The position numbers and the translations under genes were made by a program. 64,000 nt of DNA, taken from assembly GCF_022399565.1 (NCBI RefSeq), contig NZ_JAJTUT010000001.1, positions 857,336 to 921,335 of the forward strand, in the 5' to 3' direction. The notes under the pieces were generated by a model. That model did not search any database. It was not told where the DNA came from and worked only from the letters and a program-made list of their open reading frames with translations. Each line of letters opens with the position of its first letter. The stretch's first letter is position 1. This DNA is from Flavobacterium algicola (lineage in GTDB: Bacteria > Bacteroidota > Bacteroidia > Flavobacteriales > Flavobacteriaceae). Positions 1-64,000 of the stretch are shown in pieces.

Positions 1-64
1 AATTATTCGCTGCGCGAATACGACTTCATACTTCTAGAATGACAATCAAACACTATTCTAATAA

Positions 65-1918
<1,854 letters not shown>

Positions 1919-1930
1919 GATAAAATTATT

Positions 1931-2157
1931 GGTTAGGAGTTAAAGGTTAAAAGTATATAAACAAGAAAGAATGTCTAACGTATACAAATGCAAGCAATGA
2001 TTATTTTGGAGCTATCGCTCGACATTATCGTTGTTCCCTATCGATAGTAATTGGTCGGGCTGCAGTCTTTCCACTATTAACACTAGCGCAGGAAAGCACA
2101 CGTCAAACATTTTCAAAAAGTGTAATTATTTTTGCCATTTTTCCTTAACTCCTAACC
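1931..2157. repeat. 227-bp intergenic element with 13-bp inverted ends
   Basis: A perfect 13-bp inverted repeat (GGTTAGGAGTTAA at 1931-1943, its complement at 2145-2157) bounds most of the thiC-tenI gap. The interior holds fragments resembling the REP-like intergenic elements seen elsewhere in the window (GGAGCTATCGCTCG near 2010, CGGGCTGCAGTCTTTCC near 2055). It has no coding capacity. It could be a small non-autonomous insertion or a degenerate REP pair; no clear target-site duplication was seen. Confidence 0.45.
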
Positions 2158-2179
2158 CATAACTGTTAATTAACAAAAA

Positions 2180-2779
2180 ATGATTGTAATTTCTAACCCC
2201 GTAGCAGTAGAAAATGAAATTCGTATTATCCATGATCTATTAGAGCAAGGATTGGAATTATTTCATATCAGAAAACCAGCATTTTCAGCTAAGGAAATGA
2301 CTGATTACGTAACTGCAATCGGATTGGAATACAGCTCACAGTTGGTTTTGCACAGCCATCACCATTTAGCTGCAGCATTAGGAATAAATCGTATTCATCT
2401 AACCGAAAAAGCAAGAGCAGAAATGAATACCAAGGAATTGAACACTTTTATAGAAACAAAAGTCCATTTATCAACTTCAGTACATTCAATTTCGTCGTTT
2501 AATGCTTTAGAGCTTCATTTTGAATATGCTTTTTTGAGTCCTGTTTATCCTAGCATTTCTAAGACAAATTATAAATCGAATACTGATTTATTTCAAGCCA
2601 CGAAAAGCCGAACCAATTACCAAACAAAATTGATAGGTTTAGGTGGTATGGAAGCTGAAAATATTTTGAAAGCACTTACAAATGGTTTTGATGATGTAGC
2701 GCTTTTAGGAAGTATTTGGATAACAGATCAACCTATAAAAAATTTTAAATTATGCAAACATATCGTCCTTTCGTATTAA
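2180..2779 (+). CDS. ThiE/TenI-family protein (thiamine phosphate synthase-like)
   Basis: A 199-aa TIM-barrel protein of the ThiE/TenI superfamily. HIRKP near residue 32 and LSPVYPSISK near residue 119 match the family. It is shorter and more divergent than the second ThiE encoded at 3497, and it lacks that protein's INDD phosphate/Mg segment. It may therefore act as a TenI-type thiazole tautomerase rather than as the coupling enzyme. It lies in the thi operon, 260 bp after thiC, and its end overlaps thiD by 28 bp, which suggests translational coupling. The choice between TenI and ThiE is an inference. Confidence 0.8.
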   Translation: MIVISNPVAVENEIRIIHDLLEQGLELFHIRKPAFSAKEMTDYVTAIGLEYSSQLVLHSHHHLAAALGINRIHLTEKARAEMNTKELNTFIETKVHLSTSVHSISSFNALELHFEYAFLSPVYPSISKTNYKSNTDLFQATKSRTNYQTKLIGLGGMEAENILKALTNGFDDVALLGSIWITDQPIKNFKLCKHIVLSY

Positions 2780-3507
2780 GTATTGCTGGTTTTGATCCAT
2801 CGGCAGGTGCTGGAGTTTTAGCAGATGTAAAAACATTTGAGCAAAATCATGTATATGGTCTTGCTATCCTAACTGCTAATACTATTCAAACCGAAGATAA
2901 ATTTATTTCTCTACAATGGATTGCTATAGAGTCTGTATTAGAATCGATTGAAACTTTATTTACCAGTTATGACATTAAGTCGGTGAAGATTGGTATAATT
3001 CCTTCCTTGGATTATTTAAAAAAAATTATTTTTCGAATTAAAGAAATATCTCCAGAAACAGCAATCATCTGGGATACCATCATAAATTCGACAAGCAATT
3101 TCAACTTTTTTGATGTTAGATCAATAAAAGAGCTATTACCCATATTGAGCAAAATTGATCTAATCACACCCAACTTTAATGAAGTTGTTTTAATTGGAGA
3201 CAAAAAGGACTCTATTAATAAAACGGTAGACAAGTTGACAAAATACTGTTCTGTATTACTGAAAGGGGGACATAATCCTCAGGAAAAGGGTACAGATTAT
3301 TTATATACCAAGGATAGATTTTTTAAAATACCAGCAATAAATAATGAAGTAGCTGCAAAACATGGCTCGGGTTGTGTTTTATCTGCTGCCATTGCCGCTA
3401 ATCTTGCATTAGGATCAAATCTTTTAACTGCTTGTAAATTAAGTAAAATATATGCCGAGAATTTTTTATTATCAAACCCATCACAATTAGGATATCATGA
3501 TATTTAA
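2752..3507 (+). CDS. thiD: Hydroxymethylpyrimidine/phosphomethylpyrimidine kinase ThiD
   Basis: Ribokinase-fold kinase phosphorylating HMP to HMP-P and HMP-PP for thiamine synthesis. The 251-aa protein has the N-terminal GFDPSAGAGVLADVKTF signature, a TPNFNE segment, LLKGGH, and the catalytic anion-hole region KHGSGCVLSAAIA with GSGC. It overlaps the upstream tenI/thiE-like gene by 28 bp and the downstream thiE by 11 bp. That tight packing is typical of the Bacteroidota thi operon. Confidence 0.93.
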   Translation: MQTYRPFVLSIAGFDPSAGAGVLADVKTFEQNHVYGLAILTANTIQTEDKFISLQWIAIESVLESIETLFTSYDIKSVKIGIIPSLDYLKKIIFRIKEISPETAIIWDTIINSTSNFNFFDVRSIKELLPILSKIDLITPNFNEVVLIGDKKDSINKTVDKLTKYCSVLLKGGHNPQEKGTDYLYTKDRFFKIPAINNEVAAKHGSGCVLSAAIAANLALGSNLLTACKLSKIYAENFLLSNPSQLGYHDI

Positions 3508-4141
3508 TCGTCTACAATATATTTCTCAGGGATCAACAGTTGAAAGTCAGCTGTATAATATCCATCAAGCATTAGATCATGGATGTGACTGGATTCAGTT
3601 GCGATTCAAAAATCCTCATGCACCAAATGATCGAATGAAGTTGGCAGAGGCTGTAAAAATGCTATGCGATGAATATTTAACTACATTTATAATCAATGAT
3701 GATCTGCAACTTGTACAACAAGTGGATGCCGACGGAGTGCATCTAGGATTAACTGACATGAATATCAAAGAGGCACGAACCATTTTAGGCCCCACAAAAA
3801 TAATTGGAGGAACGGCAAATACTTTTGAAGACATTCTCGCACACGTTATAAACGGATGCGATTATGTAGGACTAGGCCCTTTTCGCTTTACAAAGACAAA
3901 AGATAATTTGAGTCCCATCTTAGGTCTAGAAGGGTACCAAAAAATCCTTGATCAGTTGCAAGAGCAACAAATTAAAATACCTGTTTATGCTATTGGCGGA
4001 ATTCTGTTGGATGACGTTGAAGCAATTTCTAAAATAGGTGTTCACGGAATCGCAGTTTCGGGATTGATAACCGAAAGCGAATCAAAAATGAAATTAATCA
4101 CACAACTAAACGAAAAATTATATGGATACGTCCTTATTTAA
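3497..4141 (+). CDS. thiE: Thiamine phosphate synthase ThiE
   Basis: Couples HMP-PP with the thiazole phosphate to give thiamine phosphate. The 214-aa protein carries the ThiE landmarks in order: [52 protein letters not shown] and GIAVSGLI. It is the better of the two ThiE-like proteins in this operon. It overlaps thiD by 11 bp and thiG by 20 bp. Confidence 0.93.
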
Positions 4142-4898
4142 AATTGGAGACAAAGAATTAACATCGCGATTGTTTCTTGGTACCGGAAAATTTGGTTCGA
4201 ATAGTCAAATGGAAGAGGCCATATTGGCTTCTGGATCTGAATTAGTAACTGTTGCATTAAAGCGAGTTGATTTGGAAACCGATACCGATGCTATTCTATC
4301 TCATTTAACACATTCTAGAATTAATTTACTTCCCAATACGTCGGGAGCGCGTAATGCAAAAGAGGCTGTATTCGCAGCACAACTTGCACGAGAAGCTTTA
4401 GAGACAAATTGGTTAAAACTAGAAATTCATCCAGACCCAAAATATTTAATGCCCGACGCAATTGAAACATTAAGAGCAACAGAGGAATTGGCAAAGCTTG
4501 GTTTCATCATTTTACCCTACATACACGCAGACCCCGTCTTATGCAAGCGATTGGAAGATGCTGGTACGGCTGCTGTTATGCCATTGGGTTCCCCGATAGG
4601 AAGTAATAAAGGTTTAAAAACTATTGATTTCCTAGAAATTATAATCGAACAATCTAAGGTTCCTGTAATTATAGATGCCGGAATTGGAGCACCGTCAGAC
4701 GCTGCAAAGGCAATGGAGCTAGGCGCTGATGCTGTACTTGTGAACACGGCTATTGCAGTAGCAGGAAATCCGCGTTTGATGGCCGAAGCTTTTAAAGAAG
4801 CTGTCATTGCCGGCAGAAAAGCCTATGAGGCAAAATTAGGACAACAGTTTAAACACGCTGTAGCATCCAGCCCGCTGACTGCCTTTTTGTACGAATAG
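4122..4898 (+). CDS. thiG: Thiazole synthase ThiG
   Basis: Forms the thiazole phosphate ring from DXP, dehydroglycine and ThiS thiocarboxylate. The 258-aa protein has the full ThiG pattern: [10 protein letters not shown] near the start, [64 protein letters not shown] and VLVNTAIA. The Schiff-base lysine lies in the KLEIH segment. It overlaps thiE by 20 bp. ThiS, its sulfur-carrier partner, is not in the window. Confidence 0.96.
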
Positions 4899-4954
4899 CT
4901 CAACGCTATCAGGGCTCTAAACTCTCATAGCATTGCTTAATAAAATAAGAATAA

Positions 4955-6091
4955 ATGGAAAATTTTAAATCTGTTTTCGAACATTATAATTGGGACGAAA
5001 TACAAACTAAAATATATGCTACTACAGCGAAAGAAGTTGAACAAGCACTTGCCAAGACCAGGCGTAACTTAGATGATTTCTTGGTATTGACAGCTCCTGC
5101 AGCACAGCCTTATCTGGAACAAATGGCACAAGAATGTCATGAGCTTACCAAGAAGCGTTTCGGGAAAACCATCCAAATGTATGCTCCATTGTATTTGAGT
5201 AACGAATGCCAAAATATTTGCACCTACTGTGGCTTTAGTTTAGACAATAAAATTAAACGCAAGACCTTACTGGATTCGGAAATTAAACTGGAAGTGGCCG
5301 AACTAAAAAATTTAGGTTTCGATCATGTTTTGCTGGTTGCGGGTGAGGCCAATTACACCGTGAATATCAATTACTTTCTGAATGCAATTGATGTCATTAG
5401 AAAAAATTTTTCGACTATTTCTGTAGAAGTACAACCATTATCGCAGGCAGAATACGAGCAACTGCATTCAGCTGGTGTATATTCAGTTTTGGTGTACCAA
5501 GAAACGTATCATCAAGAAGTTTATAAAAAGTACCATACAAAAGGAAAGAAATCTAATTTTGATTTTAGGCTCGATACTCCAGATAGAATTGGGAAAGCAG
5601 GCATTCATAAAATTGGATTAGGTGTTTTACTTGGACTCGAAGATTGGCGAACCGATAGTTTTTTTAATGCGCTACATTTGGATTATCTACAAAAAACCTA
5701 TTGGCAAACTAAATATTCAGTATCGTTTCCCCGACTGCGACCTGCCGAAGGAACCGTACCACCTAACTTTATTATGGATGACAAGGATTTGACCCAATTA
5801 ATTTGTGCCTATCGATTATGGAACGAAGATTTGGAAATTTCGATTTCAACCCGTGAAAATGAAAAGTTCAGAAACAATATCATTCCGATTGGGACTACGA
5901 GTATGAGCGCAGGTTCAAAAACCAATCCAGGCGGCTATGTAGTTGATCCGCAATCACTAGAACAATTTGAAATTAGTGATGAACGTACGGTTGCTGCAAT
6001 AGCACAAATGATTACAGAAAAAGGGTACGAGCCCGTTTGGAAAGATTGGGACAAAAGCTATAGTAGCAGATTGCTGATTAACGACTTTTGA
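4955..6091 (+). CDS. thiH: 2-iminoacetate synthase ThiH
   Basis: Radical-SAM tyrosine lyase that supplies dehydroglycine to ThiG. The 378-aa protein carries CxxxCxxC (ECQNICTYCGFS) near residue 85. It also has the ThiH motifs HVLLVAGE, SVEVQPLSQAEY, YQETYH and SFPRLRPAEG, and the C-terminal SAGSKTNPGGY. Use of ThiH rather than the glycine oxidase ThiO means thiazole formation draws on tyrosine. It lies 56 bp after thiG in the same operon. Confidence 0.95.
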   Translation: MENFKSVFEHYNWDEIQTKIYATTAKEVEQALAKTRRNLDDFLVLTAPAAQPYLEQMAQECHELTKKRFGKTIQMYAPLYLSNECQNICTYCGFSLDNKIKRKTLLDSEIKLEVAELKNLGFDHVLLVAGEANYTVNINYFLNAIDVIRKNFSTISVEVQPLSQAEYEQLHSAGVYSVLVYQETYHQEVYKKYHTKGKKSNFDFRLDTPDRIGKAGIHKIGLGVLLGLEDWRTDSFFNALHLDYLQKTYWQTKYSVSFPRLRPAEGTVPPNFIMDDKDLTQLICAYRLWNEDLEISISTRENEKFRNNIIPIGTTSMSAGSKTNPGGYVVDPQSLEQFEISDERTVAAIAQMITEKGYEPVWKDWDKSYSSRLLINDF

Positions 6092-6151
6092 TTTAAGATG
6101 AATATCTATATATCTAAAAACACTATTCAAGAATCTAAAATCTAAAATTAA

Positions 6152-6862
6152 ATGAGTGTAATACAAGATTTTTTGAGATACAACAGGCAGGTAATTTTGC
6201 CAGAGATTGGCGACGAAGGACAAGCAAAACTAAAATCAGCTAAAGTTTTAGTAATTGGTGCAGGTGGTCTGGGTTGCCCTATTTTACAATATATCGCTAC
6301 GGCTGGCGTGGGAACAATTGGTATTGTTGATTTTGATAATATCGAAATTCATAATTTACATCGTCAAATTCTTTATACCGAGAATCAAATTGGCTTAGGG
6401 AAGGCAACGACTGCCAAAGCCACTATTGAGCAACTGAATCCCTTAATTACTGTTGTGGCATTTGAAGAAAAACTTACCATAGAAAACGCATCAAAAATTG
6501 TAGATCAATTTGATATTGTTGTGGATGGATCGGATAATTTTGGAACTCGCTATTTGGTCAATGATACTTGCGTAACTCTAGGCAAAACATTGGTATATGG
6601 AAGCATTCTAGGTTTTGAAGGACAGTTAGCCGTATTTAACCATAATGGAAGTAGAAATTTACGTGATTTATTTCCCGAACCGCCAGATGCTAAAGATGTA
6701 CCAAATTGTAGTATGAATGGCGTACTAGGTACTTTACCTGGAATGATTGGAACAATGATGGCACACGAAACATTAAAATTGATTATAGGATTACCTACTT
6801 TGCGAAATGAATTGATTTTATATAAAACTCTGGAGTGGGGATTTGTTAAGCTAAATTTTTAA
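6152..6862 (+). CDS. thiF: ThiF/MoeB-family E1-like adenylyltransferase
   Basis: Activates the C-terminus of the ThiS sulfur carrier by adenylation. The 236-aa protein has the Rossmann ATP-binding motif VLVIGAGGLGCP near residue 31 and DFDNIEIHNLHRQ, which contains the conserved Asp and Arg. It also has VDGSDNFGTRYLVND and the NGVLGTLPGMIG segment. The paired CxxC zinc motifs common in MoeB are not evident, and there is no rhodanese domain. Position at the end of the thi operon points to ThiF rather than MoeB, though it could serve both pathways. The 60-bp gap before it contains a short AATCTAAA direct repeat. Confidence 0.88.
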   Translation: MSVIQDFLRYNRQVILPEIGDEGQAKLKSAKVLVIGAGGLGCPILQYIATAGVGTIGIVDFDNIEIHNLHRQILYTENQIGLGKATTAKATIEQLNPLITVVAFEEKLTIENASKIVDQFDIVVDGSDNFGTRYLVNDTCVTLGKTLVYGSILGFEGQLAVFNHNGSRNLRDLFPEPPDAKDVPNCSMNGVLGTLPGMIGTMMAHETLKLIIGLPTLRNELILYKTLEWGFVKLNF

Positions 6863-6924
6863 TTCTCGTGTCTTAATGAAGCAGGCATTTTTTGTTCGGA
6901 ACATAGATTGGAAAAATTTCAGTT

Positions 6925-8035
6925 CTACTATCCACAACGTTATTTCGCGCTGAAAGCATCTCTAAAAAGGTGCTCTCCTATCGTGAGACGCTTTCAGCGA
7001 GACAAACTAAGTGGTTATGGTATGGAATTGCTAAACAAACTTTAATTGGCTGCTTTTTAAATTAATATTACCTATTCGATTGAAAGTTATAAAAACTTGT
7101 AGCTGTGGACAGATGCGTGACGCTTGCAGTATCCACAACGTTATGTCTCGCTGAAAGCGTCTCAGCAAAGGTGCTCTGCTATCGTGAACGCTTTCAGCGA
7201 GACAAACTAAGTGGTTATGGTGTGATCTTGCTCAACAAACTTTTAATTGGCTGCTTTTTAAATTAATATTACCTATTGGATAGAAAGTTATAAAAACTTG
7301 TTGTTGCGGACAGATGCCACGCTGCAGTTTTCACAACGCTATGTAGCGTTGAAGGCGTCTCAGCAAAGGTGCTCTCCGATCGTGAGACGCTTTCAGCGAG
7401 ACAAACTAGGCGGTTATGGCGTGGAACTGCTAGGCATACTTTTTATTGGCTACTTTCTGAAATAAATTTAAAGATACAACAGCTTGTTGTTACGGGTATG
7501 ATTTGACACTCGTACTATCCGTAACGTTTTGTATCGCTGAAAGCGTCTCTGCAAAGTTGCTCATCTAATGTGAGACGCTTTCAGCGAGACAAACTAAGTG
7601 GTTATGGTACAGACTTGCAAGGAATGCTATTTAATGGCTACTTTCTAGAATAATTCTACTTCCTATTTTAAAGCTACAACAGCTTGTTGTTACGGGTATG
7701 ATTTGAAACTAGTACTAGCCGTAACATTTTGTATCGTTGAAAGCGTCTCAGCAAAGGTGCTCTCCTATTGTGAGACGCTTTCAGCGAGACAAACTAAGTG
7801 GTTATGGTGTGATCTTGCTCAACAAACTTTTAATTGGCTACTTTATAAATCAATATTACCTATTCGATTGAAAGTTACAAAAACTTGTTGTTGCGGACAG
7901 ATGCCTGACGCTTGCAGTATTGACAACGTTATGTATCGCTGAAAGCGTCTCAGCAAAGGTACTCTCCTATCGTGAACGCTTTCAGCGAGACAAACTACAC
8001 GGTTAGGGTATGGACTTGCTAGGAATATTTTTTAT
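6925..8035. repeat. Tandem array of six ~200-bp hairpin-bearing units
   Basis: Six units repeat with the 15-base left arm CGCTGAAAGCGTCTC starting at about 6948, 7149, 7347, 7535, 7735 and 7937 (periods 188-202 bp). The matching right arm GAGACGCTTTCAGCG lies about 22 bases later, followed in most copies by GAGACAAACTAAGTGG and GTTATGG. Units 2 and 6 have a shortened right arm (ACGCTTTCAGCG). Between units is a second, weaker inverted repeat. No plausible gene reads through it. It fills the region between thiF and aat and is not a CRISPR array. Confidence 0.85.
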
Positions 8036-8055
8036 TGTATGCATTCCGGAATTTT

Positions 8056-8195
8056 GCCCCAGATGGAAGTGGAAAGCCCGGACTGAGAAAACCTGTTTTT
8101 CTAGATGTAAAAGAGCGACCGATAGGAAGCTCCTTTTATGGCTTAAGAAAAAAAGGTTTTTGAAGGAGAACTTGAAACGGACAGCTGGATGGGGC
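8056..8195. other. Structured intergenic element with GCCCCA/TGGGGC closing stem
   Basis: The ends GCCCCA (8056-8061) and TGGGGC (8190-8195) are complementary. Inside, a hairpin forms from TAAAAGAGC (about 8108) and AGCTCCTTTTA (about 8128). AAGCC (about 8074) can pair with GGCTT (about 8140), and AGAAAA can pair with TTTTTCT. This looks like a multibranched RNA or a REP-type element, abutting the aat stop codon on the opposite strand. A known flavobacterial structured RNA (for example Flavo-1) is possible but cannot be confirmed by eye. Confidence 0.45.
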
Positions 8196-8196
8196 T

Positions 8197-8838
8197 CTAA
8201 TCCTTATTTTGAAGAATTTTCATAAAATCATCACGGTCAATTTCGCGACACCCTAAACTTTCTAAATGTGAATTGTACACTTGGCAATCTAGGAGTTGGT
8301 AATTGTTGGTTTCTAAATGACGAACGAGGCTAATAAAAGCGACCTTCGATGCATTAGAAACTTTTGAGAACATGCTTTCGCCACAGAAGACATGTCCCAT
8401 ATCGATACCATACAATCCGCCGACCAATTGGTCATTTTGCCATACCTCAACTGATTGCGCTATGCCTAGTTCGTGGAGATTGCAATAGGCATCAATCATG
8501 TCATTGGTTATCCATGTTCCGTTTTGGCCGTCGCGTTTTATTTTTTGGCAATTGGAGATAACACTTTTGAAATCCTTATTAAAAGTTACTTCAAACTCTC
8601 CGCGATTAAGAACGTTACGCATACTTTTGGTAACTCGTAACTCATCTAAAAATAAAACCATTCGCGGATTGGGTGACCACCAGATTATAGGATCCTCATC
8701 CTCAAACCATGGAAATATTCCGCTTTTATATGCTAGTTGCAACCTCTCTGGAGATAAGTCACCACCAACTGCTACAATACCATCTCTATTTGCGGTATTG
8801 ACATTGGGGAATTCTAAAGCTTGTGTTAATTGAATCAT
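8197..8838 (-). CDS. aat: Leucyl/phenylalanyl-tRNA-protein transferase
   Basis: Adds Leu or Phe to N-terminal Lys or Arg of proteins, marking them for ClpS/ClpAP N-degron proteolysis in the cytoplasm. The 213-aa protein is close to family length. It shows GIFPWFEDEDPIIWWSPNPR near residue 41, VEVWQNDQLVGGLYGI and the FCGESMFS motif near residue 153. It lies 19 bp downstream of the glutaminase gene on the same strand, so the two are probably co-transcribed. Its stop codon abuts the structured element at 8056-8195. Confidence 0.95.
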   Translation of the reverse strand: MIQLTQALEFPNVNTANRDGIVAVGGDLSPERLQLAYKSGIFPWFEDEDPIIWWSPNPRMVLFLDELRVTKSMRNVLNRGEFEVTFNKDFKSVISNCQKIKRDGQNGTWITNDMIDAYCNLHELGIAQSVEVWQNDQLVGGLYGIDMGHVFCGESMFSKVSNASKVAFISLVRHLETNNYQLLDCQVYNSHLESLGCREIDRDDFMKILQNKD

Positions 8839-8857
8839 TTACTGCAAAATAAAGATT

Positions 8858-9775
8858 TTAAAAAACAGAATCACTTAGCTCTGTCGTTAAACATTCTAAA
8901 AAAGCCATCCCTCTGTATGAGTTACCTTTTTCATTTAGTTTGGGACTGAACACTACTACAGCGTATTTGTTGGGCAGTATTGCTAATATACCACCACCTA
9001 CACCACTTTTACCCGGTAGCCCTACCCTATAGGCAAACTCACCAGCTTCATCATAAAAACCACAAAGTAGCATAATTGCATTTATTCTCCTATTGCGTCC
9101 TGGTGTCAAAATAACTTCTTTGGAGAAAGGATCTATACCATCATTGGCAAAAAAAAAAAATGCTTTGGATAATTGAGCACAGTTCATACTCAACGAGCAA
9201 ATTTTGAAGTAAAAGTCCATTACCTCATCCATTGTATTGGTAATATTCCCAAATGATTTCATCATATTGATTAAGGCATAATTGCGATAACCTACACTTT
9301 TTTCTGATTCGAAAACTTTTATATCGTAATCAATCGAATCATCTTTGGTAAGACGACGCACAAATTTTATAAAATCATCTTCGGGATTTTTAAAATGTGT
9401 AAATACGATATCTGCAATAACAATTGCACCTGCATTTATCAATGGATTTCTAGGAATTCCTTTTTCTAACTCTAATAAAATCATAGAATTGAAGGCAGCT
9501 CCTGAGGGCTCGACATCGACGCGTTTCCATAATTTTTCACCTTCGACATTATATGCCATGATAAGCAAAAGCACTTTTGAAATACTTTGTACGGAAAACT
9601 GCTGGTGGGCATCACCAATATTAATTTGCCCATGATTTAGAGTAGTTAAACTCACTCCAAATAAATTTTCGTCAACATTTGCTAATTCTGGTATATAGGT
9701 TGCTTTTTGTCCTTTGTCTTCAAAATCTGCAAACTTGTTGTAAATGCCGTTCAGCACGCTATGTATGTTCTCCAT
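8858..9775 (-). CDS. glsA: Glutaminase A
   Basis: Hydrolyses glutamine to glutamate and ammonia. It is a serine-dependent enzyme of the beta-lactamase fold. The SxxK motif is QSISKV near residue 63, NPLINAGAIV is the conserved Asn region, and GLPGKSGVGGGI near the C-terminus is the family glycine loop. The ATG at 9775 is preferred over an in-frame TTG one codon upstream, giving 305 aa. A run of 12 A residues on the + strand (9149-9160) lies within the coding sequence and encodes four Phe. It is the promoter-proximal gene of a glsA-aat pair. Confidence 0.95.
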   Translation of the reverse strand: MENIHSVLNGIYNKFADFEDKGQKATYIPELANVDENLFGVSLTTLNHGQINIGDAHQQFSVQSISKVLLLIMAYNVEGEKLWKRVDVEPSGAAFNSMILLELEKGIPRNPLINAGAIVIADIVFTHFKNPEDDFIKFVRRLTKDDSIDYDIKVFESEKSVGYRNYALINMMKSFGNITNTMDEVMDFYFKICSLSMNCAQLSKAFFFFANDGIDPFSKEVILTPGRNRRINAIMLLCGFYDEAGEFAYRVGLPGKSGVGGGILAILPNKYAVVVFSPKLNEKGNSYRGMAFLECLTTELSDSVF

Positions 9776-9903
9776 CAATTATTTTTTATGCTTTTGGCTC
9801 AACCTGAAAAATAAGCTTTATATTTATAATGCAAGTTTAAGCAGAAAAACACAAACAGTTGCCTTAAATATCTATTTTTGAACGATCATTCAATATCTAT
9901 TAC

Positions 9904-10641
9904 ATGAGGAAGATTTCTAATTTACTTTTTCTTTGTTTGCTCGTTACCCAAATGAACGGTCAAATTATTGATACCTTATCACTTTCGGCTACCAAAAAAT
10001 TATCATACAAAACATTTATTTTACCTGCTGCATTGGCAGTTACAGGCGCTGCCTTACTAAATAGCGAATTGAATAATAGTATTCAAGATAAATCCAACAG
10101 AGTTTTTGTAAGTGATTTTCAGACTCAAATTGATAACATTACTGTGTTTACGCCTATGGCACAAATCTATGCCGGGCGTTTGTTTGGTTACAAACCTAAA
10201 AATAATGTAAAGCATCAAACGGTTTCTATTATCACAGCCAACCTTCTAAGTTTTGTATTTGTTACGGGTTTAAAAAACGCAGTCAAAGCTGATCGCCCTG
10301 ATGGTTCAGACCAGTTGAGCTTTCCATCTGGACATAGTGCAATTGCATTTACAAATGCAGCATTATTATTTCAAGAATATAAAGAATCTAATTTTTGGTA
10401 TGCTAGCAGTGGTTTTCTTTTTGCCACAGCTACTGGCGTGCTGCGTATTGCAAATAAAAAACATTTTGCATCTGATGTATTAACAGGAGCTGGAATTGGT
10501 TTGGCTTCTGGATTTTTAATATCTTATTACAATCCATTGCAAAACATCAAAATCGGAAAAAAGAAAAAAGGAACCGCTTTGCTTTACCCTCAGTTTGGGA
10601 ATCAAATTGGAATTGGAGCTGTTATTCTACCCAACTTTTAA
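9904..10641 (+). CDS. PAP2-superfamily phosphatase
   Basis: Membrane or periplasmic acid phosphatase of the PAP2 type, acting on lipid phosphates or undecaprenyl-PP-like substrates. A signal peptide ends at MNGQ (residue 20). The three catalytic motifs are present: KNAVKADRP (KxxxxxxRP), FPSGHSA (PSGH), and RIANKKHFASDVLTG (Rx5HxxxD). Length is 245 aa. The substrate cannot be read from the sequence. The gene is divergent from glsA and ends at a shared terminator. Confidence 0.88.
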   Translation: MRKISNLLFLCLLVTQMNGQIIDTLSLSATKKLSYKTFILPAALAVTGAALLNSELNNSIQDKSNRVFVSDFQTQIDNITVFTPMAQIYAGRLFGYKPKNNVKHQTVSIITANLLSFVFVTGLKNAVKADRPDGSDQLSFPSGHSAIAFTNAALLFQEYKESNFWYASSGFLFATATGVLRIANKKHFASDVLTGAGIGLASGFLISYYNPLQNIKIGKKKKGTALLYPQFGNQIGIGAVILPNF

Positions 10642-10648
10642 GCAAAAA

Positions 10649-10673
10649 AAAGCCCTACAATTTGCAGGGCTTT
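10649..10673. terminator. Bidirectional intrinsic terminator
   Basis: AAAGCCCT and AGGGCTTT form an 8-bp stem around a 9-base loop, with A- and T-rich flanks, between the convergent PAP2 and fasciclin genes. Confidence 0.85.
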
Positions 10674-10691
10674 CATTTCAAATAAAAACAA

Positions 10692-11651
10692 TTATGGTAA
10701 CAACACTTTATCTATAACGTGAACTACACCATTACTACATTGAATATCTGGAATAACCATATTCGCTGCTGTTGTAATTCCGTTGCTTTTTATTGTAAAA
10801 ATTCCGTCTGTAAACGCACCGTAAGTTAATGTACCTCCACCTGCTGTCATAGCTGTCGTACCAGAATACTCAGATGTAAATTTACCACCTGCAATCGCAT
10901 GATTTAATAATACTTGCTGTAAAACAACCGGTGAAGCGTTTGCTACATCTTGTACTGTTGCAAATCCTGCCGCCTTGAATGCTGCATCTGTTGGTGCATA
11001 AATTGTAAAATTGTTATTTGCATCAGACAATACTGGTGCCAAACCTGAAGTTATAACCGCTTGAACCAAGAAAGTTAATTCTGGCGCTTTAAAAACTTTA
11101 GCGTCTTTTAATAATATTGCAGAGTCAACGATGTTTACTCCTGTTGCAATCATGACTTTATCAATAGCATGAACAGTTCCGTTACTTGCGCTTACATCTG
11201 TAAGAATAATTTTTGAACCATTGATATAAAGATCACTTCCTCTACTAATGAAACGTCTGCTAACTCCTAAAGCAGAAATAGATGTTCCTCCGTTAGCTAT
11301 TCCACTTGCTAATAAATCACCGTTTGAAACATGGTAAAGTAATGTGTTTGTCAAGAAACTATTTTGCAAACCTCCTAGCGTACCAGCATCTACTAGACCT
11401 AATCTTGCAAAAGCATCATTTGTAGGTGCAAATACTGTGTAATGACCAGAAGGATCGTTTGGATTGCTATTACTTAAAACTCCAACTAAACCTCCTTGAA
11501 CTGCTGCTCCTTCAAGCGTACTAAAATTTGGATTGGCTACTGCAATACCTGCAATACTTGGTGTTTCGTCTTTAAAATCTGAATCACAAGAAACTAAAGT
11601 TCCCATTAATGTTAATGCTAATAGAGCACTTTTTATATTGATATTTTTCAT
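10692..11651 (-). CDS. Fasciclin-domain lipoprotein
   Basis: An exported SPII lipoprotein with lipobox LVSC (Cys22) followed by acidic residues DSDFKDE, which would fit surface export in Bacteroidota. Two FAS1 domains follow, at roughly residues 35-170 and 180-319. Each has the FAS1 H-box signatures: YTVFAPTNDAF with VHAIDKVM, and FTIYAPTDAAF with VHVIDKVLLP. FAS1 domains usually mediate adhesion or matrix contact. The gene lies 18 bp downstream of an outer-membrane barrel gene, suggesting one transcript. The ligand is unknown. Confidence 0.93.
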   Translation of the reverse strand: MKNINIKSALLALTLMGTLVSCDSDFKDETPSIAGIAVANPNFSTLEGAAVQGGLVGVLSNSNPNDPSGHYTVFAPTNDAFARLGLVDAGTLGGLQNSFLTNTLLYHVSNGDLLASGIANGGTSISALGVSRRFISRGSDLYINGSKIILTDVSASNGTVHAIDKVMIATGVNIVDSAILLKDAKVFKAPELTFLVQAVITSGLAPVLSDANNNFTIYAPTDAAFKAAGFATVQDVANASPVVLQQVLLNHAIAGGKFTSEYSGTTAMTAGGGTLTYGAFTDGIFTIKSNGITTAANMVIPDIQCSNGVVHVIDKVLLP

Positions 11652-11669
11652 TTTGTTTGTTTTTTGTAA

Positions 11670-12554
11670 TTAATATTTATAAACTAGTCCACCGTAGAAT
11701 CCTGTTGCTTGACCAATATTTCTACCAGCTACCAAAGTACTTGCACCTGCCGAAATTCCGAAATCTTGATAAATTGGTGTGTATAAATCAATACCAATTT
11801 TAGTATAATTTACTTTTGTTATTGGAAAATAACCCGCAAAACCTTCACCAAAGATATCTACACCACCAGTTGATTTTTGGTTTGCAACATAAACATCACC
11901 ATAGAATGATTTTGCTGCGTAACCTACTTTAAGTTCTGTAGTAACAGAGTTAGGCACATCGTTTGAAGCATAATTTCCTGCAACTTGACCCGATGCAAAA
12001 ACACCATTATCCATTTTGAACATTGCCATACCTGTAGTACTTATTGTTGTACTTCTATTACCGATTGCAATGATTGATTGAAAACCTTCTTCTACTTTAT
12101 AATCACTTAATGGAGTTTTAATACCTAAAGCACCAATAAGACGTAATGAAGAAGAACCGAAGTCAAAATTAAAAGGACTGTATTTTACAAAAACAGATAC
12201 GTCTTGAAAACCACTTCTTTCATTTTCTAATCCTAAATTGGTTAAAACTTCTTCGGTTGCTTTACCTTTTGCAGTGATATAAGGCAAAACCATAACTACA
12301 TCAACTTGATCACTTATACCGTAAGTAGCATAAATAGAAGTACTATTTACAGTTGTTTCATTAAAGACAGGAACTCCTTCTACTTTTTCTGGGATAAAAT
12401 AGACATCATCATATTTTTCTGAGCTGAAAGAAAGTGATACATTTCCTTTTCCTTTTCCTTGCATAAATCCGCTAATCGGACTTTGAGAATGAGCTGTGTT
12501 AACATATCCAAATGTTGTTACAGCTAAAATTAAGAGTAAGTGTTTTTTATTCAT
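11670..12554 (-). CDS. Predicted outer-membrane beta-barrel protein
   Basis: A 294-aa exported protein whose signal peptide ends near AHS-QSP (residue 24). Alternating hydrophobic/polar beta-strands run through the whole length, with a terminal Tyr (GGLVYKY) as in outer-membrane barrels. The strand pattern (YATYGISDQVDVVMVLPY, SGFQDVSVFVKYS) resembles transporter-like porins of about 300 aa. I do not recognise a specific substrate. It is upstream of and probably co-transcribed with the fasciclin lipoprotein, so they may act together at the cell surface. Confidence 0.75.
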   Translation of the reverse strand: MNKKHLLLILAVTTFGYVNTAHSQSPISGFMQGKGKGNVSLSFSSEKYDDVYFIPEKVEGVPVFNETTVNSTSIYATYGISDQVDVVMVLPYITAKGKATEEVLTNLGLENERSGFQDVSVFVKYSPFNFDFGSSSLRLIGALGIKTPLSDYKVEEGFQSIIAIGNRSTTISTTGMAMFKMDNGVFASGQVAGNYASNDVPNSVTTELKVGYAAKSFYGDVYVANQKSTGGVDIFGEGFAGYFPITKVNYTKIGIDLYTPIYQDFGISAGASTLVAGRNIGQATGFYGGLVYKY

Positions 12555-12681
12555 AATAATAATTATTTAAAAGTTGTTTTTATCATTTACGACAGAACAA
12601 CAGATATGGTTTTAAATAATTAAAAAAAAACATAAAAAAAATTCAAAACGCCTTTCTAGGGCATCACAATAGGGTATAAAA

Positions 12682-12710
12682 AAACCGATAAAATAAAATT
12701 TTATCGGTTT
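12682..12710 (-). terminator. Intrinsic terminator for the DUF3127 gene
   Basis: AAACCGATAAAAT and ATTTTATCGGTTT form a 13-bp stem with a 3-base loop. On the minus strand it is followed by a T-run, 22 bases after the stop codon of the 12733-13107 gene. Confidence 0.9.
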
Positions 12711-12732
12711 CTTGTATTTATTTTAACTTTAA

Positions 12733-13107
12733 CTAAAAAGGTAAATCGTCTGCTTCTTCTTCATTAAGATTTGTTGCTGCAGTAAAAACTGGCGCTGCTG
12801 GTGCTGCTGGAGCTTGAGCATTTGGTGCTTCAGCACCTGATTTTTCAATTCTCCATCCTTGAATACTGTTAAAGTATCTAGTTTCACCCTGTGGGTTCAC
12901 CCATTCTCTACCTCTTAAATTGATAGAAACCTTAACAGATTCTCCTACTCCGTAATTGTTTAACAAATCACATTTATCTTGAGTAAACTCAACTAATATA
13001 TGTTGTGGATATTGTTCTTCAGTAGTTACAACTAATTCTCTTTTTTTGAATGCCGCACTTACTTGTTGCTCTGGATTAATCACTTTAACTCTACCTATAA
13101 CTTCCAT
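12733..13107 (-). CDS. DUF3127-domain protein
   Basis: A 124-aa soluble protein with an OB-fold-like N-terminal 90 residues of the DUF3127 family: EVIGRVKVINPEQQVSA, FKKRELVVTTEEQYPQ and SINLRGREWVNPQGETRYF. The tail is Ala/Pro-rich and ends in EEEADDLPF, resembling the acidic C-terminal tip of single-stranded-DNA-binding proteins. That tail suggests, but does not prove, an SSB-like partner-docking role. The gene is monocistronic, with a canonical promoter, a structured leader and its own terminator. Confidence 0.85.
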   Translation of the reverse strand: MEVIGRVKVINPEQQVSAAFKKRELVVTTEEQYPQHILVEFTQDKCDLLNNYGVGESVKVSINLRGREWVNPQGETRYFNSIQGWRIEKSGAEAPNAQAPAAPAAPVFTAATNLNEEEADDLPF

Positions 13108-13145
13108 CTGATGTATATTTAATTCTTGTTTATATTCGATTATTG

Positions 13146-13197
13146 ACTAGAAGTTTTGCTCTAAGACAAAGAAATCCCTAAACGGGAAACTTCTAGT
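13146..13197 (-). other. 5' leader hairpin of the DUF3127 gene
   Basis: ACTAGAAGTTT and AAACTTCTAGT form a perfect 11-bp stem at 13187-13197 and 13146-13156. A smaller CCC/GGG hairpin lies inside the loop. The outer 5' base falls at the predicted transcription start, leaving about 40 nt to the ATG. Confidence 0.6.
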
Positions 13198-13200
13198 GGA

Positions 13201-13232
13201 CAAATATACTAACTTCTTTAGACGCACACAAA
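13201..13232 (-). promoter_or_regulatory. Bacteroidota promoter for the DUF3127 gene
   Basis: On the minus strand a TTTG (-33) is followed after 20 bases by TATATTTG (-7), matching the Bacteroidota consensus TTTG-N19-21-TAnnTTTG. Confidence 0.75.
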
Positions 13233-13419
13233 ATTAGCCTCGGTGGAAATGATAAAAATTATCAACAATTGAAAAACATCTAACAATCAATCAATTACAG
13301 ACACTACAAAAGGTAGATTGAATTTCGTCTCTACAAATTCTAATTCATAACAAATTGTTGCAAGATCGCGTTCCCCTTCTGTTTGCAAGACTTGTGGCTA
13401 TGTGTTGACCAAAATAAAA
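13233..13419. other. Non-coding gap between the DUF3127 promoter and the barrel-gene terminator
   Basis: About 190 bases between a minus-strand promoter and the terminator of the next minus-strand gene. I see no open frame, repeat or strong hairpin in it. Confidence 0.6.
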
Positions 13420-13452
13420 AAAGGCATTTGAAAATGGTTTTCAAATGCCTTT
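13420..13452 (-). terminator. Intrinsic terminator of the 13473-15959 gene
   Basis: AAAGGCATTTGAAAA and TTTTCAAATGCCTTT make a perfect 15-bp stem with a 3-base loop. A T-rich tail follows on the minus strand. Confidence 0.92.
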
Positions 13453-13472
13453 CTATATTGTGAGTTCTTTAT

Positions 13473-15959
13473 CTAGAACTCTTTTTTACCAAATTCGCTA
13501 TCAATAAATTTAGAACTGTTTTTGGTTTTATTAAAGGTGTAGGATAAGTTCAACGTCACCATATCTACTTCATATACATAGTTGGTCGTTGTATAATATT
13601 CTGCTGGGTTGTAGGTTGTGATACGTTGTTCATTTGAATTTAATAATCCCATATCAATATTTTGCCATTGCAAAGTAGCGACTAATTGCTTGTCTAAGAA
13701 TGATTTTCTAACCGTGATATTAGGTGAATAAAAGCGAGAATCTTCACCTTGAGCTGTAATTCTTTCCGATAAATAATTTAAAGTAAATTGAACAGAAGTA
13801 GTAGCAGTAAAAGTATACGTACTATTTGCATTTATAGAATACTGCACAGCATTCGAATTAATAGCCTTGCCATTAAAATTTCCGTCAATATTAAAATTAT
13901 AAACATTTGCGCCAATAAAATTTGTCCACTTTGCCGAAGGTTTAATTTGCGCGCCTACCTCTAGACCTAACGTTCTACCTCTACCAACATTTGTATAAAT
14001 TCGATCTAGAATTGTGTCGTTTAAAACTCCCGCTGTAGTGTAAGACAATGTATTTACTCGATTGATTAAATTTTGCACATCTCTGTAATATGCTGTTGCG
14101 AATAATGAGTTACCGCCTTTAAAATTTTTGCTAATCCCCAATTCGATTAAATCAGTAAATTCTGGACGTAAATTTTTATCTCCTTGCTCGAATGTTTCAG
14201 AATGTTCTCTTTCTTTAAAGGGATTCATTTGATATGTTGGTGCACGATCAACTCTTTTACTATATCCCACTTTTACCTTTACATTATTATCCATTGTGTA
14301 TTGAGCAGAAGCCGAAGGAAATAGTTTCACATAATCATATGATAAATTCTCGGCAGCTGTATCAAAACCTTTTAAGTAAAAATCACGATTCATCGATTCT
14401 AATCGTAAACCCGCTGCATATTCCCATTTCTTTTTACTTCCGTTTAATTGCAAGTAACCTGAATGAATCAAGCGATCTAAATTAACCTGACTTGTGAACT
14501 CTGGAACAAGTTCATATTCTCCAGTTGCTAAATTTCTTCTTTCATAAATAAAATTTCCATTATTTTTTAGTTTTCTAAATTGGTATCCTGCTTCCAATTT
14601 ACCAAACGAGAAAGGTTTAAATTCATAATCCAATTGCGCTCTTGTACCATATAGCGGATTTTCATTTGTATTGTACTCATCTTGATATACAATGGCAGAA
14701 TTAGTATAGCCTAAATTTAAATTGGTAGTAGGTCCTCCTAATAAAGTATACTCATATAAAAAGGAAGCCGTTAATTTTGACTTATCAAAGAATTTATGAG
14801 AATAATTAAAACTCCCTAAAGCAAAATCTCCATCACGTACTCTTAAATTTTCATTGTAATAATCAAAAGTGTTCAGCACACTTCCATCATCTAGAGAAGT
14901 TCGTTTATTGTTGTAATAAATATCCGCTTGCCTATCTACTTTACGCTTACCACCATAAAAACCTACAGTAAAATCATCGGCATCGCTTGGCATAAAATCA
15001 ACTGTAAAACGACCACTATAATTTAATTCATTGGTACTGCGCTCCCCGTCTGATGGAAATTCAGTTTTGTAATTTTGCGCTATATTATTGGTAAATACGT
15101 TTCCTTCTCTACGACCTTGAATATCATTTCGTCCATAGCTACCACCAACGGAAATATCCCATTTATCTTTTTTAAGATTATAGGTTCCGTCTACTCCATA
15201 GCGTTGTGCATTTTTCTTATTATCATAATTTTCGATAGAAGGAAAACCACCTTTTACATTTACTTGAGTATAAGCACCATTTGTGGCTCCTTTTTTGGTA
15301 ATAATATTTAGAATACCCGCTTTACCATCTGGATCGTATTTGGCAGATGGTGCAGTTACAACCTCTACTCTTTCTATTGCATTTGCTGGCAGCTGACCTA
15401 AAATTGTTGATATACTTCCTTGCGTAGGTTTTCCGTTTAGCAATACCATAAAACCTGTTGTACCTCTCACACTAATATCTCCTTGACCATCAATTGATAT
15501 GGAAGGCAAATTTCTTAATACATCGATCGCAGATCCACCCCTACTATTTTGAAAAGTCTTGGTATCGTAAATTTGACGGTCAATCTTACTTACAACAGTA
15601 CCTTTATCTGTAGTTACAACAACATCATTTAGTTGATTTTCTCCAGAAAGTAAAGTAATAAGGCCGAAATTTAAAGCGCGTTTCTTACTATCAATAACTA
15701 TATCTTTAAAACTCTTTTTTTCGAAACCAATAAAGGAAACTTCAAGATAATAATTACCATTTTTTAAATTACCAATAACAAAAGTTCCGTCACTATTGGT
15801 TACAACTCCTGCCACTACTGATTTATCTTTGGTCGAAAATAGCGTAGCTGTGGCATATTCTAAAGGATAATCGCCATCAACCACCTTACCTGTCAACTGA
15901 CCAAATACTGCGCTGGTTACGAGTAAAATAGCCATTAATACTAATTGATTTAATTTCAT
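13473..15959 (-). CDS. Outer-membrane beta-barrel (TonB receptor-like) protein
   Basis: An 828-aa exported protein. The signal peptide ends at VFGQ (residue 21). A carboxypeptidase-regulatory-like domain covers about 22-105 (LTGKVVDGDYPLEYA, NGNYYLEVSFIGFE). A plug-like domain at about 115-235 has SAIDVLRNLPSISIDG and IERVEVVTAPSAKYD. The rest is a barrel of the OMP_b-brl_3 type. This class often has no identified ligand and may work in peptide or polymer handling rather than classical TonB uptake. It is a single gene with its own terminator and a 10-T tract just upstream of the start. Confidence 0.88.
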   Translation of the reverse strand: MKLNQLVLMAILLVTSAVFGQLTGKVVDGDYPLEYATATLFSTKDKSVVAGVVTNSDGTFVIGNLKNGNYYLEVSFIGFEKKSFKDIVIDSKKRALNFGLITLLSGENQLNDVVVTTDKGTVVSKIDRQIYDTKTFQNSRGGSAIDVLRNLPSISIDGQGDISVRGTTGFMVLLNGKPTQGSISTILGQLPANAIERVEVVTAPSAKYDPDGKAGILNIITKKGATNGAYTQVNVKGGFPSIENYDNKKNAQRYGVDGTYNLKKDKWDISVGGSYGRNDIQGRREGNVFTNNIAQNYKTEFPSDGERSTNELNYSGRFTVDFMPSDADDFTVGFYGGKRKVDRQADIYYNNKRTSLDDGSVLNTFDYYNENLRVRDGDFALGSFNYSHKFFDKSKLTASFLYEYTLLGGPTTNLNLGYTNSAIVYQDEYNTNENPLYGTRAQLDYEFKPFSFGKLEAGYQFRKLKNNGNFIYERRNLATGEYELVPEFTSQVNLDRLIHSGYLQLNGSKKKWEYAAGLRLESMNRDFYLKGFDTAAENLSYDYVKLFPSASAQYTMDNNVKVKVGYSKRVDRAPTYQMNPFKEREHSETFEQGDKNLRPEFTDLIELGISKNFKGGNSLFATAYYRDVQNLINRVNTLSYTTAGVLNDTILDRIYTNVGRGRTLGLEVGAQIKPSAKWTNFIGANVYNFNIDGNFNGKAINSNAVQYSINANSTYTFTATTSVQFTLNYLSERITAQGEDSRFYSPNITVRKSFLDKQLVATLQWQNIDMGLLNSNEQRITTYNPAEYYTTTNYVYEVDMVTLNLSYTFNKTKNSSKFIDSEFGKKEF

Positions 15960-16074
15960 TTCTTTTTTTTTTGAAAAACAAAAATACAGCTATAAAAAGA
16001 TATCCCTAGGTACATTTGTTAAAATTAAGGTACATAAAAAAGAATTTTCAAATTTGATCAACAGGAAATACAGC

Positions 16075-16114
16075 AAAAAGCCTCCCACTAGTAAATTCTA
16101 ATTGGAGGCTTTTT
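16075..16114. terminator. Hairpin terminator, bidirectional in form
   Basis: AAAAAGCCTCC and GGAGGCTTTTT form an 11-bp stem around an 18-base loop, with A and T runs on both sides. It probably ends the minus-strand HAD gene 124 bases upstream. Confidence 0.75.
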
Positions 16115-16237
16115 TATTTTATAATTAATTGATAATAATCAATAACAGATAGGGAATCATAAATTGGAATTACTTTACCAATATGATCTGTTTAAAATCA
16201 AATCGGTAAACAATCACTACTTTTTATGATTTTGATA

Positions 16238-16915
16238 TTACTTGAGACCTACTAATTTTTCTGCAATAAGCAATAAGTTCGGTTCATTTATTTGTGGTTT
16301 AGGAGCCAAGGTATATAGTTGTTGTCCTGGGCGCGCTATAAATGCAGCTTGCCAACCTGCCCACATAGCACCCGCAACATCCCATCCGTGTGCAGCAATC
16401 ATCATGCAATCTTCTGGTTGTGCATCCATTTTTTTTGAAGCCCATAGGTACACGCTGCTGTCTGGTTTGAATTTACCTACCTGTTCGACGCTTATAATTT
16501 CGTCAAACAAATCGGTTAAACCTGCATTTTTTAATTGCGTAGCCAATCCATCGCTAGAGGAATTACTAAGAGCAACCATTTTATAGCCTGCAGATCTTAA
16601 AGTATTTAATGCTTCGACAACCTCTCTGTGAGGAGGTAATGAGCTAAAAGACTTCATGGCTTCCTTTGCTTTTTCTGAAGATAGGGACACATTATTATTG
16701 GCAGCTACCATTTGTAAAGCCGCCGCTCCAATTTCATCAAAATTTGTGTACTGCTGGCTTAATGTAGTAACCGATGAATATTGCAACATAGTTGTAAACC
16801 ATAGAGGAAGTAGTTCTTCCTTACCTTCTAAAATCGTTGCTATACTTTTTTTCATGTTCCCTAAGTCAAGAAGGGATTCATTTACATCGAAGAATATTAC
16901 TTTTGGTGCTTTCAT
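16238..16915 (-). CDS. HAD-superfamily haloacid dehalogenase-type hydrolase
   Basis: A 225-aa HAD hydrolase of the type II L-2-haloacid dehalogenase group. The nucleophile Asp10 lies in IFFDVNESLLD. Motif II is ALSNSS, motif III is KFKPDSSVY, and motif IV is MIAAHGWDVAGAMWAGW, where the HGWD variant is typical of dehalogenase-like members. The native substrate is unknown and may be a phosphate ester or haloacid. It is the last gene of a minus-strand group with the EthD-like gene (57 bp apart). Confidence 0.88.
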   Translation of the reverse strand: MKAPKVIFFDVNESLLDLGNMKKSIATILEGKEELLPLWFTTMLQYSSVTTLSQQYTNFDEIGAAALQMVAANNNVSLSSEKAKEAMKSFSSLPPHREVVEALNTLRSAGYKMVALSNSSSDGLATQLKNAGLTDLFDEIISVEQVGKFKPDSSVYLWASKKMDAQPEDCMMIAAHGWDVAGAMWAGWQAAFIARPGQQLYTLAPKPQINEPNLLLIAEKLVGLK

Positions 16916-16972
16916 GTTTGTGCTTTTATTATTTAAAATAACTAAATTCAGTAAAACTATCCAATTGATTGA

Positions 16973-17281
16973 CTAAACCAATTCACTTATTTGTAACTCG
17001 CCTTGTACATTGGTGTAATTGGATACATCAGCAGCGAAAGTGGCAGCATGTGGCCCAAAAGACGCTTGAAAAGTAGCAACCGATTCAAACTTTAAATCTA
17101 CGATAGCAAAATAGGGTGCTTTTTCTCCTGGTACTCTACCACCTATTCCTAATACAAATTCCATTCCCTTCAAAGCATCGCCTAGAGCAGCTGTAATCAT
17201 AGGGAGATGTGTATTTTTGTAGTAATCAATATCAAATTGTATATCCGCAGTATTGGGATACATTACGCTTACTTTTATCAT
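16973..17281 (-). CDS. EthD-family protein
   Basis: A 102-aa ferredoxin-fold dimeric alpha/beta-barrel protein of the EthD type: MIKVSVMYPNTADIQFDIDY near the start, HLPMITAALGDALKG and APYFAIVDLKFES. Family members assist oxidative breakdown of ethers and aromatics or quinones, and the exact reaction is usually unknown. The neighbours (carboxymuconolactone decarboxylase-like and HAD genes under TetR/AraC control) fit a small detoxification set. A 10-T run lies just before its start codon. Confidence 0.85.
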   Translation of the reverse strand: MIKVSVMYPNTADIQFDIDYYKNTHLPMITAALGDALKGMEFVLGIGGRVPGEKAPYFAIVDLKFESVATFQASFGPHAATFAADVSNYTNVQGELQISELV

Positions 17282-17344
17282 GGTCTGTTTTTTTTTTAAT
17301 CTTTTTATAAAAATACAAACCTTATTTTAATTTCTGGACATTCT

Positions 17345-17440
17345 CGTAACTCAATCCCGCAGCCCGACTTGAGTGGAGCTCTTTTTTGTGGAGCGAAGCG
17401 CAACAAAAAAAGCGGGAACGGAAGGCGGAATAGCTGCCCA
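17345..17440. repeat. REP-like palindromic intergenic element
   Basis: Contains CCCGACTTGAGTGGAGCTC, a hairpin TTTTTTGT/ACAAAAAA around GGAGCGAAGCGC, then AGCGGGAACGGAAGGCGG and AATAGCTGCCC. The CCCGACT...GAGTGG start is shared with the element at 42865. Confidence 0.65.
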
Positions 17441-17446
17441 AAAATA

Positions 17447-17500
17447 AACCCAGAATCTGTATTAGCAATTTGTTACAAAAACTAATGCTGATTCTGGGTT
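17447..17500 (-). terminator. Long-loop hairpin downstream of the CMD gene
   Basis: AACCCAGAATC and GATTCTGGGTT are perfectly complementary (11 bp) around a 32-base loop, 37 bases beyond the stop codon of the minus-strand gene at 17538. Confidence 0.55.
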
Positions 17501-17537
17501 AGAATAAGGTTTTATATAAATCTATCTAATGGATGGA

Positions 17538-18089
17538 TTATTTTTTTTCCCAAGCAAATTTTTGGAACGCTGCATCTACTGGCGTATTTGCAATGTGGTT
17601 TGTATAATTACTAATTACTTTTTGAGATACTCCAAGGATAATTTCTAATACTTGTTGTTCTCCATAACCTGCTGCGTAAAATGCTTCTAAATCTTCTTGA
17701 GAAACGTTTCCACGGTTACGAACCAAGCTTAAAGTAAATGTTCTCAAAGACTCTAATTTCGCATTAGTAAGTGGCGTTTCGTTACGTAATGACTCGATGA
17801 TTTCGTTATCAACTTTCATCATGTGAGCAATTCCTGTGTGTGCTGGTACACAATAGTGACATGAGTGCTCCACGTTGATTGATTGCCATACTACAGTTAA
17901 TTCTTCTTCATTAAAAGAAGTGTTTACAAACAACTCATGTAATACTTGGTATCCTTTTAATGCACTAGGAGATGCAGCTAATACACCGTGCAATCCAGGA
18001 ATCATTCCGTATGCTTTTTGTGAATCTTGTAATAATGTTTTGCTTTCTTCTGGAGCCGATTCGATTGTGTGAACTTTTAATGTTGTCAT
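17538..18089 (-). CDS. Carboxymuconolactone decarboxylase-family (AhpD-like) protein
   Basis: A 183-aa all-helical protein of the CMD/AhpD superfamily. The redox motif CxxCxxxH is present as CHYCVPAHTGIAH near residue 77, preceded by the conserved Glu-His (VEHSC). The CxxC makes a peroxidase- or reductase-like AhpD activity more likely than decarboxylation. The promoter region holds a CTAAGC-N4-GCTTAG palindrome matching one upstream of the adjacent tetR gene, so it is a likely TetR target. Confidence 0.88.
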   Translation of the reverse strand: MTTLKVHTIESAPEESKTLLQDSQKAYGMIPGLHGVLAASPSALKGYQVLHELFVNTSFNEEELTVVWQSINVEHSCHYCVPAHTGIAHMMKVDNEIIESLRNETPLTNAKLESLRTFTLSLVRNRGNVSQEDLEAFYAAGYGEQQVLEIILGVSQKVISNYTNHIANTPVDAAFQKFAWEKK

Positions 18090-18129
18090 AATATTAATTT
18101 TTTAAAGATAATAATTGTGTTAAAAATAT

Positions 18130-18145
18130 CTAAGCACTAGCTTAG
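18130..18145. promoter_or_regulatory. Predicted TetR operator upstream of the CMD gene
   Basis: The palindrome CTAAGC-ACTA-GCTTAG lies 41 bases upstream of the CMD start codon. It matches the site at 18757-18776 in front of the tetR gene. Confidence 0.65.
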
Positions 18146-18164
18146 TTTATGATTAAAAAAATAG

Positions 18165-18734
18165 TTAGATGTTGCTGAATGTTAATTCAATATAATCTGC
18201 TATCTCTTGTTTGTTGTTTACTCGTGATGCGGCAGCTAAACCATGTTTGGCCAATAGTAAATAATTGGCTTGTTTGGCGATTGTTGCTTCGTCTTTTTTG
18301 CTGTTTACAGCTAATTTCTGAATGAAAACGGTTTTCAAAACATCCATGAATTCCTTCATTTGAGTTTGGATTAATTGGTCTTCACTGTTTGCAAACTCAT
18401 TATATGTATTAGTCAACAAGCAACCTTTATTGTCAAATTCTCCCATTTTGGTAGGCATTTCGACTGAATCATAAAAGAATGCTTTAATGTCATTTACACC
18501 ATCAGTTCCATTTTGTAATTTTTCGAAAACAGAATAAATTTTGCTTTTATAACATTTCAAACTTTCAAGAAAAACTCCATGTTTACTTCCAAAACTGGCA
18601 TAAATAGAAAATTGATTGATTCCCATTTCCTTTTCCAACATACGAACGGAAGTATTCTCATACCCATTGCGCCAGAACAAAGACATCGCTTTCTCTATCA
18701 CCTCTTGTTCGTTATATTGTTTTACTCGTGCCAT
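18165..18734 (-). CDS. TetR-family transcriptional regulator
   Basis: A 189-aa repressor-type protein. The N-terminal helix-turn-helix spans roughly residues 8-55 (NEQEVIEKAMSLFWRNGYENTSVRMLEKEMG, given here in part as AMSLFWRNGYENTSV; then SIYASFGSKHGVF). The C-terminal half is the ligand-binding helical domain. Its own promoter contains the AACTAAGC-N4-GCTTGGTT palindrome overlapping a TAGTTTTG -7 box, consistent with autorepression. It lies between the CMD gene and an AraC gene on the same strand. Confidence 0.93.
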   Translation of the reverse strand: MARVKQYNEQEVIEKAMSLFWRNGYENTSVRMLEKEMGINQFSIYASFGSKHGVFLESLKCYKSKIYSVFEKLQNGTDGVNDIKAFFYDSVEMPTKMGEFDNKGCLLTNTYNEFANSEDQLIQTQMKEFMDVLKTVFIQKLAVNSKKDEATIAKQANYLLLAKHGLAAASRVNNKQEIADYIELTFSNI

Positions 18735-18756
18735 GTTGTTTTTAAATCTGATGCAA

Positions 18757-18776
18757 AACTAAGCAACTGCTTGGTT
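18757..18776. promoter_or_regulatory. Predicted TetR autoregulatory operator
   Basis: AACTAAGC-AACT-GCTTGGTT (7 of 8 arm positions complementary) overlaps the minus-strand -7 box TAGTTTTG of tetR. It shares the CTAAGC-N4-GCTT core with 18130-18145. Confidence 0.65.
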
Positions 18777-18836
18777 ATAAAAAAACTTTTAACGAATTTT
18801 AACAATTTCCGTAAGATTTATACATTTCAAAAAACA

Positions 18837-19643
18837 TTAAATTCCGAGTTTGAAATTGAGCGGCGTTCTCCCAGTGTGGCGTTTGAAGTATTTGACGAAA
18901 TGAGAAACATCTTTGAAATCAAGACTGTAACCAACTTCAGAAATTGTAAGATCGGTGTAAAGCAATTGTCGTTTTGCCTCTTGTATAATATGCATTGCAA
19001 TCAACTGTGATGCTGTTTTTGAAAAACTTTTTTTGCACAAGGCATTTAATTGTTGCGTATTAAGGTTTAATAGATCTGCATAGAAAGAGACATCATTGCG
19101 CAATTCTTGTTTTAAAAGCTCTTCAAAATGCATCGCTTTATCTGTAGTACTCAAACGTTCTACACGATTTGAATAACCAATAATTTTAGCAAACAAGGCT
19201 TTTAAACTACCTTCTATTACTTCTTTTTGAATAGATGATTGTTTCATCTCAAAACACATAAGTTCAAATAATTTATCAATAGTTTGATCGGCTTGAATGT
19301 TGATTAATCTCTCTTTTTTTAATCGGAATAATTGTTGATTGATGTGTTTGTCTGTAATTTTATCCAAAAAACCTTCTTTGACAATAATTACAAAACCTTC
19401 AGGCAGACTATCAATTTCCCAGTGATGCACATCGCTGTTATTTATCACAAATAGAACCGGCGGCTTAATTTCGTAAGCTGTTGAATCCATGTAGTGATAA
19501 CCTGAGCCTGCTTTAAAATAAACCAACTCAACATATTTATTATGACGGTGTGGCTTTGTGTATCGTTTATTAACATCAAACGGTTCAATTTTAATGTCAC
19601 TTACATTCGGTATTTTAGTGTAAACAGCAATAGATTCTTTCAT
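18837..19643 (-). CDS. AraC-family transcriptional regulator
   Basis: A 268-aa regulator. An N-terminal cupin-like sensing domain contains RHNKYVELVYFKAGSGYHY. The C-terminal AraC DNA-binding domain (about 170-268) has two helix-turn-helices ending in DVSHFVKYFKRHTGRTPLNF. It sits 102 bp upstream of tetR on the same strand. The effector and targets are not evident; the neighbouring EthD/CMD/HAD genes are plausible targets. Confidence 0.92.
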   Translation of the reverse strand: MKESIAVYTKIPNVSDIKIEPFDVNKRYTKPHRHNKYVELVYFKAGSGYHYMDSTAYEIKPPVLFVINNSDVHHWEIDSLPEGFVIIVKEGFLDKITDKHINQQLFRLKKERLINIQADQTIDKLFELMCFEMKQSSIQKEVIEGSLKALFAKIIGYSNRVERLSTTDKAMHFEELLKQELRNDVSFYADLLNLNTQQLNALCKKSFSKTASQLIAMHIIQEAKRQLLYTDLTISEVGYSLDFKDVSHFVKYFKRHTGRTPLNFKLGI

Positions 19644-19924
19644 TAATATTTTTATTTATGGCATTCTATAGTAGTGTAAAAAGATGCAATAATTAATTAT
19701 TACTAGTAAATAATTATCCGCCTCCTAGTTATTTACGCTATAACTTTGTAAATCGCGAATCACTTTAAAATCAGACTTAGGACCAAAGTGAGATACAATT
19801 TTGATCTAAAAATAACGTTACACTTCTACTTAGGACTCTACAATTGCTGAAAAGTTTAAACCGCTACTTGCAATATAAATTTCCAAAGTATATTTTACTA
19901 TATTTATACCTTTAAAATTCAAGT

Positions 19925-21073
19925 ATGCAGTTTTCTGATAAAAGAAATACAACTCGCTGGGTAATTATTTTCATCTCTTTCTTAATCGTTTCCTTAATAC
20001 TTTGGAATACCTACACCTTTTTTCAGACCTTTAAAAATGAAGAACGTATTAAAATGAATCTTTGGGCTAATGCTCAAAAAACGCTGATTAATGCAGACGA
20101 AAAAACAGATGTAAATTTACCTCTTGAAATTTTAAGCAACAACTCCTCAATCCCTATCATTCTAACCGAAAAAAATAAAATTATCAATACTGTCAATATT
20201 GATGAGAACTTAGGTCTAAATAGTGCCGAAACACGCAAAATTTTAGAACGTCTAAAAACTGAAAATGATCCTATCGTAATTGAATATGTATCGGGACATT
20301 TTCAAAAACTTTACTACGGTAACTCGGCGTTACTGAATAATTTAAAATATTATCCGATTGCTTTACTACTTATTATCTTTTTATTTGGTTTGCTTGTTTT
20401 CAATTTTTACAAAAGCACCAAAGTGGCCACCCAAAATAAACTATGGGCGGGTATGGCAAAGGAAACAGCGCACCAGATAGGAACACCGTTATCCTCCTTA
20501 ATTGGTTGGGTCGAAATATTAAAGGCGGATGATGTCGACGAAAGCATTACGATCGAAATCGAAAAAGACATTCAGCGATTGCAAACGATTACAGAACGTT
20601 TTTCTAAAGTGGGATCTGTTCCTACCTTAGAAAATAAAAATATTATTGAAGAAACTTATCAAGCCTATACTTACCTACAATCTCGTTTTTCTAAACAAAT
20701 TGAATTTAATTTTGAAGCTCCAGACAAAGAAATAATTCTAGCAATCAATCCGACTTTGCACAGCTGGACTGTCGAAAATCTAGTAAAAAATGCGATTGAT
20801 GCGATGAAAGGTAGGGGGAAATTAACCTTACACATTGAAGAAGAAAAAGGTTTCTTGAGAATTAACGTCTCTGATTCTGGAACTGGTATTCAAAAAAGTC
20901 AGTTTAAAACAATTTTTGAGCCAGGATTTACTACTAAAAAAAGAGGTTGGGGACTTGGGTTATCATTAACTAAAAGGATTGTGGAAGAATACCACAAAGG
21001 AAAGATTAAAGTGCTGAAATCTGAGGTTGGTGTAGGTACCACAATTCAAATTAGCTTTAAAACCACTGCTTAA
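19925..21073 (+). CDS. Orphan sensor histidine kinase
   Basis: A 382-aa membrane kinase. One transmembrane segment lies at about residues 13-32 and a second at about 140-160, bracketing a short periplasmic sensor. The HisKA H-box has phospho-acceptor His183 in ETAHQIGTPLSSL. The ATPase domain shows NLVKNAIDAM (N box), DSGTGI (G1) and GWGLGLSLTKRIVEEY (G2). No response regulator is adjacent, so the partner is encoded elsewhere. The last 4 bases overlap the convergent transglutaminase gene. Confidence 0.93.
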   Translation: MQFSDKRNTTRWVIIFISFLIVSLILWNTYTFFQTFKNEERIKMNLWANAQKTLINADEKTDVNLPLEILSNNSSIPIILTEKNKIINTVNIDENLGLNSAETRKILERLKTENDPIVIEYVSGHFQKLYYGNSALLNNLKYYPIALLLIIFLFGLLVFNFYKSTKVATQNKLWAGMAKETAHQIGTPLSSLIGWVEILKADDVDESITIEIEKDIQRLQTITERFSKVGSVPTLENKNIIEETYQAYTYLQSRFSKQIEFNFEAPDKEIILAINPTLHSWTVENLVKNAIDAMKGRGKLTLHIEEEKGFLRINVSDSGTGIQKSQFKTIFEPGFTTKKRGWGLGLSLTKRIVEEYHKGKIKVLKSEVGVGTTIQISFKTTA

Positions 21074-22233
21074 TACCCTTTTGTTTGCAAAAAGGAGCCT
21101 TTGGCAAATAATAACTTTCTACCTACTTTTGATTTTTTTAAATAATCTTGTACAAATTGATATTGCTCTTCACTACTTCGATAAGCATCGTTAATTTGAC
21201 TTTTTAATCGAGACAATGCTTCATTATTTATAGATCCAACGTCACCGATAGTGTACATCATTTCTTGGCAGTGCGCCAATTTTTCTTTAGGCAATCGCCC
21301 CATGCTATCTAAATTTTCATCCGGCATAGTCGGGCTAAATTTTTTATTTCGATACATTATTAAATCATTCAGATAAACAATGGCTTGATTGTACTCGGCT
21401 ACCAGGCTGTTCATTTTATCAATACCAGTGTTTTGTCTTGCTGCTATAGAATTTTTTCTTATAATATCTAAGTAGCTAGTAACTACGGGTAGTTTATAAC
21501 CATTACTCTCAATACGTTTGACAGTTTCAAACAAACGATCTGCTTCTGCCAATGATTCGTATCGAATAATTTCCTGCTCAAAGTCAAATTTCTCCTTAGT
21601 TGCAACTGTAGGTACTTTACCCGATATAAAGTTGTCAAAAGTTAATGGTTGAGGTAAAAATTGCCACAAATAATCAAAAGGAAGGTGGGACTTTGCCATC
21701 TGAGTCGGCGCAACTTTGAAGTAACTATTGTTTAGCCTTTTTACATATTTGCCATTCTGTACTCCACCAGCTCCCCAGGTAGGATCCATTAAAAACCATT
21801 GCCCTCCAATTTGTATTGCGCACCAAGCGTGTGCTATGGGGCTTACTTTACCTTGAGACTTTACAAATCCATCAATGATAAAATTCTTAATTTTCAAGTC
21901 GTTTGCAATTGCGCTGAAAACCTCAGCGTAATGAATACAAACTCCTTTGTGTGTTTTTAAAGTATTGGAAACTTTGTAAGCTTTTGACTCTGAACTGTTA
22001 TCGGCCATCATGTTTTTTACATCATAATCGATATTGGTTGCAGTCCAATAAAAAACGGCTCGAAGTTTATCTTCGTCCGTTTTAAAATTTGCATCAATAT
22101 AAGTGGCTATTTTTGCCGTTGTAGTAGTAAAATCTTGCGGAATCACAGCCATTTTCTTGTCTACCGGATCATACCCTGCTAGTGACTGACTGAAAGCACC
22201 ATAAGAAACAATAAGTAAAAATGAACGTTTCAT
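21070..22233 (-). CDS. Transglutaminase-like domain protein, exported
   Basis: A 387-aa protein with a short N-terminal export signal (about residues 1-16, ending near FSQ). A transglutaminase-like papain-fold domain covers about 55-170. The Cys-His-Asp triad is visible in GVCIHYAEVF, AHAWCAIQI and LMDPTWGAG. The remainder is helical with no recognised domain. Bacterial members usually act as periplasmic proteases or peptide-modifying enzymes, and the substrate is unknown. It lies 9 bp after the HIT gene in a greA-HIT-transglutaminase operon. Confidence 0.87.
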   Translation of the reverse strand: MKRSFLLIVSYGAFSQSLAGYDPVDKKMAVIPQDFTTTTAKIATYIDANFKTDEDKLRAVFYWTATNIDYDVKNMMADNSSESKAYKVSNTLKTHKGVCIHYAEVFSAIANDLKIKNFIIDGFVKSQGKVSPIAHAWCAIQIGGQWFLMDPTWGAGGVQNGKYVKRLNNSYFKVAPTQMAKSHLPFDYLWQFLPQPLTFDNFISGKVPTVATKEKFDFEQEIIRYESLAEADRLFETVKRIESNGYKLPVVTSYLDIIRKNSIAARQNTGIDKMNSLVAEYNQAIVYLNDLIMYRNKKFSPTMPDENLDSMGRLPKEKLAHCQEMMYTIGDVGSINNEALSRLKSQINDAYRSSEEQYQFVQDYLKKSKVGRKLLFAKGSFLQTKGY

Positions 22234-22242
22234 CTCTTAACC

Positions 22243-22632
22243 TTATAAATTAGAACGAATAGCTTCTGCCAAATCTTCAAATTCTTCTTTGGTCATTTTT
22301 ACTTTCGAAATAAATCGCATATCGTCCATGCTCTCTATAGGTATCAGGTGCACATGAGCGTGAGGCACTTCGAGTCCGATTACAGATAAACCTACTCTAT
22401 TACAAGGAATCGTTTTCTCAATAGCTACTGCTACCTTTCTAGAAAACTGCATTAATCCCATATATACTTCTTCGTCTAAATCAAAAATTCGATCAACTTC
22501 AACCTTGGGAATACATAAAGTGTGCCCTTTGGCATTGGGATTAATATCCAAAAAAGCAAAATAATTATCGTCTTCGACTATTTTATAACTAGGTATCTCC
22601 CCTTTTATAATTTTAGAAAAAATAGAACTCAT
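22243..22632 (-). CDS. HIT-family nucleotide hydrolase
   Basis: A 129-aa protein with the histidine triad PHAHVHLIPI near residue 95 and an N-terminal SIFSKIIKGEIPSYKIVED typical of Hint/HinT-type purine nucleoside phosphoramidases. The length is normal. It is 56 bp downstream of greA on the same strand, an arrangement seen in other Bacteroidota. Confidence 0.95.
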   Translation of the reverse strand: MSSIFSKIIKGEIPSYKIVEDDNYFAFLDINPNAKGHTLCIPKVEVDRIFDLDEEVYMGLMQFSRKVAVAIEKTIPCNRVGLSVIGLEVPHAHVHLIPIESMDDMRFISKVKMTKEEFEDLAEAIRSNL

Positions 22633-22688
22633 TTTTTTGATTTTTTAATTAGTATAAATCCTTTACAGACAATTGATTTAATAATAAT

Positions 22689-23165
22689 CTATTCTCTTGA
22701 AATTTCGACAATTTCAAATTTTATAGTACCACTTGGTACAGTAATTTCAGCAACATCACCAACAGATTTACCCAATAACCCTTTTCCTATTGGAGAGGTT
22801 ACAGAAATTTTTCCTGTTTTCAAATCGGCTTCACTTTCTGCTACTAGAGTGTAGTTCATCTCCATTCCGTTAGCTTGGTTTTTTATTTTTACTTTCGATA
22901 AAACCAATACTTTAGATAAATCCAAGTTTGTTTCATCAATCAAACGAGCATTAGAATGAACTTCTTCCAACTTAGCAATACGCATTTCTAGCATTCCTTG
23001 TGCTTCTTTGGCTGCGTCGTATTCTGCATTTTCAGACAAGTCGCCTTTATCTCGAGCTTCAGCAATGTCAGCCGATGCTTTCGGACGCATTACAGACTTC
23101 AAGTAATCTAACTCTTCTCTTAATTTTTTTAACCCTTCTGCTGTATAATAAGATATAGCGCTCAT
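22689..23165 (-). CDS. greA: Transcription elongation factor GreA
   Basis: Stimulates RNA-polymerase transcript cleavage to rescue backtracked complexes. The 158-aa protein has the N-terminal coiled coil, with the acidic tip in the ISEARDKGDLSENAEY-type motif (here DIAEARDKGDLSENAEYD near residues 33-50). The C-terminal FKBP-like domain has SPIGKGLLGKSVGD. A TATCTTTG promoter box and a terminator-like hairpin lie immediately upstream of its start (see 23192-23213). Confidence 0.97.
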   Translation of the reverse strand: MSAISYYTAEGLKKLREELDYLKSVMRPKASADIAEARDKGDLSENAEYDAAKEAQGMLEMRIAKLEEVHSNARLIDETNLDLSKVLVLSKVKIKNQANGMEMNYTLVAESEADLKTGKISVTSPIGKGLLGKSVGDVAEITVPSGTIKFEIVEISRE

Positions 23166-23189
23166 AATTGTGTCGTTTATATAAATAGA

Positions 23190-23213
23190 AAAAATCCCAT
23201 CAGGACGGGATTT
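23190..23213 (-). other. Terminator-like hairpin in the greA 5' leader
   Basis: On the minus strand AAATCCC and GGGATTT enclose GTCCTGAT and are followed by a run of six T. Only about 25 bases then remain to the greA ATG, too few for another promoter. The hairpin starts just after the expected transcription start of the TATCTTTG promoter. Confidence 0.65.
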
Positions 23214-23220
23214 CTTTCCA

Positions 23221-23228
23221 CAAAGATA
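23221..23228 (-). promoter_or_regulatory. greA promoter -7 box
   Basis: TATCTTTG on the minus strand matches TAnnTTTG exactly, with a T-rich -33 region about 19 bases upstream. Confidence 0.65.
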
Positions 23229-23452
23229 GTATTATTTTTCTTAGTGTAAAATTATATGTGAATCATATCTAATTCAAAGTTAATTAATTTAAATTTGTTT
23301 CGCTAAAAGTCACAACATTTTCAAAGGTGAATGATGAGCATTTTATAATTGACTTCATAAGACCAACATTACTGTTACAACAAACTAGCATAAGTCCACA
23401 ATGAATTCTCATTAGAGGAGTTATTAATAGAACAAAGACCAAAAAATTACAG

Positions 23453-23869
23453 ATGAAAAAATTACTTTCTTTACTACTCTTTATTGCATTTACAACAAGT
23501 TGTAGTACTAACGGAATTACCAACAACAATCCCTATATACCAACATCATACTCCATAAATTTGGTGATCAATACCGATTTGGTATCCAATAATGATTTAA
23601 AATATCCGAGCAATGCCATTTATTACCCAAATCATGGTGTAAGAGGTGTTTATGTATTTAATACCGGCAGCGGATACAATGCGTTTGATGCCGCCTGCCC
23701 AAATCAATCACTAACTGCTTGCTCTACTTTAAAACTAAAAGGTATTAACCTCGTGTGCTCTTGCGAAGAAGAAGAGTACAGTTTATTTTCGGGATTGAGC
23801 ACTTTAAAATATCCATTAGTTCAATACAATGTTGAATTTAACGGAAATCAAATACGAGTTTATAATTAA
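23453..23869 (+). CDS. Rieske-like lipoprotein lacking cluster ligands
   Basis: A 138-aa SPII lipoprotein with lipobox TTSC (Cys17). The C-terminal half follows the Rieske-like fold of many Bacteroidota lipoproteins: YNAFDAACPNQS, then LVCSCEEEEYSLFSG. The canonical CxH...CxxH ligands are not present: the first site reads CPN and the second CSCE. A normal [2Fe-2S] Rieske cluster is therefore unlikely. The role is unknown. It is a single gene with a strong terminator directly after the stop. Confidence 0.75.
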   Translation: MKKLLSLLLFIAFTTSCSTNGITNNNPYIPTSYSINLVINTDLVSNNDLKYPSNAIYYPNHGVRGVYVFNTGSGYNAFDAACPNQSLTACSTLKLKGINLVCSCEEEEYSLFSGLSTLKYPLVQYNVEFNGNQIRVYN

Positions 23870-23904
23870 AAAAAACGGCCTGAAATAAATTCAGGCCGTT
23901 TTTT
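23870..23904. terminator. Bidirectional intrinsic terminator
   Basis: AAAAAACGGCCTGAA pairs with TTCAGGCCGTTTTTT around a 5-base loop, between the Rieske-like gene and the convergent TonB receptor gene. Confidence 0.95.
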
Positions 23905-23920
23905 GTATTCGATTGGGAAC

Positions 23921-26128
23921 TTAAAACTTTAAAGTCATCCCCACCAAAAAGTTTATTCCAGCTTGCGGATAATAATATACATAACCTCCACCGTAATCTG
24001 CTCCGTTCGAAATATAAGAACGATCTAAGAAGTTATTAAGCAAACCATTGATAACAATTGATTTGAAAACTGATTTTGGAAAAATAGTATAACTTACATT
24101 CAAGTCGTTTACAAAGTAATCTGCTAACTCTCCCTGCGTATCTTCTATATTATTTAAATATTGACTTCCCACAAATTTGGAAAGTAAATTCAATTGTAAA
24201 TTTGCAATTGGAGTATAGGATAAACTATTAGCAGCAATCAATTTAGGAGAAAACGCAATATCTGTATTCCCTAGAGGAGTTACCGTACCGTCACTGTTCT
24301 CCAAAGCAAAATCAACATTTTTGTTATCACTCAAAGTAAGGTTTGGTCGAATGCTCCACTTTTTATTTAATTGAAAATTGGCATCAATTTCTAATCCCAG
24401 ACGGTAACTTTTACCAATATTTGTTCGAATAGGATTCCCAACATTATCCAATTCACCGGTCAAGACAAGCTGATCAATATACCTCATGTAATATCCGTTA
24501 ACACTTACGGCAGTTGCAGCAGTTCTATATCTCCATCCTAATTCGAAATCATTTAATTTCTCAGGTTTCACACTTCCTCCTTTATAATCGGAACGATTTG
24601 GTTCGCGATTTGCTCGAGCGTAAGAGAAGTAAAGGGCATTATTATTATTTAAATCAAAATTTAAACCTGCCTTTGGGTTAAAAAAGTTGAAATTATCATT
24701 TACAAGTCCAGTATCTACACTATTGGCTTTGTATTGCACATTACGCAACTGAAGATCTCCATAAATATTGAGCTTTTCGGCTACTTGATAATTTGCTTTA
24801 GCAAAAAAGTTGGCGTCGTTTTTTGTCGATTCATTTACATCTCTTAAATCACCGTATTGACTATTTGAAGGGTATTGCATCCATAAAAGTTCTGTATAAT
24901 GCGAACCTTCATAGCGATTTATACCTCCACCAAGAACAACATCTAATTTTTCCTTTTTATAATTAGCAGAAAATGTGGTACCATAAAAATCATTATCTAG
25001 CCATTTTCTTCTGCTGTAATCGGTCGAACTTATTATATTACCATCAACTGTTATTGGGTCTAATCCTAAAAAAGAATATTGAGCATCCTCTTCATAATAA
25101 ATATTTGTGTACTTATAATCATCTACAAACTCCTCATAATAACCTTTACCTTTTGTGTAATGAAAGGCTAGATTTGTATCCCAATACTCAGACACTTTTT
25201 CATTCCAATGCAGCTGTGCATGATCTTGTTGGTAATTGTCTACTTGATCGTTGTAAAACCCTTCTAAATTACCAGCACTGTCGAATTTCTCACCTACAGA
25301 ATTATAGGTTCTATCACTAGCTAATGTTGCTGCATCTACCCCGTTCCAAGATTGGTACGTTCTTTCTGTTCCTCCAAAAACCAATGCTTTAATAAAGGTA
25401 GTTTTACCAATATAAGTTCCTTGCAAAAAGTAGGACTTCAAATCAGAACTAGCTCTATCTACATATCCATCTGATTTCAAAGTAGATAAACGCCCTGCTA
25501 ATTCAAAATGGTCATTCATTAAACCTGAACTGAATTTCACAGTATGCTTATGCGTATTAAAACTTCCAAAAGAATTGGATATTTCGCCATTGCTTTGTTG
25601 AGCATAATTATCGGTCAGCATATTCAAACTGGCACCAAAAGCTCCCGCCCCATTAGTAGAGGTACCAACTCCACGTTGTAATTGCAAGCTTTGAACAGAA
25701 GATGCAAAATCGGGCATATTTACCCAAAATGTACCGTGACTCTCAGAATCGTTATACGGAATTCCATTGATAGTTACATTGACACGAGTAGCGTCACTAC
25801 CACGAACTCTAATTCCGGTATATCCCACACCGTTTCCAGCATCTGTAGTAGTTACTACAGAGGGCATAAAATTCATCAACATCGGAATATCTTGTCCTAA
25901 ATTACGTGGTGCAATTTCCTTCTTGTCTAAGTTGGTGAAACTTACAGGTGTCTTTGAATTGGCACGTACAGCCGAGATTAAAACTTCATCTAATTTATTT
26001 AGATTAGTCGTGTCTTTTACTTGTGCGTAAGAAAGAAATGAGAAAAGAGAAAAGGAAACAGAAAACAAGATTGATCTGTTTTGTGTTTTTTTGCCAATTT
26101 GGCTTGAAAAACTTAAAGTAGCATTCAT
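23921..26128 (-). CDS. TonB-dependent receptor, predicted thiamine uptake
   Basis: A 735-aa outer-membrane receptor. The signal peptide ends near SYAQ. A plug domain has LDEVLISAVRANSKTPV and VRVRGSDATRVNVTINGIPYND, followed by a 22-strand-type barrel ending in VGMTLKF with a terminal Phe. The ATG at 26128 is chosen over a TTG ten codons upstream because it begins a normal signal peptide. A TPP riboswitch in its leader is strong evidence for a role in thiamine (or thiamine precursor) import. A pnuT-type inner-membrane gene is encoded downstream of the next few genes on the same strand side. Confidence 0.9.
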   Translation of the reverse strand: MNATLSFSSQIGKKTQNRSILFSVSFSLFSFLSYAQVKDTTNLNKLDEVLISAVRANSKTPVSFTNLDKKEIAPRNLGQDIPMLMNFMPSVVTTTDAGNGVGYTGIRVRGSDATRVNVTINGIPYNDSESHGTFWVNMPDFASSVQSLQLQRGVGTSTNGAGAFGASLNMLTDNYAQQSNGEISNSFGSFNTHKHTVKFSSGLMNDHFELAGRLSTLKSDGYVDRASSDLKSYFLQGTYIGKTTFIKALVFGGTERTYQSWNGVDAATLASDRTYNSVGEKFDSAGNLEGFYNDQVDNYQQDHAQLHWNEKVSEYWDTNLAFHYTKGKGYYEEFVDDYKYTNIYYEEDAQYSFLGLDPITVDGNIISSTDYSRRKWLDNDFYGTTFSANYKKEKLDVVLGGGINRYEGSHYTELLWMQYPSNSQYGDLRDVNESTKNDANFFAKANYQVAEKLNIYGDLQLRNVQYKANSVDTGLVNDNFNFFNPKAGLNFDLNNNNALYFSYARANREPNRSDYKGGSVKPEKLNDFELGWRYRTAATAVSVNGYYMRYIDQLVLTGELDNVGNPIRTNIGKSYRLGLEIDANFQLNKKWSIRPNLTLSDNKNVDFALENSDGTVTPLGNTDIAFSPKLIAANSLSYTPIANLQLNLLSKFVGSQYLNNIEDTQGELADYFVNDLNVSYTIFPKSVFKSIVINGLLNNFLDRSYISNGADYGGGYVYYYPQAGINFLVGMTLKF

Positions 26129-26194
26129 TCGTAAATAGTTCACGAATAAAAGGGGCAATTATTCAATTGTTAATTGATTTTTTTCATACTGCTC

Positions 26195-26219
26195 CTTCCG
26201 CTATAAGAATAGGCGGAAG
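26195..26219 (-). other. Hairpin between TPP aptamer and receptor start
   Basis: CTTCCGC and GCGGAAG (7 bp plus partial inner pairing) form a hairpin just 3' of the aptamer. No U-run follows, so it is more likely part of an expression platform than a classic terminator. Directly after it is a GGAG-N4-ATG and a five-codon reading frame (26187-26170). Confidence 0.5.
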
Positions 26220-26221
26220 AA

Positions 26222-26318
26222 AATTTCCCTTGACAACATTACTCGTCCAGGTTCGTTGGGTATAATCTCAGCCTGTCGTTTTAAATGTTATTATAAAACT
26301 AAAGCACCCCTTTGAGAC
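26222..26318 (-). ncRNA. TPP riboswitch (THI element)
   Basis: Read on the minus strand, the element contains the conserved blocks in order: AAAGGGGTGC, then GGCTGAGATTATACCC, then GAACCTGGACGAGTAATG, then AAGGGAA. These are the TPP aptamer's core segments, including the GCTGAGA pyrimidine-binding loop. It lies about 95 bases upstream of the TonB receptor start and about 5 bases after a TACCTTTG promoter box. TPP is expected to lower receptor expression. Confidence 0.95.
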
Positions 26319-26322
26319 GAGG

Positions 26323-26330
26323 CAAAGGTA
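26323..26330 (-). promoter_or_regulatory. Promoter -7 box for the riboswitch-receptor transcript
   Basis: TACCTTTG on the minus strand matches TAnnTTTG and would start transcription at the 5' end of the TPP aptamer. Confidence 0.65.
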
Positions 26331-26395
26331 AAAAAAGAAACAGTCTTAAAGTTTTTTATTCCTAATTATTTCACAATAAAAAAATAAACAAAAGC

Positions 26396-26429
26396 AAAAA
26401 CGCCAGAGTATTAATGCTCTGGCGTTTTT
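26396..26429 (-). terminator. Intrinsic terminator overlapping the arfB-like stop
   Basis: AAAAACGCCAGAG pairs with CTCTGGCGTTTTT (13 bp, 8-base loop). The right arm includes the last codons of the arfB-like gene. Confidence 0.92.
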
Positions 26430-26812
26430 CTTGTCTTCTTAATCTCAGATGTGCTTTTCTTATCTTTTATTCGTTTTCGAATGGCCGACTTTGGTATTTT
26501 TGTCGCCTTCCGAATTTTGGGAACGATCAGTCCTTGTTCCATCATTTTCAAAAAGCGTTTGATTACAATACTTTTATTTTTAATCTGAGAACGATCTTCA
26601 TCACATTGCAGCATCAATATATTCTCGGCAGTCAATCTCGATTGTAATTTCAATTGCAAAAGATTTTTTTCCCTTTCTGAGAGCGCTTGGGACTGACCTA
26701 AGTCAAATGTTAAAATTACTTTTGAAGAAACTTTATTTACATTTTGACCACCAGCACCGCTACTCCTAACCGCTTTGAACTGTAACTCTGCTACTAATTT
26801 TTGAACTTCCAT
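26411..26812 (-). CDS. arfB: ArfB/ICT1-type peptidyl-tRNA hydrolase (ribosome rescue)
   Basis: A 133-aa codon-independent release factor homologue that frees stalled ribosomes. The catalytic GGQ is in RSSGAGGQNVNKVSSKV near residue 21. The C-terminal tail is basic (KRIKDKKSTSEIKKTRKTP), as required to enter the empty mRNA channel. The stop-codon-recognition domain of normal release factors is absent, as expected. It lies 5 bp after the DUF4301 gene on the same strand. Confidence 0.93.
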   Translation of the reverse strand: MEVQKLVAELQFKAVRSSGAGGQNVNKVSSKVILTFDLGQSQALSEREKNLLQLKLQSRLTAENILMLQCDEDRSQIKNKSIVIKRFLKMMEQGLIVPKIRKATKIPKSAIRKRIKDKKSTSEIKKTRKTPEH

Positions 26813-26817
26813 TTTTC

Positions 26818-28398
26818 TTATGGTCTTTGATGCGCCTCTTTTAGCAAATCATTTACCGTTTTAACTGGATTAAAAGTAACCAGTGGTACTTGTACAAAGA
26901 TGGTCAACCATTCTGCCATTGCACCATTCCATAATCCTGGTAACTCGTATGCTTTAATCGGTTTACCACCAATATTTTTTTCTACTATAAAACCACTATT
27001 GTGATCCACAAATTCGTTTAAATCAAATTTCTCTCCCTTAAAGTTCTTGATTACACAAACCAAATCTACAGGATTAAAGTGTGTTGCCTCTTGTAAAAGT
27101 TTTGACTGTCTGCGACTTGTAGTATCAACTTGACTTTCTTCTACAATTTGTAGCGAAATTTCATTGTTATTATTTCGAACCCAAAAAGGACCACCACCAG
27201 CTTCTCCTTCATTCTTCACCATTCCGCAGACGCGTATCGGTCTGTCTAGAGCTTTCTTAATTGATTTTACCTGATTCTTAAATGTGAAAGAATCAAAATT
27301 AGGATCCATTTCACGATTCAGTTTTTCTTTAAAGAAGGTAATAATTTCAGGAATATGATTTTCTGTTAATTGCTCATTTTCGATTAGATTCAAAAACCCA
27401 TAAACACCTTGCTGTACTTCCAGCAAAATTCCAGCTAAAGCTTTTTTATACAGTGCAACGTTTTCATTATTATGAAGGATGACATTATCAATATTTTTGA
27501 TAAAGATCATATCTGCATCAAATTGATTAAGATTATCAATCAAGGCACCGTGTCCACCTGGTCTAAACACGATTTCTCCTGCATCATTTCTAAAAGGATT
27601 ATCATCCATATCAACAGCAATCGTATCGGTGCTTTTATTTTGAAAAGAATAAGATACAGCTACCGAAGTCTCTGTTTCATTTTCAACCAAAGGTTTTACT
27701 GTATTTATAATCTTTTCAAAATGCATTTTATGTGCTTCTGAAACTGTAAAGTGAAGATTAGAAACTCCCTTTACACTTGAATAATAACCACACTCATACA
27801 AATGCTCTTCGATTGGTGTCGCAATATTATTTAGATATACATGAAAAGGTAAAATACCCTTAGGCTTATTGGCATAATCAAAATATTCTGGGTCCAATAG
27901 CATCTTGATAAAAGAGTAATTTTTTTTATCTCTAGTAAAGGAACTAAAATCAGGATAAACCTCTTTTAATTTAGCGTACACTTCTTCATAAAAAGGAAAT
28001 TTATCCATTCCTACAATGAAGATAGCAAGATCATAGGCCATGTATCGGTTTACGTAAGCATTTATCGAATCTTTCTCAAGGTCAAATTTATTTAAAAAAG
28101 TATTTAAGAACTTAAACATTCTTGTCGCTGCGCCCGAAGCAGGTACAAATTTAAGTAGTTTAAGATTGTTTTTATTTTCGTCAAAGTACAAAGCGCGGCT
28201 GTGAAAATCTGCATCAGACAAATTAATAATCCCTTTACCTAAGGTAGCAGGAGTTTCTAAATTTGTTTTCGCAATACCGTTCTTAAAAAAATTCAATTGT
28301 TTCTGAATTGTATCTAATGAAATACCGCGACTAGCAATTTGCTCAATATCTGCATCTGAAAAACCTAATTTAACCAAATCATTATTTACTTCTTTCAT
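26818..28398 (-). CDS. DUF4301-family protein
   Basis: A 526-aa cytoplasmic protein of the DUF4301 family, common in Bacteroidota and without an assigned function. Notable segments are PASGAATRMFKFLN near residue 84, RPGGHGALIDNL near 282 and GMVKNEGEAGGGPFWV near 395. The SGAATRM stretch resembles the phosphate loop of sugar-nucleotidyltransferases, so a nucleotidyl-transfer activity is an inference worth testing. It sits between pnuT and the arfB-like gene. Confidence 0.8.
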   Translation of the reverse strand: MKEVNNDLVKLGFSDADIEQIASRGISLDTIQKQLNFFKNGIAKTNLETPATLGKGIINLSDADFHSRALYFDENKNNLKLLKFVPASGAATRMFKFLNTFLNKFDLEKDSINAYVNRYMAYDLAIFIVGMDKFPFYEEVYAKLKEVYPDFSSFTRDKKNYSFIKMLLDPEYFDYANKPKGILPFHVYLNNIATPIEEHLYECGYYSSVKGVSNLHFTVSEAHKMHFEKIINTVKPLVENETETSVAVSYSFQNKSTDTIAVDMDDNPFRNDAGEIVFRPGGHGALIDNLNQFDADMIFIKNIDNVILHNNENVALYKKALAGILLEVQQGVYGFLNLIENEQLTENHIPEIITFFKEKLNREMDPNFDSFTFKNQVKSIKKALDRPIRVCGMVKNEGEAGGGPFWVRNNNNEISLQIVEESQVDTTSRRQSKLLQEATHFNPVDLVCVIKNFKGEKFDLNEFVDHNSGFIVEKNIGGKPIKAYELPGLWNGAMAEWLTIFVQVPLVTFNPVKTVNDLLKEAHQRP

Positions 28399-28483
28399 TA
28401 ATTTGTATATTTTATATGAATTTCCTTGTTTAACTGATAAGTCAAATTTAAGGTTTTAAACTACTTTATTCAAAATTAGCTGG

Positions 28484-29092
28484 TTATTTTTTTAACATTT
28501 TTTTCCACTCCAGGTATGCAACAACCGCCAAAGCGGTAAATATGACATACTGCAACGACAACATTCCTAAGCCTCGGTAACCGTACAAAGGAGCTGCAAT
28601 TGCATCACCAATGATCCATAGTGTCCAGTTTTCAATCTTCTTATTGGCCATAAACCACATTCCGGTAAAAAACAATCCCGATGTAAAAATGTCAACATAA
28701 TTATCCCAATGAATAGTATATTCGAAAAAGATATAAATCGCATAAACTACGATTGCAGTGATAAAAAACAGTAATAAACCAATCCATTTTTCTTTTTGAT
28801 TGGTCCTAGATATTGGCAATACTTTTCCCGACTCGCCTTTACCCGACCATCGATACCAACCGTAAATACTCATAATACTGAAGTAGGCATTGATCAACAT
28901 ATCGCCAAGATAGCCTGCTATAAAAAGCAAATACATGGTTATTACCGTTGCTACCAAACCTACTGGATAAACCCAAATATTTTCTTTTCTGGCCAATAAA
29001 ACACTCCATATACCACACACAAAGGCAATGAATTCTAGAATAATTTGATACAGAGGTGTGTTCTGATATGCGTTTAAAAAAAAGTCTATCAT
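28484..29092 (-). CDS. pnuT: PnuC/PnuT-family vitamin transporter, likely thiamine
   Basis: A 202-aa inner-membrane protein with about seven transmembrane helices. It has the PnuC-family motifs GIWSVLLARKENIWVYPVG near residue 27, SIMSIYGWYRW near 72, and TLWIIGDAIAAPLYGYRG near 157. PnuC members carry ribosyl nicotinamide, but the PnuT subgroup of Bacteroidota carries thiamine. A riboswitch-controlled TonB receptor 2.3 kb downstream on the same strand supports PnuT. It overlaps the GGGP-synthase stop codon by one base (TAATG), so translation is probably coupled. Confidence 0.85.
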   Translation of the reverse strand: MIDFFLNAYQNTPLYQIILEFIAFVCGIWSVLLARKENIWVYPVGLVATVITMYLLFIAGYLGDMLINAYFSIMSIYGWYRWSGKGESGKVLPISRTNQKEKWIGLLLFFITAIVVYAIYIFFEYTIHWDNYVDIFTSGLFFTGMWFMANKKIENWTLWIIGDAIAAPLYGYRGLGMLSLQYVIFTALAVVAYLEWKKMLKK

Positions 29093-29847
29093 TATAAAAT
29101 TTTATGATTTTCAAATTCAGGAAGCTGTTCAAAAAACAAACTGTTTCTCTCAAAGGCGGTTCCTATTACCACTAGGTCTGCACCAGAGTCATACATACGC
29201 TTAATTGCAGATAATGAGCTAATCCCGCCGCCTACTATCAAAGGAACTTCAAGATTATCCGCTACCAATTGCACCATTTCTTGCGGAACCTCATTTTGCG
29301 CTCCACTCCCCGCCTCTAGATAAATCAATCGATTCCCCAACATTTCACCAGCTAGTGCCGTAGCCACAGTCAGATCATTATCATCACGAGGTAAAGGTTT
29401 GGTTTGACTTACTCGCTCGACAGCAGTTACAGAACCACTTTCGATTAAGACATAACCTGTTGAAATAATTTCGAGCTTTGTCTTTTTTAACAAAGGAGCT
29501 GCTTTAACTTGATGCTCTATCAAATAATCGGGATTACGTCCTGAGAGCAAAGACAAAAATAAAATACCGTCTGCTTCTTGTGAAATTTGACTAGGATTGC
29601 CGGGGAATAAAACGATCGGCAGACTTATTTTTTGTTTCAATCGAATGATTAATTCGTCTATTCTTGCAGAAGTCACTAAACTTCCACCTACAAAAATATG
29701 CGTAGCAGGTGATTGATTTATCTTATCTATCAGCGCATCCAAGGTTGCCCACACAATTTTATCTGGATCCAAAAGAATGGCCAATAACTTTACATTATTA
29801 GCCTTAGATTTCAGAATCTCTTGGTATATAAGGTTGTTTTTTCGCAT
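29092..29847 (-). CDS. Geranylgeranylglyceryl phosphate synthase-family protein (PcrB-like)
   Basis: A TIM-barrel prenyltransferase of the GGGPS/PcrB family, about 251 aa. It shows LLAILLDPDKI, THIFVGGSLVT, PIVLFPGNPSQIS, YLEAGSGAQNEVP and LIVGGGISS with DLVVIGTAF. These are the G1P and prenyl-diphosphate-binding segments. Flavobacterial GGGPS enzymes are known, though the fate of the archaeal-type ether lipid precursor is unclear. The ATG at 29847 (MRKNNLIYQ) is preferred over one 19 codons upstream because family homologues begin there. It is coupled to pnuT. Confidence 0.88.
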   Translation of the reverse strand: MRKNNLIYQEILKSKANNVKLLAILLDPDKIVWATLDALIDKINQSPATHIFVGGSLVTSARIDELIIRLKQKISLPIVLFPGNPSQISQEADGILFLSLLSGRNPDYLIEHQVKAAPLLKKTKLEIISTGYVLIESGSVTAVERVSQTKPLPRDDNDLTVATALAGEMLGNRLIYLEAGSGAQNEVPQEMVQLVADNLEVPLIVGGGISSLSAIKRMYDSGADLVVIGTAFERNSLFFEQLPEFENHKIL

Positions 29848-30003
29848 ACGATTGTAAAAGTATAGGTTTTTTTTCGAAAAATAATTCAAACCATTGTAAA
29901 GCATCGCTGTTTTAAATGCATTTCTATTATATGATTAAAGTCATATAGTACCGATTTATATAAAACTATCTTTGTACATAACAGATTCCTAAATTCACAT
30001 CAA

Positions 30004-30396
30004 ATGACGACAACATTAAAAGATATAACCAATAGAGAAGATATTGCTATCCTTGTACGAACATTTTACGATAGAATTAGAGCTGATGACGAAATCAATT
30101 TTTATTTCAACGAAATGATAACCGATTGGGAAGAGCATCTTGAAAAGCTAACAGATTTTTGGGAGATGAATCTTTTTGGAGGTAAGAAATACAAAGCCGA
30201 TCCATTGCAGGCTCACGTAAAAGTAGACGCCCATTTTGAAGGAAAGATTGGTCCAAATGAATTTGGCATTTGGCTAAACCATTGGGCGCAGACGCTAGAT
30301 GAACTTTTTGAAGGTGAAAATGTTGAAATATTAAAACGCAGGGCTAGAAAAATGGGAACTTTCATTTACATGGCTATGTTTAAAAGTCGAAGCTAA
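30004..30396 (+). CDS. Group III truncated hemoglobin
   Basis: A 130-aa 2-on-2 globin. The B-helix FYDRIRADDEINFYF, the DFWEMNLFGG segment and the proximal-histidine region around HVKVDAHF are typical of group III truncated globins. WLNHWAQTLDELF follows. These bind O2 or NO in the cytoplasm; the physiological role is not settled. It is monocistronic and divergent from the GGGPS gene. Confidence 0.92.
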   Translation: MTTTLKDITNREDIAILVRTFYDRIRADDEINFYFNEMITDWEEHLEKLTDFWEMNLFGGKKYKADPLQAHVKVDAHFEGKIGPNEFGIWLNHWAQTLDELFEGENVEILKRRARKMGTFIYMAMFKSRS

Positions 30397-30417
30397 ACAG
30401 CTCAGAAATTAAACTAT

Positions 30418-31053
30418 TTACCTTTTTTCGAATGCATATACGAGTGTGAAATTTTCTATCGCTTCAAAATGAATATTAAATTTCTTCTGAAGGTTCCCGA
30501 AATTCAGATTGGCAATCGTTTTTAATTGATCTAATTCAAATTGGAGGACAGAAATATGTTCTTTAAAGCTAATTCCTTTTTCATTTTGAATTTTGAAGAT
30601 CGCTTCTTTGGCTCCCCAAATAACGGTAAGTTTCTGAATGTAGTTTTTCACATCCAATTCATTTAGGTATGCAACTTCAGCTGTAGTAAATTTATCTGCT
30701 ATTCGAATGATTTTTTCGCGGTGTAATTCTACGTCAATTCCAACAGGGCGGTTACTGATGATTATCGCCGAGAATTCATGTGAATGTGTAATCGATATAT
30801 TTTTATCGTCTTTGAGGTGCGGCTTCCCAAATGCATCATAATATAATTCTAAGTCGTTATAACCCGCTTCTTGCAGTAATTTTCGAACACTCAAAAAACC
30901 ACGTTGGTGTAGTTCAGACTTCATTCCGTTTAAGCGTTCTCTGTTTTTCATGTTGAGAACCACCCCACTAAAAAGCTCCTGATAGGTTTCGGTGATTTTC
31001 CAAACAAGAATTTGTGTTTCAGAGTCGAAAAAAAAGTTTTTATATAACGGCAT
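30418..31053 (-). CDS. 4'-phosphopantetheinyl transferase (Sfp-type)
   Basis: Transfers phosphopantetheine from CoA to carrier proteins. The 211-aa protein has the superfamily signatures NISITHSHEF, PVGIDVELHREKI (Mg-binding Asp and Glu) and TVIWGAKEAIFKI (WxxKEA). At this length it is Sfp-like rather than AcpS-like. No carrier protein is nearby. It is convergent with the globin gene. Confidence 0.92.
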   Translation of the reverse strand: MPLYKNFFFDSETQILVWKITETYQELFSGVVLNMKNRERLNGMKSELHQRGFLSVRKLLQEAGYNDLELYYDAFGKPHLKDDKNISITHSHEFSAIIISNRPVGIDVELHREKIIRIADKFTTAEVAYLNELDVKNYIQKLTVIWGAKEAIFKIQNEKGISFKEHISVLQFELDQLKTIANLNFGNLQKKFNIHFEAIENFTLVYAFEKR

Positions 31054-31108
31054 TTTCTTGTTTTTACTGGTTTTCCTAGCTTTTAAGTCTGCATAAATAC
31101 TTGTAGGA

Positions 31109-31173
31109 GCGAGTTTTATACCCGCATAAGATTAGAGCAAACAGCCAGAAATAGCTCCAAAATAATAGGCTAT
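31109..31173. repeat. REP-like intergenic element
   Basis: GGAGCGAGTTTTATACCCGC, then AGATTAGAGCAAACAGCC and AGAAATAGCTCC. The AGCTCC end and the GGAGC start are complementary, and the pattern resembles the other REP-like elements in the window. Confidence 0.5.
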
Positions 31174-31264
31174 TTTAATTTTTATTTTATTGATTTTGAA
31201 AAGCTTAGACTTGTAAACAATTCATAAATATTTGTGAATCCTTTTTAAATCACAACTTATTACG

Positions 31265-31272
31265 TAAATTTG
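31265..31272 (+). promoter_or_regulatory. ahcY promoter -7 box
   Basis: TAAATTTG matches TAnnTTTG, with a T-rich -33 region about 19 bases upstream and the ATG 33 bases downstream. Confidence 0.65.
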
Positions 31273-31305
31273 CTTAAAAATTTTACAATTACAAATATAC
31301 TATAA

Positions 31306-32622
31306 ATGAGTACTACAACTATGCCTTTTGTGGCTTACAAAGTAAAAGATATCTCTCTAGCAGCCTGGGGAAGAAAAGAAATTGAATTGGCAGAAGCTGA
31401 AATGCCAGGTTTAATGGCACTTCGTTCTGAGTACAAAGACGAACAACCTCTTAAAGGGGCTCGTATAGCAGGATGTTTGCACATGACTATCCAAACTGCA
31501 GTTTTAATCGAGACTTTGATTGCTCTTGGTGCTGAAGTTACTTGGTCATCTTGTAACATTTTCTCTACTCAAGATCAAGCTGCCGCTGCAATTGCTGCTG
31601 CTGGAATTCAAGTTTACGCTTGGAAAGGTTTGAACGATGCTGATTTTGACTGGTGTATTGAGCAAACATTATTCTTTGGTGAAGACAAAAAACCATTGAA
31701 CATGATTCTTGATGATGGTGGAGATTTAACAAATATGGTTATTGACCGTTTCCCAGAATTGGTTCCTGGAATCAAAGGATTGTCTGAAGAAACTACTACT
31801 GGAGTTCACAGATTGTACGAAAGAATGAAAGCGGGAACTTTGCCAATGCCAGCTATCAATGTTAATGACTCAGTTACTAAGTCTAAATTTGATAACAAAT
31901 ACGGTTGTAAAGAATCTGCAGTAGATGCTGTACGTCGTGCAACTGACATCATGCTTGCAGGTAAAAGAGTTATCGTTTGTGGTTACGGTGATGTAGGTAA
32001 AGGTACTGCAGCTTCTTTTAGAGGTGCTGGTTCTATCGTTACAGTTACTGAAATTGACCCAATTTGTGCTTTACAAGCAGCAATGGACGGTTTTGAAGTT
32101 AAGAAATTAGATACTGTTGTTGCTAATGCTGATATCATCATTACTACAACTGGAAATAAAGATATTATCAAAGGAAGTCACTTTGAGCAAATGAAAGATA
32201 AAACGATCGTTTGTAACATTGGGCACTTTGATAACGAAATTGCAGTTGCATGGTTAAACAACAACCACGGAGCTTCAAAAGTAGAAATCAAACCACAAGT
32301 AGACAAATACACTATCGACGGTAAAGATATTATCTTACTTGCTGAAGGTCGTTTGGTAAACCTTGGTTGTGCTACAGGTCACCCAAGTTTTGTAATGAGT
32401 AACTCATTTACAAACCAAACTTTGGCTCAAATTGAGTTATGGAAAAACAGTGCAGCTTACCAAAATGAAGTTTACATGTTACCAAAACACTTAGATGAGA
32501 AAGTAGCTATGTTACACCTTGCTAAATTAGGTGTTGAGCTTGAAACATTAAGTGAAGAGCAAGCAGCTTACATTGGTGTTGAAGTTGCTGGTCCATACAA
32601 ACCAGAATACTACAGATACTAG
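31306..32622 (+). CDS. ahcY: Adenosylhomocysteinase
   Basis: Hydrolyses S-adenosylhomocysteine to adenosine and homocysteine, recycling the by-product of SAM methylation. The 438-aa protein has [16 protein letters not shown], the substrate-site [13 protein letters not shown], the NAD-binding Rossmann [19 protein letters not shown] and the C-terminal [10 protein letters not shown] with the conserved Lys-Tyr. It stands alone with its own promoter and terminator. Codon use is notably biased and regular compared with neighbours, consistent with high expression. Confidence 0.98.
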
Positions 32623-32665
32623 TAATTGAATATTAGCAATTGCTAACTTATCATTATAGATTTAC

Positions 32666-32695
32666 AAAGACCCTCACACAACTGTGAGGGTCTTT
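32666..32695 (+). terminator. ahcY terminator
   Basis: AAAGACCCTCACA and TGTGAGGGTCTTT form a 13-bp stem with a 4-base loop, followed by T-rich sequence. Confidence 0.94.
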
Positions 32696-32842
32696 TATTT
32701 TTAAAGCATTTTTATTAAATTTTGAAGCTTAAACCATTTGCAACATTTTAAATTTCGATTGTTTAAATTTCGAACCAAATAGTACTTATCTTTCGCTCCC
32801 TTATAAAACTGTAGTAATCATATAAATTAAAATAAATCGGAG

Positions 32843-34048
32843 ATGGATGCAAATAGACCTCAAAAACTGTTGAACAATCTGATTCTAGTACTATTACCTA
32901 TTTTATTATTTAGTTGTAAAACTAGCACCAATACCACAGACAATAAATCAACAGTGGTTATTAAAGTTGTAAATCCTATTTCGATATCACGAGATAATGA
33001 AACCATAGCAATTTCTTCTAAACTCGTAAAAGAACAGTTTCCTAATCTCAAGATCGAAAATTTGGAAATCACAGATAACACGAACCACCAAATACAATTA
33101 AGCCAAGCGATCGATTACGATGAAGATGGCATTACCGATGAATTTTTATTTCAGACGAATTTCAGTCCGAAAGAAATCAAATACTTTAGCATTAATCCAA
33201 CTGCAGATAAACCAGCAGCTTCCTCTGTCTTCTCTAAATTTATTAGCAAACCAGAAGGACTAGGTGACTTCTCATGGGAGAATGATTACATAGGCTACCG
33301 CATGTACGGACAAGCGAGAGCAGATGCACAAGGAACTGGAACCGCAATTGATGTTTGGAGCAAAAAAACATCTCGCCGCTTAACCGATGAATGGTACACA
33401 ACAGGACAGAGTTACCATGTTGACAAAGGTTATGGTGCCGATCATTATGCCTCTGGTAAAAATCAAGGATGTGGAGGATCTGGTATTTACTACGATGGAA
33501 AAGTATATTATTCGAAATCATATTCGGCATGGAAAATAATTGCCAATGGCCCGATTAGACTTGTTTTTGAACTTGAATTTACTGGCTGGCAAGGAGAAAA
33601 CAGCAGTCTCAAGGAAACCAAACGCATTACTCTTGATGCTGGGCAGTATTTTAATCAAATTGAAAGCACGTACACATCACCTACAAACGAGTTTAAATTC
33701 TCACACGCAGTTGGTATTGCACAACGCCAAGATTCTCAATCATTTATCGACAACAAAGCCGGACTATTTGAAAGTTGGGAAAAGTTAATCATTCCGGCAG
33801 GAAGAGATAATGGGTCTTTAGGTACTGGATTCATAATTGACACAGATACTAATCTAATTGCAATTAAAAATATGCAAGATCATTTATTTGGCGTCATGAA
33901 GGTCAAATCAAACAATAAAATCTCCTATTCCACTGGAGCTGCATGGAGTGAATTTGGCGCTATAAAAACACCTGAATTATGGAAAAGCTATGTACAAAAT
34001 AAAGCATTGTGTATTGCGAACAAATGCATTATTTCCATTGAAAAGTAA
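32843..34048 (+). CDS. DUF4861-family lipoprotein
   Basis: A 401-aa SPII lipoprotein with lipobox LFSC (Cys25). The body is beta-rich and matches the DUF4861 pattern: DYDEDGITDEFLFQ, FSWENDYIGYRMYGQA, AIDVWSKKTSRR, and YHVDKGYGADHYASG with a Cys/Gly-rich QGCGGSG. Such proteins often occur with polysaccharide-degrading genes, but none is clearly adjacent here. It is 59 bp upstream of a large barrel gene on the same strand, which suggests co-transcription. The function is unknown. Confidence 0.75.
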   Translation: MDANRPQKLLNNLILVLLPILLFSCKTSTNTTDNKSTVVIKVVNPISISRDNETIAISSKLVKEQFPNLKIENLEITDNTNHQIQLSQAIDYDEDGITDEFLFQTNFSPKEIKYFSINPTADKPAASSVFSKFISKPEGLGDFSWENDYIGYRMYGQARADAQGTGTAIDVWSKKTSRRLTDEWYTTGQSYHVDKGYGADHYASGKNQGCGGSGIYYDGKVYYSKSYSAWKIIANGPIRLVFELEFTGWQGENSSLKETKRITLDAGQYFNQIESTYTSPTNEFKFSHAVGIAQRQDSQSFIDNKAGLFESWEKLIIPAGRDNGSLGTGFIIDTDTNLIAIKNMQDHLFGVMKVKSNNKISYSTGAAWSEFGAIKTPELWKSYVQNKALCIANKCIISIEK

Positions 34049-34107
34049 TCTAGAATCAAAAATTCTTTTCTTCCCATTAAACCTTATTGCATATTTAACA
34101 TCTTAAG

Positions 34108-36939
34108 ATGAAGTTTATCTACATCACTATGATTAAATATTTTACAATTCTCTTCTTATTTGCTTGTTCGTACTGTGTAACTGCTCAAAGTAGCTACAAC
34201 CTAAAAGGTAAGGTTCTCGACATCGCTAGCCAAGTTCCTTTGGAATCAGCGACGGTTTATGTAACTACAGTCAAAGATTCTACCGTATTGGAATATACCT
34301 TAACCGATAAAAACGGAAATTTCAATTTTGTTGTTAAAAAAAATGACAAACCAGTATTTTTAAAAGTGACTTATGTGGGTTACGAAACCTTTTCTGAAGA
34401 GCAAAGAGAAATAAATGGCAATAAAGACTTTGATAACATCTATCTTTCTGAATCTATCAATACCCTAAACGAAGTAACGATCAAGGGCGAAGATCCTCCT
34501 ATTCGAATAAAAAATGATACCATAGAATTTAAAGCTTCCTTATTTAAAGTAAGAGCAGATGCCAATGTAGAAACACTTTTGAAACAACTTCCTGGATTTG
34601 AAATGGATAGTGATGGTAAAATCACGGTAAACGGTAAAGAAGTAACACAAGTTCTAGTGAATGGTAAACCATTTTTTGATAGAGATGGTGCCATGGCTTT
34701 AAAAAACCTTCCTGCAGAAATCATTAATAAAGTACAAGTATCTGATTTTAAGACTAAGAAAGAGGAATATTCAAAGGATGATGCAGCATCAGACAATTCA
34801 AGTATCAATTTGACTATTGACGAAGATAAAAACAAAGGACATTTTGGAAAATTTCTTGCTGGTTATGGGTCAGATGATCGATATGAATCTAGCTTTATAA
34901 TGAATTTCTTTAATAATAATCGAAAGATAAGCCTTTTAGGATCTTCGAATAATATCAATGCACCAGGTTTTTCTATGGATGAGGTTTTTGATAATATGGG
35001 TGGTGGCCGTAACACTAAAGGCACCACTGTTAACAGAAGTCAAGCAAATGGAATCACTAAATCTAACTTATTGGGATTTAATTATTCCGATCAATTATTT
35101 AAAGAGCTACAGGCAAATGCCAATTATAATTTCTCAGATACTCAGACCGATAATTTAAATAATTCTAGTTCAACCAATTTTAGACCAGATGGTGATTTCA
35201 ATACTATTTCGACAACCAAAACTCAAAACACCAATACAAGTAACAAAGCAAATGTTGAATTAGAGTACAAAATAGCACCGACCATGCAATTATTTGTTGC
35301 TCCAAAAATCAACACTACTCGTACAGGAAACACAACAGCATCAAGTAGTAGTACTACAATTGAAGATGGAACACTTACTAACGATTTCTCTTCTAATTCA
35401 TCAAATCAAACAGAATCAAATAACTTCAGCAACTCAATTAACTTTAATAAATCATTTGAGAAAAAAGCTAGGAATTTAAGTGTTGTTTTAAACAATGATA
35501 ATTCAAGTACGAGCTCCAATAATTTCGTTCAATCTGAAACTAATTTGTATGCAAACGACGAACAGATTTTAAGAAACCAGAATAATTTAGGGGAAAACAG
35601 CAATGATTCTTACTCAGCTGAAATCGAATATTCTGAGCCCATTACTGATTCTATTAGATTAAAAATAGGTGTAGAATATAACTATCAAAATGCAGTCAGT
35701 GACATAAAATCATACGATTTTAATGCATTAGACAGTGATTATTCTATTTTAAATGGAGAACAAACAAGTTATATTACGTCAAAACAAAATAGTATCACTC
35801 CAAAAGTTGGACTTCGATTAATGAAAAATAAATTTACATTTGATCTGAACTCCTCTACCTCTATTGTTCAGTATGACAATCACTCTGACTACTTAGGAAC
35901 TTCGACTGATTTATTCAAAAATTATGTCTTACCCGGCGCAAGAGCACAGGTGAGGTACAAGGTAGATCGTTCTAAATTTTTTACTGCGCGCTATAATTAC
36001 AATTTATCATTACCATCGGCATCAGAGATTCTTCCGGTCATTAACGTTTCTAATCCTTTGAATACAATTACAGGAAATCCAGATTTAAATCCGACAGAAA
36101 CTCATAGTGCAAGTGTCAATTATAGAAACTTTGATTACCGTACACGCTCAGGTTATAACCTTTACTTCAATTCAAATTTAAACAACAACAATATTATTAC
36201 ATCATCTGTGTATGATGCCGATCGCAAGAGAACAACCACTTACGAAAACGTATCAGGCACTTACTCCTTATCCGCTGGGGGAAATTGGGGGAAATCGATC
36301 AAGCAAGAGGCCAACTTACTGCGTTTTGGAATAGCTTTGAGCGTAAACCACGATTTTGAAAAAGGATTTACCGACTCTGTTCTATATGGCGCAAAATCTA
36401 TTGGTATTACTCCAAAAGCTTATGTGAATTATGATTACGGCCAGTTATTTACAATTGCTCCGTCTTATAACTTCTCTTATAATGAAACCAATTACGATAT
36501 TGACGCCTTAAAATCCAGATCAAATATTGTACATAGATTAAACTTGCAAACAACAAGCTATTGGCCAGTTAATTGGATTTGGGGAAATGATTTTGGTTAT
36601 ACCTATAATTCTATAAATCAAGATTTTTATTTGTGGAACAGTAGTTTGTCTTATACATTTTTGAATAAGATGTTTACTGCCAAGGTTAAGGTTTATGATA
36701 TACTTAATCAAAATCAGAGTATTACCAGAAGCATTTCGACAACATCTGTGAGCGATAATGAGAATACCGTTTTAAAGCGATATGCGATGTTCTCCTTAAC
36801 TTATAAAATCGAAAACTTCTCTGGGATGAAGAATCCGTCAAAAAGAAACGAAAAGGAACGCGGAGGCATGAATAGAGAAGACGGTGATAGAGGCGATCGT
36901 CCAGAAGGTCGCGGTGACAGAGGATCAAGAGCAGATTAG
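34108..36939 (+). CDS. Outer-membrane beta-barrel (TonB receptor-like) protein
   Basis: A 943-aa exported protein. The ATG at 34129 (residue 8) would give a more usual signal peptide ending at VTAQ. A carboxypeptidase-regulatory-like domain spans about 30-115 (YNLKGKVLDIASQVPLESA). A plug-like domain covers about 125-240 (VETLLKQLPGFEMDSDG, VLVNGKPFFDRDG). The barrel is Asn/Ser-rich, of the OMP_b-brl_3 type. After the barrel comes a charged tail of about 35 residues rich in Arg, Gly, Asp and Glu (DGDRGDRPEGRGDRG), which is unusual for this family. It probably forms a unit with the DUF4861 lipoprotein. Confidence 0.88.
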   Translation: MKFIYITMIKYFTILFLFACSYCVTAQSSYNLKGKVLDIASQVPLESATVYVTTVKDSTVLEYTLTDKNGNFNFVVKKNDKPVFLKVTYVGYETFSEEQREINGNKDFDNIYLSESINTLNEVTIKGEDPPIRIKNDTIEFKASLFKVRADANVETLLKQLPGFEMDSDGKITVNGKEVTQVLVNGKPFFDRDGAMALKNLPAEIINKVQVSDFKTKKEEYSKDDAASDNSSINLTIDEDKNKGHFGKFLAGYGSDDRYESSFIMNFFNNNRKISLLGSSNNINAPGFSMDEVFDNMGGGRNTKGTTVNRSQANGITKSNLLGFNYSDQLFKELQANANYNFSDTQTDNLNNSSSTNFRPDGDFNTISTTKTQNTNTSNKANVELEYKIAPTMQLFVAPKINTTRTGNTTASSSSTTIEDGTLTNDFSSNSSNQTESNNFSNSINFNKSFEKKARNLSVVLNNDNSSTSSNNFVQSETNLYANDEQILRNQNNLGENSNDSYSAEIEYSEPITDSIRLKIGVEYNYQNAVSDIKSYDFNALDSDYSILNGEQTSYITSKQNSITPKVGLRLMKNKFTFDLNSSTSIVQYDNHSDYLGTSTDLFKNYVLPGARAQVRYKVDRSKFFTARYNYNLSLPSASEILPVINVSNPLNTITGNPDLNPTETHSASVNYRNFDYRTRSGYNLYFNSNLNNNNIITSSVYDADRKRTTTYENVSGTYSLSAGGNWGKSIKQEANLLRFGIALSVNHDFEKGFTDSVLYGAKSIGITPKAYVNYDYGQLFTIAPSYNFSYNETNYDIDALKSRSNIVHRLNLQTTSYWPVNWIWGNDFGYTYNSINQDFYLWNSSLSYTFLNKMFTAKVKVYDILNQNQSITRSISTTSVSDNENTVLKRYAMFSLTYKIENFSGMKNPSKRNEKERGGMNREDGDRGDRPEGRGDRGSRAD

Positions 36940-37026
36940 CGCCTTCTACACACTAAATAAATAGTCAGAAAATTTAAATTTGAAATATTCCTCGTACAAT
37001 TTCTATGATCGAATAAAATAAATAGG

Positions 37027-37034
37027 TACTTTTG
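37027..37034 (+). promoter_or_regulatory. Candidate -7 box for the LEA-like lipoprotein gene
   Basis: TACTTTTG matches TAnnTTTG. It predicts a leader of about 115 nt containing a perfect 7-bp hairpin, AGACCTT-GATG-AAGGTCT at 37078-37095. Confidence 0.5.
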
Positions 37035-37158
37035 ATAGCCCCAAATCTCCAGTATGAAGCCACTCGAACTAGCTAATAGACCTTGATGAAGGTCTGGCAG
37101 AAGTAGTACGGTATAATTTTACGGAAATCAAACAAGTAATTTATTTAAAACTATTCAA

Positions 37159-37701
37159 ATGAAAAAAATCATTTTAAGTATGGCGGTTGTAGCATTAATT
37201 TTTGCTACATCATGTAAAAAAGAAACAGCAGAGGACGGGACTACAACTATCGAAGTTAATGAATCTGTAGATGTAACAGCATTGGAAAACGCATATAATG
37301 ATGCCGTTATTCAACTTGAAGCAGCTAAAAAAAGTGGCGATGCAGAAGCAGAAGCACTGGCACAACAAGCTGTAGATAATGCAAAAAGTTCTTGGGAAAC
37401 TGCGAAGAGCGGTGCCAACGAAATGGGAACTGATTTAAAAGAAAAGTTAGACGAGACTGAAAGTAAAATTGATGAAGCTTCGGCAAAAGCAAAAGAAGAC
37501 ATCAATGAATCTGCCACAGAAGCGAAAGCAGCAATTAATACTGCAAAAACTGATGCTGTAAATAATGCAACAACAGCTAAAGAAAATGTCGTAAAATCAG
37601 CTACTACTGCAAAAGAGAATGCAGATAAAGCAGCTGCTGCAGCAAAAGAAGACGCTAAAGAAAGCTATAATAAGTCAGTTGAAAAATTGAAAGTGAAATA
37701 A
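37159..37701 (+). CDS. Ala-rich LEA-like lipoprotein
   Basis: A 180-aa SPII lipoprotein with lipobox ATSC (Cys19). From about residue 40 it is a single Ala/Lys/Glu-rich helix with coiled-coil character. The C-terminal part shows consecutive 11-residue units, ATTAKENVVKS, ATTAKENADKA and AAAAKEDAKES, like group 3 LEA or apolipoprotein-type repeats. Such proteins are linked to stress protection in other organisms; that role here is an inference. It is monocistronic with a strong terminator. Confidence 0.8.
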   Translation: MKKIILSMAVVALIFATSCKKETAEDGTTTIEVNESVDVTALENAYNDAVIQLEAAKKSGDAEAEALAQQAVDNAKSSWETAKSGANEMGTDLKEKLDETESKIDEASAKAKEDINESATEAKAAINTAKTDAVNNATTAKENVVKSATTAKENADKAAAAAKEDAKESYNKSVEKLKVK

Positions 37702-37722
37702 TTTTTCCTTAAAATCAAATTG

Positions 37723-37767
37723 AACCTTGCTTTACAAACATATTTGTTCCAACAGCAAGGTTTTTTT
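37723..37767 (+). terminator. Terminator of the LEA-like lipoprotein gene
   Basis: AACCTTGCT pairs with AGCAAGGTT around a 22-base loop, followed by a run of seven T. Confidence 0.85.
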
Positions 37768-38207
37768 ATGCACTGTTTACAATCAAATGAATTATGCAAA
37801 AGCTGACATTGTGTGAGCAGTAATGATAAGAGAATTAAACACAAAATCTATTTAGTTAAATAAAATTGCAACAATTGGACTATTAGAAAAAGTAAAAAGA
37901 AGCTATTATTTACTACAACTTTAATAATATAGTAAAAAAAATGGCGCAAATTTACCACGTTGCGAATGATGTGGAAAAAAGCACTTAAATTAACAATAAG
38001 ACTTGGCCAATGGCAGAAAAGCCAACAAATCCAAACCTATTTGTGCATTTTTCCCTTTAGAAATCAATTGTAGTGGTGTTAGAAAATTGATTTCTTCTTA
38101 TTTAGATTATCTAATCTTTTTGCCTAATCCCCAACTTTTGAACTTGATCCCTAAAAAACTTTAATATTTTAAAACCGTTGGGCAACCGTTGGGCAACTTT
38201 TAAAAAC
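37768..38207. other. Non-coding region with an orphan hairpin
   Basis: No gene is evident. AGAAATCAATT (38059-38069) and AATTGATTTCT (38085-38095) form a perfect 11-bp hairpin with a T-rich + strand tail. At 38175-38196 an 11-base unit CCGTTGGGCAA is repeated twice in tandem. A TAAATTTG-like box occurs on the minus strand near 37945. Confidence 0.5.
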
Positions 38208-38240
38208 AAAAAACCCAAAACAAAAATGTTTTGGGTTTTT
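38208..38240 (-). terminator. tRNA-Leu terminator
   Basis: AAAACCCAAAAC and GTTTTGGGTTTT form a 12-bp stem directly 3' of the tRNA on the minus strand. Confidence 0.88.
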
Positions 38241-38241
38241 C

Positions 38242-38326
38242 TGGTGCGGATAATAGGACTCGAACCTACACGCCTTGCGGCACCAGATCCTAAGTCTGGC
38301 ATGTCTACCAATTTCACCATATCCGC
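38242..38326 (-). tRNA. tRNA-Leu (anticodon TAG)
   Basis: The minus-strand sequence starts GCGGATATGGTGAAATTGG and ends TATCCGCACCA, with the CCA encoded. The acceptor GCGGATA pairs with TATCCGC. The anticodon stem-loop is CCAGA-CTTAGGA-TCTGG, giving anticodon TAG. A type II variable arm (TGCCGCAAGGCGT) and the T-loop GGTTCGAGTCC are present. Length is 85 nt. Confidence 0.97.
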
Positions 38327-38406
38327 GTGCAATTGTGGGTGCAAATATAAACATTAGTTCTAATATTCAAAGCATTTTTTAAAAAAATTTATTTATCATT
38401 TTTTCG

Positions 38407-38414
38407 TATTTTTG
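38407..38414 (+). promoter_or_regulatory. Promoter -7 box for the M20 peptidase gene
   Basis: TATTTTTG matches TAnnTTTG. It contains an in-frame TTG that would otherwise be called as the peptidase start, and so argues for the ATG at 38439. Confidence 0.7.
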
Positions 38415-38438
38415 AAAGTACTAAAAGTGAACATAAAA

Positions 38439-39827
38439 ATGGACAATATTAAGCACTATATAAGCGAGAATAAAGATCGTTTAATCAATGAATTAATTGA
38501 ATTATTAAAATTACCATCTGTAAGCGCAGATGCAGCATACACCCAAGATGTCATAAATACTTCTGAGGCTGTTAAGAAAAGTTTAGAAGTAGCAGGCTGT
38601 GATTTTGTAGAGATTTGTGAAACAGATGGCTACCCAATCGTATATGGTGAAAAAACAATCGACCCTGCCTTGCCAACTGTGTTAGTGTACGGTCATTATG
38701 ATGTGCAACCAGCCGATCCGTTAGAATTATGGACCTCTCCCCCATTTGAACCTGTAATAAAAGTTACAGATACACATCCCGCTGGAGCAATTTTCGCTCG
38801 TGGTGCCTGTGATGACAAAGGTCAAATGTACATGCATGTGAAAGCATTTGAATACATGATTAAAAATGATTGCTTGCCTTGTAATGTAAAATTCATGATC
38901 GAAGGTGAGGAAGAAGTAGGTAGCGTTAATCTAAAAACATTCGTAGAGAACAATACCGAAAAGCTGAAAAATGACGTCATTTTAATTTCTGACACTGGAA
39001 TGATTTCAAATCAACAACCATCTATCACTACCGGTTTGCGCGGTTTGAGTTATGTTGAAGTAGAAGTTACTGGACCAAACAGAGATTTACATTCTGGTTT
39101 GTACGGTGGAGCAGTTGCCAATCCTATCAATATTTTATCAAAAATGATTGCTTCACTTCATGATGAGAACAATCACATCACCATTCCTGGTTTCTATGAT
39201 AATGTTGAAGAATTATCTCTTGAAGAAAGAGCACAAATGGCCAAAGCACCTTTTAGCTTAGAACGATATAAAAAAGCCTTAAACCTCAAAGATGTTCATG
39301 GTGAAGCAGGTTACACAACAAATGAACGCAACTCGATTCGACCAACGCTAGACGTTAACGGAATCTGGGGTGGGTACATTGGTGAAGGAGCCAAAACGGT
39401 TATAGCAAGCAAAGCATTTGCCAAAATTTCTATGCGCTTGGTACCTAACCAAGATTGGGAAGAAATTACAGAATTGTTTACTAAGCATTTTACAGCCATT
39501 GTTCCCGCAGGAGTTACTGTTTTGGTAAAACCTCATCACGGTGGTCAAGGTTATGTAACACCAATTGACAGTATAGGTTATAAAGCAGCTAATATGGCAT
39601 ATACAGAAACTTTCGGCACCCCTGCTATTCCTGTTCGTTCAGGAGGTAGTATTCCGATCGTGGCTTTGTTCGAAAAAGAACTTAAAAGCAAAATAATCCT
39701 TATGGGCTTTGGACTAGACACTGATGCAATTCACTCACCAAATGAGCATTTTGGAATCTTTAATTACTTAAAAGGAATTGAAACTATTCCTCTCTTTTAC
39801 AAGTATTTTGTAGAGTTATCTAAATAA
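38439..39827 (+). CDS. M20-family dipeptidase
   Basis: Zinc metallopeptidase of the M20 (ArgE/DapE/carnosinase-like) family, 462 aa from the ATG at 38439. Metal ligands are in VYGHYDVQPADP, RGACDDKGQMYMH, EGEEEVGS and the C-terminal SPNEHF. The dimerisation insert holds DLHSGLYGG. It probably cleaves cytoplasmic dipeptides. The ORF could be extended to a TTG at 38412, but that codon lies inside the promoter box. It has a strong terminator. Confidence 0.95.
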   Translation: MDNIKHYISENKDRLINELIELLKLPSVSADAAYTQDVINTSEAVKKSLEVAGCDFVEICETDGYPIVYGEKTIDPALPTVLVYGHYDVQPADPLELWTSPPFEPVIKVTDTHPAGAIFARGACDDKGQMYMHVKAFEYMIKNDCLPCNVKFMIEGEEEVGSVNLKTFVENNTEKLKNDVILISDTGMISNQQPSITTGLRGLSYVEVEVTGPNRDLHSGLYGGAVANPINILSKMIASLHDENNHITIPGFYDNVEELSLEERAQMAKAPFSLERYKKALNLKDVHGEAGYTTNERNSIRPTLDVNGIWGGYIGEGAKTVIASKAFAKISMRLVPNQDWEEITELFTKHFTAIVPAGVTVLVKPHHGGQGYVTPIDSIGYKAANMAYTETFGTPAIPVRSGGSIPIVALFEKELKSKIILMGFGLDTDAIHSPNEHFGIFNYLKGIETIPLFYKYFVELSK

Positions 39828-39836
39828 TTAGAAAGC

Positions 39837-39877
39837 AAAAAAGTCCGTTACTTATCCTTTTAAGTAGCGGACTTTTT
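39837..39877 (+). terminator. Terminator of the M20 peptidase gene
   Basis: AAAAAGTCCGTTACTT pairs with AAGTAGCGGACTTTTT with one wobble, followed by T-rich sequence. Confidence 0.92.
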
Positions 39878-39945
39878 CTTTTAAAAATATTTACTAGCAT
39901 GATCCGCTAATTTTTGATTCGAAATTTATGATTACTAATAAATGA

Positions 39946-41289
39946 TTACAAGTTCAATTTAACTTGACGTAAATTGTCAAGGTTTGTTTGTGCTTCTGAC
40001 GATAGTGTGCTCAAGAGCAGATTAGATTGTTCAAAAGGATCTGAGCTTATTTTGTACAGTAGTTCGCTTCCAGTAGTCAAGTGAATCAATTTGTAACTAT
40101 CATTTCTTAATGTGTATCCCTCATTATCGTAACCAACAGAAGTAAACAATTCACTGTATGCAAATGTTCTTTTGGTCGCAGCGCTATTGGATAACAAAGG
40201 TTTTACAGTAACTCCATCCTGGTAGACAGTTGTTCCTGTTCCTGCAATATCTGCAAATGTTACAAATAAATCTGGAGCTTGCACCAGTGAAGTTTCGATT
40301 TGATTGACCCTACTCACATTTTTACCACAAATGATCATAGGTGTATTTACACCACCTTGATACAACGTACTTTTTACAGTAGACGAAGTATAGGGTGTTC
40401 TAGCTACTCGTGATGGCGTTCCGTTATCACCAATTACGACAAATACAGTATTTTCTTTTTGTTCTGCAGTCATGGAGTGAATCATGCGTCCGATTTCTTT
40501 GTCCATTGCTTCTATCGATGCCAAATAGTACGGAAAAGGATTTGTATTAATTGTTGCGGCATCATCGCTAAGACTTTGATCTGAGATTAAATTCAGTGGT
40601 GGTCTGTGAAAAGGAGTATGAGGAGCATTAAAAGCCAGCCATAAAAAGAAAGGTTTTGTTTGCTGCTTCATCCAAGCAACAGATTGATCTACAAATTGAG
40701 TTGTAGCATAAGTTGTTATGGTAGACTGTACGCCATTACTAGTTTGTGTCCAATTGTAGTAATCGGATACTGCACCATTTAGAAAACCAGAATAATACTG
40801 GATTCCGAAACTCTCTGGAGCATCCAACTGCGAGTTCAAACTTACATGCCATTTCCCTATTAAAGCTGTAGCATAAGCATTGGATGTATTGTCGTTTATG
40901 TATTTCTGAATTACAGTTTCTGTACTCTTCAAATATCCTACCTGAGGAGATTCTACCCCACCCACGCTAGTGCGAAATCCGTACCTGCCGGTTAATATTG
41001 CGGCTCTGGTAGGCGAGCATTCTGGATTTGCCCAAAAATTGGTAAAGGTCACCCCTCTAGTTGCCAAAGAATCTAGAACTGGTGTACTGGCTTTGTTTGC
41101 TGCGTCTCCAATATACTTTCCAAACACATCCCAACCCATATCATCGGCGATGATAAAAACGATATTAGGTGCTTTTGTAGTTGCATCTTCTACTGCTATT
41201 TGTGCCGCAGCATCCTCTGAACCTGAGCAGGAGAATAAAATTAAAAATATAGAAGATGATATTAAACTTATTTTTTGATAGAAATACAT
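39946..41289 (-). CDS. Cys-type sulfatase lipoprotein
   Basis: A 447-aa arylsulfatase-family enzyme, exported as an SPII lipoprotein (lipobox LFSC, Cys21). The formylglycine motif CSPTRAAILTGR has Cys91, so an anaerobic- or FGE-type maturase must be encoded elsewhere. Metal-site segments NIVFIIADDMGWD and VIGDNGT, and the active-site HTPFHRPP, are present. The substrate may be a sulfated polysaccharide. The ATG at 41289 is preferred over a TTG two codons upstream. No neighbouring carbohydrate genes are seen. Confidence 0.92.
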   Translation of the reverse strand: MYFYQKISLISSSIFLILFSCSGSEDAAAQIAVEDATTKAPNIVFIIADDMGWDVFGKYIGDAANKASTPVLDSLATRGVTFTNFWANPECSPTRAAILTGRYGFRTSVGGVESPQVGYLKSTETVIQKYINDNTSNAYATALIGKWHVSLNSQLDAPESFGIQYYSGFLNGAVSDYYNWTQTSNGVQSTITTYATTQFVDQSVAWMKQQTKPFFLWLAFNAPHTPFHRPPLNLISDQSLSDDAATINTNPFPYYLASIEAMDKEIGRMIHSMTAEQKENTVFVVIGDNGTPSRVARTPYTSSTVKSTLYQGGVNTPMIICGKNVSRVNQIETSLVQAPDLFVTFADIAGTGTTVYQDGVTVKPLLSNSAATKRTFAYSELFTSVGYDNEGYTLRNDSYKLIHLTTGSELLYKISSDPFEQSNLLLSTLSSEAQTNLDNLRQVKLNL

Positions 41290-41390
41290 AAACAAAGGGT
41301 ACTGGTTACAATTTAGTGTTGTAATGCAAAGGCATTAAACATTAGACGTATTTCTTCTGAATTTCATTCGGTTTGAAAAAAATAAAAAAA

Positions 41391-42746
41391 CTACAATTTA
41401 TATCCATAATATGGCATTACATCTTCCTTGAAATTCACCCCATATTGTTCTAATTCTTTTAAAATTGGTTCATATACTTCTTTCCGTATCGGAAGCTGAA
41501 CTCCAGGCTGTGTGATCTTTCCGTTCAAAATTAATAAACTAGCCATTGCTACAGGCAGACCTACTGTTTTCGCCATCGCTGTATATGTCTGATCCTCTCC
41601 AATACATACCATTTTGGAATCAATTTGATGTTTTACACCCTCAAGTTCGTATCCGAATTTGTGGTATATAACAATCATGTCTTTGTCATTTGTTTGTAAA
41701 GTCCAGCTATCACTTAATATTTTTTCGAGAATTTGAGCAGGTGAAGCCTTTTTTAAAGCAACAATTTTATCATCATTAAACAAATCGAGTTCGACCAGTT
41801 TCTCCCACATAATATCGTCTTGATCAATTTTTAGAAGAAGGCGCATTTTACTCTCGACAGAATCACTTAGATGGTAAGGTAGAAAAGAATTTACAAATTG
41901 TCGGTAACTCATAGTTTCAGAATTTTCTATTGTATAGGTATCGTCTGTCATGCCCAGTTGCACAAACATATTCCATGCCTTAGAAAAACCCACTTTACGA
42001 ATAGTTCCTCGATACAATGTCACAACATCCTCTAGACCATAAACTGACTTATATTTTAAAGAATCTCTATTGGGATAGGCTTCAAATTTGCCGTAACCAT
42101 CCACTTCTAAGAATTCGGTTCTACGAAAAAGGTTGCAGTACGGAATGTACTTGAGTGTTCCTTCTTGCAGAAATTTGGCCGCTCCGCCTTGACCTGCCAA
42201 CACTACGTTGCGAGGTGCCCATGTAAATTTGTAATTCCAAAGATTGGTGTCTGATTCTGGAGCAACTAGGCCTCCACAAAAGGATTCAAATGCAAGCATT
42301 TTTCCACCCTTCTCCTTCACCTCGTTAATCACCTTCATGGCACTCATGTGATCTATACCAGGATCGAGACCAATCTCATTCATAAAAACAAGATTATTGG
42401 CCTTGACAGCTGTATCTAAATCCTGCATTTGCTCACTAATATATGATGCGGTAACTAAATGTTTTTTGAATCGAATACAATCTTTCGCAACTTCAATATG
42501 CAAATGTGCAGGTAGCATCGATACCACCAAATTTGCTTTTTCTATTGCTGCCGCTCGTTGTTTTATATCGAAAATATCCAATGCTAAAGCAGAGGCGTTT
42601 GGATGGTTTAAAGTTTTTCTCTGCGCTATATCCAAATCTATGTCGGCTATAACCAGTTTTAAATCTTCAGCAGTTGATTTATCTAATAAATATCGAATCA
42701 GTGACGAGGCAGAACGACCTGCTCCAATAATTAATATGTTCCTCAT
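41391..42746 (-). CDS. Saccharopine dehydrogenase-family protein
   Basis: A 451-aa NAD(P)-dependent oxidoreductase. An N-terminal Rossmann motif IGAGRSASSLIRYL begins at residue 6. The middle shows MNEIGLDPGIDHMSAM, typical of saccharopine dehydrogenases and reductases, and CGGLVAPESDTN follows. It probably acts in lysine metabolism via saccharopine, but the family also includes enzymes of other pathways. No lysine gene is adjacent. Confidence 0.88.
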   Translation of the reverse strand: MRNILIIGAGRSASSLIRYLLDKSTAEDLKLVIADIDLDIAQRKTLNHPNASALALDIFDIKQRAAAIEKANLVVSMLPAHLHIEVAKDCIRFKKHLVTASYISEQMQDLDTAVKANNLVFMNEIGLDPGIDHMSAMKVINEVKEKGGKMLAFESFCGGLVAPESDTNLWNYKFTWAPRNVVLAGQGGAAKFLQEGTLKYIPYCNLFRRTEFLEVDGYGKFEAYPNRDSLKYKSVYGLEDVVTLYRGTIRKVGFSKAWNMFVQLGMTDDTYTIENSETMSYRQFVNSFLPYHLSDSVESKMRLLLKIDQDDIMWEKLVELDLFNDDKIVALKKASPAQILEKILSDSWTLQTNDKDMIVIYHKFGYELEGVKHQIDSKMVCIGEDQTYTAMAKTVGLPVAMASLLILNGKITQPGVQLPIRKEVYEPILKELEQYGVNFKEDVMPYYGYKL

Positions 42747-42864
42747 GATAATAGGTATTTAGAATTAGGCTACTAGCAAATTTAAGCAAATGGAATTTGG
42801 CATCTGCTTATCGCTTTCTATTTCTTTATGTCGAAATCGGAATCGAATTTTACTTTCTGCACCC

Positions 42865-43010
42865 GACTGCGTGAGTGGTAGAAGCGGTATCCTTTTGGGT
42901 GGCGACAGCAGACCCAAAAGATTTAGCGGATGACACGACGGCCTCTTGTAAAAGGGCTTTAACCGCCAGAACAATTGCCCTTTTACGAGAGGCCGGCATG
43001 CCCAAATTAT
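42865..43010. repeat. Paired-hairpin REP-like element
   Basis: After CCCGACTGCGTGAGTGG there are two hairpins. CTTTTGGGT/ACCCAAAAG is separated by 11 bases (about 42891-42919). CCTCTTGTAAAAGGGC/GCCCTTTTACGAGAGG is separated by 19 bases (about 42942-42992; one G-T). It fills most of the 349-bp gap between the saccharopine dehydrogenase and DUF423 genes. A reading frame on the minus strand here is not a gene. Confidence 0.7.
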
Positions 43011-43095
43011 TGTTAAAGAATAGAAATTAAAGCATTCCTATTAAGGTAATTCTCTTGATATAGAATACTTTTGCATTATTATAAAAAAGCACAAA

Positions 43096-43482
43096 ATGGA
43101 CAAAAAAATAACTTACACAGGGGCACTACTAGGAATGATTGCGATAATTCTTGGAGCTTTTGGCGCACACGCCTTAAAAAAAATTTTAACCCCCGATTTG
43201 CTAGCTACTTTTGAAACTGGCGTGCGCTATCAAATGTATCAGGCTTTCTTTTTGTTGTTATTGCCTAGTTTCACATTGCTTTCTCAAAAAGCAAAAAGCA
43301 CCATTTATTACCTAATTGTTATTGGTGTAATATTGTTTTCTGGTTCGATTTACGGCTTGGCTACAAATTACTTAACGCCTTTTGATTTTAAAACTATTGG
43401 TTTTGTTACTCCTATTGGTGGACTGCTTATTATTATAGGTTGGGGAATCTTATTTTTTAATTACATAAAGAGCAAACGCTAA
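43096..43482 (+). CDS. DUF423-family membrane protein
   Basis: A 128-aa inner-membrane protein with four predicted transmembrane helices. The DUF423 signature GALLGMIAIILGAFGAHAL begins at residue 9 and TPIGGLLIIIGW is near the C-terminus. The function is unknown. It lies 62 bp upstream of pckA on the same strand. Confidence 0.9.
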   Translation: MDKKITYTGALLGMIAIILGAFGAHALKKILTPDLLATFETGVRYQMYQAFFLLLLPSFTLLSQKAKSTIYYLIVIGVILFSGSIYGLATNYLTPFDFKTIGFVTPIGGLLIIIGWGILFFNYIKSKR

Positions 43483-43544
43483 CCTTTACTGGGTTATAAT
43501 CGTTATCTTTAGTATGGTTTTAAACAAGTAAATCACTACTATCT

Positions 43545-45143
43545 ATGAACGATAACATCTCAAACAAAGCACCAAATTTGGACGCGATTGGTATTAAAAA
43601 TGCAACTGTTTATTATCAATTATCGCCCGACGAATTAGAACAAAAAACTGTAGTTGCTGGTCAAGGAACACTCTCTTCGACTGGTGCATTGGTGATTAAT
43701 ACGGGCAAATTTTCTGGTCGTTCGCCACTTGATCGTTTCATTGTTAAGGACACTATTACAGAAAATGATGTGTGGTGGGGAAATGTAAACATTCCTTTTG
43801 AGCCCTCTCATTTTGATGCTTTATATGTCAAACTTACAGCACATTTATCAAACAGTGAACTTTATGTGAGAGATTCGTATGTGTGTGCAGACCCAAGTTA
43901 CCGCTTGAATGTGCGCGTCATTACCGAGACTGCATGGGCAAATTTATTTTGTCACAATATGTTCTTGAGGTTAAGCGAAGATGAATTAAAGTATTTTACG
44001 CCAGAGTGGACGGTAATTTGTGCACCCAGTTTTATGGCTGATCCTGCAACGGACCATACTAGACAGGGAAACTTTGCCATTTTAAATTTTACTCGAAAGA
44101 TTGCCATGATTGGCGGTACGGGTTATACCGGTGAAATGAAGAAAGGCATTTTCTCTGCCCTAAATTTTATTCTCCCTACCACTCGTAATGTTTTATCGAT
44201 GCACTGCAGTGCCAATGTGGGAGCAAATGAAGAAACAGCCTTGTTCTTTGGACTGTCTGGAACTGGAAAAACAACGCTATCTGCAGATCCTAAACGAAAA
44301 TTAATTGGTGATGATGAGCACGGATGGACCGAGGAAAACACTGTTTTTAATTTTGAAGGTGGTTGCTATGCTAAGGTCGTTAACCTAACTGAGGAAAGTG
44401 AGCCAGATATTTTTAGAGCGGTTCGAAAAGGTGCTTTACTCGAAAATGTAGTTTACAAAGCAGGGACAAATGAAATTGACTATACTGACATTTCTATCTC
44501 TCCCAACACACGAGTGAGTTATCCTATTGAGCATATTGATGCTATTCAACCCGGATCAAGCGGAAGCAATCCTAAAAACATATTTTTCCTAACCGCAGAT
44601 TCTTTTGGTATTCTTCCTCCTATTTCTAAATTGACTTCTGGGCAAGCTGCCTACCACTTTATATCGGGCTATACGGCAAAAATAGCGGGTACAGAAGCTG
44701 GAATTACAGAGCCGACGCCAAATTTCTCTGCTTGTTTTGGCGCACCTTTTATGCCTTTACACCCCACACGTTACGCCGAAATGTTGAGTCAAAAGATTAA
44801 AGAAGATGACGCCACTGTTTGGTTGATTAATACGGGTTGGACTGGTGGTCCTTACGGCACTGGAAACAGAATGAAGTTGAAATACACGCGCGCGATGATC
44901 GACGCTGCTCTTCATGGTGAATTAGATGCTGTAGCTTATAAAAACCATCCCGTTTTTGGAGTAGCGATTCCGCAATCTTGCCCTAATGTTCCTGAGGAAA
45001 TTCTGAATCCAAGAGACACCTGGGCTGACAAGGAATTGTATGATGAAAAAGCAAAAGAGCTAGCAGGAAAATTCGAAGTTAACTTCAAACAGTTTTCATC
45101 ATACGCAAATGAAGAAATTCTAACGGGAGCGCCGCATTTGTAA
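43545..45143 (+). CDS. pckA: Phosphoenolpyruvate carboxykinase (ATP)
   Basis: Converts oxaloacetate and ATP to PEP, CO2 and ADP, the first committed step of gluconeogenesis. The 532-aa protein has the oxaloacetate site FSGRSPLDRF, the P-loop GLSGTGKTTLS, the metal/phosphate segment GDDEHGW and the PCK-specific NTGWTGGPYGTGNRM. A TATCTTTA promoter-like box lies just upstream. It ends at a strong terminator. Confidence 0.98.
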   Translation: MNDNISNKAPNLDAIGIKNATVYYQLSPDELEQKTVVAGQGTLSSTGALVINTGKFSGRSPLDRFIVKDTITENDVWWGNVNIPFEPSHFDALYVKLTAHLSNSELYVRDSYVCADPSYRLNVRVITETAWANLFCHNMFLRLSEDELKYFTPEWTVICAPSFMADPATDHTRQGNFAILNFTRKIAMIGGTGYTGEMKKGIFSALNFILPTTRNVLSMHCSANVGANEETALFFGLSGTGKTTLSADPKRKLIGDDEHGWTEENTVFNFEGGCYAKVVNLTEESEPDIFRAVRKGALLENVVYKAGTNEIDYTDISISPNTRVSYPIEHIDAIQPGSSGSNPKNIFFLTADSFGILPPISKLTSGQAAYHFISGYTAKIAGTEAGITEPTPNFSACFGAPFMPLHPTRYAEMLSQKIKEDDATVWLINTGWTGGPYGTGNRMKLKYTRAMIDAALHGELDAVAYKNHPVFGVAIPQSCPNVPEEILNPRDTWADKELYDEKAKELAGKFEVNFKQFSSYANEEILTGAPHL

Positions 45144-45178
45144 TAGGACAAAATAAAAACTGATATTTAATTATATGC

Positions 45179-45217
45179 AATTGCCCCCATAAAGTAGGTT
45201 ACTTTATGGGGGCAATT
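45179..45217. terminator. Terminator between pckA and the phytase gene
   Basis: AATTGCCCCCATAAAGTA pairs with TACTTTATGGGGGCAATT around a 3-base loop. It is symmetrical and can serve both convergent genes. Confidence 0.92.
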
Positions 45218-45242
45218 TACTATCTAAATCTTATTCGCTGAT

Positions 45243-46298
45243 TTATTTTACAGCCTTATCAATAAGTTGCTGAATGGTATCCCAACTGTAATAATGAAAA
45301 GTCATTCCGTTACTCATGGCTACAAAAAGTCCGTTTTTGTAGTTAGTTCCAAGATTCACATTCGTAACATCGGCACCATCACACTCAATTGTTGACGTTG
45401 GTATTTCGGCAAGCAAAGGATAATTATTAGGATTTCCGTTTGCCCCTTCACGAGGATACACCATGAATGTATTTTTTTGCTGATTGGATACTAAAATATA
45501 CCCCTCGGTTTTTGATTTTTTATAGATCGCAATTCCTTCGTTATCAGATTTAAAATCACCTTTTCCAAAAAGAGCCATTTCGTTATCGTCTTTCTCTTCT
45601 GGATTTGCTTTGTACTTCCTGATTCCAAATTGCTCATCGCTATAGTAAACAACTCCCGACTCATTGTCAACCGCTATAGCTTCTATTTCTTTTTTGCCAC
45701 TGTAAGCCCCAAATTTACGAACAACTTTTCCGCCTACGATTCCGTTACCATTATCTGACAATTCATATTGCCACAAGTAGCTTCCTGACGGCCCATCTTT
45801 TCTTCCGACAATAGCAAAAATAGCTTGGTCACTTGGTCTAGTATACAAGGATATACCCATTGGTTTACGCAGTTCTTCTTCTTCAAAAACTGGAATTCCT
45901 CCGTTATCAATAGGTTTTAAGTCAGGTAAACTAAAGATTCTGATACTATTTGTTTCTCTTTCGGTGGTAACGGCAACATCTATTTTCTGTCCGTTGACCA
46001 TTAAACCGTATGCAATATCAACATTATTGGGTCTTTTTAAAACTTCAGATTTTGCAACTATTTTTCCGTTCAAATCAAAAGCATACAAACCACCATCAGA
46101 ATCTTTGTCGGTTCCTACAATAATACTTTTGCTAGAATCATTTGGATTGATCCAAATAGCAGGATCATCGGTATCATGAGGTAATTTCTCGGTAACTGTT
46201 ACAGGTTTAATGGCATCTTTGCGCACAGCCGCTAGCTTTCCGCCACAAGAAGCAAGACTTAAACCAAGTACAAAGAATGCTATAAATTTATTTTTCAT
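45243..46298 (-). CDS. Beta-propeller phytase lipoprotein
   Basis: A 351-aa SPII lipoprotein (lipobox LASC, Cys18) of the 3-phytase (BPP) family, releasing phosphate from inositol hexakisphosphate in a Ca-dependent way. The propeller shows the signature HDTDDPAIWINP, GTDKDSDGGLYAFDL, RPNNVDIAYG, EAIAVDNESGVVYYSDE and DNEGIAIY. It is the last gene of a receptor-phosphatase-phytase operon on the minus strand. It is probably exposed at the outer membrane. Confidence 0.93.
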   Translation of the reverse strand: MKNKFIAFFVLGLSLASCGGKLAAVRKDAIKPVTVTEKLPHDTDDPAIWINPNDSSKSIIVGTDKDSDGGLYAFDLNGKIVAKSEVLKRPNNVDIAYGLMVNGQKIDVAVTTERETNSIRIFSLPDLKPIDNGGIPVFEEEELRKPMGISLYTRPSDQAIFAIVGRKDGPSGSYLWQYELSDNGNGIVGGKVVRKFGAYSGKKEIEAIAVDNESGVVYYSDEQFGIRKYKANPEEKDDNEMALFGKGDFKSDNEGIAIYKKSKTEGYILVSNQQKNTFMVYPREGANGNPNNYPLLAEIPTSTIECDGADVTNVNLGTNYKNGLFVAMSNGMTFHYYSWDTIQQLIDKAVK

Positions 46299-46372
46299 TT
46301 TGTTATAATTATTTTTATTGTATCAACCTCAGTGCTAAATAAATATATTACTTTAACTGAACTATTTTATTG

Positions 46373-47344
46373 TTATTTTTTTTCGATAGTTGTTTTGTAA
46401 ATTACTTTTCCCTCTGCATCAACTACTTGCGCCAACAAACTAGAATTGGTAATCGAAAAAGTCATAAACCCTGCCGTTTCTGCTGAGAACATTGTTCCTT
46501 CTCTCTTACCTGTCGGACGAACTTCACAAGCACTACCCGATAAAAACTGAGTAGTATAGCGACCCTTGGGTTGAATAACTTGCAAATCATGTTCGTGTCC
46601 ACAAAGATAAGCATCTACTTTATAGGTATCAAAGATAGTAGCAAACTTCTTTTCAAATGCGGCAGTATCGGGACTTTCTTTGCGTTTCCCTCCGCTGTAT
46701 AGAGGATGATGTCCTACTACAATTTTCCATTTTACCGTTTTATCATTTACTGCAAGCTCTTTGACTAACCACTTTTTTTGAGCCGTAGTGTCTTGCGCAA
46801 TTAGATTGTCATACATCATATTCCCTTTTTCATAATAACTATCGATAAACGGAGATGTATCCATGAAAAGAACTAAAACTTTGTCTCCTCCTTTTAGTTC
46901 AAAAGTTTTAGAGAAATAGGCAGATGGCATTTGCCAGCGACGACTTACTTTTGTATAGTCAATCTCAGCTTGTGGATTCCCGCGGTAATCATGATTTCCT
47001 AGTGTTACAAACCAATCATTCTGTAAACTGTAAGCTGTATAGATACTTTCAAAAGAAGCTATCCAAGCATAATCTTGCGTACTTTGCACTCCATTTGGAT
47101 AAAAATTATCTCCTACAGAAATCACAAAATCAGAATCGATAGTTTTTGCCGCATTTCCCATTTGCGCTGCTACTTCTTTTTGATAAAATTGACCATGACG
47201 ACCAAAATCACCCATTAATAAAAAATTCAAACTCTTATCAATGGTTTCTAACTTGCTAGTATTTTCTACTGCATTTTTATTTTGCTGAGCCATAACTACT
47301 TGGCATACTCCTAAAAGTATAAAGCTGTAAATTATTTTCTTCAT
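46373..47344 (-). CDS. Exported metallophosphoesterase (purple acid phosphatase-like)
   Basis: A 323-aa calcineurin-like phosphatase with a signal peptide ending at VMAQ (residue 20). Metal-binding motifs appear in order: MGDFGRHG, SVGDNFYPNGV, TLGNHDYRG, VVGHHPLYSGG and CGHEHDLQ. This pattern fits the tartrate-resistant acid phosphatase group. It lies between the TonB receptor and the phytase genes, suggesting stepwise release of phosphate from organic phosphates such as phytate outside the inner membrane. Confidence 0.92.
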   Translation of the reverse strand: MKKIIYSFILLGVCQVVMAQQNKNAVENTSKLETIDKSLNFLLMGDFGRHGQFYQKEVAAQMGNAAKTIDSDFVISVGDNFYPNGVQSTQDYAWIASFESIYTAYSLQNDWFVTLGNHDYRGNPQAEIDYTKVSRRWQMPSAYFSKTFELKGGDKVLVLFMDTSPFIDSYYEKGNMMYDNLIAQDTTAQKKWLVKELAVNDKTVKWKIVVGHHPLYSGGKRKESPDTAAFEKKFATIFDTYKVDAYLCGHEHDLQVIQPKGRYTTQFLSGSACEVRPTGKREGTMFSAETAGFMTFSITNSSLLAQVVDAEGKVIYKTTIEKK

Positions 47345-47417
47345 ATGGGGTATAAATGAAAAAAAAGCAACAAGAAAATTAATCCTTGCAGCTTTTTTCT
47401 ATTAGTATTATTTTTTA

Positions 47418-50228
47418 TTAAAAATCAAATTTCAGTCCTAAATTGTAACGTGGTTGGTAAAACTCAACTTGCTGTGTTTGAGACTCACTACCTTGATAGT
47501 ATCGTAACGGTTGATTTGTTAAGTTGTTTGCCTCTGCAAAGATACGCATGCTCTTTGTAATTTTGAATGTTGCATTGGTATCTACAAAGAATTGTTTGTC
47601 GTAATAACTGTCCTCGGAGGCGTCTGCACCCAAAACGTCTACATAAGCAGCTGTATAGTTAGATGAAATTCTAGCTGAAAAACGTTTGTTCTCCCATGAT
47701 AATGACCCATTAAACATATGTGGAGCTGTACCCGGAAGGCTCACATCTTTTCTCTCGTTTCCATCTTCATCAGCAATTCCTTTTGCCTTTGATTTTGTGT
47801 AAGTGTAATTTACATATACTCCAAATCCTTTTAGGAATTTACCAGGTAAAAAATCAAGTTGACGCTGCAAGGCAACCTCAAAACCGTAAACAGCTACGTT
47901 ATCCCCATTTTTTGACTGGATAAATTTCCATTCCTCTCCCACCGGAATTGGATTGTTTTGATTTGGAAAAAGAGCAGCAAAATCAGCATTGGTAAATTGA
48001 TTTGTACTGTATTTGTAAACAAAATCATTTAAACTTTTGTAGAATGCTCCTCCAGAAAGCAAACCAACGGATTTAAAGTAGTTCTCTACCATTAAATCAT
48101 AATTATAGGAATAAGTCACTTTTAAATCAGGGTTTCCTGCTGAAACTTCACGATCTGATGCGATATTGTTTACATAAGGTGCTAAATCATAATAATTAGG
48201 TCGAGCCAATGCAGTTGTAATTGCTGCTCTCACGATTAAATCTTGGGTGGCATTGTATTTGAATGAGATGCCAGGCATCACGTTTGTGTAACTGTTTGTC
48301 GTTTCAATCTTGCTTTCTAATTCTTCTTCATCTAAAACACGGTTGGCAGTGTAGTCAATATTTGTATTTTCGATTCTAAAACCAAGTATCATCGATAGTT
48401 TGCTATTAAAATCTTGATCCCATCTCACATAGGTTGCAAATATATTTTCCTTTGCATCATAATTGGCTGTTAGGTACTCAGAAGGCTCAACTTGACTATC
48501 AAACAAAGTCGCATTATTTAAGTTCAATCCACCTAAATATGTAGCAGAAGCAAATGTTCCCCCAACATATTTATCTCCAGGATTAAAACCATTACCATCC
48601 AAAAATAATGTTGGCACTACGGCCAAAGTAGCTAAGTCATCATTTGTTGGCTCATAAGAATAATAAATATTATTTCGAGACTTGTTCTTTAACCTCATAC
48701 GAAGTCCTGTTCTAATACGTCCTTTTTCAGACGGAATAATAGAAAACGGAAAGCGAATGTTTAATTTGGCTCCCAATTCATTTTCATCTGTATCATCTGT
48801 GTTCTCCGATAGGGAATCAAATTTGAGTGCACTCAATGACTCTCCTGTTGTTGTAATTAGCGGAAATCTTGAATCTGATAAATCTTGAGCTACACCAACA
48901 TCTTTTTGGCGGTAATCAACATAGCGCTCACCTGGACGGTACTCTCTTGCTGTAGAATAATTTACCGACCAATCTAAATCTAATTTAGAATTAATTAAAT
49001 GCTCTCCTCGCAAGGCGTAATTTTGAACGCGTTGGTCTTCTAATCTTCTGTTTTGATTGCGGTCATTGTCCACCCCTCCTTTTGTTTGGCGTGTAACTCT
49101 ACCTGTATATCCAGTGATGCTTTCGCCTGCATAAATAGGTTCAATGTTATCATAAGTTACTCGATAGCGATTTTCGCGGTCGTCTCTCCAGTTGTAAATC
49201 GCATTTGCAAAAATGGTATTGTTCTCATTAAACTTATAATCCAAAGCAAGTGCACCACTCCTACGAACACGCTCTACATCATATCTTCTAATTTCAGATT
49301 TACTTAAATAATCGTTTCCAAAATCATCCTTGGTCCAAACATTCTCTACGTTATCAGACCCATAATCGTTGCTACTATACGAACCGCTAAAAACGACTCC
49401 TAATTTTTGATCAAGGAAACGGTTTCCGTAAACTAACCCTCCCGTGTAAATTCCTTTATCACGGATTGGACTATAACCTCCAGACAAAGTAGCCGAAATA
49501 CGTTGACGGTTTGGCGTAGCTCGAGTCACCAAGTTTACAGATCCTCCAATAGCATCTGCATCCATATCGGGTGTCAAGGTTTTATTTACTTCAATTGTCG
49601 AAATCATATCCGATGGTATTAAGTCCATTTGTACATTTCTGTTATCTCCCTCTGCTGATGGAATGCGGTCACCATTTAAAGTTACCGAATTAAGTGAAGG
49701 TGCAAGACCACGAATAATGATGTTTCTTGCTTCTCCTTGGTCATTTTGCATTGTGATACCAGGAACTCGCTTTAATGCATCTCCCACATTAGCATCTGGA
49801 AAGCGTCCCACTTGATCAGACGAAATTATATTACCTATATTGTTATTATTTTTTTGTTGGTTCAATGCTTTCGCTTGGCCTTTTAAAACATCTCCTACTA
49901 CTACTTCATTTAATTCTGTTCCAGAAGTTTTCAAACTAAAATTGACAACAGCATTTTTACCATCGGCTACTGTAACATCATTTACAATTGGGCTGTATCC
50001 TATATATCTAATTTCTAATTTATAACTCCCTGTATTTACATTTAGAAATTCATACCTACCATTACTATCTGAAATAGTGTATTTATTTTGTCCTTTAATT
50101 TCGATCATGGCTCCTGGTAGCGGAAACTTATCAGCCGCGTCCAAAATTTTACCCGAAACGATTCCTTTTTGAGCATAACTCATTACAGTCATTAAAAAAA
50201 ATAATACTATCAAATGTTGCTTGTTCAT
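47418..50228 (-). CDS. TonB-dependent receptor of the phytase operon
   Basis: A 936-aa receptor from the ATG at 50228, which opens a normal signal peptide ending at MSYAQ. An upstream TTG start is rejected because it overlaps a TAGTTTTG promoter box. A carboxypeptidase-regulatory-like domain covers about 20-105. The plug follows, with FPDANVGDALKRVPGI, RGLAPSLNSVTLNGDR and VNKTLTPDMDADAIGG. The barrel ends in YNLGLKFDF. The ligand may be an organic phosphate or metal complex. It heads the receptor-phosphatase-phytase operon. Confidence 0.92.
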   Translation of the reverse strand: MNKQHLIVLFFLMTVMSYAQKGIVSGKILDAADKFPLPGAMIEIKGQNKYTISDSNGRYEFLNVNTGSYKLEIRYIGYSPIVNDVTVADGKNAVVNFSLKTSGTELNEVVVGDVLKGQAKALNQQKNNNNIGNIISSDQVGRFPDANVGDALKRVPGITMQNDQGEARNIIIRGLAPSLNSVTLNGDRIPSAEGDNRNVQMDLIPSDMISTIEVNKTLTPDMDADAIGGSVNLVTRATPNRQRISATLSGGYSPIRDKGIYTGGLVYGNRFLDQKLGVVFSGSYSSNDYGSDNVENVWTKDDFGNDYLSKSEIRRYDVERVRRSGALALDYKFNENNTIFANAIYNWRDDRENRYRVTYDNIEPIYAGESITGYTGRVTRQTKGGVDNDRNQNRRLEDQRVQNYALRGEHLINSKLDLDWSVNYSTAREYRPGERYVDYRQKDVGVAQDLSDSRFPLITTTGESLSALKFDSLSENTDDTDENELGAKLNIRFPFSIIPSEKGRIRTGLRMRLKNKSRNNIYYSYEPTNDDLATLAVVPTLFLDGNGFNPGDKYVGGTFASATYLGGLNLNNATLFDSQVEPSEYLTANYDAKENIFATYVRWDQDFNSKLSMILGFRIENTNIDYTANRVLDEEELESKIETTNSYTNVMPGISFKYNATQDLIVRAAITTALARPNYYDLAPYVNNIASDREVSAGNPDLKVTYSYNYDLMVENYFKSVGLLSGGAFYKSLNDFVYKYSTNQFTNADFAALFPNQNNPIPVGEEWKFIQSKNGDNVAVYGFEVALQRQLDFLPGKFLKGFGVYVNYTYTKSKAKGIADEDGNERKDVSLPGTAPHMFNGSLSWENKRFSARISSNYTAAYVDVLGADASEDSYYDKQFFVDTNATFKITKSMRIFAEANNLTNQPLRYYQGSESQTQQVEFYQPRYNLGLKFDF

Positions 50229-50252
50229 CCTATCTTGTTTTTTTTTATGATG

Positions 50253-50260
50253 CAAAACTA
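50253..50260 (-). promoter_or_regulatory. Promoter -7 box for the phytase operon
   Basis: TAGTTTTG on the minus strand matches TAnnTTTG, 25 bases upstream of the TonB receptor ATG. Confidence 0.6.
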
Positions 50261-50400
50261 GTGGGACTGCATTACCCTACCTTTTCATAAAAATTAAGTT
50301 TAAGTTATGATAAGCTAAATAATAAGTAAGTATGGTAACGATTAGATAACCTATAAGCGACTATAAATTCAAAAATTCTTTACTATGACATACTATTTAT

Positions 50401-51459
50401 TTACATTAAAAAAAGATCCAAGGAGAAAACGTCTAAAAGATCACAATAAAGAAATGCATATTTTAGACTTAAATGGTTTTTTCGAAAACTAACTGGCGTA
50501 AAACCATAGAATAATTTAAAAGCTGATGAAAAATGAGAGACGTCCTTGTAACCACATTTTTCTGCGACCTCACCAACATTTAAAGTCTTATTTCTAAACA
50601 GATTTTTGGCATATTCCATGCGCAGTTTGGTAATATATCCTTTGACTGTAGTTTGAAAACAAGCCTTAAAACCTTTTTTAAGTTTGAATTCATTAAGCGC
50701 AATTATTCTCGAAAGCTCCGGCAATGTAGGTGCATTAGTAAAATTATTTTCTAAAATTAACTTGGCTTCATGGAGTTTATCGTAATCGTCTGAATCTACA
50801 ATTAGTTTCTCATCAATTGTGTTTAACAACGATTCAATTTGCAAAACCACAAGTTCCTTTACTTTTGTTTCGATATACATTTTCTTCATCGCACCCTCGT
50901 ACTTACAATTTTTAATTTCATGTATAACCCATTGAATGGCTGGGTTAAATGGAAGGTAATTGGGACTTAACGTGGTATTTATTTTTCGAAGGATATCCTT
51001 TGAAAACTTTGGATGGAGATTCCAATTTTTGTTAATCAATTCGGCATAATATTCGGCAGATAAGATGATAGTAAAATATTTTATTTGTTCGAAAGCTGGA
51101 ACATCATACTGACCGCTAAAATCAACCGCATAAATAATATTTTGCGTATTTTCTACCTCATACATTTCGCCTTCAAAATTTTCAATAGCGCATTTCACAT
51201 TGTTGCAGCAGATGAAATTTAGCAACACAGACTCCCCTGTTACATTGAAATCAATTGTTTTCGGATATTCAAAAAACAATTCGATATCCAACAGCACTAG
51301 ATTTCTAGAAACTAAACTTGAAGTTATCAGGTATTCATCTTCGACCTCATCGCTACAAACATTTTCTTCCAAAAAAGAATTGTTTGTTATATTTTGATTT
51401 TCTGTTGTAATCTCAAAAATTGGTTTCTGAGTTGTTCTAATTTTAGAAGTAATTTTCAC
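50401..51459 (-). CDS. AraC-family (PchR-like) regulator
   Basis: A 352-aa regulator starting at GTG. The N-terminal domain has no recognised ligand motif. The C-terminal AraC domain spans about 235-330, with LNEFKLKKGFKACFQTTVKGY and VAEKCGYKDVSHFSSAFKLFYG. Regulators of this type often control iron or siderophore genes. It is divergent from a TonB receptor/DUF4374-like pair, and two 21-bp-spaced direct repeats lie between them. It is also upstream of the phytase operon on the same strand. An extra hydrophobic tail of about 24 residues follows the last helix. Confidence 0.87.
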   Translation of the reverse strand: MKITSKIRTTQKPIFEITTENQNITNNSFLEENVCSDEVEDEYLITSSLVSRNLVLLDIELFFEYPKTIDFNVTGESVLLNFICCNNVKCAIENFEGEMYEVENTQNIIYAVDFSGQYDVPAFEQIKYFTIILSAEYYAELINKNWNLHPKFSKDILRKINTTLSPNYLPFNPAIQWVIHEIKNCKYEGAMKKMYIETKVKELVVLQIESLLNTIDEKLIVDSDDYDKLHEAKLILENNFTNAPTLPELSRIIALNEFKLKKGFKACFQTTVKGYITKLRMEYAKNLFRNKTLNVGEVAEKCGYKDVSHFSSAFKLFYGFTPVSFRKNHLSLKYAFLYCDLLDVFSLDLFLM

Positions 51460-51460
51460 T

Positions 51461-51498
51461 ATAATAATCCGCTTTTACAAAATAATAATCCGTTTTTC
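51461..51498. promoter_or_regulatory. Tandem direct repeats, candidate AraC operator
   Basis: ATAATAATCCG occurs at 51461-51471 and again at 51482-51492, each followed by C/T and TTTT. Their 21-bp spacing is two helical turns, as for AraC half-sites. The second copy abuts the expected -33 position of the TACTTTTG promoter at 51525. Confidence 0.65.
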
Positions 51499-51524
51499 CC
51501 CACTTTTATTTTCGAAGTACCCTG

Positions 51525-51532
51525 TACTTTTG
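51525..51532 (+). promoter_or_regulatory. Promoter -7 box of the TonB receptor/DUF4374 operon
   Basis: TACTTTTG matches TAnnTTTG, 59 bases upstream of the receptor ATG. Confidence 0.65.
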
Positions 51533-51590
51533 CAACAAAACTATTTATAATAAGTCTTAATAAAAATTAATTTATTTTAAAAATTAGTAT

Positions 51591-54065
51591 ATGACTAAGA
51601 AATATATCTGCTATATCGCCTTGCTCTTAGTCACATTTTCTATTTATTCACAAGAAAACAAAGCTAGTATCTACGGAAAAGTGACAACTGAGAATAGCGC
51701 TTTAAAAGGAGTTAATGTAATTGTAGAAGGAACATCAATCACCACAAAAACAAAATCGAATGGTGAATTTACAATTGCTATTCCCTCAGGAAACTATAGA
51801 ATTACTTTTCAACATCCGGAGTTTATTACTCAAACAAAAACTATTGAATTAAAGCCTAACAGCTCTAGAAAAATACATATAAAATTAAAATCGACTCAGC
51901 TTGTAGATCCAAAGATCGATGTAGATATAGAAGCATTAAATGATGTAAAAATTCAAGGGAAGTCAAAAAAAAAGAAAATTGAAACGACTGGTTTTGCTGT
52001 AAATGTGATTGAAACAAAAGAAGCTTCTTTGCGCAATTTAACAACAAATGAATTACTAGATCGGTCTGTAGGCGTTCGCGTGAGGCAAAATGGCGGAATA
52101 GGATCGAATGTGGAATACAATCTTAACGGAATGTCTGGGAGTACCATTGGACTTTTCTTAGATGGTATCGAACTCTCTACTTACGGGCAATCTTTCAATC
52201 TAAATAACATTCCGCTTGCTATGATTGAGCGAATTGAAGTATACAAAGGGGTCTTGCCTTCACACTTAACTGGTGATTATGTAGGTGGTGCTATTAATGT
52301 GGTTTTAAAAAAGGATGTATCTCAAAATAGTGCTTCGGCTGCGGTATCTTATGGTTCTTTTAATACGGTTCAAGCTGATCTAAGTGTTACACTACGCGAT
52401 AAAAAATCAGGATTATCATTTAGAGGTTCTGGGTTTTATACCTACTCTGATAATAATTTTGAAACTTGGGGTAGATCAACAACCTATGTCAATCACCTGC
52501 AACAAATTATAAGACCGTACAGAGCAAAAAGATTTAACAATACATACAAATCAATTGGAACTCGTCTCGAAGCTGGTTTTACTAATACCAAATGGGCCGA
52601 TCAATTTTTCATAGGCTACAACGGATCAAGCAACTACAATGAAATCCCCCACGGAATAACAATGTCGGTTCCTTATGTGGGTCGATATAATGAAACTGAA
52701 GCTCATGTGTTCTTTCTAAATTATACTAAAAAAGATTTTTTAGCCAAAGGGTTAGCGCTTTCAGTCAATGCCGTACGCAGCAATCGCAGTACATACTTGC
52801 AAGACACCATTGGGTACGCCTACAATTGGGATGGCAATGTGCGAGAAGTTATTGAGTTTGGCGAAAGGGTCCCTCTGAAAACAACGGGCGGACAACAAGG
52901 TCCAAAAACCATCACAAATACCGATAGAAAAATTACAAATGCTCGCTCCAACTTAGGGTACCTCATTGCAAACGGACATCGACTATCCTTAAACCATAAA
53001 TACGAGGCTACTGATAGAACCGATTTTGATTTACTAATTCCTGCTTACAATGACTTGGCCACAAAAGGAACACTAGTAAAAAATATTCTTTCTATGAATT
53101 ATGAAGCACAAACATTCGATAAAAAATTAAGAACAAACATACTGGGCAAGTACACCACAAATAGTTCCAACCAAACCAGATCAGAAATAGTTAGTACTAA
53201 TGGTGTCAACTCAATAGTTAAAAAAGATACGCTTACCTATAACTCAAATTTTGGTTATGGAGCAACACTGTCTTATAATGTGAAGCCCAAGCTTTTTATC
53301 ATTGCCTCTACTGAGAACTCTTATATCATGCCGAGCGAATCTCAATTGTTTGGAGCACCTGAGATTAATATTCTACCAAATCTTGAACTAGAACCCGAGA
53401 AAAACATCAATTATAATTTGGGTTTTCGCTGGGGCGCATTAGACATTGGTAATCACAAAGTATCCTTGTATGCTAATGCATTTTGGCGCAATGGATACAA
53501 GAAAATCACACAGCAAGTTGTAGATGTATCGCAAATTCAAGAAGAGTCAGATGCCGACATACAAACGACAAAATATGTCAATCTTGGTCAAACACAAGCT
53601 CGAGGTTTTGAAGCTGAAATCACGTACAGTTACAATAGCAGACTGAATGCTTCACTTAACTTTTCGAAATTCAACAATGTCTTTAAACAAGAATTGGACG
53701 AAAGTGGCGCCTCGCATTCCTTTTATGGTCAGCAAGTTCCTAACGAACCTTTTCTTAGTGCGAATGCTAATTTCCAATATCGTTTTAATGACGTTTTTCA
53801 GAAAAAGTCCATTGTTAACGCCTATTATAACGTTGGCTACGTAGGAGAGTATTACATCGTATGGGGACAGCCCGATTGGTCCTTAACCCCCAGTCAACTT
53901 ACGCATGATCTAGGTGTTAATTACCGCTTCCCTTCTGGAAAACTAGTGGCAAGTCTAGATATAAAAAATGTCACCAATGCCGAGATCTACGACAATTTTG
54001 CCATACAAAAACCTGGTAGAGGTATCTACTTTAAATTGAATTACACATTTACTAAATTTTTATAA
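51591..54065 (+). CDS. TonB-dependent receptor, siderophore-type (XusA-like)
   Basis: An 824-aa outer-membrane receptor. The signal peptide ends at YSQ (residue 21). A carboxypeptidase-regulatory-like domain lies at about 24-105, and the plug at about 125-240 with TNELLDRSVGVRVRQNGGIG and IERIEVYKGVLPSHL. The barrel follows and the protein ends in YTFTKFL. Its 18-bp spacing to a DUF4374-like lipoprotein gene and the divergent PchR-like regulator resemble the xenosiderophore uptake (Xus) arrangement of Bacteroides. The substrate is inferred, not shown. Confidence 0.9.
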   Translation: MTKKYICYIALLLVTFSIYSQENKASIYGKVTTENSALKGVNVIVEGTSITTKTKSNGEFTIAIPSGNYRITFQHPEFITQTKTIELKPNSSRKIHIKLKSTQLVDPKIDVDIEALNDVKIQGKSKKKKIETTGFAVNVIETKEASLRNLTTNELLDRSVGVRVRQNGGIGSNVEYNLNGMSGSTIGLFLDGIELSTYGQSFNLNNIPLAMIERIEVYKGVLPSHLTGDYVGGAINVVLKKDVSQNSASAAVSYGSFNTVQADLSVTLRDKKSGLSFRGSGFYTYSDNNFETWGRSTTYVNHLQQIIRPYRAKRFNNTYKSIGTRLEAGFTNTKWADQFFIGYNGSSNYNEIPHGITMSVPYVGRYNETEAHVFFLNYTKKDFLAKGLALSVNAVRSNRSTYLQDTIGYAYNWDGNVREVIEFGERVPLKTTGGQQGPKTITNTDRKITNARSNLGYLIANGHRLSLNHKYEATDRTDFDLLIPAYNDLATKGTLVKNILSMNYEAQTFDKKLRTNILGKYTTNSSNQTRSEIVSTNGVNSIVKKDTLTYNSNFGYGATLSYNVKPKLFIIASTENSYIMPSESQLFGAPEINILPNLELEPEKNINYNLGFRWGALDIGNHKVSLYANAFWRNGYKKITQQVVDVSQIQEESDADIQTTKYVNLGQTQARGFEAEITYSYNSRLNASLNFSKFNNVFKQELDESGASHSFYGQQVPNEPFLSANANFQYRFNDVFQKKSIVNAYYNVGYVGEYYIVWGQPDWSLTPSQLTHDLGVNYRFPSGKLVASLDIKNVTNAEIYDNFAIQKPGRGIYFKLNYTFTKFL

Positions 54066-54083
54066 TCACAATTAATTATTATC

Positions 54084-55469
54084 ATGAAAAAAAATCTATT
54101 TAAAATAGCATTATTGAGTACAGCTGTCATGGCTTTAACTTTAGGAGGTTGTAGTAATGACAGCGATAGCGAAACAACTGAGCCGCCAGTAGAAAGCGAT
54201 ATGCGATGGATAAGCTTAACAGGATCTTTTCCTGACGCAAACGGAACTGCAGGTAATGGAGGAACGAGAGCTTATGCTATTACAGAAGAAAATGCTGCCA
54301 ATCCAGATTACGAAGTAGATCTTTTTAAATTAAATGGAGCAGAATATGTTCAAGGTTTTGCTTTAAAGTCAAGTCGTACAGCGCGTGTACAGGCATCTGC
54401 AGATGGGAAATTCTTATATAACATTCAGTACACAGGAACAGAAGGTGGTGTGTTTAATAAATACAGTGTTTCTGGAGCAGGACAGTATGAAGAAGTAGGT
54501 TTTGAATTGAACACGGCTACTATTTTGGGTACTGCTCCTCGTTGGGTAAAAGCAGCCGAGGGTATTGGTGTAGGTGTATACTATGGTGAAGCGCTACCTG
54601 CGTTTACAGGAACAGCTCCAAATTATGTGTACCAAAACCCAAAGGGAACTATTAAAATTGCGAATATTGACTTAAACAATACCGCTATAACAAACACTGG
54701 AACAATCAATGTAGATCTAGGTGAATATGAAGCACAAGGATATTACATTTCGAGAGCAGATGTACCTGTTCTAAACCAAGCAAAAACCAAATTATATATT
54801 GGTGTCAATGTTAATCGACATAATGTAAACGGAACGGTAACAACAAATGCTACTACTGGTGTGATTTCTGGTTGGGAGACTACAGATGAACGAAACATTG
54901 GTACTGTTACCTATGTGGTAGATTACCCATCTTTACGTAATGCAAAAATCATTATTTCTGAGAAAAGTAAAATAAACAACCACGGTTACCGCACAATGAC
55001 GCAACATCTTGGTACTGATGGAAATATTTATCAAGCGACTGCAACCTCAGGACCAGACATTTTGCGTATCAGCAAAACAACAGACGAATACGATCAAAAT
55101 TATCACTTTAATCTAGACACTGCCTTGGGTATGACAGGAACAAGTATAAAAGCGTGGCGTTATATTTCGAATGGTTTAGGAGTAGTTTTATATACAACAT
55201 CAGGAAGTTCTGGTGGCTATATTGCCTTGGTAAATCTAAATGATTTAACCGCTACCAAACTAGCAACAGATATCGAATCAGATGCAGCATTGTCAACTAC
55301 ATTAGGACAGTTTCAAAACATTGGAGCTATTGGAAACAAAGTATACATCCCACTGACTCCAGCAGGAAAAGATGGAAACATATACATTATAGATGTAACC
55401 ACAAAGCAAATTACAAAAGGTGCTAAATTGAAAGCAGCCTCTGGAAGTTTCTACTTAGGTGCTTACTAA
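54084..55469 (+). CDS. DUF4374-like surface lipoprotein (XusB-like)
   Basis: A 461-aa SPII lipoprotein with lipobox LGGC (Cys23), followed by SNDSDSETTE, an acidic run typical of surface-exported lipoproteins. The body is a repetitive beta structure compatible with a beta-propeller, with segments such as GTRAYAITEENA, RYISNGLGVVLYTTSG and KVYIPLTPAGKDG. It resembles DUF4374 proteins, whose Bacteroides member XusB binds siderophores. It is co-transcribed with the TonB receptor. The family assignment is by general pattern and should be checked by profile search. Confidence 0.75.
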   Translation: MKKNLFKIALLSTAVMALTLGGCSNDSDSETTEPPVESDMRWISLTGSFPDANGTAGNGGTRAYAITEENAANPDYEVDLFKLNGAEYVQGFALKSSRTARVQASADGKFLYNIQYTGTEGGVFNKYSVSGAGQYEEVGFELNTATILGTAPRWVKAAEGIGVGVYYGEALPAFTGTAPNYVYQNPKGTIKIANIDLNNTAITNTGTINVDLGEYEAQGYYISRADVPVLNQAKTKLYIGVNVNRHNVNGTVTTNATTGVISGWETTDERNIGTVTYVVDYPSLRNAKIIISEKSKINNHGYRTMTQHLGTDGNIYQATATSGPDILRISKTTDEYDQNYHFNLDTALGMTGTSIKAWRYISNGLGVVLYTTSGSSGGYIALVNLNDLTATKLATDIESDAALSTTLGQFQNIGAIGNKVYIPLTPAGKDGNIYIIDVTTKQITKGAKLKAASGSFYLGAY

Positions 55470-55500
55470 AATTCATTAAGTTCGAAAAGGCAATAATCAC

Positions 55501-55535
55501 AAAACCCCGTCAATTTAATCATTGACGGGGTTTTT
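55501..55535. terminator. Bidirectional intrinsic terminator
   Basis: AAAACCCCGTCAAT pairs with ATTGACGGGGTTTTT around a 6-base loop, between the convergent DUF4374-like and SHOCT genes. Confidence 0.95.
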
Positions 55536-55553
55536 GCGTTATATAAACCAGAA

Positions 55554-56264
55554 TTACATATAACTCATAATTTCTTTTTTTAATGTATCATATTCACCTT
55601 GCAGAATTAATCCATTATCCAATAACTTTTTAAAATTTTGCAATTTTTCGAATAGTTCTTCAGAAGACAAATCTTTCATAGATTTTTCTTGAGTTGTTTT
55701 TTCTGCTGGAATACTTTGATATTCTGTAGGAGATACAGAAACAATTTCGGCAAAATGAGTTACCTCTTCAGTTTCCATCTCTTCTATTTCTTCTGCCTCT
55801 TCTACTGCACTTTCCGCAACCTTTTCATTAATAGGCGGTGGTAAAACAGCTTCGTTAGTTTGCGAAACAATTTTTAAATTATCCATTTGCTCTTTTGCAA
55901 AAGTATATAATTTACGAGCTTGAGTTTTCGGAATATAATCTATAGAAATAGTAAGATCTGTTTTGGTCGAAAATGAAAATTCTGATCCTAATAAATTTTC
56001 TTTCACAAATGCACCTGCAACATCTTCCCAGTCATAATCTACAAAGTCCATTGACAATCCTAGATTTTTTGGCTTGCATAAAATAATACGCTTGTTGGTC
56101 AATACAATACTATCAGGGAAAACGGTTAAAGCTGGCTTTTTCTGAACGCCTATATAACCTACCTCTTCATTTTTCATTAATAAATCCTGCAACTTCGAAG
56201 TGATTTTCTCAATCGCTTTCGGATCTTGATCTTCATTCAAGAATTTTTTAATTTGTTCTTTCAT
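55554..56264 (-). CDS. Bacterial PH-like domain protein with SHOCT tail
   Basis: A 236-aa cytoplasmic protein. A PH-like domain (about 40-135) has FPDSIVLTNKRIILCKPK and DFVDYDWEDVAGAFVKE. A Glu-rich linker follows. The SHOCT helix pair comes at the C-terminus (about 198-236; ELFEKLQNFKKLLDNGLI, then GEYDTLKKEIM). SHOCT domains often anchor or oligomerise proteins. The function is unknown. It is 52 bp downstream of the REC-glycosyltransferase gene on the same strand. Confidence 0.8.
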   Translation of the reverse strand: MKEQIKKFLNEDQDPKAIEKITSKLQDLLMKNEEVGYIGVQKKPALTVFPDSIVLTNKRIILCKPKNLGLSMDFVDYDWEDVAGAFVKENLLGSEFSFSTKTDLTISIDYIPKTQARKLYTFAKEQMDNLKIVSQTNEAVLPPPINEKVAESAVEEAEEIEEMETEEVTHFAEIVSVSPTEYQSIPAEKTTQEKSMKDLSSEELFEKLQNFKKLLDNGLILQGEYDTLKKEIMSYM

Positions 56265-56316
56265 AATTAATTGAGACTAATTAGCCTTTGTTTATTTTTA
56301 GACAAAAGTAATTTTT

Positions 56317-57486
56317 TTATCTATATGAAATCGCTATTTGACCAATTTGGAATACAATTTTTAACGAATCCTTAAATGAAAGTTTAGACCCATCTGCATG
56401 AATCCATCTTTTTAAAGGTTGTTCACAAACCAACTTTTTGGTCTCTTCGTCGCCATAGATTTTTTTCATTCGCATAAAAATCTCTACATCAAATAACCAT
56501 TTGGTCAAAAACTTGGTTTGAAATGTTTTTTCAATGACATCTTTACTCATGATTTTTGCACCACATTGAGTATCATTAAAATCCATTCCGATGGTTTTTC
56601 TAATAATAAAATTAATCATTTTACTAATGATAGCACGAGCAGATTCTTTGGTGATGTCTGCTCCCATACGAGCCATACGTGAACCGCTTACAATTTTGAA
56701 TTGAGAACCAGAAATGGTACTTACCAAATCGTGAAAATCAGCAAAATCAGTAGATAGATCGGCATCTAAAAAACCGATGTAATCAAATTGTTCTTGCTTT
56801 GCCAAATGCAATGTTCCTAATCGAACAGCTTCTGCTTTACCACCATTTCTTTCGCAATCATAGATACTAATATGATCCTCGTTACCAAGTCGTAATTTCT
56901 CTAATACTTCTAGTGTTTTATCTGTACTACCATCATTTACAAAACATAAATGGTATCCGAGATTTGAAGCTACAAATGCATGAAACTCATCACTGAGCAG
57001 TCTTGTCTCTTCATTGTAACAAGGTATAACAACACCGATACAGTTATTTTGAATAATTTGATTTTTCTTAGTATTGGTAGGCAAAGTATCACCTACACCA
57101 ATAAGTCTTTTCACTCTCGCACCAATTTCGCTCAGACTTAAAGGCTTTTTCATATAATCATCAACACCAATATCAAAACCTTTTACAATTGTTTCTTCAT
57201 CTGTGTTTCCCGATAAGATCATAACGGGAGTGGTATGCCCCTTTGTTATTTTGATATGCTTTGCCAATGCAAGTCCGTTGTTTTCATTTGTACTCGATCC
57301 TGCTTCTGACTCTTGAGAAAAAGGCATGTTAATATCGGCAATAACTAAGTTGGGCTCGTCTAAATCATACTTTTGAATCCCCTCCGAAACATCTTTGGCA
57401 GTTACCACTTGATAACCTAAATCCAAAAGGCACTTCTCTAAAGATAAGACAACAAGTTCTTGATCATCGACAATTAATATTTTCAT
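56317..57486 (-). CDS. Response-regulator receiver fused to GT2 glycosyltransferase
   Basis: A 389-aa fusion protein. Residues 1-130 are a complete receiver domain: acidic pair Asp7-Asp8, phospho-acceptor Asp51 in NLVIADINMPF, Ser in ILSGN, and Lys in DYMKKPLS. A loop insertion of about 15 residues follows Asp51. From about 148 comes a GT2 catalytic domain: GVVIPCYNEETRLL, FVNDGSTDKTLEV, metal-binding FLDADLSTD, and DTQCGAKIM, resembling dolichyl-phosphate glucosyl/mannosyltransferases. This implies a lipid-linked sugar transfer switched by phosphorylation. No kinase is adjacent. It is divergent from the glycan operon at 57648. Confidence 0.92.
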   Translation of the reverse strand: MKILIVDDQELVVLSLEKCLLDLGYQVVTAKDVSEGIQKYDLDEPNLVIADINMPFSQESEAGSSTNENNGLALAKHIKITKGHTTPVMILSGNTDEETIVKGFDIGVDDYMKKPLSLSEIGARVKRLIGVGDTLPTNTKKNQIIQNNCIGVVIPCYNEETRLLSDEFHAFVASNLGYHLCFVNDGSTDKTLEVLEKLRLGNEDHISIYDCERNGGKAEAVRLGTLHLAKQEQFDYIGFLDADLSTDFADFHDLVSTISGSQFKIVSGSRMARMGADITKESARAIISKMINFIIRKTIGMDFNDTQCGAKIMSKDVIEKTFQTKFLTKWLFDVEIFMRMKKIYGDEETKKLVCEQPLKRWIHADGSKLSFKDSLKIVFQIGQIAISYR

Positions 57487-57647
57487 AAGTTAAAATTTTC
57501 GTAAATTTGGGAAAAGTAAATATATTAATAATCTTACCCATAAACAATTATTTTGAATCAAATTCGTATTTAAATATAATTTTTTTCTTAATTTACTGTC
57601 AATACTTTTATGCTTACTTTTACCCATAGTCAAACCCCAAATATTTA

Positions 57648-60600
57648 GTGAAAGAAAAAACAAATAAATACTTAATTGTTGCGCTGCTTATTGGAGTCGT
57701 CTTTCACTCAAGTGCTATTTTCTTTACCTTAGAGAGTACATACGATGCGCTTATACACATGTTTTTTGCACAGCATTATGCAACAAGCTGGTTTGAACCG
57801 TGGAACTACAGTTGGTATACCGGATTTACAGTTATGGGCTACCCTCCTCTAGTGCATCAAAGCATAGGCCTACTCTCACTCATAGGAGGTTTGAAATTTG
57901 GAATGTTTTCTGTGGCCATTATTGGTATTGTCTTATTTATAACGGGGGTTTATCGATACACTTTGATGATTACTGGAGATCGGAATGTTGCAGGCTATGC
58001 CGCTATTGTATCTGTATTCTCTTCCTCATTTGTAGAAACGCTACATATCTTTGGTCAATTGCCTAGTATTATTGGAGTGTCTATATTAATGCACTGCATG
58101 CCTGAGATTTACCTATGGATAAAAAGTGGACGAATCAAATACCTTTTTCGATCATTGTCCTTACTAGCCGTAACCATCACCTCACATCATGTGACCCCTA
58201 TTTTTGGAATGATATTTTTTATTTTTCCATTAATCGGAATGGTTGTTATGGATGTTTCAAGGGAGCAAGTAGACTCTTATAAAGACATTAAGTTTAAATT
58301 GTTTTTGAGTACTTTTTTTAAATTATTCAAAAGAATTATAAGTTTTGGTGCTGCTTCGCTGTTCTTAATTATCTTTTGTATTTTTCCTTATTGGGTAAAT
58401 TCAAAAGCAAATCCCATCACTCAAGTACCTATCCCACACGGCAGTAGGGACAATTTTATTGAAATCACCTCTTCTGGATTAATGTTTTTTGTAATTCCGT
58501 GGGGAATTTTATTTTTCATCTTGCCCTACATCCTTTACCGTTATTACAGTAAAAGGTACATTTGTTTCGGACTATCCATTTCCTTATTAATAGTTCTAGG
58601 AACAGGAGGTACTACCCCTATTCCTTTGAAAGTATTGGGTGAGACCGCTTTTAATATTTTGACCCTTGACCGTTTTACGCTTTGGGCATCCATTATGAGC
58701 TTACCTATGTTTGGTGAATTTGTTTATCGCTTAATCGAGGGCGATTTAAAAGTCGCTATTCAGCAGCGTTTTGGAAACGTATACCATCGTATTCTAGGAG
58801 CTTGCTTTGCAGCCACTTTTCTGTTTTTTGCAGGTTTTACCATTACGCTGGGTTACTTTAGACCTTTTCAACCTCAAAAAATAAATACCTTACCTCTCGT
58901 AAACTTTTTAAATCAGGACCAGCACGACCAATGGCGCTATTTACCGCTAGGTTTTGGAGATCAAATGGCTACCCTATCTTCACAGACCAATGCCAAAACG
59001 GTTGATGGAAATTACCACTCAGCCCGACGATTACCTGAATTGACTACTCGCGCTATTGAACGACTAGAAAATTCGAAATTTAGAGGAATGGAAGGTATTG
59101 GCTCCTTGCAACAGTTTTTGACTGTTCCTGAAAAGTACAATTTAAAATATGTTTTTTCGAATGATAAATTCTACGATCCCATACTCTATTTTTGTGGATG
59201 GCACCGACTATCATTACTCGAAAACGGAATCATGGTTTGGGAAAAGTTAAATGTGGCCCCTTTGCCTAAAGTACTCCCGAAAGATGAAGTGCCCTTGTAT
59301 CTCAAATTAATGTGGGGAATCATACCTATTCTTACTGTTATAATTGCTTTTATTATTAATATTCAAAGTATATTTTACAAAGCATTAAAGATAAAAGCCG
59401 AAGTAAAACCAGACTTTTTTAAGTTTGTTGTACCCTATAAAAACTTCCCATTTAAGGTAATTGTTGTTTTACATCTTTGGATTGTACTCTTATTAGGTGT
59501 TATCGGTTATGCGATGTATGATTTTTATATGTATAATGCTACTCAAATTAGTGCTACGAATGTAGTTAAATCCTATTATGATGCACTAGATTATAAGTAT
59601 TATGAAAAGGCTCACGCTTTTATAGATCCCAATAGCAAATTATCTATCTCGCAATTCATGCTCGAAACTTCTGTTGCTGATGGAATTTTAAATTCGTATG
59701 CAAAATTAGATGCTATTGATATTCAGGTCATAAAAAGTTCAGATGAGAGAGCCACTCTTATTGCCAAAACCAAATGGATTACACCATTGGAAATCATCAA
59801 CAAGGACTATTATCATGAAGCAATAAAGCGTAAAGGAAAATGGTATATTTTACCTCAAAAACAACCATTAGATATTCCGCCAGATCAATTTTTATTCGAT
59901 AATACCACTTCATATTACAAGCAAGGTAGACGAAAAATAACGACCCAACAAACCTATCATGAGGATGTATTAAAACAACCAGAACTTGAAATTTTGTCGG
60001 CCAAACTTATTCAATACAAAAATGAATTTATCATAATAGGAGAATTACAAAATATTGATAATTTCCCTGCCGATGTGGTTTTGAAATCTACTTTATACAA
60101 CCATCATGATAAGGTACTGGCCACATTTAATGCTAAAGATGTTATTAAGCACAAAATCATGCCGAAAGAAACGACGAGTTTCAAAGTGAATTTTGAAGAA
60201 ATTTCATGGCTTAAAAAAGATGTTGCTCAGCCAACAACTTTCAATCCCAACGAATTCACACCCAAGAACATAAGTGAAACACCTGCTAACTTTGATATTC
60301 AATCAGCAGGAAATGTAGCTATTACTGATTTTTACACGCAGGTGGCCTTGTCTGATTTGGTCATTGAAAGAAATCATTTAAAAGGAACTTTGTTTAATTA
60401 TGGTATTCAAGAGGTGACCGTTCCAGAGTTATTAATCTCTTATTACACTGCCGAAAAAGAATTACTGTATGTAGACAATTACTTTTTGAGAGAAGGAGTT
60501 CGTGTGCAACGCAAGCAATATTTTGACTATGAATTGCTAGATTTGTCTAGTTGCCGCATTATCTTGTCATCATTGGAGAATTGTTATGTAAACGGTTTGC

Positions 60601-60737
60601 CCAATGGCGATCTTGCTAGAACAATAATACCAAAAAGAAATAAAGAAGTTGAAAAAGAACTGCTTCAAAAAGTAAAAGGTAAAGGCTTTAGTTATATTAA
60701 AATAGAAATGAATAATTATATTGGTAATCCTAAATGA
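57648..60737 (+). CDS. Large polytopic membrane protein of the glycan cluster
   Basis: A 1029-aa inner-membrane protein starting at GTG. About ten transmembrane helices fill residues 8-390 and two more lie near 545-565 and 590-612. The first half resembles PMT/YfhO-like lipid-linked sugar transferases or PTPS-related membrane proteins, with conserved-looking TLESTYDALIHMFFAQHY near the N-terminus. The extracytoplasmic C-terminal 420 residues contain an NTF2-like segment (VVKSYYDALDYKYYEKAHAF) and an FxLYD-like beta domain (IIGELQNIDNFPADVV). The exact family is uncertain. It is the first of three overlapping genes. Confidence 0.7.
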   Translation: MKEKTNKYLIVALLIGVVFHSSAIFFTLESTYDALIHMFFAQHYATSWFEPWNYSWYTGFTVMGYPPLVHQSIGLLSLIGGLKFGMFSVAIIGIVLFITGVYRYTLMITGDRNVAGYAAIVSVFSSSFVETLHIFGQLPSIIGVSILMHCMPEIYLWIKSGRIKYLFRSLSLLAVTITSHHVTPIFGMIFFIFPLIGMVVMDVSREQVDSYKDIKFKLFLSTFFKLFKRIISFGAASLFLIIFCIFPYWVNSKANPITQVPIPHGSRDNFIEITSSGLMFFVIPWGILFFILPYILYRYYSKRYICFGLSISLLIVLGTGGTTPIPLKVLGETAFNILTLDRFTLWASIMSLPMFGEFVYRLIEGDLKVAIQQRFGNVYHRILGACFAATFLFFAGFTITLGYFRPFQPQKINTLPLVNFLNQDQHDQWRYLPLGFGDQMATLSSQTNAKTVDGNYHSARRLPELTTRAIERLENSKFRGMEGIGSLQQFLTVPEKYNLKYVFSNDKFYDPILYFCGWHRLSLLENGIMVWEKLNVAPLPKVLPKDEVPLYLKLMWGIIPILTVIIAFIINIQSIFYKALKIKAEVKPDFFKFVVPYKNFPFKVIVVLHLWIVLLLGVIGYAMYDFYMYNATQISATNVVKSYYDALDYKYYEKAHAFIDPNSKLSISQFMLETSVADGILNSYAKLDAIDIQVIKSSDERATLIAKTKWITPLEIINKDYYHEAIKRKGKWYILPQKQPLDIPPDQFLFDNTTSYYKQGRRKITTQQTYHEDVLKQPELEILSAKLIQYKNEFIIIGELQNIDNFPADVVLKSTLYNHHDKVLATFNAKDVIKHKIMPKETTSFKVNFEEISWLKKDVAQPTTFNPNEFTPKNISETPANFDIQSAGNVAITDFYTQVALSDLVIERNHLKGTLFNYGIQEVTVPELLISYYTAEKELLYVDNYFLREGVRVQRKQYFDYELLDLSSCRIILSSLENCYVNGLPNGDLARTIIPKRNKEVEKELLQKVKGKGFSYIKIEMNNYIGNPK

Positions 60738-61969
60738 TAAAAAAAGCATTATATAGCGTACTACCCGTTTTGTTCCTATTCCTATTTGTTTTTGCAGCTT
60801 CAAAAATAGATGATGAAAGAACCTCTTTTCGATTACAAACTACTCAAGATAGTTTTGTAGCCGGTAAACCTATTGCCTTAACATTTTCAACTCCTTCTCT
60901 ATCGGCTAATCCTCAACTCTTCTTAATTCACACTTATGGAAAAACAGTGTTGAATACTGAAAACAACAATGGCAAACTTGTTTATAAAATACCTGCTATT
61001 TACAGATCCAAAACAGGAGTTGTTTCTTGGTATTTAATCCAAAATCAAGAAAAGATAATGTCCGGTAATTTCAAAATTGTACCCAATGATGCCACACCAA
61101 CGATCTTAGAAAACTATTTGGGACCACCCAGTTTATTAACTGGAACCGAACATTTTACTATGATGGTTGCTATTCCAACTGATAGTTATGATAATCCTAA
61201 ACAAGATAACACTACCGTTGTTATTAAAGATCAATTTTTAGAAGACATCACAACAACCGAAAGAAAGACCGACTATTTTATTGCTTGGAAAAACATTTAC
61301 TCTAGAACTAAGTCCGGTAAAATGTTGATTTCGACAGCATGTAACGCTACTGATTCAAAGGAATTTGAAACAGAAATTCAGCCATCACCAGGAGAAGATT
61401 TTAAAATTAGTTTCAGTCGCCCGCACAAATTTGCCGATGGAAATCAGATTACAACATTGGAGACTTCTACGATTCTGGATAAATATGGCAATATTGTGGG
61501 AGATGGAACATTGGTTACTTTTCAAGTTACAACACAAAATAATATTTTGCTCAAAACCTATGCAGCTACGATAAATGGAATTGCAATAGGACAACTGCTA
61601 CATCCAGATCATAAGGATACCTATACCGTGAAAGGATATGTTACGGGAATTGCTGAGAGTAAACCAGTTCGAATAGATTACAATCCGCTAATTGATCATT
61701 TTACCTATAAGTTCACAGAAAAAAACAGGCAAATAACAGTTGGTCCATTACGAAGTTTTATGAAACAAATCGTTCCTGATGGAATTAAAGTAGAGTTAAA
61801 AATACTTTATAAAAAGGAACTGATTGAAACAAAAATTATCGAAACACAAAAAGGAATTGCTACGTTTTATTTGTTACCTCCTTTTTATAAAAAATCAGAA
61901 TATCAATTTGAAATCACCACATTAGGAGTGACTCAAAAAACCGAAATAAAGAAATATGAAACTAATTAA
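60734..61969 (+). CDS. Exported protein of unknown family
   Basis: A 411-aa protein with one N-terminal membrane segment or uncleaved signal (about 5-22). The rest is beta-rich and looks like tandem Ig-like or Fn3-like domains (SFVAGKPIALTFSTPSLS, TVVIKDQFLEDITTTE, GDGTLVTFQVTT). I recognise no catalytic motif. Its start overlaps the 57648 gene by 4 bp (ATGA), and its end overlaps the glycosidase gene by 14 bp. It is therefore translationally coupled and probably works in the same periplasmic or surface complex. Confidence 0.75.
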   Translation: MIKKALYSVLPVLFLFLFVFAASKIDDERTSFRLQTTQDSFVAGKPIALTFSTPSLSANPQLFLIHTYGKTVLNTENNNGKLVYKIPAIYRSKTGVVSWYLIQNQEKIMSGNFKIVPNDATPTILENYLGPPSLLTGTEHFTMMVAIPTDSYDNPKQDNTTVVIKDQFLEDITTTERKTDYFIAWKNIYSRTKSGKMLISTACNATDSKEFETEIQPSPGEDFKISFSRPHKFADGNQITTLETSTILDKYGNIVGDGTLVTFQVTTQNNILLKTYAATINGIAIGQLLHPDHKDTYTVKGYVTGIAESKPVRIDYNPLIDHFTYKFTEKNRQITVGPLRSFMKQIVPDGIKVELKILYKKELIETKIIETQKGIATFYLLPPFYKKSEYQFEITTLGVTQKTEIKKYETN

Positions 61970-63509
61970 TAACCGTAATATTTTTAAAGCTGCTTTCATA
62001 CTTTCCTTTATTGTGATAAGTGTCTTTACCATGCTGGGTTTGGCTAGAATCTTGGATTACCTCAACACTGGTGCCGATAGAACATCGATGCTCCATCTCG
62101 AAACAGAAAGTGAGGATGTCTATTTGCCACATGTCAATTGGACAAGCTTAGAGAATCCGGCTCGTGAGATGGAGAAAAACACTTTGGGCAAGCTAGAGCG
62201 AGATTATCTCTTTTCGTGGTATGTAAAAAATACAGCCTTAAAAACAAACAATTCAGAAGGAATAGATGACTATTATACTGCGAATACCCGTTTGAACTTG
62301 TATCGTACCATAAAGTACAATAGAGAACATCAAATCACGATTGAAAACACGACAATCAAACACTCCCCTGATCTTGAATTCTACAGTGAAGATGGTCAAT
62401 TGGTCGTATTTACAGATAAAAATGTGATCGAATATCAAAAAGTGTATCAGAATAAAGAGTTGATAACCACCGTTCAAGATACAGCAACTTATAAAGTAAT
62501 GATGCTTCTAGAAGATGGTTTCTGGCGTGTGCGACATTTTCTTAAAATGCAACCCGAAGTTTTTGTAGCTGACACCACAAAGACAAATCAAATTTATACG
62601 GTCAAAGGCAACCAAATATTCCAGAATAAAGTACCCTACACCATCAAAGGAATTAATTACTACCCTAAAAATTCCGCATGGGATACCTTTGGCGAATTAT
62701 TCAACAAAGACACAATTGCAGCCGATTTTGAGATTATCAAAAAAGCAAAACTGAACACTATTCGAATTTTTATTCAGTACGGTGATTTTGGAAAAGCCAA
62801 GATTATCCCTGAGAAAATGAAGAAACTGAAAACCTTTTTGGATTTGGCAGAAGCCAAAGATTTAGCTGTAGTTGTTACCCTTTTTGATTTCTATAGTGAT
62901 TACTCTCTGGATAATTGGACTTTAACGCATCGACACGCTGAGCAAATTGTGTCTACCTTCAAAGACCACAAAGCAATTCTTGCCTGGGATATGAAAAACG
63001 AACCCAATTTAGATTTCGAAAATAGAGGAAAAGAAAATGTACTAAGTTGGCTAGACCACATGGAAACTGTCATTAAGGAAAATGACCCCAATCATTTAGT
63101 TACTATAGGTTGGTCCAACTCGGTTGAGGCAACGAACTTGGCTTACAAAATGGATTTTATATCATATCACTTTTATAATGACATAATTCATCTTGAATAC
63201 GAAACGAATCAATTATTGAAGAGCACTAAAAAACCAGTAGTAATTCAGGAATTTGGAGTGCCATCTTATGGCGGAATGTGGAATTTTTGGGAAGGAAGTA
63301 TTGAGAAACAAGCAACTTATCATCAAAAAATGCAAGCTTATTTCAAAAAAAACAATTACTCTTTTATGTCATGGACTTTATATGATTTTCCACATGTGCC
63401 AGATCAAGTTGCTGGTAAATGGCCTTGGCAAAAAAACAGGCAAACAAAATTCGGGTTTATCGATGATAAAGGAGTCAACAAACCCGCATTTAAGTATATT
63501 TCGAACTAA
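61956..63509 (+). CDS. Membrane-anchored GH5-like glycoside hydrolase
   Basis: A 517-aa protein. An N-terminal transmembrane anchor lies at about 10-32. An NTF2-like extracytoplasmic segment spans about 80-200 (SWYVKNTALK, ATYKVMMLLEDGFWRVRHF). A TIM-barrel glycosidase (about 220-510) follows, with the probable acid/base Glu349 in WDMKNEPN and nucleophile Glu432 in VIQEFGVPSYGG, the GH5 pattern. The substrate is not evident. It may trim or release the glycan made by its neighbours, as the cellulase in cellulose-synthase operons does. It overlaps the upstream gene by 14 bp. Confidence 0.88.
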   Translation: MKLINNRNIFKAAFILSFIVISVFTMLGLARILDYLNTGADRTSMLHLETESEDVYLPHVNWTSLENPAREMEKNTLGKLERDYLFSWYVKNTALKTNNSEGIDDYYTANTRLNLYRTIKYNREHQITIENTTIKHSPDLEFYSEDGQLVVFTDKNVIEYQKVYQNKELITTVQDTATYKVMMLLEDGFWRVRHFLKMQPEVFVADTTKTNQIYTVKGNQIFQNKVPYTIKGINYYPKNSAWDTFGELFNKDTIAADFEIIKKAKLNTIRIFIQYGDFGKAKIIPEKMKKLKTFLDLAEAKDLAVVVTLFDFYSDYSLDNWTLTHRHAEQIVSTFKDHKAILAWDMKNEPNLDFENRGKENVLSWLDHMETVIKENDPNHLVTIGWSNSVEATNLAYKMDFISYHFYNDIIHLEYETNQLLKSTKKPVVIQEFGVPSYGGMWNFWEGSIEKQATYHQKMQAYFKKNNYSFMSWTLYDFPHVPDQVAGKWPWQKNRQTKFGFIDDKGVNKPAFKYISN

Positions 63510-63513
63510 AAAA

Positions 63514-64000
63514 TTATTTTTTTGATTGTATAATTTCCTTAAACGTATCCATATACATATCTGTAATTTTATCCATGGATAAAGCACTTGCTGCTTTAAA
63601 ATTCTGTATTGCGATCGATTTTCTATTGTCGTCGTTATTAATGATTTTTTCTATGGCCTGCGCCAATGATTCTGCGCTTTCTGGGTCAAAGAATTCCCCT
63701 TTGTAACCTTCTTCTTCTACCAATAAAGCAAGATCGCCAAGATCAGGCATGACTACTGCTTTACCATAACTTCCTGCTTGATGCAATACACCTGAACTAC
63801 CTGTTGTAGATGTGTACGGGAAAGCAACTACGGTACTCTCTCCAAAAATTACTGGAACATCTTTTTCCTCTACATAACCTGTAAAACGGATTCCCTCAAC
63901 GTCTTTATATTTTTCTTGAACACCTGCAAGATATCCAGGTGTATTTGGACTGTCTGTTCCTGCGATGACAACTTCAATTTTCTCTGTACTGCGTTGTCTT
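63514..64000 (-). CDS. GT4-type glycosyltransferase, partial (N-terminus beyond the window)
   Basis: The frame is open to the right edge, so only the C-terminal 161 residues are seen. It has IEVVIAGTDSPNTPGY, RFTGYVEEKDVPVIF, VAFPYTSTTGSSGVLHQAGS and GEFFDPESAESLAQAI. These are the nucleotide-sugar-binding C-terminal Rossmann features of GT4 enzymes (the GT1-family clan). It converges with the GH5-like gene, 4 bp apart, and probably belongs to the same glycan pathway. An internal ATG at 63786 is not the start. Confidence 0.88.
   Translation of the reverse strand, partial: RQRSTEKIEVVIAGTDSPNTPGYLAGVQEKYKDVEGIRFTGYVEEKDVPVIFGESTVVAFPYTSTTGSSGVLHQAGSYGKAVVMPDLGDLALLVEEEGYKGEFFDPESAESLAQAIEKIINNDDNRKSIAIQNFKAASALSMDKITDMYMDTFKEIIQSKK

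Follow-up and report, generated by a model that had tools for sequence, protein, structure and literature searches.

Six genes at the end of the 64,000-nucleotide stretch of Flavobacterium algicola DNA analysed here (the window) raise the question of whether they form a glycan assembly system with a phospho-signal input, as a preliminary description made from the letters alone had proposed, and what signal such a system would receive. All six genes were located, and Pfam supports the receiver, GT2, PH, glycosidase and GT4 calls; the + strand genes overlap, as described, by 4 and 14 bp. The cluster does not end at base 64000, as had been supposed, and a flippase, an outer-membrane exporter and a sensory cassette sit past the window edge. 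The features are as follows.

55554..56264, - strand: PH-domain protein, accessory (bPH_3, E 2.6e-20)
56317..57486, - strand: REC-GT2 fusion, receiver (REC) at ~1-125 and GT2 at ~150-389 (Response_reg 1.2e-18, Glycos_transf_2 2.1e-20)
57487..57647, no strand: divergent promoter region (motif scan)
57648..60737, + strand: 1029-aa integral membrane protein, proposed GT-C type (AlphaFold2 model)
60734..61969, + strand: exported beta-rich protein with about four Ig-like domains and an N-terminal anchor (AlphaFold2 model)
61956..63509, + strand: membrane-anchored clan GH-A (GH5/GH2-like) glycosidase (Glyco_hydro_2_C 1.3e-10)
63514..64000, - strand: GT4, cut by the window end; the whole gene, G000:C1:920849-922027, encodes 392 aa (Glyco_trans_1_4 1.3e-18)
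G000:C1:922131-923396, - strand, beyond the window: MOP flippase (PF13440 in relatives)
G000:C1:923761-925878, + strand, beyond the window: TPR-beta-barrel, outer-membrane exporter (PgaA/TPR similarity below cut-off)
G000:C1:926660-927364, - strand, beyond the window: LytTR (LytTR 1.1e-19)
G000:C1:927377-927697, - strand, beyond the window: Hpt (Pfam Hpt 21.7 bits, under cut-off)
G000:C1:927681-928718, - strand, beyond the window: kinase
G000:C1:928718-929851, - strand, beyond the window: FIST/NosP (FIST 2.8e-40)
G000:C1:929924-932221, - strand, beyond the window: HNOBA-PAS kinase (HNOBA 4.1e-20)
G000:C1:932226-932768, - strand, beyond the window: H-NOX (HNOB 4.3e-47)
G000:C1:932776-933189, - strand, beyond the window: stand-alone REC

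The cluster is genuine and conserved, and it extends further than previously described. Its gene order is kept in nine same-genus genomes, and its genes recur around 80 loci with a relative of the 1029-aa protein (GT2 at 78 of the 80, receiver-fused in most; Ig-domain protein at 80; glycosidase at 77; GT4 at 76; MOP flippase at 72; TPR-beta-barrel at 68), so that the clustering is above chance and the homologues are indeed neighbours elsewhere. These counts leave aside hits below 40% query coverage (the exporter excepted), weaker overlapping hits, and all TonB-receptor and AraC hits. The PH protein, previously counted among the six genes, is accessory, being present at just 14 of the 80 loci (13 from named Flavobacterium and one from a Flavobacteriaceae MAG); its PH part stands, and the SHOCT part ascribed to it has no match at E ≤ 1.

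No known capsule or cellulose operon was matched. For the eight cluster proteins, every listed NCBIfam match, those to Pga and Bcs models among them, stays below its curated cut-off (for REC-GT2, among the best 25 of 97); Pfam gave no Pel, Wzy or capsule-specific family; and neither collection revealed a priming transferase or a protein of Wzy/Wza type. Pel, PNAG and cellulose systems have a cytosolic glycosyltransferase, a TPR-beta-barrel exporter and a periplasmic hydrolase, to which Pel adds a GT4 and a MOP-type protein, and all of these have counterparts in the cluster; a GT-C protein, an Ig chain and REC control are, to our knowledge, foreign to those systems. Pel was rejected: at E ≤ 0.1, neither the GT4 protein nor the MOP protein with 24 relatives matched PelF (DUF3492) or PelG, presumably the defining Pel Pfam families. 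PNAG (Pga) was rejected with PgaC at 49.4 of 422.3 bits and PgaA at 42 of 366.65 bits, both below the equivalog cut-off, and cellulose (Bcs) with BcsC at 18.1 of 858 bits. An ordinary Wzx/Wzy system would account for the MOP flippase (recognised via relatives), but no Wzy, Wzc or Wza was found among the eight cluster proteins. A link to structural colour was also set aside, the available portions of PMC12521978 and PMC12758843 dealing with other genes.

The suggested phospho-signal input is borne out by a receiver on GT2 that appears phospho-competent: the acid pair, phospho-Asp, Ser/Thr and Lys are all present, and D7, D8, D51, S92, K114 and P115 are kept in all 72 REC-bearing rows. The rows without REC (14 of 86, from 11 loci) are all from Aquimarina. 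No membrane segment is predicted in REC-GT2 by hydropathy, and at E ≤ 0.01 the GT2 part matches seven PDB sequences, three of ArnC, three of sll0501, which we take to be GtrB, and one of dolichol-P-mannose synthase. REC-GT2 is proposed to be a phospho-regulated polyprenyl-phosphate-sugar synthase.

The 1029-aa protein, earlier called sugar-transferase-like, is proposed to be a glycosyltransferase of GT-C type from an AlphaFold2 model of middling confidence (mean pLDDT 66.5; residues 403-547 poor). Residues ~1-450 of the model resemble STT3, AglB and PglB (Z 12.6-18.9), ArnT (14.3) and AftA (13.9), with rmsd 4.1-5.7 over 301-350 residues. By sequence, its profile matched no PDB chain at E ≤ 1, and 37 relatives gave weak Pfam matches to PTPS_related (4 of 37) and MecA_N (2 of 37); the catalytic Asp of GT-C enzymes is expected in the first loop, and D33 is invariant in the 37 aligned rows. 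The model also has a beta-rich C-terminal domain and, at 634-737, an NTF2-like domain (Z about 12 to PBP5/NTF2-like structures, rmsd 2.5-3.2). Of the two NTF2-like segments originally reported, this is the one that stood; the N-terminal part of the glycosidase aligned with it by hhalign at a probability of 0.2%, as did three controls (0.1-0.4%), and whole profiles behaved likewise.

Among the other cluster proteins, the Ig-chain protein (pLDDT 87.6, pTM 0.52) has its best structural matches, at Z 14.7 (rmsd 11.1) and 13.6 (rmsd 7.0), in adhesin and FdeC Ig repeats. The glycosidase profile matches GH5, GH2 and GH158 structures, and E349 (NEP) and E432 (EFG) are invariant in 27 sequences. The MOP assignment comes from PF13440 matches in 14 of 25 relatives, the F. 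algicola protein being outside those 14, and a sequence-level comparison of the MOP profile with the PDB gave nothing at E ≤ 1. The PgaA/TPR similarity of the TPR-beta-barrel is sub-threshold, at the 42 bits given above. Membership of the GT4, MOP flippase, clan GH-A glycosidase and TPR-beta-barrel in glycan assembly is supported by their being kept together family-wide, and their conservation with REC-GT2 and the GT-C protein upholds the proposed glycan-assembly reading, with a presumably extracellular product. The cluster is probably part of a conserved flavobacterial machine for an extracellular sugar polymer.

The most informative part, missed at first, lies just outside the window: a cassette that encodes REC, H-NOX, FIST/NosP, Hpt and LytTR proteins together with two kinases. 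The H-NOX protein scores 160.5 bits for HNOB (cut-off 25.5); the H-NOX signature consists of a proximal heme His and a YxSxR motif, and His104, Tyr133 and Ser135 are conserved in the only 5 aligned rows. The FIST/NosP protein, with FIST (138.7 bits) and FIST_C (123.1 bits) both above cut-off, is a putative heme/NO binder. Hpt falls under its Pfam cut-off (21.7 against 24.6 bits), with His56 kept at at least 90% in 60 rows.

In 299 genomes of the family, H-NOX is present in 68 of 75 with the 1029-aa gene versus 37 of 224 without it (odds ratio 49, kinship ignored); rhodopsin, used as a control, showed no such association (odds ratio 0.6, p 0.16). Five of the 80 were excluded, their 1029-aa match being fragmentary or weak (E 2.5e-104 to 3e-4), and two of these, G828 and G630, were tallied among the 37. 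Where both genes share a contig, 57 of 58 pairs are within 32 kb, on one side. Fifty named cluster-bearing genomes, picked from the 80 for contig size and spread, have H-NOX in 49; in 44 it lies on the contig of the cluster, no more than 30 kb away and always on one side, and in six it is not within that distance. FIST is found in 47, within 30 kb in 38. A sample of relatives has H-NOX above cut-off in 8 of 10 cluster genomes versus 10 of 110 others. H-NOX genomes without the cluster have FIST in only 15 of 35, and a second kinase also in only 15 of 35.

In these cluster-less H-NOX genomes, the near side of the cassette holds another exporter or polysaccharide locus in 14 of 35 and an exported-protein locus in 4 of 35 (18 of 35 in all); such a locus is on the far side in 1 of 19, and 11 of the 35 near-side stretches, one of 1.6 kb, have no recognised matrix locus. 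Near sides were read in 35 of 37 genomes, two of 64 and 80% completeness being omitted in expectation of short contigs, with two further stretches proving to be 1.6 and 3.7 kb long; far sides were read in 19 of the first 20. Hits below 35% coverage and weak kinase hits were dropped from these counts and from those of FIST and the second kinase. In three genomes (L137, L142 and L146) the REC-GT2 gene or a lone REC is still beside the cassette with the rest of the cluster gone. Ten Wzx/Wzy loci adjoin the cassette, and their sugar transferase is receiver-fused in five and has an N-terminal part that is not a Pfam receiver in the other five, three of each five having been tested: among six type B transferases, Pfam found Response_reg in L128, L129 and L133 and none in L139, L140 and L144. 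This six-protein result weakens the receiver-fusion point for Wzx/Wzy sugar transferases. It leaves our estimate of a broader reading unchanged, since the fusion is present in the first subgroup: Flavobacteriaceae may possess a plug-in island whose single NO cassette (REC, H-NOX, kinase, Hpt and LytTR, often with NosP and a second kinase) serves interchangeable matrix factories, the relay ending, in the main form, directly on GT2, while a second form has a receiver-like domain fused to the initiating sugar transferase of a Wzx/Wzy locus. We give this slightly less than an even chance.

An AlgR-box-like repeat with a 21-bp period occurs at cluster, alternative-locus and cassette promoters. LytTR-type tandem repeats are frequent in the REC-GT2/GT-C divergent region of relatives; in F. 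algicola itself this region (57487..57647) has no site at the threshold of 15 bits, which was chosen after 12-bit results were known (4 of 64 training sites score below 12 bits). Outside the training stretches, 63 of 63 hits are intergenic, and the motif lies 56-106 bp before the cassette-opening REC ORF in 13 of 19 far sides; no gene start was called within 400 bp of 12 of the 45 near-side hits, and unrelated genes follow some hits. A genome-wide pattern count in F. algicola gave 5 matches (4 distinct sites) versus 6 for a reversed control, thus no overall excess. Of the four distinct sites, three fall within 10 kb, at the flippase, exporter and cassette; since the pattern was fitted to those three, which a matrix derived from other genomes had located, only their clustering is informative, and weakly. 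The tandem repeats are candidate sites for binding by the LytTR regulator.

The reading that we consider reasonably likely is extracellular polysaccharide assembly under an NO phosphorelay, controlled through both transcription and phosphorylation of a glycosyltransferase. By family, H-NOX and FIST/NosP would bind NO and alter the two histidine kinases, from which phosphoryl groups would pass via the stand-alone REC to Hpt and its conserved His56. Hpt would then serve LytTR, predicted to act at the tandem repeat observed before cluster operons and cassette, and the receiver on GT2, whose phospho-site is conserved; with two such outputs, control would be both transcriptional and direct on the enzyme. 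The closest structures suggest that GT2 would load sugar onto polyprenyl phosphate. Fold, family and co-conservation point to a lipid-linked glycan made by GT4 and flipped by the MOP protein, to which, on the outer face, the GT-C protein would add polyprenyl-phosphate-borne sugar or which it would polymerise, with the Ig-domain protein as scaffold, trimming by the glycosidase and export through the TPR-beta-barrel. The NO relay probably switches this machine on or off, the enzyme being tagged directly and the promoters acted upon.

The cassette might instead reach the cluster by LytTR transcription only, the REC on GT2 serving another kinase. LytTR-type repeats ahead of operons would suit this, as would Aquimarina, where H-NOX lies within 30 kb of the cluster, with its REC-less GT2, in 4 of 6 genomes tested, and the five cassette-side Wzx/Wzy transferases with a non-receiver N-terminal part. 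The five receiver-fused ones, the intact REC in all REC-bearing rows, the Hpt-like protein within the cassette, and its retention of REC-GT2 or a lone REC at L137, L142 and L146 make it fairly unlikely. That cassette and cluster are unrelated, their adjacency being frozen gene order, is highly improbable: Flavobacteriaceae do share common ancestry and our statistics ignore phylogeny, but presence is patchy and correlated (68 of 75 versus 37 of 224), rhodopsin is unlinked, different loci hold the same spot, and one promoter motif joins the cassette to the clusters.

A different product under the same NO relay was also weighed, namely protein glycosylation, with the GT-C protein as an oligosaccharyltransferase placing a MOP-flipped glycan onto envelope proteins. 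STT3, AglB and PglB are its best structural neighbours, and GT4 and flippase could provide the lipid-linked donor. The GT-C fold, however, is shared by ArnT and AftA (Z about 14), which use polyprenyl-phosphate sugars; the GT-C protein is accompanied by a dedicated GT2 resembling polyprenyl-phosphate-sugar synthases, by a glycosidase and by the TPR-beta-barrel, whose PgaA similarity is sub-threshold; and polysaccharide loci elsewhere occupy the cluster's place beside the cassette. We regard protein glycosylation as quite unlikely.

Compared with systems described in the portions of the literature available, the proposed regulation is most readily set beside the syp polysaccharide of Vibrio fischeri, under HnoX-HahK-SypF(Hpt)-SypG/SypE control (PMC12369376, PMC8738867), with which it shares H-NOX acting on a kinase, an Hpt hub and transcriptional plus post-transcriptional polysaccharide outputs; as described there, syp has no receiver-fused glycosyltransferase, uses SypG as transcription factor and has no FIST protein, the comparison covering the regulation. 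In the accessible text on the H-NOX and NosP pathways of Shewanella, Vibrio and Legionella, the sensor families are the same, kinases adjoin H-NOX, and some H-NOX genes are already reported to have a FIST gene nearby, whereas the outputs named are c-di-GMP enzymes, quorum sensing and gene expression rather than a receiver on a glycan enzyme (PMC8738867). A receiver-glycosyltransferase fusion also exists as the REC-BcsA-like protein of Methanobacteriaceae, which is archaeal and of PF13641 type, the consulted part of that source mentioning no glycan cluster or NO cassette (PMC5847659). Pseudomonas AlgR/AlgZ likewise involves a LytTR regulator of a polysaccharide; the 9-bp core is CCGTTCGTC for AlgR and CCATTCGTC in the stronger half-site here, and, from what was available of that source, AlgR sites are not necessarily direct repeats 12 bp apart, unlike the tandem repeats of 21-bp period (PMC4064291). 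An open-library search for H-NOX and Flavobacteriaceae found no paper, the available parts of PMC8776716 and PMC4227749 held nothing decisive, and titles and abstract openings among the matches listed described no system of this kind.

With a receiver on a lipid-linked-sugar enzyme, NO would have a shorter route than the c-di-GMP, quorum-sensing or gene-expression outputs through which it acts on biofilm in the available account of other H-NOX pathways (PMC8738867); with the relay ending on that glycosyltransferase, NO could set matrix output fast, without c-di-GMP. Such a route, if true, would account for how aquatic bacteria of a large group might couple matrix production to NO. The analysis offers a family-wide candidate function for unannotated genes (GT-C protein, Ig chain and flippase) and predicts a LytTR regulon, for which it defines a candidate site.

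The genes that the preliminary description had grouped as a glycan assembly cluster with a phospho-signal input (window 55554-64000) are present at the positions reported: a PH protein, a receiver-glycosyltransferase fusion (REC-GT2), a 1029-aa membrane protein, an Ig-domain protein, a glycosidase and a GT4 enzyme, six in all. Their claimed domains were recovered except SHOCT, which was not, and the overlapping + strand genes are three, with overlaps of 4 and 14 bp. The cluster does not end at 64000; the window end falls within the GT4 gene, and in the genome, where the window spans contig positions 857336-921335, the cluster runs on and is followed on the - strand by a putative nitric oxide (NO)-sensing cassette.

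Genes beyond the window end, in order, from reading of the genome
GT4 enzyme (remainder of gene)
MOP-flippase-type membrane protein
705-aa TPR protein (exporter)
LytTR response regulator (- strand)
small Hpt-like protein (- strand)
histidine kinase (- strand)
FIST/FIST_C protein (- strand)
HNOBA-PAS histidine kinase (- strand)
HNOB (H-NOX) protein (- strand)
single REC (- strand)

The Pfam family Polysacc_synt_3 was matched in 14 of 25 relatives of the MOP-type protein, and the present genome's own copy has no Pfam match. The exporter combines TPR with a beta-barrel (the barrel by reading), and its similarity to PgaA is sub-threshold. Adjoining the cluster, at window 47418-55469, a pair of TonB-dependent receptors surrounds an AraC regulator and a lipoprotein-like protein of 461 aa that no Pfam family matches; these four genes have matches in only 1, 3, 3 and 1 of 80 cluster loci, and are probably an uptake locus unrelated to the cluster.

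At E<=0.01 the GT2 part of the fusion matched seven PDB sequences, and every one of them is a polyprenyl-phosphate-sugar synthase (ArnC, sll0501, which we take to be GtrB, or dolichol-P-mannose synthase). NCBIfam matches to ArnC, PgaC, PgfS, PpgS and others were every one far under cut-off, and membrane segment prediction gave none for the GT2. The receiver is present in 72 of 86 aligned GT2 rows, with D7, D8, D51, S92, K114 and P115 invariant throughout; it is absent from the remaining 14, which come from 11 Aquimarina loci. The cluster is mostly kept in these (L076, L081, L082, L083, L089, L097, L098, L100, L102, L105 and L121).

A model of the 1029-aa protein built from 37 sequences (pLDDT 66.5) predicts a GT-C fold in the first 450 residues, like that of STT3, AglB, PglB, ArnT and AftA, and an NTF2-like fold at residues 634-737; its best Z was 18.9, versus the 14 that the tool quotes as usual when a mostly helical model has no clear match. 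PTPS_related matched weakly in 4 of 37 relatives. The Ig-domain protein is predicted to contain about four Ig-like domains, in a model that is good per residue (pLDDT 87.6, pTM 0.52). The glycosidase belongs to clan GH-A, and both presumed catalytic glutamates, which we assigned from the NEP/EFG pattern, are invariant in 27 rows.

The same block is present in 9 other genomes of the genus, of which 7 have the PH gene and 7 have FIST-kinase-Hpt-LytTR genes in flanking DNA. A scan of the genome collection with the 1029-aa protein gave at least 541 confirmed relatives, of which 80 were kept for neighbourhood counts, all Flavobacteriaceae, judged by genus name. The neighbourhood proved conserved, with partner genes recurring within 10 kb of the 1029-aa gene in most loci: the Ig-domain protein in 80, GT2 (with or without REC) in 78, the glycosidase in 77, GT4 in 76, the flippase in 72 and the exporter in 68, several absences being contig ends. 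The PH protein is this close in 14 of 80. In a phylum-wide sample, 12 of 395 genomes match, one of the 12 outside the family. At L024, L017, L085, L106 and L112 GT4, flippase or REC-GT2 is present twice, the extra copy lying in or beside the cluster, and genome G024 has a second REC-GT2 about 22 kb from its only H-NOX match, on the same contig.

The cluster and H-NOX tend to occur together. Among 50 named cluster-bearing genomes, 49 have H-NOX, 44 of them within 30 kb on the same contig, where it lies downstream without exception at a distance of 8.2-26.5 kb (median 17.1 kb), and 47 have FIST, near in 38. In 299 genomes spread evenly over the family, an intact 1029-aa gene is present in 75 and H-NOX in 105 (both, 68; 1029-aa gene only, 7; H-NOX only, 37; neither, 187), giving an odds ratio of 49 (uncorrected p 8e-32). 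Pairs on a single contig are at most 32 kb apart and on the same side in 57 of 58, with one 2.3 Mb apart; ten pairs are split over different contigs. A control family, bacterial rhodopsin, was found in 13 of the 75 genomes with the gene versus 58 of the 224 without (odds ratio 0.6, p 0.16). Among 120 relatives, H-NOX exceeded the cut-off in 8 of 10 cluster genomes versus 10 of 110 others.

The flank of H-NOX where the cluster otherwise sits (the near side) was read in 35 of the 37 genomes with H-NOX and no intact 1029-aa gene. The cassette partly persists there (HNOBA kinase match in 30, Hpt in 29, LytTR in 29, one of them weak, FIST in 15, second kinase in 15). Ten near sides carry a Wzx/Wzy-type locus (type B) with Wzy_C-like (10), Wzx-like (9) and Wzc-like (10) proteins and a Bac_transf sugar transferase (10), and within the stretch UDP-glucose dehydrogenase (8) and epimerase (7). 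Pfam checks covered Wzy_C, the dehydrogenase, the epimerase, six of the sugar transferases and a single Wzx (L139); the Wzc-like proteins and the L129 Wzx were assigned by size, place and similarity. Five of the ten have a sugar transferase of a type that carries a receiver-like domain as a fusion (Pfam calls Response_reg in all three tested); the domain mostly lacks the canonical acidic residues, and a stand-alone REC adjoins. In the other five the N-terminal part of the transferase is unrecognised by Pfam (0 of 3 tested). Such fusions were seen at L128, L129 and L133, and by similarity at L148, L154 and L162.

Three near sides (type C) encode UDP-glucose dehydrogenase, a TackOD1 protein and GT2 alongside an exporter pair; in a fourth (L152) the exporter pair stands alone within the stretch. 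Four others (L132, L135, L137, L141) have, after the cassette, a five-gene exported-protein locus (in L141 about 209, 263, 1025, 194 and 202 aa) whose large protein includes a SpaA-type domain and which possibly encodes a fibre; L137 keeps REC-GT2 as well. GT2, REC or 1029-aa genes or their remnants are kept at L138, L142, L146 and L151, and only weak GT2 similarity at L130 and L150. At L146 (genome G828) and L151 (G630) the cluster copies are decaying or diverged: near H-NOX there is a receiver or GT2 on its own, together with fragments of the 1029-aa gene. No matrix-type locus was recognised in 11 of the 35 near sides. On the opposite, far side such a locus was found in 1 of 19, in a genome with none on its near side, and two far sides showed weak GT2 similarity (25-27%).

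In the two divergent promoters of the cluster (71 and 55 loci), a word search brought out a motif repeated directly in tandem, with a 21-bp period and ACCATTCGTC as its best half-site. LytTR regulators are reported to recognise direct repeats spaced by 12 bp, and the 9-bp core of AlgR is CCGTTCGTC (PMC4064291). A matrix from 64 sites was run on 54 stretches of other genomes, where all 63 matches at >=15 bits are intergenic, about 80% of the DNA being coding by the rule used; at 12 bits, near sides gave 55 matches versus 2 in pair-shuffled DNA. Matches lie 56-106 bp upstream of the cassette-opening REC ORF in 13 of 19 far sides, and upstream of type B operons (L129, L133, L154), type C exporter or dehydrogenase genes (L134, L136, L152, L160) and the exported-protein operon (L132, L137, L141). 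Four type B loci (L139, L140, L144, L159) have no match at 12 bits, for 12 of 45 near-side matches no gene start is called within 400 bp, and some matches precede unrelated ORFs. The present genome has three sites: one precedes the flippase gene, another falls in the interval from exporter to LytTR, and the third is 85 bp ahead of the cassette. There is none anywhere in the 64-kb window, and thus the REC-GT2/GT-C promoter here is without motif cover.

The analysis shows the gene content and its co-conservation, the co-occurrence with H-NOX, the motif positions and the intactness of the phospho-sites, and it predicts the folds. From these data we infer NO sensing by the cassette, phosphotransfer, the sugar chemistry and export of the product, with an NO effect that may be of either sign. 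The nearest known logic is that of Vibrio fischeri, where HnoX, HahK and Hpt control the syp polysaccharide (PMC12369376, PMC8738867); in the flavobacterial cluster, by contrast, the receiver sits on a glycan enzyme. Receiver-glycosyltransferase fusions are described in Methanobacteriaceae (PMC5847659), and so the idea of the fusion is not itself new. As far as the literature was searched, no printed account was found of such a fusion at the end of an NO relay, as proposed here, with a conserved set of glycan-building genes next to it. The 11 receiver-less Aquimarina loci offer a natural test of the receiver's role.
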